From: a virus
Virus record (IMG/VR): IMGVR_UViG_3300030060_003999
Span: 1 to 55,549 of that record
DNA length: 55,549 nucleotides
Reading direction: 5' to 3' (one strand)
In this document: piece by piece, positions 1 through 55,549 of the stretch
Layout: every line of letters starts with the position of its first letter
How positions within the stretch are numbered: position 1 is the first letter of the stretch
Position numbers and translations under genes: made by a program
The notes under the pieces: generated by a model
What the model was told of the DNA's origin: nothing
Databases searched by the model: none
What the model saw: the letters and a program-made list of their open reading frames with translations, nothing else

Positions 1-164
1 TTGCTGATTCCGATTCAGTATGGCTTGATTGGGATAAAAATGAAACTCAAAAGCATTCTCGTTTTACAGTCTATAATAACTACAATACACCTCATTGTGA
101 TAGACTCATTAGCGAAGGATTTTGTGTAGGTAAATGTTGGAGGTATTCAAATGCTAATAATTGA
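1..164 (+). CDS. C-terminal end of a Cys-rich protein, possibly primase-related (partial)
   Basis: The third reading frame is open from the window edge (first full codon at base 3) to a TGA at 162-164, giving about 53 residues. The end carries a Cys-x8-Cys-x3-Cys pattern inside CDRLISEGFCVGKCWRY, which suggests a metal-binding C-terminus. Similar cysteine-rich tails close some archaeal and viral primase proteins, and the next genes are replication genes, so a primase is a plausible guess, but the conserved core lies outside the window. The stop overlaps the start of the nuclease gene at 151 by 14 bases, so the two are probably translationally coupled. Reality of the gene is likely; function is uncertain. 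Confidence 0.55.
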   Translation, partial: ADSDSVWLDWDKNETQKHSRFTVYNNYNTPHCDRLISEGFCVGKCWRYSNANN

Positions 165-840
165 TTCAAGAGAAAATTCAAAACTTTCTAAACTCGTTGT
201 GCAAAAAGCAAAAGCACTTAAAATTGAATATGAAGTTAAGTGGCTTGAAATAGGCGATTATGTTTTTGATGATGTTTGTTTTGAAGCAAAATCAGCAACG
301 GACTTTTTAGGTTCAGTATTATCTAAAAGATTGTGGACTCAAATAGATAATATGGATAGACACTATCAAACAAATGTTGTCATTATTTATGGCGATATGC
401 AAGAAGCAATTATGAATGTAATTGAACACTCTCCCAGTAATATGCCAATAGGAACAAGAAGCATTAGATTAAATAATAAGTTCTTAGGAGCAATAGGGAG
501 AATTGTCTTAGATACTGATGTAAAACCTTTTTGGGTTCAAACAGAAGAAGAAGCATCCTTGATTATAACAGCAATAAGTAAAATGAAACCATTAACAAGA
601 GAAACAATAGCACCACAGATATTTAAAAGAATAACAACAGATGATATGAGAATTGACCTATTAAGTAGCGTCAAAGGAGTATCAATTAAAAAAGCAAAAC
701 AATTAATAAAACAATTCGGCTCTATTATGGAAATTGGCGAGTGTTCAGTATTTGAATTACAAGCCATAGAAGGTATCGGAGAAACCTTAGCCAAAAGAAT
801 AATCTCCACATTAAACTCAGAAGAGAAGGTGAAAATATGA
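151..840 (+). CDS. ERCC4/XPF-family structure-specific nuclease (Hef/Mus81-like)
   Basis: The 229-residue protein has an ERCC4 nuclease core followed by a helix-hairpin-helix region. Visible motifs are the IIDSRE strand (D5, R7, E8), LEIGDY (residues 33-37) and EAK-xxx-D (45-51), the position of the family's ERKxxxD signature, here with Ala in place of Arg. Two helix-hairpin-helix turns (VKGVSIKKAKQLI and IEGIGETLAKRII) lie near 173-225 and should bind branched DNA. Archaeal and eukaryotic relatives cut forks and flaps. The start follows GGAGGT with good spacing. It overlaps the ATPase gene downstream by four bases (ATGA), so both belong to one replication or repair operon. Family is clear; catalytic competence with the Arg-to-Ala change is untested. 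Confidence 0.88.
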   Translation: MLIIDSRENSKLSKLVVQKAKALKIEYEVKWLEIGDYVFDDVCFEAKSATDFLGSVLSKRLWTQIDNMDRHYQTNVVIIYGDMQEAIMNVIEHSPSNMPIGTRSIRLNNKFLGAIGRIVLDTDVKPFWVQTEEEASLIITAISKMKPLTRETIAPQIFKRITTDDMRIDLLSSVKGVSIKKAKQLIKQFGSIMEIGECSVFELQAIEGIGETLAKRIISTLNSEEKVKI

Positions 841-2375
841 ATAACGATGAATTTAACGAAGACCTCTATGATGGAGATATTGAAGACGAATATATGGACG
901 CATTGGAAGAAAATGCAATTGCGTTTAGTGAAGCCCTACCTGCAATTGTAAGAGAGTTTCAAGCATCAGCAGTAGAAGTATCACACTATAATGATATTCC
1001 TGCCGCTATTTCTTTCTTTAATATCTTAGGACAGATAACAAAAGACTTTATTAGAATACCAAATGGAAGAAGCATTGAAGACTCAAGAGTGCATTTTTGT
1101 TGGGTTCAAACTAGCGGAACGGGGAAATCAACATTATGGAATTTTGTTGGGCCAGTTGCTAATAAAACATTTGAATTAATTAATGCTAAGGGAACACATC
1201 CTTCTTTGCATACTAATTCAGATAATGAGTATGTTGATGATATTATGGCAAGAAATTTTGATACTTTCGGAGTAACTGATTATACTGATTCTGTATTGAT
1301 TGGTGGTTGGGGAGAAGAAAAAGTAATGGAAACTAATGAGGAAACTTTTGAAGAAAAGTGGACTGGTGAAATGAAACCTAAAAGAAACGCAGGTTTGTTA
1401 GAAGGAAGCGGATTGGCACATTGGGATGAATTTGAATATTCTGGTATCTTTAAGCAAAGTCAGCATCAAGATAAGGCTATTGTTTATTTGAATACATTAA
1501 TGAATACATTAGCAGGAGAATCTTGGAAAATATCAAAGGCTCTAAGTTCCTATGATAATAAGATTATGGAGTGCTTTTGTGAGCGTTCAGTAATTGCTAT
1601 GACTTATCCTCCAAATAATCTAAATGAAGTAATGGCTGAAAAAGGTGTGCTTCAAAGAATGCTTTTGTATGTTTGGGAAGTTCCTAAGTTTATTCAGCAT
1701 AAAATGAGGTTAGAACAGATTGATAAGGCAGGAACATTAGAAGAAGTTAATCAACCAGTTGATAGATTCGCAAATGCTCTATTCAAGATTTATGAATTAG
1801 TTGAAGAACGGTTTAACGATGTGGGCGGTAATGCTCTCAATGTTATGTCTTATTCACCTGATTTTAATGATGTATTGAAATTAGAGTATCAAAACATGAA
1901 CAACTATCTTTGGAACACAAGAGGCGAGGTTGCGGAAATTGCATCAAATTTTACTACCCGTTTGCTTAAAATTCTAATTAAAATGTCTGTTCTTTGTAGT
2001 GTTGCTTCTGCTCCATCAATCAAAGATAAAAGCCAAAGATTCAATGTTTCGGGGCATAATGTTCGCCAAGCAGCAACTATTGTCCGACAATGTTATATGA
2101 CATTGGTTGATTGGCTAGAGCGAAGCCTACGGGTGAAGCGACATAGTATTGCTGAAAACTCGCTTGAATCAGTCTTTATTAATGTTTACAAGAACATGGA
2201 GAAAGATGAAGAAGGATATGTCAATAAGTCATTATATTTTAAAGCAATTAAAGACAAGGCAAAGAAATCTCAAGCGCAGATATACAGACATTTTGAAAAT
2301 GTAAAACATAGATTTGAAGAAATGTATATTAGTCGTTCCAAGTATATTAGATTAGCAAAAGGTGATGAAGAATGA
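837..2375 (+). CDS. AAA+/P-loop replicative helicase-like ATPase
   Basis: This 512-residue protein has a Walker A motif QTSGTGKST (about 91-99), a Walker B-like LAHWDEFEYSG and a sensor-like stretch SVIAMTYPPNN followed by a candidate arginine finger in GVLQRMLL. The last 100 residues look like a winged-helix DNA-binding domain. This order resembles viral and plasmid helicases of the DUF3987/SF3-like type that work with a primase. The start overlaps the nuclease stop (ATGA) behind AAGGTG, and its own end overlaps the next gene in the same way. I infer a role in unwinding viral DNA for replication. It is not recognisably MCM or DnaB, so the exact family is open. Confidence 0.72.
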   Translation: MNNDEFNEDLYDGDIEDEYMDALEENAIAFSEALPAIVREFQASAVEVSHYNDIPAAISFFNILGQITKDFIRIPNGRSIEDSRVHFCWVQTSGTGKSTLWNFVGPVANKTFELINAKGTHPSLHTNSDNEYVDDIMARNFDTFGVTDYTDSVLIGGWGEEKVMETNEETFEEKWTGEMKPKRNAGLLEGSGLAHWDEFEYSGIFKQSQHQDKAIVYLNTLMNTLAGESWKISKALSSYDNKIMECFCERSVIAMTYPPNNLNEVMAEKGVLQRMLLYVWEVPKFIQHKMRLEQIDKAGTLEEVNQPVDRFANALFKIYELVEERFNDVGGNALNVMSYSPDFNDVLKLEYQNMNNYLWNTRGEVAEIASNFTTRLLKILIKMSVLCSVASAPSIKDKSQRFNVSGHNVRQAATIVRQCYMTLVDWLERSLRVKRHSIAENSLESVFINVYKNMEKDEEGYVNKSLYFKAIKDKAKKSQAQIYRHFENVKHRFEEMYISRSKYIRLAKGDEE

Positions 2376-2602
2376 AATGGGAAAACACATATTTAGTTTT
2401 TGAAGTAAGTAAAGGGCCAAAAGTAATTATTGATACATTAAATACTTATGGTGATGATGGTTGGGAATGTTGTTCACAACTCATTGTAGCAAATAAACAG
2501 ATTGTTTGTTTCTTAAAGAGAAGAACTGACATAGATGAAGAACCTAAAATTAACAAAGAAGAAGAAAAGATTTCCAAACTTTGGTCTAATGCAGGGGAAT
2601 AA
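2372..2602 (+). CDS. small DUF4177-like protein
   Basis: The 76-residue product fits the pattern of the DUF4177 family: MKWENTYLVF at the start, then a helix, then GDDGWECCSQL and a final strand IVCFLKRR. Members of that family are small alpha/beta proteins with no established biochemical role. The extension after residue 50 is acidic and lysine-rich. It sits in the replication operon, overlapping the ATPase gene by four bases and ending two bases before the exonuclease gene. The N-terminal Met-Lys-Trp resembles the head tag seen in the late genes, but there is no hydrophobic-Lys at the required position and the residues match the family, so I treat the resemblance as chance. Confidence 0.65.
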   Translation: MKWENTYLVFEVSKGPKVIIDTLNTYGDDGWECCSQLIVANKQIVCFLKRRTDIDEEPKINKEEEKISKLWSNAGE

Positions 2603-2604
2603 TA

Positions 2605-3198
2605 ATGTCAATTTTAGCAATTGACATTGAAACCAAAAATATGTCTTATGACATTGGTGGATTTGGAAATACTCATATGTTTCAAGTATCAACTGTTGCT
2701 ACTTGGGATGGAAATAACGGCACAGTTTATGTAGATGAACCTGTTAATTCCTTTGCTAAAAGCGGTCATGTTGTTAAATCACTTAGAGAACTCAAGTATG
2801 ATTTAGATGACCACTTTCAAAAGGGAGGACTTCTTTTAGGACATAATATCGCTGCTTTTGATTTACCTATTCTAAGAGATTCTATGGATATTTTTTGCAT
2901 TAATAAATACATTAATGAAAAACAATACATTGATACTTCTAAGATTCTTCTTAAAGAACATGGAGAGCGTTTTCAATTGAAAAATTTAGTTAAATGCACA
3001 ATGAATGATGCTAAATTGATGGATAGTGCTGACGCACCTAAATTATGGAAAATGGGTAAGTTTGATGAAGTAGTTGATTATTGTATGAAAGACACGCAAT
3101 TAGTCTATGACTTATGGCAATATGGACAGAATAATGGAATAGTAAAAGCCTTTTCTATGGAAAAGGGAGAACATTTAGATTTGGAGGTGAAATGGTAA
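2605..3198 (+). CDS. DEDD-family 3'-5' exonuclease
   Basis: The 197-residue protein is a stand-alone RNase H-fold exonuclease. Exo I is AIDIETK (D7, E9), Exo II is GHNIAAFDLPIL and Exo III is DYCMKDTQLVYDLW, where Y-x3-D places it in the DEDDy group typical of family B polymerase proofreading domains. These four acidic residues bind the two metal ions that hydrolyse DNA from the 3' end. No polymerase domain follows, so it may proofread in trans or process ends. It is two bases behind the DUF4177-like gene, and its TAA stop overlaps the next ATG. Fold and activity are well supported; the cellular role is inferred. Confidence 0.87.
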   Translation: MSILAIDIETKNMSYDIGGFGNTHMFQVSTVATWDGNNGTVYVDEPVNSFAKSGHVVKSLRELKYDLDDHFQKGGLLLGHNIAAFDLPILRDSMDIFCINKYINEKQYIDTSKILLKEHGERFQLKNLVKCTMNDAKLMDSADAPKLWKMGKFDEVVDYCMKDTQLVYDLWQYGQNNGIVKAFSMEKGEHLDLEVKW

Positions 3199-3347
3199 TG
3201 ACTGGTTGGGAATGGTTCGGCTTGTTTGTATTTCTCGTCATCTTAATGCTTCTATTTTTTGCTGCTTTCGGTGGAACTTCGGTTACTGATGAAAGTGTTG
3301 AAGAATACATGAAGCGTTTAATGGGCGAAGATAAGAACATTAAGTGA
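3198..3347 (+). CDS. small single-pass membrane protein
   Basis: A 49-residue open frame begins at ATG 3198, overlapping the exonuclease stop (TAATG), seven bases after GGAGGTGA. An alternative ATG lies at 3192 but is too close to that site. The product has one strongly hydrophobic segment (FGLFVFLVILMLLFFAAF, about residues 6-24) and a charged tail. It is probably an inner membrane protein with an unknown job. Tight packing between the exonuclease and the zinc-ribbon gene, and a good ribosome-binding site, support it being real despite its size. No homology is recognised. Confidence 0.55.
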   Translation: MTGWEWFGLFVFLVILMLLFFAAFGGTSVTDESVEEYMKRLMGEDKNIK

Positions 3348-3351
3348 TGAC

Positions 3352-3504
3352 ATGGGATTAAAACAAAAATGTGTCTACTGTAATGAATATACAGTAGCAA
3401 AAAGACTACTAGGCTTTTATGTAGGTTCTACCGAGCAAGTAAAATTGTGGGAATGTAGGTCTTGTAAAGGCATATGGTCTGAAAAGACTGTTGGGGGGCA
3501 ATAG
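3352..3504 (+). CDS. small zinc-ribbon protein
   Basis: The 50-residue product carries two CxxC pairs, CVYC (7-10) and CRSC (35-38), spaced as in a zinc ribbon. Zinc ribbons of this size in archaeal viruses often bind nucleic acid or protein partners, but no specific function can be given. It is the last gene of the rightward operon. Its TAG stop lies within the loop and right arm of the terminator hairpin at 3490-3522, a common arrangement at operon ends. Confidence 0.6.
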   Translation: MGLKQKCVYCNEYTVAKRLLGFYVGSTEQVKLWECRSCKGIWSEKTVGGQ

Positions 3505-3522
3505 CCCCTCAACTTTTTTTTT
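3490..3522 (+). terminator. hairpin plus T-tract terminator between convergent operons
   Basis: GTTGGGGGGC (3490-3499) pairs with GCCCCTCAAC (3504-3513) across the loop AATA, ten pairs including one G-T wobble. Nine T residues follow at 3514-3522. This is the form of an intrinsic terminator for rightward transcription. T-tracts alone can stop archaeal RNA polymerase; the hairpin may protect the 3' end or act on the opposing leftward transcript, which ends at 3557. Confidence 0.8.
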
Positions 3523-3556
3523 GGTTTTTTGACCCTGAGTGGAAATTTGTTCGGAT

Positions 3557-4279
3557 TTATTGAACTATAAAATCTAAATAAAACGATTGTTTAGTTGTTT
3601 CAGCAGCATTAGCAGGGTTACCTGTTGTTAAATTAACATTTCCTGCTTTAGTTACAACAGTTGCAGTAATCTGAAATATTAATTCTCCTGAGTTAATAGG
3701 ATGCGGAAGTCCACCAACCATATTAGAATTAAAAAGAAGTTCTATTGGATTACCTGCAAAATTGGTTTGAAACATAGGCGGTTGATTACCTTGAACCGTT
3801 GGAGAACTAACTTGTATAAACCCTTGTGCAACTAAATTATGTAAATCAACTACCACACTAATTGTATAATCAACACTACCTATTGCTAACCCTGTCGGGT
3901 TATAAATCGCAACATCTGGCTCTAAATGCATATCAATATTACGACAACTTATGGGTAATGTTATGTTTAAAGCAGGATTCCCAAAAGGATAAGGGCTATC
4001 AAAAGAAATTCCTCTTAATGTTCCTGTAATATAATCTCTTACTTCGTAATGACTAATAGTAGTGCCATTTATATCTTGTATGGCTTGGCCTGTATTAAAA
4101 TTATCTAAACCAAATGAACAGTTAGGTTGTGTTAATCCACTATTTGTAATGTTTGAATAATGGGCTTTACCTAGAATAGCAAATGGGCTTATTGGAGGTA
4201 ATGCACCTCCACCTCCACCGCCTAAACGCTTCTTTTTAGCCTTTAAGCCTTTAGTGACAAGAAACAAAGGATTATCCAT
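3557..4279 (-). CDS. putative tail fibre or tail-tip accessory protein
   Basis: The 240-residue protein begins with a short basic segment and a run of six glycines followed by ALPPISPF, then a beta-rich body. It is the last gene of the leftward late array, directly behind a 694-residue fibre-like protein (5-base gap), a place usually held by fibre, receptor-binding or fibre-assembly proteins. The glycine run could be a flexible hinge between a membrane or tail anchor and the beta domain. No catalytic motif is visible. The start follows GGGTGATTAA. Function is by position only. Confidence 0.5.
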   Translation of the reverse strand: MDNPLFLVTKGLKAKKKRLGGGGGGALPPISPFAILGKAHYSNITNSGLTQPNCSFGLDNFNTGQAIQDINGTTISHYEVRDYITGTLRGISFDSPYPFGNPALNITLPISCRNIDMHLEPDVAIYNPTGLAIGSVDYTISVVVDLHNLVAQGFIQVSSPTVQGNQPPMFQTNFAGNPIELLFNSNMVGGLPHPINSGELIFQITATVVTKAGNVNLTTGNPANAAETTKQSFYLDFIVQ

Positions 4280-4283
4280 TTAA

Positions 4284-6368
4284 TCACCCAATAACTTCCC
4301 AGTTTCTATCGCCAGTATAAATAACTGTTTTACCATTTCCTGCTGCTATTGCTATTGGTGCAGTCGTAGCAGAAGCAGATAATTCATAAAATTCATCTTG
4401 TGCAGACATTAAACTAGCAGCAAAAGAACTAGCCATATGTGCTTCACTACCGCCTAAAGTGATTCTATCAAGGTTTGCTGTTCCTGTTTTAACTAAAAAG
4501 GAGTATTGTGTTCCTATTGGTGGATGAGAAGGCAACATTATATTATTAGTTCCTACACATATGAAAGTAGTTCCTGTCATCCAAACAGGTATATGAACAA
4601 ATGAGTTTGCTAATACCGATACATTAGCAAAACCAGCAGAACTCGTAACGCTCTTTAAAAACCACATTCCAGTTACTCCTGCTGGCCCAGTTGGGAAATT
4701 CCATAAACCTTGTTGATTAAATACATCTTGTTGGTGAGTTCCAGGAGTTTCGGCTGTTATCTCTAAAGCAGAAATAGTAATTGTTTCTCTTGGTTTTACA
4801 AGAATTGCATCCAAATCTCCACCTGCCATAGTTAAATGAGAATAAAAAGCAGATGCCCCACATAAGATTTTACTCATATTAACACACCGAGTATTTCCTA
4901 TATGTTTAAGCGACCCAGTTACATGAGTTGAATTCCAGACTCCGCCGTTTATTCTTCTTCTTTCTGCATATTGAGAAGGGTCGCCAGCCCCTTCATTTCC
5001 AACTAAAACATACATTCCATACGCAGTAATATTGGTAATACTAATAGTTTTTGCTATGTGGGTTTCAGGTCTTTGAATACCAATAAAGAAAGTATTACCG
5101 CCAAATACAGTATCAACGGGATAAATATGACTAGTAAGATTCCCTGCTACTCTATTTGTTTCATTTGCTACTGTTAATAATTGAAATTCACCAGTTGCAC
5201 CTGTTGGACTTTCTGCTACACCATTAGCGTGTGTAGCATCTGTTTGAGTATCTAAACCAACATAATAGTGTTCTTTAGAACAATCAATTAGATTAGCAGG
5301 AGTTAATGCTTCTAATACACCAACATGACCGTGAGTAGTAATACCATGTCCACCTAAAGCATCAGCCGCTAATTGCTGTGATTGGGTGTATTTACCTCCA
5401 TTAGAGATTCCTCCTTGTCCAGCACCAATAGAAACGGCTGAAACAGAACCGCTTGGTGCAGTAATGTTATTTCCAGTAGTTGTAATTAAACCAGATGTAG
5501 TAAGAGTTGTTCCAGTAATTGCGCCATTAATAGCCAAAGTAGAACCATCAAAAGTAGCATTCGCTTCTGCATTATGTTCATCTGCTACTGCCGTTGCAGT
5601 TAGTATTCTATTATTTGCATTATTTGTAATAGTATTTTTTGTTAATACTTTAGATTGAGCAGTAACCGAACCAACTGATGTAATAGCCCCGCCAAATATT
5701 GCTACTTCATCATCCATATCAAAAGTAACTGCATCAATAATTGTTGGCCCAGCAGATTTCTTTCCCTTAATTCTTATTTCTCCATCAGCAACAGTATTTT
5801 GAATAGTTAAATGTGCATGACTAGAAGTAATATCCACTCCTGTTCCACTAACTTGAATTGTCGCTGCTTCTGTATATGTAGCGGATGAATTATCGTGAGC
5901 AATACTAAGAGAGTTTTCAGTTTTATTAAAAGTAAGAAATTGTATTTGCATAGGGTCATTACCAGTATGAACTAAAACTGCAATAATTACATCATCTGCT
6001 GTATAAGGAGGCACTAAATCAGCAGCAGTTGGACTTCTAAGCGTTAAATTAGTTGTTCCAGTAGCATTAACTAACAAATGATAACCATTAGTATAACTTG
6101 TTCCAATAGTGACTGTTGAACCAGTAACATCTATTTTTTTTCCTTGCCTAAAAACTACACCATTAGCAAATGTAGCCTGTGTAGTATTTACACTAGAAGC
6201 ATTAAAGCCACTAGTAGCATAATTACCTATAACTCCTTGATTTAATGTTTTAAGTAATCCAGTATGGGGAAAGTCAGCACCATCTGTTAATTGAGGCGCA
6301 GTTATCGCAGGATTTTCTGCTTCGTCTTGTCGTCCAAATGCTTTTGGGTTATTTAATGTTTTACTCAT
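4284..6368 (-). CDS. tail fibre protein
   Basis: This 694-residue protein is rich in Gly, Ala, Ser, Thr and Asn and low in charge. Its middle part (about 80-330) holds short beta-strand repeats of the type TTSGLITTTGNNIT and STLAINGAITGTTLTT, as in trimeric phage fibres. The C-terminal 350 residues look like a globular head domain, possibly the receptor-binding part. It begins with polar MSKTLNNPKAFGRQDE and has no signal peptide. The ribosome-binding site is GAGGTGG. It lies between a small baseplate-like protein and the last late gene. I infer that it contacts the host surface; the receptor is unknown. Confidence 0.7.
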   Translation of the reverse strand: MSKTLNNPKAFGRQDEAENPAITAPQLTDGADFPHTGLLKTLNQGVIGNYATSGFNASSVNTTQATFANGVVFRQGKKIDVTGSTVTIGTSYTNGYHLLVNATGTTNLTLRSPTAADLVPPYTADDVIIAVLVHTGNDPMQIQFLTFNKTENSLSIAHDNSSATYTEAATIQVSGTGVDITSSHAHLTIQNTVADGEIRIKGKKSAGPTIIDAVTFDMDDEVAIFGGAITSVGSVTAQSKVLTKNTITNNANNRILTATAVADEHNAEANATFDGSTLAINGAITGTTLTTSGLITTTGNNITAPSGSVSAVSIGAGQGGISNGGKYTQSQQLAADALGGHGITTHGHVGVLEALTPANLIDCSKEHYYVGLDTQTDATHANGVAESPTGATGEFQLLTVANETNRVAGNLTSHIYPVDTVFGGNTFFIGIQRPETHIAKTISITNITAYGMYVLVGNEGAGDPSQYAERRRINGGVWNSTHVTGSLKHIGNTRCVNMSKILCGASAFYSHLTMAGGDLDAILVKPRETITISALEITAETPGTHQQDVFNQQGLWNFPTGPAGVTGMWFLKSVTSSAGFANVSVLANSFVHIPVWMTGTTFICVGTNNIMLPSHPPIGTQYSFLVKTGTANLDRITLGGSEAHMASSFAASLMSAQDEFYELSASATTAPIAIAAGNGKTVIYTGDRNWEVIG

Positions 6369-6369
6369 T

Positions 6370-6744
6370 TTATTCCACCTCTAATGTTAAATATATTTGT
6401 AGTCTTTCTGTTGTGCTAAATGGGCCAACTCCATCAAAATTTATTCGTGTTAATAAATTTCCTGCGCTATCAAAAACTCCCATTTCTCTAATAACTTCTC
6501 CTTGAATATTTGAGCCTAAAACTTCAACAAATAATTGTAAAACATTAGTTGTTGTTTTTTCAGCACTTATGCTAGTTCCTGCTCCAGTATCTACATCAAT
6601 ACCTATTGCAGCAGGTGAAGTAGAATTACCTCCTAAACCAACCTTTGCTGAACCTGCGCTTATTGATGCGCCATGAAAACTTCCGCCTTTGATTAGGGTT
6701 TTAGCATAATCAGTCAATAGTTCTTTCATTTTATCAGTTATCAT
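6370..6744 (-). CDS. small tail-tip/fibre-attachment-like protein
   Basis: The 124-residue product has a helical start (KMKELLTDYAKTLIKGG) and then beta strands with the segment EVIREMGVFDSAGNLLTRINFDG. That segment resembles parts of phage tail-collar and fibre-attachment proteins in which a strand-rich domain docks on the tail tip. It overlaps the giant hub gene by four bases (ATGA) and is one base from the fibre gene, so it probably joins the two. The role is inferred from fold impression and order. Confidence 0.45.
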   Translation of the reverse strand: MITDKMKELLTDYAKTLIKGGSFHGASISAGSAKVGLGGNSTSPAAIGIDVDTGAGTSISAEKTTTNVLQLFVEVLGSNIQGEVIREMGVFDSAGNLLTRINFDGVGPFSTTERLQIYLTLEVE

Positions 6745-9700
6745 AAATCTTCCTCAATTAATTTAGTGATTGTGATTACTCCACCCGAAAATCCTAGTGG
6801 GTTGGTGTTCGTATTTAGAGTTGTCGTAAAGCCAAGTGAAGAACCGCTTTGGTGTCTTTTTCTAATAAGAAGATGCATTTCTTTTATATTAACTTCATCA
6901 AAGAAATCAAAAGCACTATCATTTACATTGAATTCTTGATTTCTTAAATAAGATTTAGTATCTTTACTATCCGTAATTAGTTTAGTCAAGGTATCTTCTA
7001 AGCCTTCAATATATCTGCCTACTTTAAAATTAATTTTACCTGCAAAAGAATGAGTCATTTCTAAAACTAAATATCTAAATCTTTCTAAACCTGCTGCTTT
7101 AGATTCTAATTCTACAATATCCCCTACTGTTATAGTTTTAACTTTTGAAGACTCTACATCAAATGAAACTACATTATTAATAGAAGAATGAATAGCCAAT
7201 AAACGAGATGCTTCGTCATCAACAGATTCCTGCGTGGTTAATTTTTCATCAAATATATTTAATGATTTTTTTCCTCTTTTTTTGATTTCTCTTGGAGATT
7301 TTCTAACTGCTTTATGTTTATTTCCATACAAAGTAATATCATTAGCATAGCCAAATTTAGATTTTTCTACTTCTATTTCAACAATATCATCATCTGTAAA
7401 ATAGTATTTTGAAATATAAGCGGAATCATCTTCGGAAACTATCTGAATTGTTCCTGAAACATCTACCATTTTTTTGTTTTTTAGGCTCAATAAGTATTTT
7501 ACTATATTAAATAAACTAGTTCCTTGAAAGTTAGGACTAGTAAAGATAGAATAATTTTCTTTAGTGAGAACAAAATCAATATCATTTTCTATTAATAGTT
7601 CTTCTATTGTATTTTCTACTTCTTTTGATATGTCAATAGTTGTTCCTATTAATGCTCTATTTGCATCGTTTGTAATATCTCCATTAACTGTCAATTCAAA
7701 TGTTTCTGAAACAGAAGCAACTCCATCTATTTTTCTCATACTAGATATTTCTAAATATTTACCGATATCATCATCAATTATTTCAGATTTCATAGAAACA
7801 ACTATGTTATTATTTCCATCACTAATATTGAATTCACCTTTAATTCCTGTTAAGACATTATTAAGCCCTGCTTTTGTTTTTACAATAGTATTATTTTCTC
7901 CGCTAAGATTGTCCATGTCTACTATTACATACATAGACTGGACTCCTTCGGAATTAGATTTATTTTCTCTTGTTCCTACTGTTGTTGGTTTTTGTTCCCA
8001 TGCGGAAGGAGGACTTAGCATTTCGTCTTTATCCATAGATTTAGTGTATTCTGAACTTAAAGTATTTAATCTTATTTTTTTAGGGGATTTATCCCAAAAA
8101 CATATAGGATTTGGTTGCATAATTTTATACATTTTATTTACTTCTAGGCCTTCATCTGTTAATAATACACACTTATCATCAGTTCCAGTATTACTTATAT
8201 CATATTCATGTGAAACAACATATATAATTTTATTATCTTCGGGTGTTAATTGATGATTACTTGCTACTGATGAAGAGTTAGTTGTTCCTTCACCATCATA
8301 AAATGTTCCTTCTTCTGCTGGAACTAAATAACAACCAGTTAAATCTAAATTTTTAATAATTCTTGTGGATTCTGTCGTAGTAAATGAATTTTTATATAGA
8401 GTTGTTCCTTTTATTCCTTTAACACTATCATTTGAAACAGAAGATAATTTAAGGTGAGGTTTAAATCCTAGATAAACCCCCGCAACATCGGTATTACTAA
8501 TTCCATATTCTTCAGTTGTAGTATAAGCAGGATAAACTAACATATTCCCATTACTATCAGTAGAATTAAAACTCTTAAATACTGCTCCTAATGTTGCTTT
8601 ATTTAAGAAAGGAGAAGTTTGCCCTTGCTTTGAATTATCATTTCCTTCACTTGACATGGGTTTGAGATTAACTGCTTTTAATAAATCTCTTAAGTGATTA
8701 TTAGAAGTATTGCTTCCCTCTCCTAAATCAAGACCATTCAAGAAAGAAATAAATTCTGATTGCTCTAAATTAGTTGTTCTCTTTGTAACATCAAATGTAT
8801 CAAATTCATCAAAAGCCGTTGAACCTGCTCCAATTGAAGTATTATATTGGATAAAACCATCGGGTCTTGTTCCAAATCCAATATCGGTTGGGTGAAGAAA
8901 AGAAAGACCTTGAAAACCGATTGGTAAAATTACAGACATAATTCCATGATTAGTTCCTTTTCTTAAAGCCCTTCTTGTTGTTGTATTTGCAGCAGAATTA
9001 TTATTTCCGTCTGCTTCATGGCGATAATGGGCTATCCAATCAGAAGGAGAATCTTCTCCAGCAAAAACACCCTTTAACATATGAATATCGTTTCCTTTAG
9101 AATTATTTGCTAATGCAGTATTCACAGGGAATAATATAGTTTCTTGTTCACCTCTTCCAACAACCTTTACTATATCTCCTAAAAATCTAGTTGGTGTCGG
9201 ATTTAGCCAGTATTTTTTAATTAATCCTACTTCTTGTCCAGCAGGAACATAACCATCATGTCTTGTAGCATTTCCAGCCGCAACTCCAGAAATTACAATA
9301 GTATCATTACTTACTGTTGTTGTTGTAACTGAAGCAACAGTTCCAATAACATATCCTGTTGTTTTATCAAATAAAACATCAAATTGGTCTACATTATCAA
9401 TACTTGCATTAAAGATAATGTCTTGGTTAAAATCATGAGTAATAATTGTTCTATTGCTTCCGCCTCCTTTTACTACTGTTGTTTCTGTTGCTAACATAGG
9501 AAAACTTTCAACAACTTTACTTGAAGAAACATCAAATTCTGCATTGATTATATTAAATGCAAAATCCATCACTACATCAGTTAATCTCATTAAGCCGAAT
9601 CGCTTTAAACTAGATAAATCCTTACTACTACTAATAATACTAGATTGAGCATAGTCTTGGTCTAAATTACTTACTCTTGAAGTTTCTCCTACTACATTAG

Positions 9701-12700
9701 TTTTATTTACAGAAGAATTAACGGTTCTCGGACTATTTATAGAAAGAAGCCCATAACTCTCAAGACTTATTGATGAAGAAGATAATAGACTATCCTTTCT
9801 ATCTGAGGTATAAAGTCTTTTATCGGTAGTTCCATATAAGAATAATCTTGGTGCTTTTGCATCAGGGTGATATAATTTATCTTTATGCATAATAGCATTA
9901 TCAATTGGATTACTTACGCTTGGTGTTGATAGAACTCCAAAATACCCAGAAGAAGGAATATAAGGAAATAATCTATTCCAAGAAACATTACTTGATATAA
10001 ATTTTCTATCAATATAATTTGAACCTGTTATCGGTTCAAATCCTCTTTGTTCTAATGGAGTGTGGATATTTCCAACTGTTCCTGTTTTAGATGTAAGACT
10101 TAATCCACCCGAAACAAACGGACTTCCTTTGTAAGTTTGTGCTAAATACTTAAAAATACTTCCTTCATAATAAGGCTGTATTCTTCCTTTACCTTCACTA
10201 CTTTCTAAAACTAAATAATCTTTTTTAAATCCAATTTCTCCTTTTTCTAAATTAAATACTTTATGAATAGAAGCACCAAACTTCTGCGAATAACTATCTT
10301 CTCCTGTCGGAACACTAGCAGAATAAAAAGAAGAATCTATTTCATAATTTACTGGTAATCTATTTGGCCCAATTAAATTAATCATTTGATTAGAATGAAG
10401 ATGCGCTCCATTAGTTAAATGTAAAAATCTATTCTTTTTACCATTAGAAGTTTGCAGCATTCTTGTTTGTGCTTGACCCGCAGGAATATTTCTATCAATA
10501 AAAACTTCTGAATTATATGCAATATAACTTCCGCCATTAGTATCAAGGCGAGAACTATACCCTAAAAATCTTCCAACGAACACTCCATCAATATAAAGAG
10601 GGTCGCCAATTTTTAAATTAAATAAACGAGTTCTTTTGGTTTGATTTATGTCGCTAGTTAATAAAGTAACTTGATTAACTGCTCCAGATTCATTAATAAG
10701 TCCTAAATCTGTAAAACCAGAATCGCTAGTATCAACTTCATTTAATTCTTCTCTTCCTAAAGTTAAAGGAATATATGGTGCTAACTTAACTATTTTTATA
10801 TCATTATTATCTTTAACCGTTAAAACTTCAAAATCCATCAAAGCATTAACAGTATCAGAACTAAAACCATTTATGTCTAATAAGAAAGGTAAATCTTCAT
10901 CAACTGACTCAACTACATCTATGTTATATCCTACGCCTAAAGGATTTGTGTCATTAGAAGTTCCCACTAAAGGAGAACCTTCGGTTAAAGTCAAAGTATT
11001 GCCAGTAAATGAATTACCTGCTGTGAAATGAAATCCTTTATCACTAGTTCCTGATAAACTAGAAACTGAAGTTATTTCTTTGTTTGCTCCACCTGCTTTA
11101 GATAAAGGATAGTATTTAGTGCTTTCATAATAAATTACAGCAGTTGTTCCTTTAGTCAATGGTTTTTCCAATAATGTTCCAGTAGTAGAATTAGCAACTC
11201 CACTATTATTTAATTGTCCTATATACCCATCATTTCCCCAAAGATGAGCATTTGCGGAAAGAGTCACATTAGCACCAAAAGTAATAGTTTCACTATCAAA
11301 ATTCCAAGAAGCAGTTTGTCCTACATTTGTTAATTTATTATGAGGGCTTTCACTAGTCTGTATAATATCTGAAGCAAACTTTGTATTTTTATCTAAAGAA
11401 ATATCCACTAATTTAGATAAAGTGTTTCTTCCTTCTATTGTAAATACACTCATTGAATTATTTATCTTCTTTTCAATTTGTTCAACTTCACCAAAGAAAA
11501 CTTCATGGTTTAATGCAAAAGTTCCTTGTAAATATTCTATTCCATCTATTGAGGTATTAGTAGTAAAAGATAAACTTAAAGAAAAGTCATCGTCAGTTAA
11601 ATCCGTTGGCATAGATGAAATAGGAGAATAATAATTTTTATATTCATTTGAAATCATAATAGCATTCATTTTATTTACTTTATGTGAAGAGAATAAAGTA
11701 TCAGTTAATATTGATTTATCTGTATGGTTTAATCTTCTTCTATAAACCTTTTTATCTAATGCTGTTGCTAAAGTATTTGGATGGACAGAAGTATCAAATA
11801 AAGAGCCTGTTAATGCTCTACTTCTATCATATATAGCAAATGCTCCCGCACCACTCCCTTGACAAATCCAAATTCTATTATTAATTTTAACTTCTATTCC
11901 TGCACCAAACATTAAATATGGATTAGGATATTTTGTATCTGTAAGAGTATAAATATGATTTCCAAAAACAGTATTATAAGCATTTAGTTCAGCAACTTCA
12001 ACCCATTCATTTAAGTCTTCTTCCGATAGTTTTTGAGTAACTTTTAATCTATCTGTGTCAAATACTTTACTAGATAATGACTTAGATGAATCAATTAATT
12101 CTATGCTAGAAAATCCTGATTTAACATCAAAAGTATCTTTAATATGACATTCATAAACTAAAGGCATATGATTATTAACTTCAGGAGAATCGTTATAATA
12201 TACATATCTTTTATTACCGCTTAAAACTAACGAAGCCGAATTATCATCAGTATCTCTTCTTGCATTAATAAAACAACTGCTATAATTTGTTAATGTAGTA
12301 TAGGTAGAACCTAAAAGAGTGCTTTCATTACTTGTTGCAGTATCAGGGTCATCCTTTAGTTTTAATCTATCCACTAATTTAACTTTCATAGCGAACTTAC
12401 TATAATCAATAATCTTATTCCTATAATCAGAAATAGTTACAAAAGTAGTTTTATCGGCATTATTTAAAGTAACTTGTGCTCCCGAACTTGCCGTTTGGCT
12501 TCTAATAAAATACTTTTCATTATGGTTTAATTCTCCTTTTTTATCTAATTTATCTTCAAAAAAGTAAAACATAGGACGAGCGACAACTATTTTTCTATCT
12601 TCTATTCTAAGCCCACAGGCTATGGCAACTATATTCCCAACAGGATTAGTTTCTTTGAATACCATAAACTTAGTATTTTTCGCTATTTCATTACCCAATC

Positions 12701-13103
12701 TTGGGCTAAATTTAAACATATCTCCTGAAATATCAGCACTCAATTTTTCAGTAATTTTAGCAAAATGATATTTATTTTCATCATCTGAATGAATTAAAAC
12801 ATAGTAATTATGATTGGCTAAATCTATTGTGCTTAGATTGATACCCGTTGAACTTTGATTATCAAAACATCTTATAGTAAAACCGTCAGTATTATGTAAA
12901 TTAGAGTATTCTGTTAATAGCCCTGCTCCCAAAATAGGCTCATCTATTACAGGGTCACTACCATATCCGTCTTGATGAATAGCAATAAATCTTCTATCCA
13001 CAGTTGCGCCACTAAAGGTCAATAAAGGATTAGTAGGAGTATCATAATTAGCATCAGCAGGGCTATTATAAGAAGTAACTAAACCACCAACTGTAAGTGT
13101 CAT
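6741..13103 (-). CDS. giant tail hub/tip protein
   Basis: At 2,120 residues this is the largest gene. It is beta-rich with many Ser, Asn and Thr and no signal peptide. Near the C-terminus (about 1,900-2,070) the region with DDIVEIEVEKSKFGYAND, then FDVESSKVKTITVGDIVELES and a final YIEGLE strand, resembles the domain of baseplate hub proteins of the gp27/gpD type. The long body probably forms a central fibre or tip like the Tal and gpJ proteins. It follows the LamG-like protein and precedes fibre genes, as expected for a tip protein. Start is ATG behind GAGGTGG. Hub assignment is inference from position and a short C-terminal resemblance. Confidence 0.6.
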   Translation of the reverse strand: MTLTVGGLVTSYNSPADANYDTPTNPLLTFSGATVDRRFIAIHQDGYGSDPVIDEPILGAGLLTEYSNLHNTDGFTIRCFDNQSSTGINLSTIDLANHNYYVLIHSDDENKYHFAKITEKLSADISGDMFKFSPRLGNEIAKNTKFMVFKETNPVGNIVAIACGLRIEDRKIVVARPMFYFFEDKLDKKGELNHNEKYFIRSQTASSGAQVTLNNADKTTFVTISDYRNKIIDYSKFAMKVKLVDRLKLKDDPDTATSNESTLLGSTYTTLTNYSSCFINARRDTDDNSASLVLSGNKRYVYYNDSPEVNNHMPLVYECHIKDTFDVKSGFSSIELIDSSKSLSSKVFDTDRLKVTQKLSEEDLNEWVEVAELNAYNTVFGNHIYTLTDTKYPNPYLMFGAGIEVKINNRIWICQGSGAGAFAIYDRSRALTGSLFDTSVHPNTLATALDKKVYRRRLNHTDKSILTDTLFSSHKVNKMNAIMISNEYKNYYSPISSMPTDLTDDDFSLSLSFTTNTSIDGIEYLQGTFALNHEVFFGEVEQIEKKINNSMSVFTIEGRNTLSKLVDISLDKNTKFASDIIQTSESPHNKLTNVGQTASWNFDSETITFGANVTLSANAHLWGNDGYIGQLNNSGVANSTTGTLLEKPLTKGTTAVIYYESTKYYPLSKAGGANKEITSVSSLSGTSDKGFHFTAGNSFTGNTLTLTEGSPLVGTSNDTNPLGVGYNIDVVESVDEDLPFLLDINGFSSDTVNALMDFEVLTVKDNNDIKIVKLAPYIPLTLGREELNEVDTSDSGFTDLGLINESGAVNQVTLLTSDINQTKRTRLFNLKIGDPLYIDGVFVGRFLGYSSRLDTNGGSYIAYNSEVFIDRNIPAGQAQTRMLQTSNGKKNRFLHLTNGAHLHSNQMINLIGPNRLPVNYEIDSSFYSASVPTGEDSYSQKFGASIHKVFNLEKGEIGFKKDYLVLESSEGKGRIQPYYEGSIFKYLAQTYKGSPFVSGGLSLTSKTGTVGNIHTPLEQRGFEPITGSNYIDRKFISSNVSWNRLFPYIPSSGYFGVLSTPSVSNPIDNAIMHKDKLYHPDAKAPRLFLYGTTDKRLYTSDRKDSLLSSSSISLESYGLLSINSPRTVNSSVNKTNVVGETSRVSNLDQDYAQSSIISSSKDLSSLKRFGLMRLTDVVMDFAFNIINAEFDVSSSKVVESFPMLATETTVVKGGGSNRTIITHDFNQDIIFNASIDNVDQFDVLFDKTTGYVIGTVASVTTTTVSNDTIVISGVAAGNATRHDGYVPAGQEVGLIKKYWLNPTPTRFLGDIVKVVGRGEQETILFPVNTALANNSKGNDIHMLKGVFAGEDSPSDWIAHYRHEADGNNNSAANTTTRRALRKGTNHGIMSVILPIGFQGLSFLHPTDIGFGTRPDGFIQYNTSIGAGSTAFDEFDTFDVTKRTTNLEQSEFISFLNGLDLGEGSNTSNNHLRDLLKAVNLKPMSSEGNDNSKQGQTSPFLNKATLGAVFKSFNSTDSNGNMLVYPAYTTTEEYGISNTDVAGVYLGFKPHLKLSSVSNDSVKGIKGTTLYKNSFTTTESTRIIKNLDLTGCYLVPAEEGTFYDGEGTTNSSSVASNHQLTPEDNKIIYVVSHEYDISNTGTDDKCVLLTDEGLEVNKMYKIMQPNPICFWDKSPKKIRLNTLSSEYTKSMDKDEMLSPPSAWEQKPTTVGTRENKSNSEGVQSMYVIVDMDNLSGENNTIVKTKAGLNNVLTGIKGEFNISDGNNNIVVSMKSEIIDDDIGKYLEISSMRKIDGVASVSETFELTVNGDITNDANRALIGTTIDISKEVENTIEELLIENDIDFVLTKENYSIFTSPNFQGTSLFNIVKYLLSLKNKKMVDVSGTIQIVSEDDSAYISKYYFTDDDIVEIEVEKSKFGYANDITLYGNKHKAVRKSPREIKKRGKKSLNIFDEKLTTQESVDDEASRLLAIHSSINNVVSFDVESSKVKTITVGDIVELESKAAGLERFRYLVLEMTHSFAGKINFKVGRYIEGLEDTLTKLITDSKDTKSYLRNQEFNVNDSAFDFFDEVNIKEMHLLIRKRHQSGSSLGFTTTLNTNTNPLGFSGGVITITKLIEEDL

Positions 13104-14227
13104 AAATCCACCTCTTCAAATCTTAAATAAAGTAAAGTTTCATCTATTTCAGGAAACAAAGAATTAGTAAAAGTTATTTCTTGTTTTGCTCCTCTTTCAA
13201 TAGATAACTCATGTATTTCACCCATAAACTGTTTATTTGCAGAAGCCCCGCTATCTGTTTCAGAAATCTGTCCTAATAAACAATTAGTTCGTGCAAAACT
13301 AAAAGATGACTTTTTAGTATGTTCTCCACTAAATACTAATTGTCTGTTATAAAACATAAGAATTGTATTTTTAGTTCCATTGAATGAAACTGCAATATGA
13401 TGCATATTATCAACATAAGTTGGTTCTTTAAGTGTTTCTACATATATTTCAGTTCCATTAGGAATAGTCGCTCCATAAGCACTATTTAAAACAACAGAAG
13501 AACCACCAACAGTATCTACTGTTCCTATTGAAGTATAAGTAAAACCATCTCTAATATATAGTCTTTGACTTGAATAATAAGTATCTGCATGAGTCCTAGT
13601 TGAATGAGTATCTAAATTAAGAGTAGTTCCACTAGTATAACCACTAGTTAATGAACCTACACTATCATAAATTATTCTATCATTAGCGTCAAAGCCCGAA
13701 TAGTTGTAATTAGTATGGGCATCTCCATATTTCCACACCCTGCTGGAACTAGGGCTAATTACTACATCACTCAAGAATGTTTCTTGAGTAGAGCCAATTG
13801 TTAAATAAACTTTAATTTTATATTCAGCAGGTTGATTGTTGTTATTTGTTGTTGCATTAACTAAAGTTATTCTAAAGTTATCATTATGGAATAAACACAT
13901 TTCATGCCCGTATCTATTTGCGACTGGCAGGTATTCCTCGCTCAATTTACCTGCTCCCCCTTGTGGCATGATTCTCTCTCCTGTTTGTAGCGCAGAACGG
14001 CCTCTCAGCCCTGCATTTCCCATGCCATTTATGTCATAGGGTGTGATGATTGCTTCAAAGGTAAAAGAGCCTTCAAGCCCCCATAAGCCATAAGGAATAT
14101 CATCAGTTGTGTCGCTTGGAGTCGCATTTATGTCAGGGATATTCTCACTATAACTAATTAAAAGATGAGAATTACACATTATTGGAAAAACAATACTTTT
14201 TTGTTTACCAATAAAAATATCATACAT
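13100..14227 (-). CDS. LamG/concanavalin-like tail protein
   Basis: Starting at ATG 14227, behind AAGGTGATATT, the protein has 375 residues. A longer version from 14257 would lack a fitting ribosome-binding site. The second half reads like a laminin-G/concanavalin jelly-roll: MHHIAVSFNGTKNTILMFYN followed by RQLVFSGEH, then CLLGQISE and GEIHELSIERGA. Such domains bind carbohydrates and are common in phage tails and fibres. It is directly upstream of the hub gene and overlaps it by four bases. I infer a tail-tip protein that touches host surface sugars. The N-terminal half is unrecognised. Confidence 0.62.
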   Translation of the reverse strand: MYDIFIGKQKSIVFPIMCNSHLLISYSENIPDINATPSDTTDDIPYGLWGLEGSFTFEAIITPYDINGMGNAGLRGRSALQTGERIMPQGGAGKLSEEYLPVANRYGHEMCLFHNDNFRITLVNATTNNNNQPAEYKIKVYLTIGSTQETFLSDVVISPSSSRVWKYGDAHTNYNYSGFDANDRIIYDSVGSLTSGYTSGTTLNLDTHSTRTHADTYYSSQRLYIRDGFTYTSIGTVDTVGGSSVVLNSAYGATIPNGTEIYVETLKEPTYVDNMHHIAVSFNGTKNTILMFYNRQLVFSGEHTKKSSFSFARTNCLLGQISETDSGASANKQFMGEIHELSIERGAKQEITFTNSLFPEIDETLLYLRFEEVDL

Positions 14228-14237
14228 AATATCACCT

Positions 14238-14897
14238 TCATGGGAAAATACGAGCAACTGTAAAACTCATATCAAAAGTTACATCTTCGGGAGATTCAGC
14301 ATCAATATTAAAACTAAATTGTGAAATAAAACCACTTAATCCTGTTGAAGTTTGTGAAGTAGGAAAATTGCTCGGTAATGCAACTCTTGAGTTATCTAGT
14401 TGTAGAGCATTTCCCCTAGAAGCAAAAGTAAAAGGAATTCTTTCAGGACTACCTCTTTCAATATAGTTTTCATTTATATTAGATTCATATAAAATAACTA
14501 GTTCATTAAAGTTTTGATATTTGGCTAAACCTGATGAATCTACTCCAGAAGCAATTAATTGAGCCATTTCTATTGCAGTCATATTAACTGAAGTCGCTAC
14601 TTGATTTTCAGGAGTTGTTCCTGTTGTAGTGTGGCTTCTTCTTATTGTTCCGCTTGTAATAACACCATTAATAGTAATTTCTTTACTTGCCATTCCTAAA
14701 TCAATAGCGACTGTTTCTGATTCTCCCCTAGCAATACTTGATAATGGGATAGGTATAGCGGGAACTGTTCTACTAACGCTAATTCCAATTGTCGCTACTT
14801 TTAATGGTATAGTATCTACTTGATTACCATTAACTGCATCAAACGCATTAGTTTTCAAGTAAACATAATGGTCAGGGTTATTTACATCTATCGGCAT
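14238..14897 (-). CDS. distal tail/baseplate protein
   Basis: The 219-residue protein is mainly beta-stranded (IPLKVATIGISVSRTVPAIP, then KEITINGVITSG) and lies immediately after the tape measure. In long-tailed phages this position is held by the distal tail protein or small baseplate proteins that connect the tube to the hub. The central part includes a helical segment (MTAIEMAQLIASG) and the end forms strands again (EDVTFDMSFTVARIF). No enzymatic motif is present. The call rests on gene order; the family is not recognised. Confidence 0.5.
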   Translation of the reverse strand: MPIDVNNPDHYVYLKTNAFDAVNGNQVDTIPLKVATIGISVSRTVPAIPIPLSSIARGESETVAIDLGMASKEITINGVITSGTIRRSHTTTGTTPENQVATSVNMTAIEMAQLIASGVDSSGLAKYQNFNELVILYESNINENYIERGSPERIPFTFASRGNALQLDNSRVALPSNFPTSQTSTGLSGFISQFSFNIDAESPEDVTFDMSFTVARIFP

Positions 14898-14902
14898 TTA
14901 TA

Positions 14903-17900
14903 TCAAAACCTACTATTTCTTAAAATTTGAGTATTTAGCATTTTACCTATTTCATTGGCAACTTTTCTCATTTCTGCCTTAGAGGTATCTTTTGCATTGA
15001 CTACAATGTTGTAGTTATGAGTATGATTATTATTAACAGTATTATTTGTTTGTCCACCGACCATCTTTTTAGACTGGCTATTAGAGAAAACAGTAGAACC
15101 TTTCGGTAATTGAACTAATTCTGGGCCTTCTTCTCCAACTAAATTCATTCTTCCATCCGTTATACCACCCTTTGCTTTACCGCCACCAAACCATTTAGAA
15201 GGATTTAATTTATCAGCAAGCCACTTAAACATTTTAATAACTGGTTTTGTTGCTTTCCAAAGAACAACTCCAATTACAACTGCTAACCAAACTGGCGCAC
15301 CCATGATTAAGGCAACAATTACTCCTATAACAGCAATAACTACACCTATTCTTTTCAAGAACTTTTTACCATCTGTAAGCATTCCATAAATATAATTAAC
15401 TGTTTTATCCCATAATACTTTAGTTAATTCCCAAACTAGCATTAATGCTATACTTAATCCAGTTAAAGCAAGACCTACGGCCATTATCAGTAGTCCTAGA
15501 CCCATTTCAATTAATCCGTCTATTGCTTCACTTATTGAACCATCACCAAAGAAAGCACCAAATACTTTCATAAATCCTTCAAAGAAGATTGATGCTCCTG
15601 CCATAACTATTTCAAATAGAGGAGCAACAGTATCAATTATATTAGACCAAACATCTTTAATTGCAGGCAATATCTTTTTGATAATAATTAAAGCACCTAT
15701 AATTGCAAGAGATACAAATAAGAAATATTTACCAGCAGCCCTTAATATATTCATTATTGCTCCAGGAAATGCTTTAAGACCCTTAAATATCTTAAACACA
15801 AATCCTAATGCTGGGAATTTTTCAAGTAGTTTTTTAGTGGCTTCTTCCTTTAGTTCTTGTAATACGGTTAATTGCTCTTGAGAACCTTCTAATTCTACTT
15901 GTCCTTCATCAATTTCGGAAACTGCTGCTTCTTGATTTTTAATTGCTTGATTTTTATCTTTTGTGGCAGCATCTATCTTATCATCTTCTTTTTGCAGTTC
16001 AGCATCCATTTCATTAGATAATCTTATTTGTTCAGGAATACTTTCCGCAGCAGCGATTCTTGCTTCATAATCTTTAATAATCTTATCTTTGGCTTTTTCA
16101 GATTGTTTGATTTGTTTATTACTAGCATTAATTATTTTTTCTGCACCAGCGAGTCTTTCTTTAGCAACTTTGATGGTTTGCTTCTGTAATTTAATTTCAT
16201 CTTTAAGGTTTTTAATACCTTTAGATTTTATAGACTGTATGTTTAATCCTTCTTGTAATGTTTCACGCACTTCTAGTGCCTTATTCATTTCTTCTTCTGC
16301 CTTAATCATTGTTTGGAATGCTTCTTCTATTGCAGTATCGTCAATACCAAATAAACCTGAATTTCGCATTTCTATCATTGAATCTAAAATTTGTTTAGAA
16401 TCTTCATATGCATTGGAAACTTCTGCTACTTTATCTTTATTTTTTTCTATTGCATCATTAATTTTTTGTATTTCTTCTGCATTATTAAATCCTTTTTTGA
16501 AGGCTTCTCTATTTTCTTCATAAGCCCCTTTTAAATCTACTAATCTTTTTCTATACCCTTGTAAGCCTTTAGTTCTGATTGAGTCTATTTTTTGTTCACT
16601 ATCAATAATCAATTGTGCATTTTCTTCCACCATAGCAGTCTGTGTATCAGCAAAACTAATTGCTGCTTCTAATTTGTTAGAATAGTCTGTTTTAGCATCA
16701 ATTAATTCTCTTTGTATTGCTTCTTCTTTATCCAATAGTTCGTTTAATTCTATTTGTGCTTTGTTTCTTTTAGACCAAGCACCAACATTACCACCATCTA
16801 TTGATTTTTGAATTTTTCTAAGTTTCTTATCGGCTGCTATAATTTCATCGCCCAAATTAGTAAAGGAGGTTTGTAAAGCAACAACATTATCGTCTTTAAT
16901 TCCTTGCGCTGCTCCTAAATCTTTTTGTTTTTTCTTAACATCAACTGTTGATACCTTACTAATATCAAATTTCTTTGCTAATTTAACAGCATCTTTTAAT
17001 TGCTTAATTTGTTGTTTTTTAGCAGGAGTTAAATTGAGCAAAAAATTCTTCGCAAATAACTTCTTTGCTTTTTTAAATGGAGATTTTAATTGTTTAAATT
17101 CATGGCTTGCTCTTTTCTTGAATTGTCCCTTAGTAAAAAATATGTTAGAAAAAGAATTTTTCTTTAGAATTTTTCTTGCCTCTTTCATGTCTACTTCTAT
17201 TCTACTAACCAAAGGCTTTTTCATAAAATTAGCAATTTTCTTAAATCCTTTAAGAGAAGAAGTAATGAAGTTTGGCTCAGATTCACTTCTTAATTCATCA
17301 AGCATTTCGTTTAATTTATCAAACTGTTCTGTTCCTTTTTCAACTTCACCCGACGCAATTATTCCTTCTAATTTTTCTATTTCCTCTCTTACGCCTTTTC
17401 CGCCATCTTTGATTTTTCTAAATGTTCCTCCTAAAAATTGGAAAGAAGATGAGAATTTATTTAGTAATCTAAATGCTCCAGGCGGTAAAAACCCATACAT
17501 AACTTTACGGGCTTTTGCTGCTTCTAAACCAAATACAGTTAATTCTTCTCTTGATGAGGATAAAAATTCTGCAAAATATTCAAGAGTATTTCCACCCTGT
17601 TTTAAGTAAACATTTAATCCTTTAAGAAAAGGAACTGCTTTACCCTCTTTAGTAAATTTAGCAATAGTTGAATTAAGAATAGCGGTTCTTTTATTGAACC
17701 CTCCCATTACTTCTCCTACTTTTGTTATTTGCTGTCCATATTCATTTACTCTTACGCCAGCCTTATCAAATAATTTTTCACCATCTCTTGTAGCAATACC
17801 TAATCTTTTTTGTAATTTAGTTATATCTTCGGTTGCCTTATTAGCCGATTTAATGTTAGATTCATAACTACTTAAACTGTTAATTAGTTTTTCAATGTTT

Positions 17901-17947
17901 CCACCTAAACCTAATATTGAAGTATTAAGTGTAGCAATTTCTGACAT
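14903..17947 (-). CDS. tail tape measure protein
   Basis: The protein has 1,014 residues from ATG 17947 (a GTG at 17956 is an alternative). The first 700 are long charged coiled-coil helices. About 735-905 hold four hydrophobic segments (for example LFVSLAIIGALIIIKK and LLIMAVGLALTGLSIALML), and the C-terminus has a Gly/Asn/His-rich patch (NNTVNNNHTHNYNIVV). The motif GRMNLVGEEGPELVQLP near 940 is a hallmark of phage tape measure proteins. The length would fix a tail of roughly 150 nm. The hydrophobic part probably enters the host membrane on DNA ejection. It follows the frameshifting chaperone pair, as usual. Confidence 0.9.
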   Translation of the reverse strand: MSEIATLNTSILGLGGNIEKLINSLSSYESNIKSANKATEDITKLQKRLGIATRDGEKLFDKAGVRVNEYGQQITKVGEVMGGFNKRTAILNSTIAKFTKEGKAVPFLKGLNVYLKQGGNTLEYFAEFLSSSREELTVFGLEAAKARKVMYGFLPPGAFRLLNKFSSSFQFLGGTFRKIKDGGKGVREEIEKLEGIIASGEVEKGTEQFDKLNEMLDELRSESEPNFITSSLKGFKKIANFMKKPLVSRIEVDMKEARKILKKNSFSNIFFTKGQFKKRASHEFKQLKSPFKKAKKLFAKNFLLNLTPAKKQQIKQLKDAVKLAKKFDISKVSTVDVKKKQKDLGAAQGIKDDNVVALQTSFTNLGDEIIAADKKLRKIQKSIDGGNVGAWSKRNKAQIELNELLDKEEAIQRELIDAKTDYSNKLEAAISFADTQTAMVEENAQLIIDSEQKIDSIRTKGLQGYRKRLVDLKGAYEENREAFKKGFNNAEEIQKINDAIEKNKDKVAEVSNAYEDSKQILDSMIEMRNSGLFGIDDTAIEEAFQTMIKAEEEMNKALEVRETLQEGLNIQSIKSKGIKNLKDEIKLQKQTIKVAKERLAGAEKIINASNKQIKQSEKAKDKIIKDYEARIAAAESIPEQIRLSNEMDAELQKEDDKIDAATKDKNQAIKNQEAAVSEIDEGQVELEGSQEQLTVLQELKEEATKKLLEKFPALGFVFKIFKGLKAFPGAIMNILRAAGKYFLFVSLAIIGALIIIKKILPAIKDVWSNIIDTVAPLFEIVMAGASIFFEGFMKVFGAFFGDGSISEAIDGLIEMGLGLLIMAVGLALTGLSIALMLVWELTKVLWDKTVNYIYGMLTDGKKFLKRIGVVIAVIGVIVALIMGAPVWLAVVIGVVLWKATKPVIKMFKWLADKLNPSKWFGGGKAKGGITDGRMNLVGEEGPELVQLPKGSTVFSNSQSKKMVGGQTNNTVNNNHTHNYNIVVNAKDTSKAEMRKVANEIGKMLNTQILRNSRF

Positions 17948-17952
17948 ATGAA

Positions 17953-18159
17953 TCACTTTTGTTTTTTCATTTGCTTATCCATTTCTTCTGCTTCTAATTG
18001 TAAAAAGGCCGTATGAACACATAATAAATCTTGGACTAAACTTGCTGGCATTTTGTATATTTCAAGTGGACTTATTGCTAATGCTTTCGCTAATGTATAT
18101 ACAACGATTAACGAAGCGTCTTTGGGTTCGGCTTTACCTCCCCTCAATACACGCTTCAT
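17953..18159 (-). CDS. tail assembly chaperone, frameshift extension (T part)
   Basis: This 68-residue frame overlaps the end of the chaperone gene by four bases in the -1 frame. It need not be translated on its own: a canonical A AAA AAC slippery site at 18165-18171 lies in the correct frame, and slipping would continue through CGA AGA ATG into this frame. The result is a fusion of about 191 residues. In lambda the equivalent gpG and gpGT proteins chaperone the tape measure. The sequence is helical (SLIVVYTLAKALAISPLEI). It sits directly before the tape measure gene, as the family requires. Confidence 0.72.
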   Translation of the reverse strand: MKRVLRGGKAEPKDASLIVVYTLAKALAISPLEIYKMPASLVQDLLCVHTAFLQLEAEEMDKQMKKQK

Positions 18160-18527
18160 TCTTCGTTTTTTTCTTCATCCCCCGACGCTGAATCAAGAGG
18201 ATTCGGGAGGATTTCTTTTAATTGATTACCCACATAAGGAGTTAATCGGAGAATATCAACAACACTAAGATGAGGCTCAGTTTTAGCGACAAAATTTTCA
18301 ACCATGTATCTAAACATAGAATTTAAATCAATATCCATGCTTTGTGTTTTGGCATCAATCTTCATAAGACTATTCATAGCCTTATCAACCTCAAGCCATG
18401 TAGGTTCTTTAACCCAGACTTTTAGGTATTCATCACTTTCGGGTGCTACTTTAACATAATGTAGCGTCGGCTCAGTAAGCGCAAATAATACGCTTTTATC
18501 TTTAATAACTTTTTTATCGTTTAACAT
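18156..18527 (-). CDS. tail assembly chaperone (G part)
   Basis: From ATG 18527, six bases behind AAGGTG, this gives 123 residues. A GTG at 18536 is less likely because it falls inside the ribosome-binding site. The protein is mixed helix and strand with an acidic end (SASGDEEKNEE). Size, position between tail tube and tape measure, and the frameshift signal near the 3' end fit the gpG class of tail assembly chaperones, which coat the tape measure during tail building and are absent from the virion. The slippery heptamer is three codons before the stop. Confidence 0.78.
   Translation of the reverse strand: MLNDKKVIKDKSVLFALTEPTLHYVKVAPESDEYLKVWVKEPTWLEVDKAMNSLMKIDAKTQSMDIDLNSMFRYMVENFVAKTEPHLSVVDILRLTPYVGNQLKEILPNPLDSASGDEEKNEE
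18165..18171 (-). promoter_or_regulatory. -1 ribosomal frameshift site (A AAA AAC)
   Basis: On the minus strand codons read GAA-AAA-AAC, so the heptamer A AAA AAC lies in the zero frame exactly as X XXY YYZ requires. A slip of -1 moves translation to CGA AGA ATG AAG and on into the 17953-18159 frame. The location, three codons from the stop of the tail chaperone, matches the widely conserved G/GT arrangement. Confidence 0.8.
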
Positions 18528-18575
18528 ATTCTCCACCTTCTAACCAACAAACAAACAAACGGTGTTGGTGGAATA

Positions 18576-18710
18576 TTACTCAGTAGTTTCTTCTTCTTTA
18601 GGAACTTCCTCTTGTGCTTTTGATTTCTTTGCGGGCTTTTTCTGCTTTGCTTCCGCTTCTTCTTTTAATCTAAGAACATAGGCTCTCTTTTCATTTTTTG
18701 TATAACTCAT
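18576..18710 (-). CDS. small charged helical protein
   Basis: A 44-residue open frame fills the gap between tail tube and tail chaperone. It starts at ATG 18710, behind GGGGTGATTAAG, which overlaps the tube gene's stop. The sequence is strongly charged: a basic helix (RAYVLRLKEEAEAKQKK), a lysine/alanine stretch and an acidic tail (EEVPKEEETTE). It is too small for a domain call and could be an assembly factor for the tube. The good ribosome-binding site and snug fit argue that it is translated. Confidence 0.5.
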   Translation of the reverse strand: MSYTKNEKRAYVLRLKEEAEAKQKKPAKKSKAQEEVPKEEETTE

Positions 18711-18715
18711 CTTAA

Positions 18716-20308
18716 TCACCCCAAAAGGACATAATCGGTAACTACTACGCAAGAATGTAGATTTCTTGGCTTAATAGTGGAACTAAAAGTTACTGGCCCT
18801 TTATCATCAGGAATAGTAATTTCAGTTGTATCAAGGAAATAATCTTTAAATTCTAAAGTAATACTTTCGCTTGTGTCAGGCTTTGTAAAAGTAAAAGTTA
18901 CACGATTAGCCGTAGTGTTTTCTGTTTCATTAAGCATTTCTTTGAATAACATATCATCAGTTACTACTGCTTCAAAAGTAATTTCATATGAGCGTTGTGC
19001 AGGAATACCCTCTTTCATATCTCTATGACCGCCCATATATCTCTTATCTAGTAAGTTATTGTTAATAGCAATACTTACTGAATTAACTTTCAAGAATTGT
19101 TGCCCAAATGCGCTAAATGTTCCTTGAGAGAAAAAGAATGGCGAAGCATGGTCTGTTCCCGCATTAAAGTTAAATAGATTAGCATTGTCTGTTTGACCTG
19201 CTCTTGAAACATAATCCGATGGTGAAACACTAGCAGACCTGTATAAATCAGTAATACTATCAACTAATCTTGCATTCAAATCCATGTTCATTTTTAATTC
19301 TTCACCTTCGGATGCTTCAATAGTTAATGAATTGACTCGGCAACCTCTTGCGATTCTAACAAAGTTATTAGATTCATCAAGACTTGAAGTTGAATCAGTC
19401 GTTAAACTTGCGGGGTCTTTAGCCATTGATTGTTCAAGGCTGAATGAAGGAAGTTGGTCAGTATTAAGTTCTTTAATTGTGTATTGAATATTTTTCGGTC
19501 TTCCGTCAGTATCAAAGTCCACAGTTTGATTATTTGCATTAGTTTCAGGGAAAATAGTAAAATCAACAGGAGGAACAATAGTTGTTCCGCCTTTTACTGT
19601 TCTATAAAAGTGTGGGCCAGTTTCAGTAACTATTGCCACACCATCAGTTGAATTTGCATTTGTTCCTTCAATATAGATTGCATCTGCTGTTCCAGTTGGA
19701 GGTGCATTTCCCGCAGGATAAGTAATTGTTTGATGTGTTTTCCTACCAAAAGTAATAGCGTCCATAGCACCAAAAGCGTAATAAAGCCATGAACCTGTAT
19801 TTGCGACTAAAGCAAGAGAACCGTTATCAGCAGTTCTAATTCCTTTATATTGGAAAGAGAAGTTTCTTGTTCCACCAAGACCAAGATTCATCTGTTTAAT
19901 TTCTTGACTTAGATTAGGGAAAGTTACAGATTCCATCAAACCTAACCAATTATCAGCCAATAAACATTGTCTACCACTTACTTCAGGATGAGGTGAAGGA
20001 GAACCATAAGCCCTTAATAGAGCATGAGTATGACCACTTCCAGAATAAGTAGTTGAAAGAGTAATAGTCCCTGTTGTATTTGAACCAACAGAATGACTTG
20101 AAATTAATGTTCCTGCATTATAAATATCAATAGTGCTTCCAATATAAATATTCGGAACTAACTTAAAAACATCTGAAAATGCCGTATCAGGTGTTAATAC
20201 AGTTGTTGTTATTCCGCCACCCGTTCCATCAACAGGAATAAATATATCCTGTTCTGGAATAAATGTCGTGCTTGCTCCGCTTCCTAAAAATATTTCGTTA
20301 TTTACCAT
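18716..20308 (-). CDS. major tail tube protein
   Basis: The 530-residue protein is strand-rich, low in charge and without a signal peptide. It lies directly upstream of the tail chaperones and tape measure, the standard position of the tail tube protein. The C-terminal half (SFSLEQSMAKDP, RGCRVNSLTIEASEGEELKM, YEITFEAVVTDD) resembles tube proteins with the beta-sandwich fold that polymerises into the tube. It is larger than usual, so the N-terminal 120 residues with Gly/Thr-rich repeats may form an extra surface domain. No separate sheath gene is seen, so a non-contractile tail is likely. The start follows GGGGAG. Confidence 0.72.
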   Translation of the reverse strand: MVNNEIFLGSGASTTFIPEQDIFIPVDGTGGGITTTVLTPDTAFSDVFKLVPNIYIGSTIDIYNAGTLISSHSVGSNTTGTITLSTTYSGSGHTHALLRAYGSPSPHPEVSGRQCLLADNWLGLMESVTFPNLSQEIKQMNLGLGGTRNFSFQYKGIRTADNGSLALVANTGSWLYYAFGAMDAITFGRKTHQTITYPAGNAPPTGTADAIYIEGTNANSTDGVAIVTETGPHFYRTVKGGTTIVPPVDFTIFPETNANNQTVDFDTDGRPKNIQYTIKELNTDQLPSFSLEQSMAKDPASLTTDSTSSLDESNNFVRIARGCRVNSLTIEASEGEELKMNMDLNARLVDSITDLYRSASVSPSDYVSRAGQTDNANLFNFNAGTDHASPFFFSQGTFSAFGQQFLKVNSVSIAINNNLLDKRYMGGHRDMKEGIPAQRSYEITFEAVVTDDMLFKEMLNETENTTANRVTFTFTKPDTSESITLEFKDYFLDTTEITIPDDKGPVTFSSTIKPRNLHSCVVVTDYVLLG

Positions 20309-20334
20309 GCTAAAACTCCCCTTTCCTTACTTAC

Positions 20335-20823
20335 TTACGAGGGAATACTTAATGCAAATCTTTTTGCTTCTATTGTGACTTTATATCCGAAAAGCCTCTT
20401 TGCTCGGTCATTACTTTCGCTTCTTGCTCCTAAAATTAATTGTCTAAATTTAGAACCATCACTAGCAGTATAGCCATGCCTTTTGCTTTCAAGAGTCCTA
20501 CGCAGTATCAGGTATATAGCCCTTAGCCTATCCATGCCCTGTGAGGCATCTTCTCCGCCTCTTTCATCATGTAATACTCGTATGTGTAGGGTAAATGTGT
20601 AGGTTTCATTCCTATAATCGTAAGAAGCAGAAGGATATTCAATTGACTGCGAATCTTCAAATACTACTATTGTTGCAGGTGTTCTACTTAAATCAACACG
20701 CTTTCCTTTATTAACTGCCATTGTTCTAATATCAATAACATCAGGAGTGACTGCGTGAGTAGCACTAATTGTTCCATCTGTGACTAAAGCCGTAGCATTA
20801 GAAGACCAATTATTTGTAATCAA
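20335..20823 (-). CDS. tail terminator/tail completion protein
   Basis: The 162-residue frame opens with a TTG codon at 20823, and no strong ribosome-binding site is visible, so the exact start is uncertain. The core YRNETYTFTLHIRVLHDERG, followed by a helix (GMDRLRAIYLILRRTLES) and a final strand YKVTIEAKR, fits the alpha/beta fold of tail terminator proteins that cap the tube and dock on the head connector. It lies between the connector genes and the tail tube gene, where this protein is found in siphoviruses. The call comes mainly from order and secondary structure. Confidence 0.55.
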   Translation of the reverse strand: MITNNWSSNATALVTDGTISATHAVTPDVIDIRTMAVNKGKRVDLSRTPATIVVFEDSQSIEYPSASYDYRNETYTFTLHIRVLHDERGGEDASQGMDRLRAIYLILRRTLESKRHGYTASDGSKFRQLILGARSESNDRAKRLFGYKVTIEAKRFALSIPS

Positions 20824-20825
20824 AT

Positions 20826-21041
20826 CTATGAGTAAAGTGACTTCATCAATAGTAATACCTCCTCATTAATCTCTTTTTCAATATATCTTGAATATGCTTC
20901 AGTAGCGTTTTTAATAACTTCTTCATCACTAAAAGAAACATCATATCCTAATACTTCTGATAATTCTTTCATAGCCAATTGTCTTTCTTTTTCAATTTTT
21001 ATTAATTCATGGAATTTAGATAAATCAACTTTAATTGCCAT
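20826..21041 (-). CDS. small helical protein of the connector region
   Basis: From ATG 21041 the product has 71 residues (the upstream alternative at 21050 is not preferred). It is almost entirely charged helix: LSKFHELIKIEKERQLAMKE, then DEEVIKNATEAYSRYIEKEI. No family is recognised. It is encoded between the head-tail adaptor and the tail terminator-like gene, so it may help to assemble the neck. Nothing suggests a catalytic role. Confidence 0.5.
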   Translation of the reverse strand: MAIKVDLSKFHELIKIEKERQLAMKELSEVLGYDVSFSDEEVIKNATEAYSRYIEKEINEEVLLLMKSLYS

Positions 21042-21046
21042 AAAAA

Positions 21047-22348
21047 TCAATCCAAGAAATAAACCAAATCGCCTTTGCCTTTTAAAATATCCATAGCCTC
21101 TTTACGAAGAATATCATACTTTTCTTTTGCAGTAATATTTCCGCCTGTTTCTGCAATCAAAACACTTTGGTCATCCATTCTTATAATTTCAGATGCAACT
21201 AATTTAGTAGTTGCTTCGTGAATAGCAGACGGAACTCTATTGTCTCCCGCAATATAAGAAACAATAATTGAGTTATTAGTATGGTATGGATAATCTCTCA
21301 AAAAGAAGATTCTACCTTCTTCATTTATTGTCCAATAAGAACCAAGTCTTTTCAAGTCTTCTTTATCTGTAAATGCAGTCAAATTACAAACAGTAGGAAT
21401 AGAAGCGTCAGTAGTGAATATTAAATCATTTGTCCCAGTAGCAGAAGCAGGTGCGCTTAATACAACATTTGTTGCATCTGTAATAGAAGCGATAGTAATT
21501 GTTCCTGTAATACCTGTTCCTGTAATTGTCATACCTACGGCTAATTTAGTTGAATCAGCCACAGTAAGAGCAGTAGAACTGTTTATTGTTGAACATGACT
21601 GTTTTATTGTTGCCTTGAGAACACAATCCGAGCCGTCATCGCTCAAAAGTAGGGATGAGATGTTAATTTGCTTGCCATTTGACTTGTCCTTTGAGGCATA
21701 GAAAAAGTCTGAAATAGAGAGATTAGAAGAAGTGAGGGTTTTTACTGCACTTGCACCAGTATATTGTGAAGTTGAAGGAAATTGCTCATTTATTAATGAA
21801 ACAATTTCAGCCGAAGTAGTCTTTACTCCAAAGGTATTACAGAACTCATCGTTCCCTAGTTGTGCAATATCGTTTTCCGATAATAGAGTAAAAGATACTC
21901 CGCTATCTGGTAGTTGTAAAATAATAGAATTCAAATCTCTAAAGTTATCTTGTAAAAGAACTTTAGCCTGTGCTGATGCAATTTCTTCATAGTGGCTTCC
22001 TTGCCACAATTGAAGTGAAACAATCTTACGAACTTTCATTTGTTTTAATTGAATGAAACCAACATAACCACCATAATAATGATTATTTGGGCCTCTTGTA
22101 AATTCAAAGTTATGGTATTCATCTTTTGTAATAATAGGTCTAAAGGAACGCTTTACTTTATCATCCACGATACCTTCTACTCTTTTAATTATAGAACCCA
22201 CTTGAGCAGTAGTAGGATAAGTAGTGCCACTAAAAGCAGGTATTTGTAATAAATTAGCGACTTCTGTTGCATTTGTATAGAAACCACGACCCTGAGTATA
22301 ATTAGGGTTGATTTCTGTAAAATCACTTGGAGAAATTGTTGTTCCCAT
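21047..22348 (-). CDS. head-tail adaptor with inserted Ig-like domain
   Basis: The start at ATG 22348 follows AGGTGA and gives 433 residues. The N-terminal helix region QVGSIIKRVEGIVDDKVKRS and the C-terminal VPSAIHEATTKLVASEII are typical of phage head-tail adaptors (gp6/gp15 type), which bind the portal and start the neck. Family members are usually 100-200 residues. Here a long beta-rich middle (about 130-330), with the Ig-like segment TITGTGITGTITIASITDATN, is inserted. That insert could project from the neck. It lies between a large unknown protein and the small connector gene. Confidence 0.6.
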   Translation of the reverse strand: MGTTISPSDFTEINPNYTQGRGFYTNATEVANLLQIPAFSGTTYPTTAQVGSIIKRVEGIVDDKVKRSFRPIITKDEYHNFEFTRGPNNHYYGGYVGFIQLKQMKVRKIVSLQLWQGSHYEEIASAQAKVLLQDNFRDLNSIILQLPDSGVSFTLLSENDIAQLGNDEFCNTFGVKTTSAEIVSLINEQFPSTSQYTGASAVKTLTSSNLSISDFFYASKDKSNGKQINISSLLLSDDGSDCVLKATIKQSCSTINSSTALTVADSTKLAVGMTITGTGITGTITIASITDATNVVLSAPASATGTNDLIFTTDASIPTVCNLTAFTDKEDLKRLGSYWTINEEGRIFFLRDYPYHTNNSIIVSYIAGDNRVPSAIHEATTKLVASEIIRMDDQSVLIAETGGNITAKEKYDILRKEAMDILKGKGDLVYFLD

Positions 22349-22349
22349 T

Positions 22350-24656
22350 TTACTCACCTATCTTTTCTTTTAATACTGATAGGTTTTCTTTTAAGTCTTC
22401 AATGACATTTACCATTTCATCATTTCTTCTTCTTTGCATAGGACTTAAAATGAACTCCCCATGATTGTATATTACCATTTCAATATGCATAATAACAGGG
22501 TCAAAAGCATCTGATATATTAGCATAATAAACTAAAGGATTTATTTGAACCCCTGCACCAGTTACTACGGCTAATGCTTTATCAGTAACTTTTCCAAACT
22601 TATCAGGCTTATCAATAGTAGCCCCCCTTCTCGGTGGTCTTGCTTCTCTTTTACTGCGTAATTCTCTAGCCCTTAATTCTTTAGCATCTGCTTCATCTTC
22701 GGGGTCTAATTCTCTTTCATCATAAACAGGCTCATAAGCACCAAAAGATTCTCTATTTGATTTAAACCTTTTAGCACTAATAACAACTTTTCTTGCAGGT
22801 AAATAATCATCTTCGTTGCCTTTCATGGCTTGAAGTCTATCATATTCTCCTTTGTCAATATATTGCCCAGTAAATCTACTGCCTTCTTGTAATTCAGGGT
22901 TATATCTTCGTTCAAAAGAATATAATTTTTCAGCACTCGCTTTGTCGCTTTTAATCTGCGCTTCGGATTTTTTCTTTCCTTTTGCGTCTACTTCACTTAA
23001 AAATAACTGTCTTCTTTCTTCAATAGACTCTTTCAATTCTTCCGCTTCTTCAGGGCTTAAATTTTTATCTGTTTCTATTATAGATTTTCCATCAGCGTTT
23101 CTTTTTGGTGTATAATATTCTATTTTTTCTGCTTTTTCAGCATAAGCATCTTCGGGAGCATCCTTTAATCTATATTCACGAATTGTTTTATGTGTTGTTG
23201 AAATTTCATTACTAGGAGTTCTTGCTACACTATCTAAACCAATAACATAATAATTAGGAATATATGCCATCTTTTCATCATTTTGTAAAGACATATACGC
23301 ACTATTACTAATTTTCTCCTTTGTATCTTTATTAGTCCATGCTTCTCCTTCAAGTTTCATCATGTCTTCAACTGATGCTTGTCTATATTTACCATCCACT
23401 AATATTTCAATAGATTCAACAAATTGTTCATTTCCTTCTTCATCTCTACCTGCTTTCCAAGTTCTATCACCTTCAAGAAACTTTTCTACTTTACGAGTTA
23501 ATGAATTATTTACAGTAGTTTCTGTCTTAAAATTAACTTCTCCTTTGTAAGTGAGAGCCTTCATAGGGTCAGAAAGCATTGGAGAAAGTTTTTCTTCAAT
23601 TGTTTTTAACATAGGTAAAAATGCTTCCTCAATAGCCTTTAAATTTGATTCGGGAAGACTAACTCTATTATCTCCTTTGGTGGCTTTTTCTCCAACAACT
23701 TGAACTAATCCTTTGTTTTTTAATGTAAAAACATTAAATTCTTGCATAAGTTCTGTTCTATCTGCAAGACCAGCAATACCCAGTTCTATAAATTCTTGAT
23801 GGTCTAATTCTTCTTCTGAACCAGTAGAAGTGAAATCAACTACATTGTTATTGTTATCGGTTTTTTCTTTAACAGGAATAACAGATATTTTAGCACTATC
23901 TTTTAGAGCCTTAATAACCTTTTCAGGTATATCAATTCTCATAGTCTTTGTTATTCTAGGAGGAAAAGATTTAGATTTAGAAGGTCTAAAGTCAGGAGTT
24001 TGACCGCTTTCATCAATTAAATGATTCTTTTTAGATTCAATAATATCTTCTTCGTCATATGGTGATTGAAATACAATGTTTTCTTTACCATAACTAAATC
24101 TAGTCGGTTGCATAGCAGGGTCTTTGTCGGGATTAAATGGAACTTTATCAAATGTTAAAGTAGCATTTACTCCATAGTCTTCATCAGTAAAAGCATCTTT
24201 AACATATTTCTCTATGTCAAATTCAGGTAAGTTCTCAAATGATTGCCCAAACTTTAATGCACCAAATCCTCTTAGTCTGTTTAAAGCATCGGAATCAGAT
24301 AAATCACTTACTTTTAACCCCTCAAGAAAATCAATATTCTCTTGGTTAGTAATTACTTTATTTCTTACTTTACTAGTTGTAAAGTTCTTAATTGCTCCTT
24401 CTCCATCATCATGTCCTCTAATTAGAGGCATGAGTTCATCATTACTAATGTCCTCAAAAATATCTTGAAAAGCATCAAGTAAAGGTTGAGTGTCTTTATT
24501 GTTTTGTTCAAGGTCTTCTAATGCTAACCCTAAATAAGAAATAAATTCAACATTTTCTTCTTGGATAAATTTTAGCATCTGTTCTTTGATTCTATCAGCA
24601 CTAGATGGTAATTCAATTGTTAAATTACCCCAAAGAAAAGAAACCAACCAATTCAC
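22350..24656 (-). CDS. large structural protein of the head-tail junction, unknown family
   Basis: This 768-residue protein is rich in Lys, Glu and Asp, mostly helical with patches of strand. No motif is recognised. A lysine-rich zone near 640-680 (KELRARELRSKREARPPRRG) could bind nucleic acid. The frame starts with GTG 24656, giving MNWLVSFLWGN, whose Met-Asn-Trp resembles the N-terminal tag of the late accessory genes but lacks the final Lys; a TTG a few codons later is an alternative start. It sits between a 212-residue glutamine-rich protein and the adaptor. I infer a virion or assembly protein by position only. Confidence 0.5.
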   Translation of the reverse strand: MNWLVSFLWGNLTIELPSSADRIKEQMLKFIQEENVEFISYLGLALEDLEQNNKDTQPLLDAFQDIFEDISNDELMPLIRGHDDGEGAIKNFTTSKVRNKVITNQENIDFLEGLKVSDLSDSDALNRLRGFGALKFGQSFENLPEFDIEKYVKDAFTDEDYGVNATLTFDKVPFNPDKDPAMQPTRFSYGKENIVFQSPYDEEDIIESKKNHLIDESGQTPDFRPSKSKSFPPRITKTMRIDIPEKVIKALKDSAKISVIPVKEKTDNNNNVVDFTSTGSEEELDHQEFIELGIAGLADRTELMQEFNVFTLKNKGLVQVVGEKATKGDNRVSLPESNLKAIEEAFLPMLKTIEEKLSPMLSDPMKALTYKGEVNFKTETTVNNSLTRKVEKFLEGDRTWKAGRDEEGNEQFVESIEILVDGKYRQASVEDMMKLEGEAWTNKDTKEKISNSAYMSLQNDEKMAYIPNYYVIGLDSVARTPSNEISTTHKTIREYRLKDAPEDAYAEKAEKIEYYTPKRNADGKSIIETDKNLSPEEAEELKESIEERRQLFLSEVDAKGKKKSEAQIKSDKASAEKLYSFERRYNPELQEGSRFTGQYIDKGEYDRLQAMKGNEDDYLPARKVVISAKRFKSNRESFGAYEPVYDERELDPEDEADAKELRARELRSKREARPPRRGATIDKPDKFGKVTDKALAVVTGAGVQINPLVYYANISDAFDPVIMHIEMVIYNHGEFILSPMQRRRNDEMVNVIEDLKENLSVLKEKIGE

Positions 24657-24657
24657 C

Positions 24658-25296
24658 TCACATTAACCATTTTGCCCATGCAGCAGTTTTTTGTATTGCT
24701 GAACCTAAATGTAATCCGCTTTGCGGTGGTTCATAACTCATTTGTCCTTGAGCATCAATCCAATAAGGACGGCCATATCCGTCTGTTCCGCTTGGAGGAA
24801 CAGGATAACCTGAACCATTATTCATAGCACCCTGCATTTGGTTATATTGTTGAGTTTGACCCGTTATTCCAGCAATCGCCATACCTGCCGATGGTGCGCC
24901 ACCAAACCCTTGAGATTCTAAGTATTGTTGCTTCGCCATCTTTCGTTGATTAACGACTTCTGTATTGATTGCTGATTGTAATAGGTTTTGTAAGTCTAAA
25001 TCAATGTTTTCTTGAGTAATTCTTTCGTATTCTCTCAAAGCATCTCTATTGATAGTAATTGATGAACCGCTAGTATCAAAAGAAAGTTTTGCGAGCATTT
25101 GTGAAACAACACGCTCAATAACATCTTCCATTAGTTTTTCAAGGGCGGCTAAAAAGTGTTCACCATGATATTGAAAAAATTCTTCTACATGATTATCTTG
25201 TAAAGATAATAAGTTGTTCATTGATTTAAAATTTTGGTCGCCCTGTTGTTGAACTGCACCTAAAACTGTTCCGTTACTTGTTCCTAATATTCCCAT
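24658..25296 (-). CDS. Gln/Gly-rich structural protein
   Basis: The 212-residue product has a helical N-terminal half (VEEFFQYHGEHFLAALEKLM and a second long helix around 90-115), then a Gly, Gln, Tyr and Pro-rich stretch (QTQQYNQMQGAMNNGSGYPV) and a short hydrophobic end. Low-complexity tails of this sort appear in virion proteins that contact membranes or other subunits. Its start follows GGAGGAATAATC. It lies behind the zinc-finger protein and before the large junction protein. No known family. Confidence 0.5.
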   Translation of the reverse strand: MGILGTSNGTVLGAVQQQGDQNFKSMNNLLSLQDNHVEEFFQYHGEHFLAALEKLMEDVIERVVSQMLAKLSFDTSGSSITINRDALREYERITQENIDLDLQNLLQSAINTEVVNQRKMAKQQYLESQGFGGAPSAGMAIAGITGQTQQYNQMQGAMNNGSGYPVPPSGTDGYGRPYWIDAQGQMSYEPPQSGLHLGSAIQKTAAWAKWLM

Positions 25297-25298
25297 GA

Positions 25299-25967
25299 TT
25301 ATTCCTCCTTAATTTGTTTTTCTTCGGGTTCATCATTAACGGCTTCTATTTGGTGCTTTAACATCAAATGTCCTAATCTGTCAGTCATTATGTTAATTTC
25401 AGTTATTAGTTGAATGACTTCTTGGGTTGCCGTCCTGTTATCTGCTAAAGCGGGTGGCTTAATAAACCAACCGCTTGCAGTAAGAGCAATTACATCTTTT
25501 TTGGTTAATTCAGTAATTGGCCCAGTTTTCATCATCTTTGGCATTTTAGGAACAAATCGTTTAAACTCTAGTCCATGTTTATCAGCCAGTATTTGTTGTT
25601 GAAGCATCTCTAATTGCATATACATAGCGGAATGTTTAGGACAGTATGTTCCCAAAAGAGGTCTACCCTTAATTACACCATCTAAAGGAATTGGCGGTCT
25701 TAAGTAATCTCCTTGTTCCCAAACATGATGCATTCCACAAACAACACATCTATCTTTTAGATTGAATTTCTTACTATATTTAATTCCTAAAAACTTCTTA
25801 GGTTCAGCAGTTAAAACTTTAGTAAGTTCTTTGAGTTGTTTTTTTGGTTTAATTTCAGTAAACTTATATTCTACAACAGCCCCACTAGCCCTAGCCTGTT
25901 GTAATGGCGTTAAAGTGGGGTTAAACTGTTGCGGTGCGTTCTGTCCTATTAATTGGTTTTGATACAT
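25299..25967 (-). CDS. zinc-finger protein of the structural operon
   Basis: The 222-residue protein has a likely zinc site made by CVVCGMHH (around 75-82) and YCPKHS (around 109-114), spaced as in a treble-clef or HNH-like fold. I see no HNH catalytic pattern. The N-terminus is Gln/Asn-rich and the C-terminal third is a long helix. It follows the GTPase gene after nine bases and precedes the Gln/Gly-rich gene, and the start follows GAGGAATAAAG. It could be a partner or effector of the GTPase or a connector protein; neither can be shown here. Confidence 0.5.
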   Translation of the reverse strand: MYQNQLIGQNAPQQFNPTLTPLQQARASGAVVEYKFTEIKPKKQLKELTKVLTAEPKKFLGIKYSKKFNLKDRCVVCGMHHVWEQGDYLRPPIPLDGVIKGRPLLGTYCPKHSAMYMQLEMLQQQILADKHGLEFKRFVPKMPKMMKTGPITELTKKDVIALTASGWFIKPPALADNRTATQEVIQLITEINIMTDRLGHLMLKHQIEAVNDEPEEKQIKEE

Positions 25968-25976
25968 CTTTATTCC

Positions 25977-26645
25977 TCAGTAATCTTTTATCATTGTCAT
26001 TACGCCTCTATATACCATTTCGGGGTCTGACTTTGCTGAAACTATATATTTGAAGCATGGTATTCCTTTATCATTTAATTGCCTCATTCCGTATGTAAAG
26101 GGGTCAAAGATTTCATGTTTATCTATGGTTTGTCCTTCTTCTAATGGATATTTTTCTCCCCATATATCATATTTATTAGCCCATATTCCTACTGCCATCG
26201 GATAATCTGGTTCTCTTTTCTTTCTCCCAGTAGGCCAAAAATCTGAACATATTGTATCAACTAAAAATTTCCATGCTACTTGATGGTCTAAGTTTGAATT
26301 ATTGTCTAAATGCCTATGGTCTATCATAAAAATAATATATTTTACTTTACGCTTTTGCATATCTTTTACCCATTCTTTCCAGTAAATTGCTTCTCCTCCA
26401 ATATCAGCACTTTTTATTGTATGTGAATCTCCATCTATTTTAACATTTTTTCTTGAGGCTCTATGTAATCCAACCGTTCTTTCTTGTATTGTCGGCACTT
26501 CTCCCCTTGTTCTTAATTGATGACTTAATGTTGTTTTACCAACCATTGTTGCTCCATAAACTCCAAAATTAATTGCATGAACTTTCTTCCAAAAACCAAT
26601 TACTGCTTCGCCAACTAATATGGCGAATCCTGTCATTAATGACAT
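25977..26645 (-). CDS. Arf-like small GTPase with N-terminal membrane segment
   Basis: The 222-residue protein has all five G motifs in order: G1 GATMVGKT (31-38), switch I Thr in PTIQERT (51-57), G3 DIGG (81-84), G4 NKYD (157-160) and G5 SAK (203-205). The DxGG form of G3 is typical of the Arf/Arl/Sar branch, but the following residue is Glu85 where most have the catalytic Gln, so hydrolysis may need a partner. Residues 6-22 (GFAILVGEAVIGFWKKV) form a hydrophobic or amphipathic membrane anchor. It abuts two small membrane-protein genes upstream. GTP binding is very likely; its role in assembly, entry or membrane remodelling is inferred. Confidence 0.85.
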   Translation of the reverse strand: MSLMTGFAILVGEAVIGFWKKVHAINFGVYGATMVGKTTLSHQLRTRGEVPTIQERTVGLHRASRKNVKIDGDSHTIKSADIGGEAIYWKEWVKDMQKRKVKYIIFMIDHRHLDNNSNLDHQVAWKFLVDTICSDFWPTGRKKREPDYPMAVGIWANKYDIWGEKYPLEEGQTIDKHEIFDPFTYGMRQLNDKGIPCFKYIVSAKSDPEMVYRGVMTMIKDY

Positions 26646-26864
26646 TTAATGCCCCCATATTCCTTTCACCGCATCAATAATCCATCCCATGATGTTTATA
26701 TCAAAAACACCCATGATGTTTCCGATAAGAAACATTGAAAGCGTGGAGAATGTTCCCCAAAACCACGCTCTCATCTTTAAAAAAAATACATCAGCAGAAT
26801 GCGCTCTTGATTGATTATATGCGTAATCCGAGTCGGAAAAACCCATTAAATCACTAAGAACCAT
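26646..26864 (-). CDS. small membrane protein upstream of the GTPase
   Basis: The 72-residue product has a polar start (MVLSDLMGFSDSDYAYNQSR) and two hydrophobic stretches, AWFWGTFSTLSMFLIGNIMGVF (about 33-54) and a shorter IMGWIIDAVKGIWGH at the end. It is probably membrane-inserted. Its stop is immediately followed by the GTPase ATG (TAA-ATG), so the two are translated together and may be partners. The ribosome-binding site is GGTAGGTTAA. No family is recognised. Confidence 0.6.
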   Translation of the reverse strand: MVLSDLMGFSDSDYAYNQSRAHSADVFFLKMRAWFWGTFSTLSMFLIGNIMGVFDINIMGWIIDAVKGIWGH

Positions 26865-26877
26865 TTAACCTACCCCT

Positions 26878-27273
26878 TTACTGGAGTGTGGCTAAAAATT
26901 CACTTCCAACGGAATTAACTTCTTCTTCTTGTTGTAATTGAGGTTGATAGAAAGGTGTTGCACCACCAAACTGTCTTGCGCTTTCACGCATTTTTTGTCT
27001 TTGTTGCTCATCTCTTGCTTTTCTTTCCCAATAAGCAGCAATCTTTCTATCTAGTAGCCACATCTCAATTCTATCATTAAGTGCTAAATCAAAAATTGCT
27101 TTCATTACCATGATTGCACCAATTGTTCCTAAGCCAAATAAGAAGGCATGAGCAAATGAACCATAAGGGAAATTAGTTCCAAATTGAGCATAAGCCCAAA
27201 CATTTGTTCCACTTAATGCCCCAACAAAAAGAATTGTCATAACTAAACGGGTATCTGTATTTAATGCTGCCAT
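26878..27273 (-). CDS. two-pass membrane protein with helical tail
   Basis: The 131-residue protein has two membrane spans, RLVMTILFVGALSGTNVWAY (about 9-28) and FAHAFLFGLGTIGAIMVMKAIF (about 40-61). A charged helix (WERKARDEQQRQKMRES) and a Gln/Glu-rich C-terminus follow. Placement between head accessory genes and the GTPase suggests a virion membrane-interacting component or an assembly factor. With the next gene it forms a membrane pair upstream of the GTPase. The start follows AAGGTGATTAT. Topology and function are predicted only. Confidence 0.6.
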   Translation of the reverse strand: MAALNTDTRLVMTILFVGALSGTNVWAYAQFGTNFPYGSFAHAFLFGLGTIGAIMVMKAIFDLALNDRIEMWLLDRKIAAYWERKARDEQQRQKMRESARQFGGATPFYQPQLQQEEEVNSVGSEFLATLQ

Positions 27274-27282
27274 ATAATCACC

Positions 27283-27564
27283 TTAAGCGAAATGAATGTA
27301 AGTATTAGCATCGCCAGTAGTTTCTTCATAAAAGATTCCATTAGAACAAATAACTCCATGCATGTCAAATTCAAGATTTTGGACTTGTCCACCATCTAAG
27401 TCAATACGGGCTAATTCTTTACCTGTATTGTCTGTTCCATCAAATACTTTAATTTGACACGGTGCGCCACTATCGTTATTAACATGAATTGAAATCAATT
27501 TACATTGACCGTTAATTACTTGGGTATCATCAGTTAATAGTCCACTACTTCTGCAACTTGCCAT
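27283..27564 (-). CDS. small beta-rich head accessory protein
   Basis: This 93-residue protein is strand-rich (CKLISIHVNNDS, CQIKVFDGTDN, NLEFDMHGVIC) with four cysteines, and looks like a small beta-sandwich such as phage decoration or fibre-knob proteins. It follows a strong stem-loop (27585-27614) and the start comes after GGAGAGATGAAGT. It is the third small gene after the capsid gene, so a capsid-surface or neck role fits. I have no family name for it. Confidence 0.5.
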   Translation of the reverse strand: MASCRSSGLLTDDTQVINGQCKLISIHVNNDSGAPCQIKVFDGTDNTGKELARIDLDGGQVQNLEFDMHGVICSNGIFYEETTGDANTYIHFA

Positions 27565-27584
27565 ACTTCATCTCTCCGTCAAAT

Positions 27585-27614
27585 TACGATTGAGGGCGCA
27601 CCCTCTTAATCGTA
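27585..27614 (-). other. strong intergenic stem-loop
   Basis: On the plus strand TACGATTGAGGG (27585-27596) pairs with CCCTC, a two-base TT bulge, and AATCGTA (27601-27614) around the loop CGCA, giving twelve base pairs. It lies in the 55-base gap after the capsid accessory genes. No T-tract follows in the direction of transcription, so it is more likely an mRNA stability, processing or attenuation element than a terminator. Confidence 0.6.
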
Positions 27615-27619
27615 TCGGT

Positions 27620-27946
27620 TCATTCGTCAGTCAAAGAAGATTTCTTTGCTTTTGGAGCAGTTTTCTTCTTTGGTGTTGATTTCTTAGGTAGAAGCAATTC
27701 AACTAATTCCTTGTGAGTAGTAATCTTTTTCTTCAATTCACCTGAGATAGTAGGGAATAATTCGGGGTCTATTGACTCCAATTCTTTTCTATCTTTTTCT
27801 TCAAAGGTAAACATTAGTTTTGAATCACTACATCGCAAAAGAGCCTGTAAAGGCTCAATTTCCGATTGAATATCTCTTTCAACACGAACTCCCCTAATAA
27901 CTAGAGGCTCAAAGCCTCCTAATTCGGACAATTGAACTAAAGCCAA
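27620..27946 (-). CDS. small head accessory protein with basic tail
   Basis: The 108-residue product begins with a strand-rich half (GFEPLVIRGVRVERDI) and ends in a lysine-rich tail (KKSTPKKKTAPKAKKSS) that could touch DNA or acidic capsid surfaces. It starts with TTG, with an ideal GAGGTGG just upstream. It is the second gene behind the capsid gene and probably a virion or neck protein. No family is recognised, and the stem-loop follows its stop closely. Confidence 0.5.
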   Translation of the reverse strand: MALVQLSELGGFEPLVIRGVRVERDIQSEIEPLQALLRCSDSKLMFTFEEKDRKELESIDPELFPTISGELKKKITTHKELVELLLPKKSTPKKKTAPKAKKSSLTDE

Positions 27947-27955
27947 AAGACCACC

Positions 27956-28321
27956 TCAAAGGTTGCCCCAAACTCTAACTCTTAATTCACCGATGTTATC
28001 AGTATTGCTCGCTGCGGGAACATTGATTTGGAATCGGTCTTTATTTCCTGTTTGGATATATTGACCTCCATTTGCTGCTCCTGAAAGAGTTTCTGCGCTA
28101 ATGACTGAAACAGAATAACCGCCAGCAATTGTATCAACAGAAACACCTGTGATTACAACCGCAGTTACGCTAGTTAATCCTAAACTTGATGCAAGAATTT
28201 CTTCTCCATTTGCCGTATAACTGGTAATGTCAATTACTGCATCTACGCAGTATTCATCACCCATTACTTTTGGTTTGGTAAAACCTTTATGGTCTGCCAA
28301 TAATGTAACTGTATGTGCCAA
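27956..28321 (-). CDS. capsid decoration-like protein
   Basis: The 121-residue protein is almost entirely beta-strand (VDAVIDITSYTANGEEI, TAVVITGVSVDTIAGGYSV, IGELRVRVWGNL), uncharged and next to the major capsid gene. These are the usual traits of decoration or head-stabilising proteins that sit on the outside of HK97-fold shells. It starts with TTG behind GAGGTG. Assignment is from position and composition; no specific family is recognised. Confidence 0.5.
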   Translation of the reverse strand: MAHTVTLLADHKGFTKPKVMGDEYCVDAVIDITSYTANGEEILASSLGLTSVTAVVITGVSVDTIAGGYSVSVISAETLSGAANGGQYIQTGNKDRFQINVPAASNTDNIGELRVRVWGNL

Positions 28322-28331
28322 TTAAAACACC

Positions 28332-29693
28332 TCACAGCAAATTGGTAATCTTTCCTTGACCCTTGAAGTAAGAACAACCAACTTCACCAATAGTTCGGTA
28401 AAGAGCCTTGTTTCCAAGATGGCCGACACCGAATGGGTTTCCGTTTGAAATACCATCTTCAAAGTATTGAGTTGGCTTCATAACAGATAACCAAAGATGG
28501 TCTGTATCAAGTAGTAGCATATCGCTAATACAAGAAGTATTAGCACCAGTTGAAGGCATAGCCGCAACAGGAATCATAGGAATGTCGTAATAAGTAGAAA
28601 CTCTAAATCCGACTTCTTGACCCTTAACACCACGAACACCATTAACAGTAGGAACAATCTCCTTTCTATCCATGAATCGCTCTTGTGCTTGTAATAGGTC
28701 AGAAATGGTTTGAAGTGTATCATATCCAGTTAGAATAACCTTTGGTGAACCACCTGCAACTCTCAAATCTCTAAGCGTAGAGTTTAGAACAGTAAGAGTC
28801 AAAGAACGAGCATTTCCACTAGCATATCCGACTCCACCGAAATTAACCTGTGCATCAAGGAAAGAAGCAGCACTACGAGCCTTACCGTAAATAGTTTCAA
28901 TAGCAGCAACACCTGAGTTTGATGCAGTTAGAACAGTTCCAGATGCCATAGCGTCTAATTCTCCCTTAGAAGAAACAACCTTCATCAAAGAAGTATAGTT
29001 TCTTTGAATGTTAGCGATTTGGTTTGTAGCCTGTAAATTGTAGTTTTCAAGAGGCATAACGAGCATAGCGTTTTGAGTTTCAGCATGGTGCTTACCCATG
29101 TCTTCTCTCATTTGCGCTCTAATATCGCCAATTCCATCGTCAATTTGCGCCATTTCCATAGCCAATTCGCTGAATTCAAATTGATGAGCAACAATCTTTG
29201 GGCTAGTGAACAATTGCTCGTATTTAGGAGCAACAGACGCTAAACCATCAGCAGCAGTTGAAAGTGCTGCATTTTCAGGAACACCACCCAATAAGTCAGG
29301 TCGCATTGTATTTGAACCAATAGTTGCTTCAGATGTGGCTTCATTTACACCAGTCAAATTAAGGAAATTACCGCTACCACCAGCAGGTCGCTCGCTTAGA
29401 ACTCTCCAACCGCTTGAAGTGTAAGGTCTTTTAGCAATAACTGAAAGAGCATTACATTCCCTGTTTAGCATAGACCAGACTTTTTGGCCGTAAATCTTGT
29501 TATACAAAGCACCAAGCGAACTTGCTGCTCCTGCGGAATTAGTGCTTGATACACCAATTGATGCATCATGCCCAGTATGCAAACCTGCAATAGAACCTGC
29601 TTGCTTGAGCAATTGGTTGTTAATGCCTGTATGACCAGTAATTCCGTATGTTTGTGCTTCTAAATCTCCAATCGTGTTAATATATCCTGTCAT
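28332..29693 (-). CDS. major capsid protein (HK97 fold)
   Basis: The 453-residue protein follows the protease-scaffold gene, the standard order for HK97-type heads. The N-terminal 50 residues are polar and Gly/Ser-rich, like a delta domain or arm. The body has capsid-like stretches (SGWRVLSERPAGG, QLFTSPKIVAHQFEFSELAM, PKVILTGYDTLQTISDLLQ) matching the E-loop, spine helix and P-domain pattern. A good GAGGTGATTTAAC precedes the ATG. The shell should assemble on the scaffold made by the gene upstream and be matured by its protease. High confidence from order and composition. Confidence 0.85.
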   Translation of the reverse strand: MTGYINTIGDLEAQTYGITGHTGINNQLLKQAGSIAGLHTGHDASIGVSSTNSAGAASSLGALYNKIYGQKVWSMLNRECNALSVIAKRPYTSSGWRVLSERPAGGSGNFLNLTGVNEATSEATIGSNTMRPDLLGGVPENAALSTAADGLASVAPKYEQLFTSPKIVAHQFEFSELAMEMAQIDDGIGDIRAQMREDMGKHHAETQNAMLVMPLENYNLQATNQIANIQRNYTSLMKVVSSKGELDAMASGTVLTASNSGVAAIETIYGKARSAASFLDAQVNFGGVGYASGNARSLTLTVLNSTLRDLRVAGGSPKVILTGYDTLQTISDLLQAQERFMDRKEIVPTVNGVRGVKGQEVGFRVSTYYDIPMIPVAAMPSTGANTSCISDMLLLDTDHLWLSVMKPTQYFEDGISNGNPFGVGHLGNKALYRTIGEVGCSYFKGQGKITNLL

Positions 29694-29704
29694 GTTAAAT
29701 CACC

Positions 29705-30370
29705 TCAGTTAAATCCTCCAACCATCTTATGAATGTCTGACCAATCCATTTCGGCCAATTCTTCCATTGTTGGGAGTTGTATTGCGGATTCTTCTTGTGC
29801 CTTTAGGATTGTTTCCTTTTCAGCAGTCAAAGACTTCCTTAGTGCAGTAAATTCTTCCTTTAGAGAAGAAATTTCGCTTTGAGCGTCATATTGGGACTTT
29901 GCGAGAACATTCTCACGGTTAGCCTTTTCATGTGCAAAGCGGTTTTCAAATTGCTTTTGAAGATTGTCGTAAGCCAACTTTTCAAGTTGTTCTTGGCGGA
30001 AAGCCTCATAAGCCTTCTCAATGTTAGCAACGCTCAAATCAAGCGTTTCTAGTTCATTGTTGCCGAATGCCTTAACAACTGGCAAATCGGATGGTTTAGG
30101 GTTTCCGTTATCAATAACGATTCTGTTAGCAGGTTCGCCAATTTCAACACCTGCACCATCAAGAGTAGGTAAAAGGGCTTTGTTTTCTTCATCAGAATAA
30201 TCGCCTTTTTCTGCTTCGGGCATCATGTCTTCTTCATTATCCATGTATTCGCCACCCATCTTTTCTTCTTCGGGCATTTGCTTTTCTTCTTCTTCTTCTT
30301 CCTTACGGAGAGTATTTACCTCAGCCATAAGTGCGTCTAGTTCTTCTAGTGCTTTTTCAATTTTACTCAT
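29705..30370 (-). CDS. nested scaffold protein from an internal in-frame start
   Basis: Inside the protease-scaffold gene, codon 181 is an ATG (30368-30370) preceded by AAGGTGAAAACT, the same type of ribosome-binding site used by the true genes here. Translation from it would give a 221-residue scaffold without the protease domain: coiled coils and the C-terminal WSDIHK peptide. Lambda makes its Nu3 scaffold in the same nested way within gene C. The protein was not observed, only its start signal. Confidence 0.55.
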   Translation of the reverse strand: MSKIEKALEELDALMAEVNTLRKEEEEEEKQMPEEEKMGGEYMDNEEDMMPEAEKGDYSDEENKALLPTLDGAGVEIGEPANRIVIDNGNPKPSDLPVVKAFGNNELETLDLSVANIEKAYEAFRQEQLEKLAYDNLQKQFENRFAHEKANRENVLAKSQYDAQSEISSLKEEFTALRKSLTAEKETILKAQEESAIQLPTMEELAEMDWSDIHKMVGGFN

Positions 30371-30910
30371 AGTTTTCACCTTTTTTGTTTTTGTTTTGTC
30401 TTGTTTTAGAATATCAAATCTTGCTTCTGGGTTTATTCCTTTTTCGCATATTGTTACTTCGTGCAGTTCAAGTTTGCTTATTTCATTAAATTCGCCTAAT
30501 TCTGGATGGCTTTTCTTTACTTTTTGTAATGCTTGTCCTCCAATACTAAACGACCTTAATGAACCTTTACGAATGCCTCTATTTATTTCTTTGGCTTTTT
30601 CAATATCATCTCTTAATTTAATAACAACAAAGAATCCAACATCATCAACTTCTGTTTTCCACAATCTCCCTGTTTTATCTCTATATGATTTTACTACTTC
30701 CCCAACTTGAACATTTGAATGATTTGTCATTACATTTCTAAACTTAGGGTTCTCCATATATTTGTTTACTGCTTCATTAAGAGCCTTGAGTGTAATTAAG
30801 TCATTTTGTTTATCAACGATTTCAATGCTTGCATATCCTCCAATCATCAAGTCGTCGCTTTTTAGAATCCTGAAATCATGGGTATTGTTTGACATAACCG
30901 CAGATGACAT
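29705..30910 (-). CDS. prohead protease fused to scaffold domain
   Basis: The 401-residue protein begins with an HK97/S78-type prohead protease domain (about 1-170): VMTNHSNVQVGEV with the catalytic His near 64, RSFSIGG with the Ser near 122, and ELHEVTICEKGINPEA closing the fold. Residues 181-401 are acidic coiled coil (RKEEEEEEKQMPEEE), the scaffold part. The extreme C-terminus has MDWSDIHKMV, almost identical to the end of the 81-residue protein at 34001 and matching the N-terminal tag of many late proteins. An ATG with a ribosome-binding site at codon 181 probably gives free scaffold. It should shape the procapsid and then digest scaffold. Confidence 0.85.
   Translation of the reverse strand: MSSAVMSNNTHDFRILKSDDLMIGGYASIEIVDKQNDLITLKALNEAVNKYMENPKFRNVMTNHSNVQVGEVVKSYRDKTGRLWKTEVDDVGFFVVIKLRDDIEKAKEINRGIRKGSLRSFSIGGQALQKVKKSHPELGEFNEISKLELHEVTICEKGINPEARFDILKQDKTKTKKVKTMSKIEKALEELDALMAEVNTLRKEEEEEEKQMPEEEKMGGEYMDNEEDMMPEAEKGDYSDEENKALLPTLDGAGVEIGEPANRIVIDNGNPKPSDLPVVKAFGNNELETLDLSVANIEKAYEAFRQEQLEKLAYDNLQKQFENRFAHEKANRENVLAKSQYDAQSEISSLKEEFTALRKSLTAEKETILKAQEESAIQLPTMEELAEMDWSDIHKMVGGFN
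29720..29749 (-). other. C-terminal WSDIHK docking peptide of the scaffold
   Basis: These codons give residues 388-397, MDWSDIHKMV, four residues before the end of the protease-scaffold. Nine of ten positions equal the peptide near the end of the 81-residue protein at 34001, and W-x-x-I-x-K matches the N-terminal tags of at least 18 proteins. It probably contacts the capsid or portal from inside the procapsid. Confidence 0.6.
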
Positions 30911-30940
30911 TTCCTCTCAACCCTTCTTATTGCATACTGG

Positions 30941-30948
30941 TATATAAA
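30941..30948 (-). promoter_or_regulatory. candidate archaeal TATA box of the head operon
   Basis: In the 44-base gap between ligase and protease-scaffold the minus strand reads TTTATATA, matching the archaeal TATA consensus. Its centre is about 35 bases from the ATG at 30910, so transcription could start some 25 bases downstream and leave a short leader with GAGAGG. No clear purine-rich BRE is visible upstream, so the strength is uncertain. Confidence 0.5.
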
Positions 30949-30954
30949 GAACAA

Positions 30955-33468
30955 CTAATCTTCGGTAGGAATGGTTAATTTATTATACCTACTTTCGTAT
31001 ATATTCCACTTTCCTTCATCCCCTTCCTTATCAGCAGGAGTTTGTTTATATCCAGTCCATGTTAGCCACATTGGTTTATTATCAATAGGAATGACCCTAA
31101 AGTGCATTTTAGTTTCAAACTTATTACCTTTCAAGAAATATTCATGGTAGCCTTCTTTTTGAACACCAAGTTCAATATCTCCCGAATCAATAACTTTCCC
31201 TCTTTCAATATTCTTTGAAACTTCTGCTGGATATTTGCCAGCAGCACCGAACAAATCAAATAACTCTTCTTCTCCTTCTAAATCAATAGTCCAATTTAAA
31301 ATTTCATCATTAATACTGATAGATAAGTGAACATTATTGTCTTTACGGTTGTAAATTTTAAATTTACCGTTTCTATATTCTTTAGGAGTCTTATATTCTT
31401 TTTTAATTTCTTCTTCTTCGGCTAATTTAATTGAAGGGTCAGCATGTAATTTATTATTTATCATGCTAATATGTTCTCTTTCTTGTGCCCAATCACCAAT
31501 CTTTCTTAATTTAGATTCTAATACAGTTTCATATAATTCTGTAAATTTATCTTTTAAGTATTCATGGACTTCTTTAGGAGTTCTATCTCCTTTATCTTGT
31601 AAGAAATTGACAATAGCAACAGTTAATTCACCTTGCTTTGTTTTCATTATTTCTTCTGCTTGAGCCTTCCACATATCAATATCTCTTAAAGCATTTTTAG
31701 ACATTAAATTATTCTCTTCAAAACCATAAATAACAAATCCGCCAGTATCATATTTAATGATGGCAGTAGTTTCACCATGTATATTATCTGTTATCTTTAC
31801 TCCTTTTTTAAAGGCTTCAACATCATAATTCAAAGACTTCTTAGTATCTTGCGATAATAACTCAAGAGTAACTAATTTATCAGGATGCTCAACTTCAGGT
31901 ATTTCAATAACTTTAGCGGAGAATAAACTATATCCTTCTCCTTTCTTCTTTACTTCATCAACCTTTACTCTAATAATATCGCCAATGTCCACAGCAACCT
32001 TAGTATTTAGGGCTTTACCGACATTAAGATATTTTCTACCATCAATCTCTTTTCCTTCCATATCTTCAGGGATTGGCCCAACACCAACAGTATAAGAATA
32101 AAGATTGCTCTTAGTCTTTTTCTTATCTAACACAATAACATCTAAATCAACAAACTTTTTCATTTTAATCCACTTAGGATTCTTTTTTGTTCCTAGATAA
32201 TAAGTTGAAGTAGCGTCTTTAATCACAACTCCTTCAGAAGTAGGCATTTCCATAATTTGTTTTGCATACTCTTCTAAATCTTTAAGACTATCAGCCTGTC
32301 TTGTATCTTTCTTAGAAGGGAAATTTAAGAATTCCGATGATTTCGCAGCGTAATTATTGAATAAAATAGTCATTCTATTTTCTAATTCTTCATCAAGTAA
32401 TGTCTGCGCTTCATGTCGCATAATGTCAAACACATGGCATTTTAGTTTAGCATCTTTGTATTTGCCTTTGAACACATGAGCGATTGTATCAGCACGATGT
32501 AATGGTTCTTCACCATCAAAAAGAATTAACTCCGCATCAAACATACAGTTGCCATATTCTTTTTTCTTTAACTCTTTGACAATTTCATCACATTTATCTG
32601 TAATATCTTTCTCATTATAAGAATAGACTTTGACTTTATTATCTATTTTGTGCAACTGAATACGCATACCATCATATTTTTCTTGAATATACCAATTACC
32701 ACTAAATCCTTTTAATTCATTAATATCATCAATTTCAAAGATACGATACATGGGTTTGTTTGGAATAACGAAATCAGTAACAGATTTTTCTTTTTCTGAT
32801 TTAGTTTCGGACTTTTGCATATCAATGTCTTTAAGGTTTGCCCATTCTTCTTCTTCATGTTGAGAAAAGAAAATAAGTTCTAACATATCAAGAGCAGCCT
32901 TTACTTTCTTTTCAACCTTCTTTGAGTCTTTTCCATCCCCGTAATGCTCAATAATATACAGGGGTATATCGTCCACTTCTAGGTCAAGACCCACAAGACC
33001 CTCCGTAATTGTGTCGGGTTGCATATCTTTAATGGCTAAAACATCATCAGATAATGCTTTATTGTCTTCCCTCATAGCATAATGCACAAATTTAACCATT
33101 GTTTCAGGATTATCTAATAATTCTTCAAGAACATTCCCTTTAAACATATCAGCGAAAGGGTCAGCAATAATTTTTGAGTTATACCTTACTAGTTTAATTT
33201 TATCAAAAAGGTTCTTTGCTTTAGATGATTTAGGGTCTTTTACTTCAGTAGCAGTTATTTCTTCTTCTCTAAGGAAGTTCTTTAATTCTTTACCTGCTGC
33301 ATCTAATTCATCATAGGATTCTTCAATCATTTCAACGGCTTTACGCCAACGCCCCGAATATTCATCGGGGTCGTGAACTGCTGATAAATATGCAACTCTC
33401 GTCTTTTCAAAAAGGCGCATCAACTCAATAGAGGGTTGCCTATCCTTTTCAATAGAACCGAGTTTCAA
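30955..33468 (-). CDS. ATP-dependent DNA ligase with extra N- and C-terminal domains
   Basis: About 837 residues from a TTG at 33468, five bases after GGTGG; a GTG at 33477 is an alternative. The nucleotidyltransferase motif I is EKYDGMR (lysine near 264), followed by the family's other motifs: FDAELILFDG, EGVVIKD and KNPKWIKMK. An OB-type domain comes next (IGDIIRVKVDEV). The N-terminal 240 residues are probably a helical DNA-binding domain. The last 200 residues contain KFKIYNRKDNNVHLSISI and later GKVIDSGDIELGV, which recall a degenerate LigD 3'-phosphoesterase domain. It lies in the late head operon, unusual for a ligase, so it may repair or seal genomes at packaging. Ligase activity is well supported. 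Confidence 0.85.
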   Translation of the reverse strand: MKLGSIEKDRQPSIELMRLFEKTRVAYLSAVHDPDEYSGRWRKAVEMIEESYDELDAAGKELKNFLREEEITATEVKDPKSSKAKNLFDKIKLVRYNSKIIADPFADMFKGNVLEELLDNPETMVKFVHYAMREDNKALSDDVLAIKDMQPDTITEGLVGLDLEVDDIPLYIIEHYGDGKDSKKVEKKVKAALDMLELIFFSQHEEEEWANLKDIDMQKSETKSEKEKSVTDFVIPNKPMYRIFEIDDINELKGFSGNWYIQEKYDGMRIQLHKIDNKVKVYSYNEKDITDKCDEIVKELKKKEYGNCMFDAELILFDGEEPLHRADTIAHVFKGKYKDAKLKCHVFDIMRHEAQTLLDEELENRMTILFNNYAAKSSEFLNFPSKKDTRQADSLKDLEEYAKQIMEMPTSEGVVIKDATSTYYLGTKKNPKWIKMKKFVDLDVIVLDKKKTKSNLYSYTVGVGPIPEDMEGKEIDGRKYLNVGKALNTKVAVDIGDIIRVKVDEVKKKGEGYSLFSAKVIEIPEVEHPDKLVTLELLSQDTKKSLNYDVEAFKKGVKITDNIHGETTAIIKYDTGGFVIYGFEENNLMSKNALRDIDMWKAQAEEIMKTKQGELTVAIVNFLQDKGDRTPKEVHEYLKDKFTELYETVLESKLRKIGDWAQEREHISMINNKLHADPSIKLAEEEEIKKEYKTPKEYRNGKFKIYNRKDNNVHLSISINDEILNWTIDLEGEEELFDLFGAAGKYPAEVSKNIERGKVIDSGDIELGVQKEGYHEYFLKGNKFETKMHFRVIPIDNKPMWLTWTGYKQTPADKEGDEGKWNIYESRYNKLTIPTED

Positions 33469-33482
33469 TAATACCACCCCAA

Positions 33483-33995
33483 TTAGCGGTATTGATTCTG
33501 TGCGGGGAGAAGTGGAACGGCAGGGTCTTTATCGGGTTGTTCACCTAACATCTGTTGCATTTCCGTTAATCTTCGCAACATAACACCAAACTTTTGTTCA
33601 AAGTCTTTTTGGTTCATACCTTGCCTAAACATTTGCTGAAGGTCGTCCAATTCTTTTTCTGTGGCTTCAAGGTCAGCAATAGCCTTATTCTTTCTTTCTT
33701 CATTTAGGAAAGGATTATCCATATCTTCTTTAAGAATAGCCTTCATTAAAACAACTGCTTTCTTAAAGTGAGTCATTTGTCCTCCTAATCCGTAGCCATC
33801 ACCTTTACGGTTTTTAGGCACAAGGTCTTTAGCGTTCTCAGCCTTTGGTCGCTTTAATTTAATTACTTCGGAATCGTCATCTTTTGGACTTCTGTTATTA
33901 TCCTTTAAAGAACAATAAAGCATTTCTTTTGCTTCTCTTGCTTTTTCAATAACCATACTAATTAATCGTTCTTCTTTAGTTACTCTTACAGGCAT
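33483..33995 (-). CDS. helical protein of the head region
   Basis: Starting at ATG 33995 after GGAGTGATTAAA, the protein has 170 residues. It is mainly helix with many Met, Gln, Lys and Glu (ELDDLQQMFRQGMNQKDFEQ, then RRLTEMQQMLGEQ). A Lys-rich middle (IKLKRPKAENAKD) is followed by a Gly-rich loop. It could be an internal head or scaffold-helper protein, since both sides are scaffold-like or packaging genes. No family is recognised. Confidence 0.5.
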   Translation of the reverse strand: MPVRVTKEERLISMVIEKAREAKEMLYCSLKDNNRSPKDDDSEVIKLKRPKAENAKDLVPKNRKGDGYGLGGQMTHFKKAVVLMKAILKEDMDNPFLNEERKNKAIADLEATEKELDDLQQMFRQGMNQKDFEQKFGVMLRRLTEMQQMLGEQPDKDPAVPLLPAQNQYR

Positions 33996-34000
33996 TTTAA

Positions 34001-34246
34001 TCACTCCAAGTTTGATACCATTTTATGAATGTCCGACCATTCCATTGTTCCTACATTCTCAACACTTTTATTGTCAATTCCTACAACACCAACCATAGCA
34101 GGTGTAGGACTATTTGCGACAACAAAACCTGATTTCATTAATAGATTGTCTTTATTGTAAACTGCCTTTTCAAGACTTTCAACTTTATCTGTTAAAGCCT
34201 TAATAATGGCGAGAAGTTCTTCATTAATTGATTTTTCTTCACTCAT
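34001..34246 (-). CDS. 81-residue coiled-coil protein ending in WSDIHK peptide
   Basis: The N-terminal half is a coiled coil (INEELLAIIKALTDKVESLE), followed by a hydrophobic linker. Residues 68-77 are MEWSDIHKMV, and the chain ends with SNLE. That peptide is nearly identical to the end of the protease-scaffold (MDWSDIHKMV), also in DNA (about 27 of 31 bases by eye), so one was copied from the other. I infer a small scaffold or head-docking protein that binds the same partner as the scaffold. The start follows GGAAAGGGATAAG. Four bases overlap the gene before it. Confidence 0.6.
   Translation of the reverse strand: MSEEKSINEELLAIIKALTDKVESLEKAVYNKDNLLMKSGFVVANSPTPAMVGVVGIDNKSVENVGTMEWSDIHKMVSNLE
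34016..34045 (-). other. second C-terminal WSDIHK docking peptide
   Basis: Codons for MEWSDIHKMV, four residues before the end of the 81-residue protein. The match to the protease-scaffold end holds at DNA level too, suggesting a duplicated 3' end kept for binding. Confidence 0.6.
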
Positions 34247-34455
34247 TTCTTATCCCTTTCCGCTTCAAGTTTGGCTTTTTCTTTTAGGTATTTTGCTTCG
34301 GTAATTTTTCCACTTGTAAGTTTCTTAATTAATTCGTTAATTTTATCTTGATAAGAACCTTTTGGAGTAGTAGTTCCATATCTAGGCTTTCTTTTTCTAT
34401 CTTTAGGTGGCCCACCACTAATTCCACTTGCTTTGATAATATTCCACCAATTCAT
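34243..34455 (-). CDS. small basic tagged protein
   Basis: The ATG at 34455 follows AAGGTGATTATA and gives MNWWNIIKASG, a clear copy of the W-x-x-I-h-K tag. The 70-residue rest is lysine-rich (PPKDRKRKPRYG, KLTSGKITEAKYLKEKAKLE) with a helical end, suggesting nucleic-acid or scaffold contact. It precedes the coiled-coil protein with the C-terminal tag. By its tag it is a candidate internal head protein. Confidence 0.55.
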   Translation of the reverse strand: MNWWNIIKASGISGGPPKDRKRKPRYGTTTPKGSYQDKINELIKKLTSGKITEAKYLKEKAKLEAERDKK

Positions 34456-34465
34456 TATAATCACC

Positions 34466-34825
34466 TTATTTCTTTTTACCTTTAGGATAAATTAAATCTC
34501 TTAATTGTCTGTAAAGAAGTTCATACTCCTTACGAAGTTTCGTAGCAGTAGCCACTATATCAACATTCCTTTCATCCATTGATTTCATTTTCTTGTTTAA
34601 CTTCTTGTCTGACTTCATTAAGTCTAATTGCCTTAAGACAGAAATTAACTCGCCTAATTTAGTAAAGTCTTGTCCAAAAAATTCAGTTGGTTCTGCTGCC
34701 TGTAAAGTCTTTTTTAATTTCTTTCTTTGCTTAGAATCCATTGAATCTAAAATTTCTTTAGGGGTTTCTTTCTTCTTCTCTTTAAGAATAAAGTCTTCTC
34801 CATCACCGTAAAAATCCCATGTCAT
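34466..34825 (-). CDS. charged helical protein, degenerate tag
   Basis: The 119-residue product is dominated by charged helices (DSMDSKQRKKLKKTLQAAEP, ELLYRQLRDLIYPKGKKK). Its N-terminus MTWDFYGDGEDFILKEKK looks like the W...IlK tag split by a short insertion, which could be chance. The start follows GGAGGTGAAGAATA and overlaps the 585-residue gene's last base. It may be an internal head or scaffold-associated protein. No family recognised. Confidence 0.5.
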   Translation of the reverse strand: MTWDFYGDGEDFILKEKKKETPKEILDSMDSKQRKKLKKTLQAAEPTEFFGQDFTKLGELISVLRQLDLMKSDKKLNKKMKSMDERNVDIVATATKLRKEYELLYRQLRDLIYPKGKKK

Positions 34826-36582
34826 TATTCTTCACCTCCAACAAAAGAATCGTATTCATTCATAACACTATCAATCTGTTCAACTAGGCTATCGTATAGT
34901 CCTCTCAATTCTCTTAGAGTATTAACAGATTCAAAATCAATGTCTGATATTCCAGCATAATCAATCATATTTCCACGCATACCAACATTCTCTCCACGCT
35001 GAAGTCTTTCTACTATATCATCAGATTTATCTTCAAGAGAAACACCTTTCTTTGAAACCTTTGTTGCTACCCGTTCAAGACGAACAATAAGAACATTTAG
35101 TTTATTTAATATCTTTTTAATAGCACCTGCTGGTTCATTACCAGTATCTTCTCTTAAGAAGTTAATATTCATTAATGCTTTACGAACTCTCTTTAGAGCA
35201 GGTCGCATAGCGTCCATTTTTCCTAATTCCATATTGACAGTTTCAAGTTTTTCTCTTTCAATCTCAATATCTTTTTCAATCTTTTTCTTGAGTTCTTTAA
35301 TATAAGGTTCAGGATTTTCTTGAATATCTTCTATTTCCTTTAAAGCCTCTTGTATTCTCTCAACGCCTTTTAAGTTCTTAACTCCTAGATTTAGTTGCTT
35401 TAATCTTCTTGCAATAATATCTTCTGTTTCAAGTTCTTCAAGGTCTTTAAGATTAGCCTCAATCTTTCGCTTAAGAGCAGCATTTTTACTGGCACTATTA
35501 CCTAGACTTTTCATTTTCTTTTGAAGTCTTTTAAATTGAGTTGCATCTCTAGGTGATTCTCCTGTAATAAATCTTTGAAGTCTTTGAAGTTCTTCTTTTC
35601 TTTGTTTATCTTTTCTATCTACAACAGGTTGTCTGCCCCATCTTTTACGATGCATTTCTTTTACAATATCGGATAATTTGACTCCTTTATAGTTTGCTTT
35701 AGTTAATTTAGACCACCTTTCATCTAAATCGTCTACAAATATAGCCTTTTTAGGTTGAGGCAAAAAATTACCCGAACCTTTAGGCGTTTCTTTAATAGGC
35801 ATTAAGACATTATTCATCAAACCCATTCCTGCTCCACCAGCAAAATCATATTCAACCAATGACTTTGCATACTTGTCACTCAAGTATTTGTCATTGTTTT
35901 CGTAAAACATAATCAAAGATATAACCTGATTAGATTCGGTAATACTGTTTCCAAATCTTTGATATTCAGCCATTCTCCTGACTTCAACTCTTCCGCTTGA
36001 AACAACATAATCTAGTTTCTCTACTAAATCTTCTACTTCACCTATCCAAGTTGTAGCCTTCTTTAAATCTCTTTGCGCTCTTTTTCTGTCATCTGCAAGT
36101 TTTTTATCTTTACCTGCTTCTGCTGCTTCAAGTTTCTTTTGTCTATCTTTATCAGTAATTAACTTTGTTTCACTAGGTTCTGTGGCTTGTTCATCAACGC
36201 CAATATCCTTTGAAGTTCTTAATTCATTTGTTAATTCTCTAATTCTTCTTTTAGCCGCTTTATTTTCAGTAGGAACTAAAGAAGCATCTACTTCTTCAAC
36301 TGAAGTTTTATCCTTTTCAGCCAAAAGTTCAAGAAGTTTCTTTCTATTGGCATCAGTAGTTTTTCTCTCTTCTTTCTGTCGGAGAGTTTCTTCTTCTTCT
36401 TCTGCCTTTTTAATATATTTTCGGTAAGAAATAAGATTAGTAGAATCAATATTCTCAAGTAGAGATTTTTTGATTTCTGTTGGGTTAGCACCTTTTTTAA
36501 CTAATTCTTTAGTGCTATCATCTAAATCTGCTTTACTTAAAATAGTAAGCAAAGACTTGTCTTTAGATAATTCAAAAAGCAC
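34825..36582 (-). CDS. long coiled-coil protein of the head region
   Basis: The 585-residue protein starts with GTG after GAGGTGATTAA. It is almost wholly helical and charged, with long coiled-coil stretches such as IEKDIEIEREKLETVNMELG and KAEEEEETLRQKEERKTTD. A less charged patch around 230-290 (YDFAGGAGMGLMNNVLMPIK) may be a folded domain. Proteins of this shape between portal and protease may be inner-core or scaffold helper proteins. There is no catalytic motif and no tag. Confidence 0.5.
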   Translation of the reverse strand: MLFELSKDKSLLTILSKADLDDSTKELVKKGANPTEIKKSLLENIDSTNLISYRKYIKKAEEEEETLRQKEERKTTDANRKKLLELLAEKDKTSVEEVDASLVPTENKAAKRRIRELTNELRTSKDIGVDEQATEPSETKLITDKDRQKKLEAAEAGKDKKLADDRKRAQRDLKKATTWIGEVEDLVEKLDYVVSSGRVEVRRMAEYQRFGNSITESNQVISLIMFYENNDKYLSDKYAKSLVEYDFAGGAGMGLMNNVLMPIKETPKGSGNFLPQPKKAIFVDDLDERWSKLTKANYKGVKLSDIVKEMHRKRWGRQPVVDRKDKQRKEELQRLQRFITGESPRDATQFKRLQKKMKSLGNSASKNAALKRKIEANLKDLEELETEDIIARRLKQLNLGVKNLKGVERIQEALKEIEDIQENPEPYIKELKKKIEKDIEIEREKLETVNMELGKMDAMRPALKRVRKALMNINFLREDTGNEPAGAIKKILNKLNVLIVRLERVATKVSKKGVSLEDKSDDIVERLQRGENVGMRGNMIDYAGISDIDFESVNTLRELRGLYDSLVEQIDSVMNEYDSFVGGEE

Positions 36583-36591
36583 TTAATCACC

Positions 36592-36816
36592 TCAAAATGG
36601 AATGTTTTCTTTTCTTCTCTTTCCTTTAGGTGGAAGAGTTATTACATCAGGAACATCTGCGGTATGCAATTTCTTTTTAACTGATGTATCTTGTGGTAAA
36701 CCAACAGAAAAATCTCTTGATGGTTTTAATTTAGCATCAGCGTTTGCATTCATGGCTTTTACTTGAGCCAGTTCCTTCTTCAACCTAATTTCTTTTTGTC
36801 TATTATCTTCTGTCAT
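36592..36816 (-). CDS. small Lys-rich protein
   Basis: The 74-residue protein has one N-terminal charged helix (RQKEIRLKKELAQVKAMNAN) and a proline- and lysine-containing tail (VITLPPKGKRRKENIPF). It starts behind AGGTGATTAT. The neighbours are a tagged protein on one side and the coiled-coil gene on the other. No family or function can be assigned; disorder in the second half seems likely. Confidence 0.45.
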   Translation of the reverse strand: MTEDNRQKEIRLKKELAQVKAMNANADAKLKPSRDFSVGLPQDTSVKKKLHTADVPDVITLPPKGKRRKENIPF

Positions 36817-36820
36817 ATAA

Positions 36821-37141
36821 TCACCTATTATCTCTTACTTGAATTGCTCCAACTTCTATATTTCCTTGAGTTCCGATAAGTAATTCAATTAGTTGTTCTT
36901 CACTATAAGAACCAATTACATCCATTACTTTGTCCATTAAATCTTCACGGGTAGCATTGGCTAATTCCTCTCTTTCTTGCCTATCTTCATCTGTTTCAGC
37001 AAAAGGATTTCCAGTATCTCTACCAAGTCTAGGACTTTTTCCACCTACAAGTTTAGTTTGAGGCTTTCTACGCTCAGGCGCACGATTACGCCTATTAGGG
37101 TCTAATTCTCTTTTTTCTTTAATTATTGTTCTCCAATCCAT
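36821..37141 (-). CDS. tagged small protein after the portal gene
   Basis: The 106-residue protein opens with MDWRTIIKEKREL, a full W-x-x-I-h-K tag, followed by a basic disordered part (RNRAPERRKPQTKLVGGK). The C-terminal 55 residues are acidic helices (REDLMDKVMDVIGSYSEEQL, IELLIGTQGN). Its start overlaps the last base of the portal gene, so both are co-translated, and it may bind near the portal inside the head. No family recognised. Confidence 0.55.
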   Translation of the reverse strand: MDWRTIIKEKRELDPNRRNRAPERRKPQTKLVGGKSPRLGRDTGNPFAETDEDRQEREELANATREDLMDKVMDVIGSYSEEQLIELLIGTQGNIEVGAIQVRDNR

Positions 37142-38781
37142 TAACCCACTCTCCTTTCGGTTCTTTTGTCATTGTTTTGATTTCCCGCATCAAGAGGTAA
37201 TCCTGTCATGCGCTTGTCTGGTGCTTGATTCATTGAAGGCTTATTTCTAGTTGTCGCAGGGTTCTCCTGTGGCTTACCTCCCTGTAATGCTTGTTCTTGC
37301 ATTTGTCCTAATTGAGAAGCATCAATGTTTGTTCCCGCATATGGGTCTTTATCAACTGGTTTATCTCCTTCTCCGCCACCTTCAGGATTTTCTTCAGGTT
37401 CAGGCTTTTTAAAAGTAAATTGCCCATCTTCGTCCATATCAACTTCAAATCCTAAGTTCTTAACAGATGCAGCAATATTGACTTCAATCTCACGCTTACG
37501 AAGAACAGCAATTTCATCTTCTTCTTCGCTTGGTGGTAATTTTAAGTTCCAATCAGTAATACCAAATTGCTTTACAAGGAACGGGAAAACATAATTATTA
37601 TAGACAGTTTGTGCTTTTTGAACTGCTCTATTTGTTACGAGGATTTGCATACCTTCATTGTTTAATCCACCGCTTGTAGTATTATCAGCCATAAAGACTT
37701 TACTTACACCATAGAACGCTGAAATTCTATCTCGTAAATCATCCTTAACAGAAACATAATCCATTTCTTTTAGACTATCCATGAATTTAATCCATTCAAC
37801 TGCACCCTTTCCGCCTTCTGCTTCTATTCCCATAACAGGAATAAAATGTGGGTCTGCTTCCATCTTTTCTTTTACGCCTCTCCAAAAAGAACGCATTGAA
37901 TCCATATTTCTTGTTTGAACTGCAAGTAATCCTCTTGGCATACGACTCTTAGTATAAGATGAATTAACATAGTTTTCCATAGCAATTAATGTCATAATTG
38001 CATTAAACAAAGTAACAACTGGTGATTGTCCATAAAGACGAGAAGGACTGTATTTACTAAAGTGAAGAACTTCTCCCTCAATATAATACTGGTCTTCTCC
38101 CATAGCCCTATTCACATAATGAACTGGATATAATTTACTTCCGCATACATCACAATTTTCGTGTGGTTCAGTAGATAATATATGACGATGATTAACACAA
38201 GTAAATCCTTTAGTTCCTCTTTGTCCTAACTCATCAGTATAAATAAACATAGTTGTCGGGTCGCCTCTATACAACTCTTTTATTCTATGCATCCTTATAT
38301 CTTGATTACCGTCTAAGAAATACTCTTTTACCATAACAATGTAAGCATCATCCATAATATTCAAATCATCTTCTAGTTCTTGTAAAACATCAATAAATAG
38401 TTGTTCGGATTTATTTACATATCCTTCAATAAACTTCTCAGCATATTCTAATTGCTTTACATCAGGAACTTGTAAATTAGTGCTTTTACAACGAGAACAT
38501 TCTTGAACAGGTCTTTTATGTTCTTTTCCACATTCTTTACACCTTGCTTCATATGCTTTTTCCCATATGTAGCCTCTTCGGAAAACTTCTTGTTTTAGTT
38601 GAGTAATACAAGTTCTACCAATTACTGACTGATTCATTACATTATACAATAATGGGCCAGTCATCATATGACGGTTTTCTCTTTCTTGAATACCCATATT
38701 ATATACGGTTCTATCCGCAGGTTTAGGAGTTTGTCGCCTAAACAAGTTAGTAAAAGAAAATCTTCTTTTTCCATCTGCCAT
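37141..38781 (-). CDS. portal protein with inserted zinc sites
   Basis: The 546-residue protein has portal traits: GEVLHFSKYSPSRLYGQSPV is the typical stem and wing region, followed by an alpha-helical FNAIMTLIAMENYVNSS and the crown segment FYGVSKVFMADN. Two zinc-binding clusters are inserted in the N-terminal half: C81-x2-C84 with C95-x2-C98, and C195 with H198/H200, C210 and C213. Zinc sites are unusual in portals. It follows terminase and the LAGLIDADG-domain gene and should form the dodecameric DNA gate. The C-terminus is proline- and glutamine-rich. Start follows GGGGGTGTGAAG. Confidence 0.85.
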   Translation of the reverse strand: MADGKRRFSFTNLFRRQTPKPADRTVYNMGIQERENRHMMTGPLLYNVMNQSVIGRTCITQLKQEVFRRGYIWEKAYEARCKECGKEHKRPVQECSRCKSTNLQVPDVKQLEYAEKFIEGYVNKSEQLFIDVLQELEDDLNIMDDAYIVMVKEYFLDGNQDIRMHRIKELYRGDPTTMFIYTDELGQRGTKGFTCVNHRHILSTEPHENCDVCGSKLYPVHYVNRAMGEDQYYIEGEVLHFSKYSPSRLYGQSPVVTLFNAIMTLIAMENYVNSSYTKSRMPRGLLAVQTRNMDSMRSFWRGVKEKMEADPHFIPVMGIEAEGGKGAVEWIKFMDSLKEMDYVSVKDDLRDRISAFYGVSKVFMADNTTSGGLNNEGMQILVTNRAVQKAQTVYNNYVFPFLVKQFGITDWNLKLPPSEEEDEIAVLRKREIEVNIAASVKNLGFEVDMDEDGQFTFKKPEPEENPEGGGEGDKPVDKDPYAGTNIDASQLGQMQEQALQGGKPQENPATTRNKPSMNQAPDKRMTGLPLDAGNQNNDKRTERRVG

Positions 38782-38834
38782 GCTTCACACCCCCTAGTTT
38801 AATCCTATGCTATTCTCGGCTATGAACGCTTCGG

Positions 38835-39068
38835 TCATTGATTACCGCCATCTTCAATATCATACCTTGCATTACTTGAACGACGCATTTCTTCTAATAT
38901 TCCCAGTAAATACTGTTTTCTATTTGCTGGCTTCATAAATCCTGCTTTAAGATAATAAATAACCATTTTCTTATTAATACTAGCAAGGTTAGTAAATCTG
39001 ACATATTTTGTCCTATCTTGTGGTAATTCATCTGACAAAATACCGTTCTTGAGTTGTCTCCAACTCAT
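38835..39068 (-). CDS. small tagged-like protein before the portal gene
   Basis: From ATG 39068 the product has 77 residues and begins MSWRQLKNGIL, a weaker version of the tag (W present, the I-h-K part shifted). The body has a helical pattern with LASINKKMVIYYLKAGFMK and KQYLLGILEEMRRSS, resembling a small winged-helix or helical bundle. It lies between a zinc-ribbon mini-gene and the portal gene. I see no family. Small terminase-related roles cannot be excluded because of the position. Confidence 0.5.
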   Translation of the reverse strand: MSWRQLKNGILSDELPQDRTKYVRFTNLASINKKMVIYYLKAGFMKPANRKQYLLGILEEMRRSSNARYDIEDGGNQ

Positions 39069-39079
39069 ACTTTTAATAA

Positions 39080-39244
39080 TCACCATGCTTGCCCCCATTC
39101 AACAGCCCTTTCTATCTTACAAGTTAAACATTTATCATTTATTCTTGGTGATTTTCTACATTTTCTACAAACTGTTTTATATCTAACAGAATCAGGAAGA
39201 TTAGTTCTTACTTTGTGTTTAAACTTATCATATCGGTTTCCCAT
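39080..39244 (-). CDS. 54-residue zinc-ribbon protein
   Basis: A short frame starts at ATG 39244 immediately after the TGA of the LAGLIDADG gene and ends by overlapping the region upstream of the next gene. It contains CRKC and CLTC spaced 13 residues apart, a four-cysteine zinc ribbon, in a lysine/arginine-rich setting. It is probably a nucleic-acid or protein adaptor. Evidence is the Cys pattern, and that it fills the gap exactly. Confidence 0.55.
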   Translation of the reverse strand: MGNRYDKFKHKVRTNLPDSVRYKTVCRKCRKSPRINDKCLTCKIERAVEWGQAW

Positions 39245-40606
39245 TCAAACCACCGTTCCAATAGTTTCTAAAGAATCCATTACAGACATTTTACAATTGT
39301 CTTTATATTTTTGAATGTTATCAAGAAAAATGCCTTCTTTCAGCCAATCAAAACCTACATGGTCTTTATGGTTTTCCCACTTCATTAGTTTAAATATTTC
39401 ATCGCAACGGTCTTTATACCAATCGGCTTTCTTGTAAGACTTCTTCATACGAATTAATTCTAGCAATAGTTTAGCATTACCTTTCTTCAATCTAAAATGA
39501 GGCAAGCATTTAGTTAATAGAGAAGTAACATCTGCCTGAGAATAAAAGTTTAATCGGTTAATTAAACGAGTATCTTGTGGAGATTTTTGGTCTAAGTGCA
39601 TACGGCCAAATCCTATTGACTTGTGCATTTCTTCCATAAATGCTCGGCCTCTTTGCCCTGTTGCGACTAATCCTACTCTTGGATTCATATTTCTATCTAA
39701 AGTAATATATCCATCGGAGTCAATAAATGCAGCAGTATAAGCCCAAATGTTTTTCTTTAACATAGATGGTGCTTTATAGAAACTTCCTTTGTATGAAATA
39801 ATATCTAATTTCTTTATTGTCTGTGAAATAGAATTAGGAGATGAAATTTTAAACAAAGGAGTAGGCATCTTTTCATGAATCATTTTAGCACTAATTCCTG
39901 GATTTTCACAAACAGATTTTAAAATAAAATCCTGTTGTCTTTCTTTCTTGGTTTTAGTTATTGATTGATTAGAAACTTTAGACAAAGCATCCCTAAATGA
40001 TTTTTTAGCATTTCTCATTTCTTTGTGCAAATCACTATAATCTTTACTATAAGCCATATCTCTTTGATTTAGTTCTGCTTCCCAGTATTTACAAAGAGAA
40101 TCAACTACTTCTCTTCTTTCATCAATACTTTTCATAGTATATAGTTTATGCAAATCTTTTTCATTGTATCTCATTTTTTTAAGAGGAATAGTATAATCAC
40201 TTAACCATGTAATAGAATCAATGCACTTACCTAAATGGTCAGTATAAGCATCAATCATAGTATCAATGGCCTTAGTCATTTTATCTCTTTGACTGCCTTT
40301 TAGTTTACGACGAGCATTTCTCATTCCTTTAACTAAATCAGGAATACTTTTATCTTGTATAACATATTTATCAGGAAAAACATTTAATTCCTTTCTTGCC
40401 TGTGTAGCATTTAATCCATAAACTTCAGATATTTTACTTATTTCTTCATGCTCAGATAATACTGGACTTTCTGCAAAAATAAACTTTAATTCTATTCCAA
40501 GTTCTCTTTGCACACTATCCTTCATTTCACTTTCTTCTTCATCTAATTCGGCTAATCTTTCCATTTGTTGAGCCGCTTGACGGTATTTATCTGCTTGTTC
40601 TGTCAT
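39245..40606 (-). CDS. LAGLIDADG homing-endonuclease-domain protein
   Basis: In this 453-residue protein the part around 285-390 matches a LAGLIDADG endonuclease: AYTAAFIDSDGYITL is the signature helix with catalytic Asp, followed by GRAFMEEMHKSIGFGRMHL, typical of the beta-sheet DNA saddle. One motif copy is visible, so it would act as a dimer. The N-terminal 220 residues are charged helices with a DNA-binding look, and 225-275 resembles a winged helix. It sits between terminase and portal as a free-standing gene, either a mobile endonuclease or one recruited for packaging or genome competition. Activity is not tested. Confidence 0.75.
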   Translation of the reverse strand: MTEQADKYRQAAQQMERLAELDEEESEMKDSVQRELGIELKFIFAESPVLSEHEEISKISEVYGLNATQARKELNVFPDKYVIQDKSIPDLVKGMRNARRKLKGSQRDKMTKAIDTMIDAYTDHLGKCIDSITWLSDYTIPLKKMRYNEKDLHKLYTMKSIDERREVVDSLCKYWEAELNQRDMAYSKDYSDLHKEMRNAKKSFRDALSKVSNQSITKTKKERQQDFILKSVCENPGISAKMIHEKMPTPLFKISSPNSISQTIKKLDIISYKGSFYKAPSMLKKNIWAYTAAFIDSDGYITLDRNMNPRVGLVATGQRGRAFMEEMHKSIGFGRMHLDQKSPQDTRLINRLNFYSQADVTSLLTKCLPHFRLKKGNAKLLLELIRMKKSYKKADWYKDRCDEIFKLMKWENHKDHVGFDWLKEGIFLDNIQKYKDNCKMSVMDSLETIGTVV

Positions 40607-40615
40607 ATAAACACC

Positions 40616-42049
40616 TCAAAAATTAAGACCTATGGCACTATTTACTGACCGTTTTACGGCTTTTGAATCATCGTCAAACAAACCCAAATCATCAAGCAGT
40701 ATGAATGTTTCCGACGCTTGATAAGTGGCAGCATTCGCTAAAGCAAGACTCATTACCATATCGTCGTGCGCCCCAATACCTTCAAACTTTCCTCTATCAG
40801 TAATTGCGAACATTGACAGTTCTTCAACCAATACTGCGGTTGTTCTTCGGCTTTCTTCATTACCATAAGGAAAGTTCATTTTTCCGTTTTCAAGAGTCAT
40901 TTGTAAGTTAAGAATAATCTCTTGTTTTTTCCTACGAGTAGTATTAAAATCATGGACATTTACATCAGCAACTTGACGAAGTTCTTGAGTAAATGATTTA
41001 GCAAATGTATTTGTTTCAAACAAGATAACTTCTGGTCTAAACACTTGATTTAACAGTTTTACTTTTTGAATGTTTTCACGGAACTGAACATTTTTAGACC
41101 TATCAATATAAACAACTGATTTATTTTCATCTTCATCCATTTCAATTACAGTTATTACATTGTAATCTCCATCAGTAGAAATAGCAGGGTCTACCCCAAC
41201 GAAATACTTGCGATTTTCTTTTCTCATTGGTTTTAAAACTAAATCTTTATTCTTAGCATTATCCAAATGTTCGGGACTAAAGAGAGAAGTTCCCGTTGAA
41301 ATCGGAACACACATATATTCTCTTGTAAACATCAATGAACCTACTTCGGCCTTTCTTGCCATTAATGCTTCATAATTCCACCTATCAGGCCATAAGGGTT
41401 CGTTGAGGGCATTGAGGCATGGATAAGTATTCACCGTATATGCTGGATTTTCTGCTAATTGCTGATAAATGTCAGTATAACTAAACGGAGTTCCTATTAC
41501 CCTCAACGAAGCCGTATGGTGAAGTGTTGGTATCATGTCGCCATAAAACCAATCAGTTACTTTTTGAATACCCGTCATACTAAATTCTTTTAACGGGTCG
41601 TCAATAACAATCTCTTGAGGGTGTAATCCACGAATCTGTGAACCAACCGACCTTTCAAGGATTTGATTGCCATTAGTCAATGTAATGTTTCCAATAGCCC
41701 AACCCCTTGCAGGTTTGTATTTTTTCAACATTGGGTGCTGAAACATCTTATCTATATCTCTCATGTGAACCAAAGTCTGTTTTTGGTTAGAAGAAATATA
41801 AAGCATTTGATATGGAGGTTCTTCAAAGATTAATTTCCAAACAACCCAACTGTGCATAAATACAGATTTTCCGTGGTCACGACTACAAATAATTACAGTT
41901 CTTTGAGTAGAGTGCATTAATTCGTGCCATTCCTGTATGTATGCAGGAAAATCAAAACCTAATACATTTTGAAAGAAATATGGAAAAGAGTTCCTAGATA
42001 ACTCCATATCCATTTGATGTTCAAAATTGAACTCTTCTAATTCATTCAT
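40616..42049 (-). CDS. terL: terminase large subunit
   Basis: The 477-residue protein is a viral DNA-packaging motor. The ATPase domain has Walker A CSRDHGKS (55-62), Walker B EIVIDDPL and a coupling motif near VIGTPFSY. The nuclease domain has FVGVDPAIS with the first Asp, VILFETN with Glu, and GAHDDMVMSLALAN with the last Asp pair, the RNase H-like metal site. It should dock on the portal, cut concatemers and drive DNA in with ATP. It overlaps the GNAT-like gene by four bases (ATGA). Assignment is firm. Confidence 0.95.
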   Translation of the reverse strand: MNELEEFNFEHQMDMELSRNSFPYFFQNVLGFDFPAYIQEWHELMHSTQRTVIICSRDHGKSVFMHSWVVWKLIFEEPPYQMLYISSNQKQTLVHMRDIDKMFQHPMLKKYKPARGWAIGNITLTNGNQILERSVGSQIRGLHPQEIVIDDPLKEFSMTGIQKVTDWFYGDMIPTLHHTASLRVIGTPFSYTDIYQQLAENPAYTVNTYPCLNALNEPLWPDRWNYEALMARKAEVGSLMFTREYMCVPISTGTSLFSPEHLDNAKNKDLVLKPMRKENRKYFVGVDPAISTDGDYNVITVIEMDEDENKSVVYIDRSKNVQFRENIQKVKLLNQVFRPEVILFETNTFAKSFTQELRQVADVNVHDFNTTRRKKQEIILNLQMTLENGKMNFPYGNEESRRTTAVLVEELSMFAITDRGKFEGIGAHDDMVMSLALANAATYQASETFILLDDLGLFDDDSKAVKRSVNSAIGLNF

Positions 42050-43305
42050 CTTCTACCACCCATATTAAACGGATTTGTTGGTTCATCAGGTCTGCGTCTT
42101 GAACCCTTTGCTCTATGATTACGCTTAAGACCAGTATATAAAATATCTAATCTTTCATTTGGAGGATAAGGATGGCCGTCATTAATATGGGTTATTGCTA
42201 TTGCTTTAGTATAAGGATTACCTTTGCCATCTAATAAAGAACTAACAGTTATTTTTGTTCTAGGTAATCTTTGAGAAGCATTCAATACTTCTATCATCAA
42301 ATAACTTTTATCACTAGGACTATCATTAATATAACACCAATACTTTCCTGCGGATAGATTTAACAAAGTTTGTTCTATGTTTGAATTAATTGGCTGGTGT
42401 CTTAAATTACGGTATCTAGTTTTTTTAGAATGGTTAAAGTGAGGCATAAAAATAATACCTGTTTTATCAAATTGCTTTGTTTCTGCATAACCTTCTGATG
42501 CTTTGTCTTTTGGTCTTGGGTCTTGCCCATATTCATGACTAGGATAAAACTTTCTTAATTGGCCTTTCCAACCGCCTTTTACTTGCTTTCTTCTTCTTTT
42601 AGTATATTGACTTACATCTTTACCTGCTTCTAAATCAGCAATCATATGTCTAGCCTGTGAGCGTGATAATCCAATAGTATTAAGGCGTTTACTATCTTGT
42701 AATCTAATTACATTATAACCTGCTGAACCTAATTGCATTTTGTATTTGTCTGATTTAATTAAACTAAACCATTGTGGAGTAGGGTCGTCAAGATAAACAC
42801 ACTTAGCCATCTGTCCTTCATCACGAATAGAACGAATAGCCATTCTTTCAGGATATTTAGCCAACCAAGCATTCAATACGCTTTCGGGAAGTAATGTTTT
42901 CATTTGTTCAAATTCAGGGTCATCTGGGAATCTCCATAAATTATCTTTAGCATTAGCAATCCAACGGGCATTATCTCCATCTCTATGCCCAAATGCAGCA
43001 ACTAATGGTTTTGATTGATTTAACTGCGGTTCTCTTGCATCTTGTAATGCTTTACTATTACCGCCAATATCTCTTCCTTCAGCAGTAGCATACATTCCAC
43101 CAACAACAGTATGTGATGGGTGTTCCTTGAAACCAACTGTTGAAATGGCTTTATCGTTATCATCAACCCTAATAAGCCAACTGTCTAATTCATAGATACC
43201 ACTTTCTAAATCAGCCCTGCGAGTATATGGGTCGTCAGGATTATCCTGAGCAAACCTTCTTTTCATATCTTCATATGAAAATATCGCAGGTAAAACTTTA
43301 GTCAT
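42046..43305 (-). CDS. GNAT-like N-terminal domain protein
   Basis: The 419-residue protein has an N-terminal part (about 35-120) resembling a GNAT acetyltransferase fold: SWLIRVDDNDKAISTVGF, then HTVVGGMYATAEGRDIGGNSKALQDAR, comparable to the strand and pyrophosphate-binding loop of that family. The C-terminal half is basic with FYPSHEYGQDPRPKD and a Lys/Arg-rich end, and is unrecognised. It starts after GGGGAAGAGATA and overlaps the terminase gene by four bases and the pentapeptide gene by one. It might modify a viral or host component. The GNAT assignment is tentative. Confidence 0.45.
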   Translation of the reverse strand: MTKVLPAIFSYEDMKRRFAQDNPDDPYTRRADLESGIYELDSWLIRVDDNDKAISTVGFKEHPSHTVVGGMYATAEGRDIGGNSKALQDAREPQLNQSKPLVAAFGHRDGDNARWIANAKDNLWRFPDDPEFEQMKTLLPESVLNAWLAKYPERMAIRSIRDEGQMAKCVYLDDPTPQWFSLIKSDKYKMQLGSAGYNVIRLQDSKRLNTIGLSRSQARHMIADLEAGKDVSQYTKRRRKQVKGGWKGQLRKFYPSHEYGQDPRPKDKASEGYAETKQFDKTGIIFMPHFNHSKKTRYRNLRHQPINSNIEQTLLNLSAGKYWCYINDSPSDKSYLMIEVLNASQRLPRTKITVSSLLDGKGNPYTKAIAITHINDGHPYPPNERLDILYTGLKRNHRAKGSRRRPDEPTNPFNMGGRR

Positions 43306-44063
43306 TATCTCTTCCCCTGAAACATCTTATCTTTATTTTTAGGTTCAATTAATTTAATATCCGAATGAATAGAAGCACCACGAACATTACACCTAATTAA
43401 AGTAACTCCTTGTGCTTTGGCTAATTTAGTTAAATCAACGCCTCTAAAATCACAATCCTCAAAAGTTACTCTAGTCATTTTAGCCCCTGTAAAATTAGCC
43501 CGACTAAAGTTGCATAACTTAATTACTCCTGAAGGGTCTTCCTTTCTATAAAAACCAAATTGAGCCTTTTTAAAACTAGAACCCTTAAAAGAAATTCTTT
43601 TTAATCTAATAGGAGTTCTTCTTTTTCCTTCCTTCATTGTGAATTTTCCACTCGCACTAGGCTTTGGAGAAGGTTTATCATAATCTAATTCATATTCTCC
43701 TTTTTTTCTTTGTCCTGCTTGAGCAACTCCTTCAAACTTAGATTTACCAGTTCTACCATATTTATTGCTTTCTTTGGCTTCTTTAGGAGTAACTCTTTGT
43801 TCAACTAAGCGACCTCTTTCATCTTTTTTTGGAGAATATTGCATTTCAGTATATTTGGTTTCCTTTAAACGACTCATATCTTTTCCGTTAAATATTTCTC
43901 CGTCAAAGTTTTTATTATCCATCATTATATATTGTCCAGCAGGTAGTGTTCCGCTAAACCTTTCTTTTCTATTATGCAGTCCTTCAACATGGCCTTCATC
44001 AGATACTTTACGCTTAGTGGCTTCCACTCTATCCCACTTTCTTTTTAGAATATCTTGCCACAT
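43305..44063 (-). CDS. tagged pentapeptide-repeat protein
   Basis: The 252-residue protein begins MWQDILKRKWDR, the full tag. Its second half (about 165-235) holds pentapeptide repeats, for instance CNFSRANFTGAKMTRVTF and DFRGVDLTKL, that make a right-handed beta-helix. The Lys/Arg-rich middle (GRTGKSKFEGVAQAGQRK) is probably disordered. Some pentapeptide proteins mimic DNA and guard gyrase, while others scaffold complexes. With the head tag it may be a protein carried with the genome. Start follows GGCGATTAA. Confidence 0.65.
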   Translation of the reverse strand: MWQDILKRKWDRVEATKRKVSDEGHVEGLHNRKERFSGTLPAGQYIMMDNKNFDGEIFNGKDMSRLKETKYTEMQYSPKKDERGRLVEQRVTPKEAKESNKYGRTGKSKFEGVAQAGQRKKGEYELDYDKPSPKPSASGKFTMKEGKRRTPIRLKRISFKGSSFKKAQFGFYRKEDPSGVIKLCNFSRANFTGAKMTRVTFEDCDFRGVDLTKLAKAQGVTLIRCNVRGASIHSDIKLIEPKNKDKMFQGKR

Positions 44064-44077
44064 TTAATCGCCTTTGT

Positions 44078-44359
44078 TTAACAATTCCATCTTCTTCGTG
44101 CTGCTTTGGCTTTTTCGCTATATGTTCCATCATCTCGCTTAAAACCTCTTGACCTTGCACAAAAAGATTTACGCCTCTTTGCTGCTTTACCGCCAGGTTT
44201 TAATTTACTTGGTTTTTTAGTGACTGGACGCTTTAAATTAGCACCAGTTTCTCTTTTAAACTTAGCACGACCTTTTGCGCTTAATCCACCAGTCTTTGCG
44301 TGAATCTTTTTATTATAGCCCTTGAAAGGCTTTTTCTTAAGAATACTTTGCCATTCCAT
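44078..44359 (-). CDS. tagged small basic DUF6321-like protein
   Basis: After MEWQSILKKKPFKGYN the 93-residue product has TGGLSAKGRAKFKRETGANL, then KPSKLKPGGKAAKRRKSFC and a final RRWNC. This order matches, from memory, the DUF6321 domain found in many marine phages. It is strongly basic with two cysteines and would bind nucleic acid. The tag is added in front of the family domain, which suggests that it was placed on a pre-existing phage protein. Start follows AAGTGATATT. Function unknown. Confidence 0.65.
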   Translation of the reverse strand: MEWQSILKKKPFKGYNKKIHAKTGGLSAKGRAKFKRETGANLKRPVTKKPSKLKPGGKAAKRRKSFCARSRGFKRDDGTYSEKAKAARRRWNC

Positions 44360-44363
44360 AATA

Positions 44364-44801
44364 TCACTTAATCGCTGTTGTTTCCTTACTTAGATGTTTT
44401 AGATGTTTTTTATCTAACTCATAGAAATGTAATAGTTTTTTACTGACTCCTTCTTTATGTTCTTTTCCAGACATTAAAGTTCCATCAGGGTGTTTATGTG
44501 TTTCACCAGTCCATTGAACAGGCTTTCCATTTTCAATATAAAAATGTCTTTCTCCTTTTCCTTTGCGGAAACGCATATACTCATCATGACTTACGGTTTG
44601 TCTTTGACCCATTTTACCTGCTTTTCTTCTAATTCTTCTTTCTGCTTCTTTACGGTCTACATTTCCAAAGCGCATTTCTTCTTGAACTAGTTTTTCTTCT
44701 TCAGGAGTTAAAGGTGGTGGTGCTTTCTTAACTTCACCATATGTTTTACAAGGGTCTTTTCCACACCCGCAATTCTTTTTGATTATTTGTTCCCATTTCA
44801 T
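44364..44801 (-). CDS. tagged Cys- and Lys-rich protein
   Basis: This 145-residue protein starts MKWEQIIKKNCGCGKDPCK, a full tag running into a CGCG-xxx-C metal-site-like cluster. Later come a charged helix (EEEMRFGNVDRKEAERRIRR is close to its sequence) and a segment with many His and Lys (HFYELDKKHLKHL). A nearby GKPVQWTGETHKHPDG resembles a strand-turn motif of unknown family. It overlaps the zinc-finger gene before it by four bases. I infer a head-internal, nucleic-acid-associated protein. Confidence 0.55.
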   Translation of the reverse strand: MKWEQIIKKNCGCGKDPCKTYGEVKKAPPPLTPEEEKLVQEEMRFGNVDRKEAERRIRRKAGKMGQRQTVSHDEYMRFRKGKGERHFYIENGKPVQWTGETHKHPDGTLMSGKEHKEGVSKKLLHFYELDKKHLKHLSKETTAIK

Positions 44802-45052
44802 TTTCCTTTCCTCCTTTTATATGTTTTACAAGCAGAACAAGTCGGCCTACATCTTCTTTTAGTTCCTTTTGATGCATCTTTTCTTCCACAAGGTTTTGGC
44901 CCACCTTTATCATCACAAGTTCCGCAAGCAATCCAACCGCCCTGTGTTTTACCACCAGATTCTTTTCCGCCTCTCCTTGAAAACCAACCGTGTAATCCTG
45001 ATTGTTTCTCTCTTTTGAAATTATCTCCAGCCTTGAGGATTTCTTGCCACAT
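44798..45052 (-). CDS. tagged Cys-rich zinc-binding small protein
   Basis: From ATG 45052, after GGAGTGATATA, the protein has 84 residues and begins MWQEILKAGDN. The rest is glycine- and lysine-rich with GGWIACGTCDDKGGPKPCGR and RRCRPTCSACKTYKRR, i.e. six cysteines that could bind zinc. Similar short Gly/Cys proteins occur in marine phages next to DUF6321-like genes, as here. An in-frame upstream start exists but would bury the tag, so the ATG at the tag is preferred. It may bind DNA inside the head. Confidence 0.6.
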   Translation of the reverse strand: MWQEILKAGDNFKREKQSGLHGWFSRRGGKESGGKTQGGWIACGTCDDKGGPKPCGRKDASKGTKRRCRPTCSACKTYKRRKGK

Positions 45053-45056
45053 TATA

Positions 45057-45230
45057 TCACTCCTTTCTTGAAACCTTTCCTCGTCGGCATTGAACCATAT
45101 ATCCTGATTTGTATGCACCACTTTTCATTCCATACTTTTTATCGGCTAACTTAGCGCAACGGTCTTTCTTTTCACCTTTGCTGTTATGAGTGGCAGTAGC
45201 CTTTGCTTTGAGCATTTCTTTCCAATTCAT
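45057..45230 (-). CDS. tagged small basic protein
   Basis: The 57-residue product, from ATG 45230 behind TAGGTGATTATT, begins MNWKEMLKAKATATHNSKG. The rest is KKDRCAKLADKKYGMKSGAY followed by KSGYMVQCRRGKVSRKE, two cysteines in a lysine/tyrosine frame as found in small phage proteins beside DUF6321-like genes. The trio at 44.1-45.2 kb thus looks like a set of basic internal proteins that share the tag. No function is known. Confidence 0.55.
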   Translation of the reverse strand: MNWKEMLKAKATATHNSKGEKKDRCAKLADKKYGMKSGAYKSGYMVQCRRGKVSRKE

Positions 45231-45235
45231 AATAA

Positions 45236-47743
45236 TCACCTAAAGTGTGCTTTAATAGTATAAACTTGTTCTGTGCTAATGCCATATTCTTTAGATATGT
45301 TTTGATGAGAGTCAAGGGCTTTTACAATAGTTTCTACTTCATGATTACTTAAATCAAGATTATCTTCAACATACATCTTATTGATGATAGTATCATATCC
45401 TACTTCATTCATTGGGAAGAATCCATGTATAACAGGCAAACCTAATTGTTCACGAATTACATCGTGAGCCTTTAACATCTTGTGAATAAGAACAGGCAAA
45501 TCTCCTTGAACTTGTTCAAAGATATTCTTTAGTCTGTTATATTGTCTTTTTGCTTTAGGACTTTTCTGTGTAATTAATCCTTGATTCATGTCCAACCAAT
45601 GAGGTAATGCAAAGATTGGGTAGGTTCTTCTTGATTTATAACCAAATTCAAACTTTTCTGCCCTATCAGCAATAGAAACACCGTTGAATTTATTATTTTC
45701 TCTTGAAATATCTTCTGTTTCAACCATGAAGTAATGAATTAGTCCAGCAATATATTGATTATTTTCTTCTTTCTTTCCAAATATTCTGGTTAAAGACCTT
45801 GCTGCTCTTTCTCCCTCAGCAATTAAACGAGTGTCTATTTGTAGTGATTTTAAGAAAATCATTTCTAAAAAGTCTGCTATGTTTTCTAAATCACTTTCTT
45901 TAAACGATTTAGCAGAACCTTGCATTAATTTTTTATAAGAACCTGACATAACTGTTTCTAATCCTAAGTCAAGAGAAAGAGTTTGCATAACTTTTCCTCC
46001 AATGCTTCCCATAAAACTAGGGATTTGAATAGGTAGTCTTCCGCTATATGCAGGATTAAAGAAATATTCTAAAGAAGTTTCCATTAATTTTTCTAAAGCA
46101 CCTTTTACTTCATCACTTAGAAGTTCTTCCTTTAATTTAGATTCTACTGAATCAACCTTTCTATATTGTCTTTTTGAAGCAGCAGCAAGTCTATTTGTTC
46201 TTGGGTCAATGCCTCGCATTGTTTCCCTCATATCTGTTCCTCTTTGTCTTCCTTTTGAGGTTCTAATGTCAGAAGCATAAGCAATCATTCCCTTTGAAAG
46301 TAATTGGTATAAATCTTCAAAGAACTCCTCAATTTCTTTTAAATCATCAACTGATACAAATTCATAACCTTCTACTCCATCAAAGTATTTTTCTTTAGGA
46401 TATAAGTCATCAAAGTCAGCATTGTCCATTACAGATATAGGCAACCAAAAAGAAATGTCATTAGATAATGTAAGCGTATCAGCAGTTTGGTCTAACCAAT
46501 CTTCAATGTCAGTTTTAAAATCTAAAGAAGTAGTAAAGGAAGTAATTCTTTCACCATCTCTTTCTTCTGCTTCTTCAATTTCATCTATTGCATCACTCAA
46601 TAAATTAACCAAATCGGTTTCTCCTTCTTCGGTAATAGCAAGAAGTTTATCCCCTTTATTATTTTCATACATTAATAGAGGGTCAGCCTGTGCTTGTAGA
46701 ATAGAAACATCATTTAACCAATCTACCCCATCATCTTGAAGCATTCTTGGGTCATCCATTTCATCATTCCATGCTTTAGGAGTAGTATTATTCTGTGGGT
46801 CTTTAGAATCATAGCCTATATTTTGGTCAATGGCATCTTCAATACCTTGAGCCATTTCTTCCATTAATTGACCAGTAATATCTCCTGCACCAGTAGTATC
46901 GTCATCAAATCCTTTACCTCTAATTGTTTGAGCATCAAATAATCTTTCAGCAGATATTAAACCTGCAACAATGTTAAAGAAACGATGCCTTGCTTCTAAT
47001 ATTTCTCCTTTAGCAAGCGGAAAATTAGCAACATATTGTAATCTATTAAAATCATCCATGTCAAAGATTCTCTCAAAGTCTTCTTTTAGTTCTTGAGGAA
47101 AATCTTCATCTTTTTGGACTGCTGCTAAGAAATCTTCAGCATCCTTCTTTAATACAGGAAAAATTTCAGCAATTGATTGCCAATAGTCATAAATGTCTTT
47201 TCTGTTTTCACCTTTAGAAGCATCAATAGAACCTAAGAACTTATCAAAAGGAAAATTACTTTTAATTTCAACTTCTTTAACTTCTTTTTGGCTTTCATCA
47301 ATAATATCTTTGATTCGGTTAAGATTTCTTCCTAAATTACCAGAAGCACCCAACTCTTTACTAAATGCTCCACCATCAAAAATATTAGATTTAGGATTCC
47401 TTATTTCTAACTTACCAGTTAAATCATTTTGCACTAAGTTTGCTGCTGAAAGAAGATTACCATTATGGAAGATATTCATATCAATAATTTTAGCCAAGAT
47501 ATTGAGTTGTCCTGTGCCTTTACCAGTTGTTTGCCTTCTAGCCTTTAAAGCGTCTTGTAGTTTTATTTTGTAGGCTTTTCTTTTGTCTGAGATTTCTTCA
47601 CGGGCTTTGCTCTCATCAGCAGAACCCTGTGCTTCTCTTTTGAGTCTATCAACTTCTCTATCTAATATCTCTTTCATAGCATTAGCCTTAGCCTTTCCAG
47701 TAAGAGAGATTATATTGTCTAATTCGTTGTCAGTATATGTCAT
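45236..47743 (-). CDS. large helical protein, unknown family
   Basis: The 835-residue protein has a charged coiled-coil start (MTYTDNELDNIISLTGKAKA, then DREVDRLKREAQG), acidic middle sections (AIDEIEEAEERDGERIT) and a mixed C-terminal part with YPIFALPHWLDMNQGL. It lacks the N-terminal tag, although its upstream neighbour has it. The two genes share one base (ATG overlapping TAA). Adjacent giant helical proteins at one end of a head region are often internal or ejection proteins. No enzyme motif is recognised. Confidence 0.5.
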   Translation of the reverse strand: MTYTDNELDNIISLTGKAKANAMKEILDREVDRLKREAQGSADESKAREEISDKRKAYKIKLQDALKARRQTTGKGTGQLNILAKIIDMNIFHNGNLLSAANLVQNDLTGKLEIRNPKSNIFDGGAFSKELGASGNLGRNLNRIKDIIDESQKEVKEVEIKSNFPFDKFLGSIDASKGENRKDIYDYWQSIAEIFPVLKKDAEDFLAAVQKDEDFPQELKEDFERIFDMDDFNRLQYVANFPLAKGEILEARHRFFNIVAGLISAERLFDAQTIRGKGFDDDTTGAGDITGQLMEEMAQGIEDAIDQNIGYDSKDPQNNTTPKAWNDEMDDPRMLQDDGVDWLNDVSILQAQADPLLMYENNKGDKLLAITEEGETDLVNLLSDAIDEIEEAEERDGERITSFTTSLDFKTDIEDWLDQTADTLTLSNDISFWLPISVMDNADFDDLYPKEKYFDGVEGYEFVSVDDLKEIEEFFEDLYQLLSKGMIAYASDIRTSKGRQRGTDMRETMRGIDPRTNRLAAASKRQYRKVDSVESKLKEELLSDEVKGALEKLMETSLEYFFNPAYSGRLPIQIPSFMGSIGGKVMQTLSLDLGLETVMSGSYKKLMQGSAKSFKESDLENIADFLEMIFLKSLQIDTRLIAEGERAARSLTRIFGKKEENNQYIAGLIHYFMVETEDISRENNKFNGVSIADRAEKFEFGYKSRRTYPIFALPHWLDMNQGLITQKSPKAKRQYNRLKNIFEQVQGDLPVLIHKMLKAHDVIREQLGLPVIHGFFPMNEVGYDTIINKMYVEDNLDLSNHEVETIVKALDSHQNISKEYGISTEQVYTIKAHFR

Positions 47744-50043
47744 TATTGAACCTCCCTAATCATATTGGCAGTAGTGAATGCTTTGAGCGCAGGTGCGACT
47801 TGAACCTTATTAGTTTTATTTTGAAACTTTTGTCCGTAATTATCTATAAAGAACTTTAATCGCAATTCAAATGCTTTAATTATTTCTTTCTTGAAATTCT
47901 TCAATAATTGTTCCATTTTACCATTTAAGTTTTCAATGACTTGCTTCGCCTCGTCTGTATTCGGCTTGTCGTTTATTTTATTAAACGCTTCTCCTATCTC
48001 ATCGTTGCCTACCCGTTCCGCCATTTTAGACAAGAAGAGTAATGACCCTTTAGGAGTAATTTGGTCTAAAACCTTTGCTGAATCTATCTTGGAATCTATT
48101 AAGTCATTAATTGATTCTTGAGAAGCAGTAGATATAATAAAATCAACAAAGTTAGTTGGCCTTAATAAAGCACTTCTTAGTTCTTGTATTTTATTATCTA
48201 CTTCTTGAGGAACATCTGCTTTTTTCTTTCTCTCTTTGATTTTATCTTTAACTCTAGCAATATCTTTTTTATAAGAAGCCTCTAGTTTTTGTTTAGATGC
48301 TTCTTCCATTTCTCTATTTGGCAAATTAGCCAATGCTTGCTCTAGTTCTTTTAATGCTATTTCTAATCCTCTTGTTGGATTTTTACTTTTAGGTCGGCTT
48401 ACTTGAGATAAATTAACCCCTTCTACCCAATCCTTATAATTAGTTTGATTAACTGTTTCATCTTCATCATCAAACATTTCAAAATCAACATAATAGGCAT
48501 TTTCTACTCTTTCCGTAAAAGACTCAACATCGCCTTCTATTTCTTCTATTTTAGTTCCTGTTGAATCATAATACCTTGTAGTAATATCATCTTCATCATA
48601 TTCTTCTTTTAAGAACTCAAGAATCTTTTTACCTTCTCTTATGGTAAAGTATTTTTCTAGCAAAGTAAGTTGTTCCCTACGAATAGTTAATTTTTTCTGT
48701 GTAATTTCTGCCCCTAAATTACCTTCACCTTGATTTTCTGAAATAATTTGTCTAAGCATTTCATTTAATCTCTTTTTAACATCATCAGGCTTAGTTAGTA
48801 TTAAATTTCTAACGCCTTGTAGTCTTGAAAAAGAAGCAGTTCTTATTTTTAGTCTGGATTCCGCTTTTCCATTCAATAATGCATTTGAAATGTCATCAAT
48901 GATTATTCTATCCACTTCACCATCAGATAATACTTCATTAGTTCTTAAAGCATTAAAGAAAGGTTTAAACCACTCCTTCCCAAAATCGTTAAACAGAACA
49001 ATTGAGGCATAAGGATTTAAAATTAGGGATTTTGTAGTTTTTGCTTGTCTTGGTAAGAAAACTAATCCTTCGGGAATAGGTTCTCCGTTCTCAAACTCCT
49101 TTGGCTTCCAAATTCCTTTAGCATTCTTTAATCCTTCCACAATTTCTATGTATTGGGAAACACTTTCTTCACTAAATGTGCCAACTAATTCGTATTTTGC
49201 TCCTTTAATGTTTAATTCTCTTGCTTCTAACTTTCTTGAGTCAATTTTAGAACTAAGAGTTCCCTTTTTAAGACGAGGCTTAAGTTGTTTTATGTTTTCA
49301 TTGTAAAATTCAAAGCGTTTATCAAAGATTTTCTCTTCATCGCTCTTTTCGCCTTCATTATTTGCTTTATATTCTTCAAATTCCTGTTGTTGCTGCTTAG
49401 TTGGTCGCAAAATTCGGATAAAATCGTTTTCAGTTTCAAAATTTACAAAAATTTTGTTATTTTTTGCTGTTCCGCCAATTAATTCGGCAAAATCTTCCAA
49501 AACTTTGTTGCTTGAAGGAGGGTTCTCAAAGAAAAGATGTGCTTTTCCGCCATCTTCTTCCAAATATTCTTTCAAAAACTCTAATCTATCTCTTTCTGGA
49601 ATGTAGTCTTTCAAAAATTCTCTTTTTGGGTTAATATTTTCTGTAATTTCTAAAATAATTTCAGCAACTTTGTCTTTATCGTCATTATTTTTGGCTGCCA
49701 TCGCTGCCGAAAGCAGTTTTCTAATTTTTTCTATGGAGTAATACTGTCTTTCAGTAAATTCTTCTGTTTTTTCAGCAATAATTTGCAGCATTTCGTCAAA
49801 CATTTCTTTTGATTCTTCTTCGGACAAATCAACTTCTGTTGCTCCTGCTTCAACCCCTTCGTCATAATAGACTTTATGCGACTTTTCGTTGTTTAAGACT
49901 CCTTGAAGTCTGCTCGGAACTCTCTCTAAAGTCCTTAATTGATTTAATGTGTTCTCAAACTCGGCTCTATTCACAACAACATTGGATAAAAATATCCTTC
50001 TTGAAGGAATGCCGATAATTTTGACAACATCAAACCAATTCAT
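47743..50043 (-). CDS. large tagged helical protein
   Basis: The 766-residue protein begins MNWFDVVKIIGIPSRRI, a full tag, and then is dominated by helices with Lys, Glu and Asn (KEEYDEDDITTRYYDSTGTK, ANLPNREMEEASKQKLEASY). A hydrophobic-charged pattern around 330-420 (KGIWKPKEFENGEPIPEGLV) may be a folded domain. It is the largest tagged protein and a candidate for the main cargo or core protein of the head. The start follows GAGGCTTAGG. No homologue is recognised. Confidence 0.55.
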   Translation of the reverse strand: MNWFDVVKIIGIPSRRIFLSNVVVNRAEFENTLNQLRTLERVPSRLQGVLNNEKSHKVYYDEGVEAGATEVDLSEEESKEMFDEMLQIIAEKTEEFTERQYYSIEKIRKLLSAAMAAKNNDDKDKVAEIILEITENINPKREFLKDYIPERDRLEFLKEYLEEDGGKAHLFFENPPSSNKVLEDFAELIGGTAKNNKIFVNFETENDFIRILRPTKQQQQEFEEYKANNEGEKSDEEKIFDKRFEFYNENIKQLKPRLKKGTLSSKIDSRKLEARELNIKGAKYELVGTFSEESVSQYIEIVEGLKNAKGIWKPKEFENGEPIPEGLVFLPRQAKTTKSLILNPYASIVLFNDFGKEWFKPFFNALRTNEVLSDGEVDRIIIDDISNALLNGKAESRLKIRTASFSRLQGVRNLILTKPDDVKKRLNEMLRQIISENQGEGNLGAEITQKKLTIRREQLTLLEKYFTIREGKKILEFLKEEYDEDDITTRYYDSTGTKIEEIEGDVESFTERVENAYYVDFEMFDDEDETVNQTNYKDWVEGVNLSQVSRPKSKNPTRGLEIALKELEQALANLPNREMEEASKQKLEASYKKDIARVKDKIKERKKKADVPQEVDNKIQELRSALLRPTNFVDFIISTASQESINDLIDSKIDSAKVLDQITPKGSLLFLSKMAERVGNDEIGEAFNKINDKPNTDEAKQVIENLNGKMEQLLKNFKKEIIKAFELRLKFFIDNYGQKFQNKTNKVQVAPALKAFTTANMIREVQ

Positions 50044-50044
50044 C

Positions 50045-50365
50045 CTAAGCCTCGCCTCTTTCTCTTAAATAATCGTCATAGTTAATAGTTCCTGTTTTTG
50101 GTCTATATCCTCTTCTTGTTTGATTGCGGAGTTTAGCAGGTAATCTTCTTAAAACATTCTGTAAGTTCTTAGGAGAACCTTCTGGAAAATATTTGTGTGG
50201 GTGAATCTTTTCATGCCCTTCATGTGGATATGGTTCAATAAAAGCAATTGCGCCTCCATGCGCTCTTGAATCATCTTCATCAACTATTTTATAGCCGAGT
50301 TCTTTCATCTTTTGTTTAATCTTTCGTTTCACTTTAGAAACTTTGATTAAATCCCACCAAGTCAT
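50045..50365 (-). CDS. tagged small protein with His-rich loop
   Basis: From ATG 50365 the product has 106 residues. It starts MTWWDLIKVSKVKRK, followed by a basic helix, then GGAIAFIEPYPHEGHEKIHPH with several His residues that could bind metal, then a Lys/Arg-rich end. An upstream in-frame start would bury the tag. It sits immediately upstream of the 766-residue gene, behind another tagged gene, so three tagged genes follow each other here. No family recognised. Confidence 0.55.
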   Translation of the reverse strand: MTWWDLIKVSKVKRKIKQKMKELGYKIVDEDDSRAHGGAIAFIEPYPHEGHEKIHPHKYFPEGSPKNLQNVLRRLPAKLRNQTRRGYRPKTGTINYDDYLRERGEA

Positions 50366-50366
50366 A

Positions 50367-50789
50367 TTAATCATCACTCCTTTTCATGTTTCTTTTATTC
50401 TTTGGAGGTTCATATCCTCTTTCTCTATAAAATGCTTCATCCCATTTAAAATTAGAATCTTCAGGTTCTTGTCCTTGAAAGAAACCCACTCCATGTAGAT
50501 ATTCAAAATCTATTTTTCTTCCTAATGCCCAATATTCCGATTGTTCGGGTGATTCTCTTTTTGCTTCGTGCCATTTGTAATAAGGATGGTTATATATGTA
50601 AGTATCTGGTTCTTCGGGTTCTGGGCCTAATTCCCTTTCTATTCTTGCTCTTAAATCTATAAGAAGTTGTTTTCTTTTTGGTTGAAGGGGGTGGTCTTCT
50701 TTTCTTTTTGGCCTCATTATTCTATCTTCCGCCATGTGTGCTTGAACCATTCTCCAAGCATCATTTTTAAGAATAGATTGCCAACTCAT
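50367..50789 (-). CDS. tagged charged protein
   Basis: The 140-residue protein opens MSWQSILKNDAWRMVQAH, a full tag that extends into a longer amphipathic helix. It is rich in Arg, Glu, Tyr and Pro (ELGPEPEEPDTYIYNHPYY), with a basic end (PPKNKRNMKRSDD). It shares the ribosome-binding motif ATTACAATGAGTTGG with the tagged genes starting at 51263 and 55183. No family is recognised. Confidence 0.55.
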   Translation of the reverse strand: MSWQSILKNDAWRMVQAHMAEDRIMRPKRKEDHPLQPKRKQLLIDLRARIERELGPEPEEPDTYIYNHPYYKWHEAKRESPEQSEYWALGRKIDFEYLHGVGFFQGQEPEDSNFKWDEAFYRERGYEPPKNKRNMKRSDD

Positions 50790-50800
50790 TGTAATTGCTC

Positions 50801-50983
50801 CTATTCTTTAGGATTACTTAATTTATTATCTAAAGCATTTTTGTATAGTTTCATCATTTCATGAATGTCCTCAAGAACCCTCTCCGTCATTTGTAAGTTT
50901 TTTTGAGGAATTATGAACTTTAAATGCTCAACAAGAGTTATTAAATCCTCTTCATATTTTTCTACTACTTTTGATTTCTTCAT
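50801..50983 (-). CDS. small coiled-coil protein, no tag
   Basis: Starting at ATG 50983, behind GGAGAGATTACA, the product has 60 residues, helical throughout (VVEKYEEDLITLVEHLKFII, MTERVLEDIHEMMKLYK). An upstream in-frame start at 51013 is less likely because the repeat-borne ribosome-binding site points to 50983. It lies between tagged genes but has no tag itself. It could be an oligomerising helper. No family is recognised. Confidence 0.5.
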   Translation of the reverse strand: MKKSKVVEKYEEDLITLVEHLKFIIPQKNLQMTERVLEDIHEMMKLYKNALDNKLSNPKE

Positions 50984-51001
50984 TGTAATCTCTCCTGCAT
51001 T
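50980..51001 (-). repeat. direct repeat, left copy of duplicated start region
   Basis: These 22 bases are identical to 51260-51281. Both hold the minus-strand sequence ATGCAGGAGAGATTACAATG, i.e. ribosome-binding site plus start codon. The copies lie 280 bases apart and bracket the 87-residue tagged gene. This copy starts the 60-residue gene. Confidence 0.7.
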
Positions 51002-51263
51002 AAATTTGTTCAAGTTCTCTAATTAAATCATTTGCTGAATTAATATATGGGGTAGCATCTTCTCCATCGGAAAACTTTCCATCTTCAGGAACAGTTCCTA
51101 AATTGGCTTTTAATTCTCCAATTTCATATTCAATATAATCATCAACTGATTCTTCATCAAATCCATCAGTCACCCAATTAACATATTCATCATCATAAAA
51201 TGTTCTTAAAACTCTTCTTAGTTTTTCTAGTCTGCTTTCTTTTAATATATCTTCCCAACTCAT
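51000..51263 (-). CDS. tagged acidic protein between direct repeats
   Basis: The 87-residue protein begins MSWEDILKESRLEKLRRVL, the tag running into a helix. The remainder is acidic with EESVDDYIEYEIGELKANL. It is flanked by two copies of a 22-base repeat that contains the ribosome-binding site, so the gene may have been added or removed by recombination at that repeat. It follows the zinc-HTH terminase-like gene, with the stop and next start overlapping (ATGA). No family is recognised. Confidence 0.6.
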   Translation of the reverse strand: MSWEDILKESRLEKLRRVLRTFYDDEYVNWVTDGFDEESVDDYIEYEIGELKANLGTVPEDGKFSDGEDATPYINSANDLIRELEQI

Positions 51264-51281
51264 TGTAATCTCTCCTGCATT
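51260..51281 (-). repeat. direct repeat, right copy of duplicated start region
   Basis: Identical over 22 bases to 50980-51001. This copy also encodes the last residues of the zinc-HTH gene (M-Q-E-R-L-Q-stop) and the ribosome-binding site and ATG of the 87-residue tagged gene. Because the repeat has meaning as coding sequence only here, this copy is probably the original. Confidence 0.7.
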
Positions 51282-51925
51282 TTCTTTTTAATATCAAGCC
51301 AAATCTCAGGATTGTTCTGTGCTAACACTTCTTGAACAACTTGCATTTGTGCGACAATAATTGTATCTTGTCGCTTGTGAATCAATTTACCCTTAAACTC
51401 CATAAGATACTTCAAAGATTCTCTAATCTCTCTTGCTAACTTAGTTAAGGCATCAATCATCTTAGGGTCTAAATCATTTCCTAAATCGTTAAAGACTTGC
51501 TCTAATCGTGTATCTAACTTAGCAACATTGTTTGATAGTAATTCAACTTCATTTACTTCCTTTTTCGCTATGATATTGGCTGCGGATTGCTGCACGATTG
51601 GCGTTAAGTGGTGTTTCATGTGTCTTTGCACCTGTGTTTTTGACATATCTAAGGCAGAAGAAACAGCCTCCGTTGATATATTACCTTCTTTTATCGCTAC
51701 TTCGTAGTGTTTCCTCATTGGGTCTGTGCATAGATTACAACGAGGATTTGATGAGTTAGTGTAATTGCCCATGTGATTTCTTTGATGTTGTGCCGCAGTT
51801 CCACTTCTCCAGTTATAACGAGCATCTAATTCATCGCAGGTTATTTGACCTGTTTCTAACATAGCCTCTAGTTCTTCCCTATCCTCATGTTGGCACATAC
51901 CACATCTTTTGCGATTAATAGTCAT
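51260..51925 (-). CDS. double zinc-HTH protein, candidate small terminase
   Basis: From ATG 51925, behind AAGGAGTGATTGCT, the protein has 221 residues. Two tandem zinc modules follow each other: CGMCQHEDREELEAML with a later AAQHQRNHMG, and CNLCTDPMRKHYEVAI with VQRHMKHHL. Each pairs CxxC with HxxxH-like ligands around a helix-turn-helix-like segment. The rest is a long coiled coil, and near the C-terminus is PEIWLDIKKKMQ, which resembles the WSDIHK docking peptide. A DNA-recognition domain joined to a coiled coil, upstream of the large terminase, fits a small terminase subunit; the call is an inference. Confidence 0.55.
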   Translation of the reverse strand: MTINRKRCGMCQHEDREELEAMLETGQITCDELDARYNWRSGTAAQHQRNHMGNYTNSSNPRCNLCTDPMRKHYEVAIKEGNISTEAVSSALDMSKTQVQRHMKHHLTPIVQQSAANIIAKKEVNEVELLSNNVAKLDTRLEQVFNDLGNDLDPKMIDALTKLAREIRESLKYLMEFKGKLIHKRQDTIIVAQMQVVQEVLAQNNPEIWLDIKKKMQERLQ

Positions 51926-51930
51926 AGCAA

Positions 51931-52239
51931 TCACTCCTTGAAGTAATCAAGTATTTTCTTTTTATTATCGTTCTTTGCTTCAGTAGTAGTGCTACGACTT
52001 AAGCGGGGAGGATTAGGAAATTCTCTTAATAAACTGGACATAGAATCTCTAAAAAGACTAATGTTTCTTTCATTCATTTCTTTCATATACATTTCTAAAG
52101 TCTTTAAAATAACTGGTTTGAGTTGTCCTTGAAGGCTTTTAGATTTTTCATCTCTAGCAGCATCCATATCTTCAGGAGCATATCTATCTCCTAATCTACG
52201 GGCTTCCTCCATATCTATTTTAAGAATCTTTTTCCACAT
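51931..52239 (-). CDS. tagged helical protein
   Basis: The 102-residue protein opens MWKKILKIDMEEARRLGD, the tag in its short form (Trp as residue two). It continues as a charged helix pattern, with EKSKSLQGQLKPVILKTLEM and DSMSSLLREFPNPPRL, and ends with a Lys-rich tail. The start follows AAGGCGATATT. No family is recognised; the tag points to the head. Confidence 0.55.
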   Translation of the reverse strand: MWKKILKIDMEEARRLGDRYAPEDMDAARDEKSKSLQGQLKPVILKTLEMYMKEMNERNISLFRDSMSSLLREFPNPPRLSRSTTTEAKNDNKKKILDYFKE

Positions 52240-52248
52240 AATATCGCC

Positions 52249-52563
52249 TTAACTAAACAAACTACCTAAGCCATCAAACTCTAAATCTTCATCATCAGTA
52301 TCGCTACCGTCCATAGGAATTTTATTCAACTTATCTAAATATCGTTGATATTTTTCAATAACTCTATTCATAGTTTCTTTAATGTATTTAATGTCTTTTT
52401 GAACTTCAACATCGCTTCTTTCCTTTCCACTCATATTTATGATATGTGTAACATAGTTGTCAAATTCATTAGGAACTGAGCCTTTTGACCCCCAATATTT
52501 ACTTTTACTGTAAACAGGATGGTAACTTTTTCTACTAAATTTTTTTATTTCATCTTTCCACAT
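52249..52563 (-). CDS. tagged helical protein with acidic C-terminus
   Basis: The 104-residue protein starts MWKDEIKKFSRKSYHPV, a tag variant with Ile one position later. A charged helix follows (DVEVQKDIKYIKETMNRVIE lies near it), and the end is acidic (GSDTDDEDLEFDGLGSLF). The start follows GGAGATGATATT. Its neighbour upstream is a large untagged protein, downstream another tagged one. Family unknown. Confidence 0.52.
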   Translation of the reverse strand: MWKDEIKKFSRKSYHPVYSKSKYWGSKGSVPNEFDNYVTHIINMSGKERSDVEVQKDIKYIKETMNRVIEKYQRYLDKLNKIPMDGSDTDDEDLEFDGLGSLFS

Positions 52564-52567
52564 AATA

Positions 52568-53728
52568 TCATCTCCAAAGTCTTGATTGCCACATCTTAGA
52601 AATTACTCTTTGTGTTGGCTTCATTCTAAATCCTCTACCTTTAGGCTCATCGTAAGTTTTAGGGTATGCTTCCTTTGCTGTTTTTCTATAATCAAAACCA
52701 GTCTTTCTTGAGTTTTGCCATGCACGATAACCATTAGGTGCTTTATTAGTTCCCTTGCGCTTTAACGCTCTATCTACTAATGTAAGTAAAGGTAAAGCGG
52801 TAGCAGTTAATTTGAATTCAGTAACTTTCCCTGCAATTGATTTAGGGTCATCTCTTTTGCCTAATCTAGCCAATTCTCTAATAATCTCTTGGTCTTTTTC
52901 CATCAATCTAAAAGATTGTGCTTGAAAGTCTTTCCTTAGTTTATTAACTAAGAGTTTTCCACCAGCATTCCAAAAAGCATTATTTCTAACAACCTTATCA
53001 AAATACTTTTCAATCTCGCTTATTTCTTCAAAATCACTTGCATCAAAGCCTTCGGGAATATCATCCACTTCAACTTCAAGGTCAGCGAATCCATCAGTAT
53101 TCTTGTTGTTGAATTCTTTTGTTGCGTCTTCCATAATATAAAGAAGTCCTCTAGGATTTGCGAATTCAGTTTTTGTTGCTGAGAATAATGCTTGGTGTGG
53201 AGGATTTCCTTCCTTTCCGCCTATACCTGTATGAACAAACCAATCATCGGGGGCTTCTTTATTCCAATGACCCTGAATAGGTCTATCTCGTAATCTATCT
53301 CCACCTCTCCCCTTTCTTTGTTCAGTAAATAGAATAAAAGCAGGGTCGGCAGCAATACCTCTACCGCCAGCATCATCGCCAGTATTTTCATATTCTTTTA
53401 ATACAGTTGCTAATTGCTTGATAATTTTTGCATTACCAACAGTAAACAAATCATCATCAACGGCTTTTTCAATTACCGTTAAAAGTTCATTTGCTCCTTC
53501 ACCGAGAAAGGCTTGATTTCTGCTTCCGCTTCTAACAAAAGGGGAAACAAAGTGTTTCTTTAAGAATACATATAGATTAGGAACATTCTTTGTAAACATA
53601 GCATCTCCGCTAACTCCTTGACAATGGGTTCTCCAAGTGTTAAACTCTTCAACGAACTTAGCGTTCTTTAATTTTTGATTTACTTTGTTCCCTTTAAACG
53701 GGTTGAAGTTTTTCTTTTCTTTAACCAT
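52568..53728 (-). CDS. large basic protein of unknown family
   Basis: Starting at ATG 53728, overlapping the metalloprotease stop by one base, the product has 386 residues. It has a Lys/Asn-rich start (MVKEKKNFNPFKGNKVN), a glycine-rich basic middle (TEQRKGRGGDRLRDRPIQGH) and an end with KMWQSRLWR, which faintly resembles the tag but lacks the Ile-Lys. No catalytic motif is recognised. It may bind DNA. Located directly behind the tagged metalloprotease, it could be its substrate or partner. Confidence 0.5.
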   Translation of the reverse strand: MVKEKKNFNPFKGNKVNQKLKNAKFVEEFNTWRTHCQGVSGDAMFTKNVPNLYVFLKKHFVSPFVRSGSRNQAFLGEGANELLTVIEKAVDDDLFTVGNAKIIKQLATVLKEYENTGDDAGGRGIAADPAFILFTEQRKGRGGDRLRDRPIQGHWNKEAPDDWFVHTGIGGKEGNPPHQALFSATKTEFANPRGLLYIMEDATKEFNNKNTDGFADLEVEVDDIPEGFDASDFEEISEIEKYFDKVVRNNAFWNAGGKLLVNKLRKDFQAQSFRLMEKDQEIIRELARLGKRDDPKSIAGKVTEFKLTATALPLLTLVDRALKRKGTNKAPNGYRAWQNSRKTGFDYRKTAKEAYPKTYDEPKGRGFRMKPTQRVISKMWQSRLWR

Positions 53729-54585
53729 TAAGCCCAATCCTCCTTCTTCTTTTTCCTACGAATAGCCTTATTATTAAACATTGACGGTGCAGATGTTGTA
53801 GTGACTGCCATAGCCGCTTTTAATTCATTAGGGTCAAGACCATTTGCTCTTGCTAAAGTATCTAATATTTCTTTATTTTTCTGACCGTAGCGTTCTAAAG
53901 CAAACTTATAATATTCCTCAATAGTTTGATGAGGCCAATACCTTACATCAGGTTTTCCTTGTGTTTTTGCAGTCATTTCCAAACGAGCCACTTTTTCTCT
54001 CAAGTCCTCTTTCATTTTACCATTAGGAATATCTTCTGTAATTCCATCAATATAAGCAAGTAGTTCTTCTACTTTTTGAATAATTTCGGGAGTCCTCATA
54101 ACATCTTTTGGATTTACACCGAGCATAGCCGCCATTTCTGGAGGGAATAAGATTCTTTTCGTAGCAGGGTGTTTAAGGAACTCTTTCAATCTAATGTAAG
54201 TGCTTTCAGGGAATTGGCCTGTATATGCACCATATTCTGCTTGATGCGTAGCCATACCATCTTGTTCTTCTTTCATTCCAGCGTGAGTGCTTTCGTGCAT
54301 AATTACTCTTGTAATATACCTAATTAATTCTTTATCGGTTGGCTGCCTTCCGAGTTTTTCTTTCAAGAAAGCATTAATCCTTTGATGGTTAATTTTAATA
54401 TTTTCCGTTAGGTATTCTTTAATGTCAGGTCTTTTGCTTTGAAATATCATATCTCGCATTAATTTCTCAAGAAACTTATCCATGTCTTCTCTACTTTCTA
54501 TGCCTATTCCTTCGCCATATTGACCCATAGCACCAATTTCTTTATCAAAATCAATGTCTACTTTTAATAATTCAAACCAATTCAT
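53728..54585 (-). CDS. tagged zinc metalloprotease (HExxH)
   Basis: The ATG at 54585, behind GGGAGGAAGAACT, gives a 285-residue protein starting MNWFELLKVD, the tag. The motif HESTH (97-101) in a helix RYITRVIMHESTHAGM is the signature of gluzincin or metzincin-type zinc proteases, with H114 or E117 in ATHQAEYGAY as a possible third ligand. The remainder is helical. No signal peptide or membrane segment is visible. Combined with the tag, it may be a virion-borne protease that acts after packaging or in the host. Zinc binding is likely; substrate unknown. Confidence 0.75.
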   Translation of the reverse strand: MNWFELLKVDIDFDKEIGAMGQYGEGIGIESREDMDKFLEKLMRDMIFQSKRPDIKEYLTENIKINHQRINAFLKEKLGRQPTDKELIRYITRVIMHESTHAGMKEEQDGMATHQAEYGAYTGQFPESTYIRLKEFLKHPATKRILFPPEMAAMLGVNPKDVMRTPEIIQKVEELLAYIDGITEDIPNGKMKEDLREKVARLEMTAKTQGKPDVRYWPHQTIEEYYKFALERYGQKNKEILDTLARANGLDPNELKAAMAVTTTSAPSMFNNKAIRRKKKKEDWA

Positions 54586-54764
54586 AGTTCTTCCTCCCTC
54601 ATTGGACAACTGGGTTTAATTCCTGCACTCGGAGATGGTAGGCTTAAATTGCATTTTTGATATTTAGTTACCATTTGTTGACACCTGCGACAATATCCAG
54701 TTTTTTGAACACGACTAGCAACTTCTCGCTCATCAAACTTTAGAACTAAATCTCTCCAAGACAT
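54582..54764 (-). CDS. tagged small zinc-finger protein
   Basis: This 60-residue protein begins MSWRDLVLKFDEREVAS, the tag with one extra residue before Lys. It continues with CRRCQQMVTKYQKC and later PSCPMREEEL, so three or four Cys residues make a zinc site. It overlaps the metalloprotease start (54585) by four bases. A small head-loaded zinc protein is a fair inference. Confidence 0.55.
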   Translation of the reverse strand: MSWRDLVLKFDEREVASRVQKTGYCRRCQQMVTKYQKCNLSLPSPSAGIKPSCPMREEEL

Positions 54765-55007
54765 TTACTGACCTCTTGCCTCTAATTCGTCTTGACATTC
54801 TTCAAGCATTTCTTTAATTTTTCTTAGTTGTTGTTCAGGTCTATCTGCCTTCTTTTCATACATACTAAGTAAATATTTCATTTCTTCAAGGAAATCATCT
54901 TTTTTAGGAATAGCCTTTCCTTCATCGTCTAAGCCTCTTTCCTCGTAATCCCTGCCGTATTCATCAAATGCAGGAGGAAGATTCTTTTTAATACTATCTT
55001 TCCACAT
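54765..55007 (-). CDS. tagged acidic helical protein
   Basis: From ATG 55007 the product has 80 residues and begins MWKDSIKKNLPPAFDEYG, a tag variant as in the gene starting at 52563. A TTG upstream (55016) is less likely because the tag then lies inside. The rest is helical and acidic (DDFLEEMKYLLSMYEKKAD is close to the frame), ending in EELEARGQ. The gene follows the next tagged mini-gene with a 5-base gap. Family unknown. Confidence 0.52.
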   Translation of the reverse strand: MWKDSIKKNLPPAFDEYGRDYEERGLDDEGKAIPKKDDFLEEMKYLLSMYEKKADRPEQQLRKIKEMLEECQDELEARGQ

Positions 55008-55012
55008 TAAAA

Positions 55013-55183
55013 TCAATCCTTTCTTGTAAATGGATTTTTGGGCTTGGGCTTTTTCTTATCTTTAGCGGCTTGTTTCATGGATTCTTTTTTGTTTCCATCA
55101 CCATCTAAATCAATGTAATCAGGCTTAGAACCTTCCTTCTCAAATACTTCTTTGTCTTTTTTAACTATATCTCTCCAACTCAT
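55013..55183 (-). CDS. 56-residue tagged protein
   Basis: An open frame of 56 codons starts at ATG 55183 after GGGGATTACA and reads MSWRDIVKKDKEVFEKEG, the full tag, then DYIDLDGDGNKKESMKQAA (the DxDGDG stretch looks like an EF-hand-type or dockerin-like calcium loop) and a Lys/Pro-rich tail. Its stop is near the start of the next tagged gene, and its start overlaps the upstream stop (ATGA). Short length hides it from a 60-residue cutoff. Support is the tag, the ribosome-binding site and exact gap filling. Confidence 0.6.
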   Translation of the reverse strand: MSWRDIVKKDKEVFEKEGSKPDYIDLDGDGNKKESMKQAAKDKKKPKPKNPFTRKD

Positions 55184-55549
55184 TGTAATCCCCTCACGGC
55201 TTCTTTTAATTCGTTAATGTCTAATTTTTCAGGACTAAATTCATGCATTTCAAATCCATTATTGTAAGTGTAATCACCCATAGCAAATTCTTCATATTTT
55301 GTGCTACGGAAATCTATTCGGTAATAACCAACATCTTCTTCTAATTTTTCTTCTTGGGATAAATCTTCTTCACCTTCATACATATCTTCAAAAGTGACAT
55401 CAATTTCAACTCCATCAAGATTTGGGCCGTTTCTATCAGCAAAGTATTCAAAATCGCTAATATCTTGATTTCTTCCCCAATCTTCAACTAATTGTTCTAA
55501 CTTAATTTCTAAGTCTTCTCTTTCGTCATTCTTTAGAATATTCTGCCAT
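55180..55549 (-). CDS. tagged acidic protein (5' end cut by window)
   Basis: The frame runs open to the window edge. The first complete codons read WQNILKNDEREDLEIKLEQL, so the N-terminal tag lies at the edge, with one or two codons missing (Met and perhaps Ser). About 122 codons remain. The protein is acidic (EDLSQEEKLEEDVGYYRIDF). It is the furthest upstream tagged gene in the window, so more may lie beyond. No family is recognised. Confidence 0.55.
   Translation of the reverse strand, partial: WQNILKNDEREDLEIKLEQLVEDWGRNQDISDFEYFADRNGPNLDGVEIDVTFEDMYEGEEDLSQEEKLEEDVGYYRIDFRSTKYEEFAMGDYTYNNGFEMHEFSPEKLDINELKEAVRGLQ

Follow-up and report, generated by a model that had tools for sequence, protein, structure and literature searches.

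Magroviruses are tailed viruses of the Poseidoniales, which are among the most abundant archaea of the surface ocean. Membrane-organising small GTPases occur in cells and in giant viruses of eukaryotes; as far as we found, none has been reported in the structural operon of a tailed virus. That a membrane protein can take part in building the head of a tailed phage is exemplified by gp40 of phage T4, which assists portal initiation but, unlike the locus described here, involves no GTPase. The pairing of a DNA ligase with the prohead protease is known from a magrovirus of group A (PMC7318539), and the labels PolB-NTD and PolB-CTD of the Aoguangviridae suggest a split PolB (PMC10768690). The magrovirus texts that we searched do not mention a GTPase; an earlier annotation in other magrovirus papers is possible.

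The structural operon compared with HVTV-1

The DNA analysed here (the window) comprises bases 1-55,549 of a 96,885-base IMG/VR virus record. Its minus strand carries the structural operon of a tailed virus, with genes for the terminase (40616-42049), the portal (37141-38781), an ATP-dependent DNA ligase (30955-33477), the prohead protease (29705-30910), a major capsid protein of SU10/HK97 type (28332-29693), the tail tube protein (18716-20308; PF18906) and the tape measure protein (14903-17956). The ligase domain is part of an 840-residue protein encoded directly upstream of the prohead protease, and most relatives share this position of a DNA ligase gene in the structural operon. The capsid protein is a distant relative of that of the Druskaviridae, and DNA polymerase B (PolB) appears split into two genes, whose open frames lie outside the window (G000:C1:92364-94128). 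Based on the ligase-protease pairing, a matching genome size, the apparently split PolB and the Druskaviridae-related capsid protein we treat the virus as a magrovirus, i.e. a virus with Poseidoniales archaea as its presumed host. Between the terminase and portal genes there is a weak match to an HNH endonuclease (39245-40606), and upstream of the terminase a pentapeptide-repeat protein is encoded (43305-44063).

Homologues of the capsid protein, adaptor, terminator and tail tube protein of HVTV-1 (Druskaviridae) are found here in the same order. Profile comparison paired p436 (21047-22357, minus strand) with the head-tail adaptor gp125 (hhalign 98%), p162 with gp127 (80%) and the tail tube protein with gp128 (99.9%). 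The order differs in the stretch from the capsid genes to the adaptor p436, which here holds a fixed block of five genes, TM131-TM72-GTPase-Zn222-p212, in whose place HVTV-1 has a single unrelated small predicted transmembrane protein, gp124. Neither the GTPase nor TM131 or TM72 showed homology to HVTV-1 gp121-128 in the profile comparison, and the GTPase was not found in the records of HVTV-1, HCTV-1, vir335 and vir519 in a search run without a positive control. Among the viruses compared the block is therefore magrovirus-specific and inserted between capsid and neck genes. A deep alignment of the major capsid protein with Druskaviridae yielded no searchable pattern. Upstream of the block, the small protein ig93 (27283-27564, minus strand) occupies, judged by position alone, the slot of the decoration-like genes of HVTV-1.

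A fixed five-gene block

All genes of the block lie on the minus strand. TM131 (26878-27273) is predicted to form two membrane helices in a hairpin, followed by a basic C-terminal tail that is probably cytosolic. TM72 (26646-26864) is a small membrane protein with an invariant RAHSAD motif, and its stop codon abuts the start of the GTPase gene (25977-26645, 222 residues) as TAA-ATG. Both membrane-protein genes and this junction had been described correctly in the earlier note. Hydropathy was the sole basis for calling membrane segments; among the 56 genes of the window the hydrophobic peaks of TM131, TM72 and the GTPase rank second, fourth and fifth, respectively. The GTPase is always followed by Zn222 (25299-25967), a zinc-ribbon-like protein with a CxxC...CxxH pattern that gave no Pfam match and whose AlphaFold2 model (pTM 0.59) found no fold match in the PDB. 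Zn222 possibly represents a new zinc fold. The conserved p212 (24658-25296) has an N-terminal part rich in predicted helices. Between p212 and the adaptor gene lies p768 (22350-24656, minus strand), which is variable or was not detected in many relatives although both its flanks are conserved; the interval between p212 and p436, the gene that marks the downstream edge of the block, often measures about 1.2-2 kb in relatives.

Five scans of viral contigs provided 339 loci and, from them, 210 distinct full-length relatives of the GTPase, down to about 60% identity. A sixth scan with TM131 as bait was used for a linkage test. All 210 relatives come from magrovirus-like contigs, and since sampling was by bait, "order-wide" refers in the following to all magrovirus-like contigs recovered here. 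Starting from the capsid gene, the GTPase was found in 66 of 78 loci, the other 12 breaking off no more than 1.8 kb away from their capsid gene. Starting from TM131, it was present in 76 of 80 loci, with the remaining four ending within 261 bases. Wherever the locus was long enough the GTPase thus follows the two membrane-protein genes (66/66 capsid-baited and 76/76 membrane-protein-baited loci). TM72 and the GTPase lie on the same strand in all 330 pairs, at a median gap of 4 nt. Within the five-gene head-to-neck block the GTPase is an obligate member, and this invariant synteny backs the earlier suggestion of a membrane module within the structural operon. One of the contigs with the same module, L040 (IMGVR_UViG_3300021958_000021), measures 184.7 kb, about twice the usual size of a magrovirus genome.

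The GTPase gene evolves under purifying selection (median dN/dS 0.09) and is the most conserved of the 12 structural-operon genes measured. Its median identity to the window protein amounts to 85% for near and 63% for far relatives, compared to 69% and 59% for the capsid protein. Second among near relatives is p212 with 81%.

Identity of the GTPase

The 222-residue reading frame contains, in this order, GATMVGKT (residues 31-38, G1), DIGG (81-84, at the start of G3, which spans D81-E85), NKYD (157-160, G4) and SAK (203-205, G5), just as had been read from the letters beforehand. In 200,000 shuffles of the protein sequence this motif series never arose, and only one of the 159 stop-to-stop reading frames of more than 60 residues in the window contained it, which rules out a chance motif.

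Taken alone, the window protein reached no curated cut-off (Pfam MMR_HSR1 18.1, NCBIfam small_GTP 19.9), and therefore the family of relatives was built. G31, G36, K37, T38, T39, R56, T57, D81, G83, G84, N157, K158, D160, S203, A204 and K205 are invariant in all 210 members. These positions cover the motifs of the Ras superfamily: GxxxxGK[ST] of G1 (G31, G36, K37, T38; in this family always GxxxxGKTT), the Thr of switch I in G2 (T57), DxxG of G3 (D81, G83, G84; here DxGG), [NT]KxD of G4 (N157, K158, D160) and SA[KL] of G5 (S203, A204, K205). For switch I the earlier note had pointed to PTIQERT as the Arf-type element PT(I)G. This turned out to be a coincidence of letters: position 52 varies between Q, D, T, E and S among the relatives, while R56-T57 are found in 210/210 and G59 in 209/210, such that the G2/switch I element is RTVG.

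In most members of the Ras superfamily G3 is followed by a catalytic Gln, which is missing in some accepted members, e.g. Group 1 Rup (PMC4316618). At the equivalent of Ras Gln61, position 85, we found Glu in 168 relatives, as in the window protein, and Gln in the other 42, with at least four changes on a tree built with that column masked. Natural variation of this kind at the catalytic residue is strong sequence evidence for what would be a working GTPase. Together with R56, which never varies and adjoins the Thr presumed to bind Mg, it may provide clues to catalysis.

Profiles and the predicted fold agree with the motifs. MMR_HSR1 was matched by 43 of 44 relatives and TIGR00231 by all 44 representatives; the Gln-type relatives L341 and L325 pass the MMR_HSR1 cut-off. 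The AlphaFold2 model (pLDDT 79, pTM 0.79) contains a helix at residues 2-22 and is of low confidence in switch I (blocks of 54-59). Foldseek assigned it a G-domain fold: the top PDB matches are all Ras, Rab or G-alpha (best E 3e-8), with a probability of 1.00 to Rab/Ras and TM-scores by target of 0.46-0.67 within the top 50. The best PDB sequence matches by hmmsearch are likewise Ras/Rab proteins; PDB entry 8oun, labelled a "GTP-binding protein", was matched over profile residues 15-130. The first 50 fold matches in BFVD are all from giant viruses of eukaryotes and mostly of Rab/Ras type; these are also small GTPases encoded by viruses but lie outside any tailed-virus structural operon and share only 9-20% identity with the magrovirus protein. 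That 25977-26645 on the minus strand encodes a predicted Ras-superfamily small GTPase is strongly supported by motifs, profiles and model. The earlier note had considered that the protein might instead group with other P-loop families, which was not borne out since the fold matches are small GTPases. A P-loop kinase or AAA ATPase is ruled out by these matches and by the invariant NKxD and SAK.

The placement within the superfamily is less definite. The label "Arf-like" of the earlier note is favoured only by features at motif level, namely DxGG[E/Q] in G3, [A/V]GKTT in G1 and the hydrophobic N-terminal helix directly before beta-1, and by two Gln-type relatives above the Pfam Arf cut-off of 22.3 (PF00025; L325 with 24.5 and L341 with 23.3). 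For the window protein itself no Arf match is listed at E<=10. Where Arf has the Trp of WDxGGQ, the 210 relatives carry Ala or Ser directly ahead of Asp81 and never Trp, and Gln is mostly replaced by Glu. Instead of the myristoylatable Gly2 of Arf, the window protein has Ser2, as do all 199 relatives whose alignment begins at residue 1; a few other relatives start with MAT. The Ras/Rab group shares the G1-G5 series with the family, and accounts for the top Foldseek and hmmsearch matches; one Gln-type relative, L361, lies above the Pfam Ras cut-off. It differs by DTAGQ in place of DxGG, while the magrovirus protein has additional insertions in its C-terminal half and ends with KDY, without a C-terminal cysteine for lipidation. 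Since two relatives pass the Arf and one the Ras cut-off, the superfamily is secure and membership in Arf is not. The SRP receptor beta profile (PF09439) was weakly matched by 34 of 44 relatives, and no tabulated score exceeds the curated cut-off of 25 (window 15.1; best tabulated relative, L348, 23.8). We therefore file the protein, from its sequence, as a putative new family of the Ras superfamily and not as Arf. The MglA family, which is defined by a G3 without Asp (PMC4316618) and has MglB/Roadblock as partner, was rejected due to the invariant Asp81 and the absence of a Roadblock protein from the virus record. The lack of a Roadblock protein also leaves the GTPase with no GAP or GEF candidate, which counts against the switch proposed below.

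Neither Glu- nor Gln-type queries gave a convincing match in a phage database (50,697 records) or in plasmids. A scan of 84,980 cellular species genomes, which reaches close relatives only, returned a single match, on a contig of a Maricaulis sp. metagenome-assembled genome (L105, NZMJ01000024.1). This contig carries the magrovirus gene order and is therefore viral sequence mis-binned into a public genome. With no close cellular relative in these genomes and this sole match being viral, a recent capture of the GTPase from a host was rejected.

Possible roles at the membrane

The hydrophobic N-terminal segment noticed earlier was recovered as a predicted helix at residues 2-22. It is of borderline hydrophobicity and contains a conserved Glu13, and could therefore pack against protein rather than lipid. 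From the sequence context we infer membrane association, GTP hydrolysis and a partnership with TM131 and TM72. The reading that we favour, tentatively and with somewhat more doubt than trust, is a membrane-held GTP-dependent switch formed with TM131 and TM72 that would control a membrane-linked step of head or neck assembly. TM131, with its hairpin and basic cytosolic tail, and TM72 would sit in the host cytoplasmic membrane, where the GTPase would dock via its N-terminal helix and the two membrane proteins. Its GDP/GTP state (switches RTxG and DxGG[E/Q]) could then control the recruitment of capsid or neck components such as Zn222 and p212, and one step in building the head or neck would thereby take place at the membrane. 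The assembly role is a guess from operon position, favoured for the location of the block within the head-neck cluster and for the presence of Zn222 and p212 in it.

The exact insertion between capsid and neck genes would also suit a role in entry: TM131, TM72 and the GTPase would be minor virion proteins of head or neck that are released into the host membrane upon infection and open or gate a DNA channel with host GTP. HVTV-1 gp124 in the same slot is in line with this idea but lacks sequence homology to TM131 and TM72, and a regulated GTPase would be an unusual ejection component; we regard such a role as unlikely. Membrane proteins and a GTPase in a late operon could as well serve exit, with TM131 and TM72 as holin-like or budding factors that are switched by the GTPase during late membrane reorganisation or perforation for lysis or budding. 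Holin-type lysis genes have not been recognised in the related haloarchaeal tailed viruses (review PMC4284463), which leaves room for such a function. However, the genes are part of the head-neck cluster and do not stand at an operon end, they are tightly linked to Zn222/p212 and the adaptor, and no holin or budding homologue was found, which makes exit a rather improbable purpose. Glu13 within the helix, the high conservation along the entire protein and the widespread MMR_HSR1 matches would fit a soluble chaperone that times capsid or connector assembly similar to ribosome-assembly GTPases, its helix being a protein contact and the TM genes unrelated neighbours. The two membrane-protein genes, invariably next to the GTPase in the whole sampled group, speak against such a chaperone, and we consider it quite improbable. 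That the protein mimics and interferes with a small GTPase system of the host and is encoded here by happenstance, as its Ras-superfamily fold might suggest, is very improbable given its fixed place in the structural operon and the lack of a cellular relative among the 84,980 genomes (close relatives only; one mis-binned viral contig).

The favoured switch at the membrane is one form of a broader proposition, which we see as evenly balanced: a Ras-superfamily GTPase would be a hallmark gene of the whole tailed archaeal virus order and drive a membrane step under GTP control, be it assembly, exit or entry of the DNA, that is not known from other tailed viruses. Across the sampled magroviruses the GTPase surpasses even the viruses' capsid protein in conservation. 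Were it to act at the membrane, it would give a first concrete starting point for learning how these uncultured viruses are assembled at the archaeal envelope, enter through it or leave. In that case the family would also provide an independent view of Arf/Ras-type switches outside eukaryotes.
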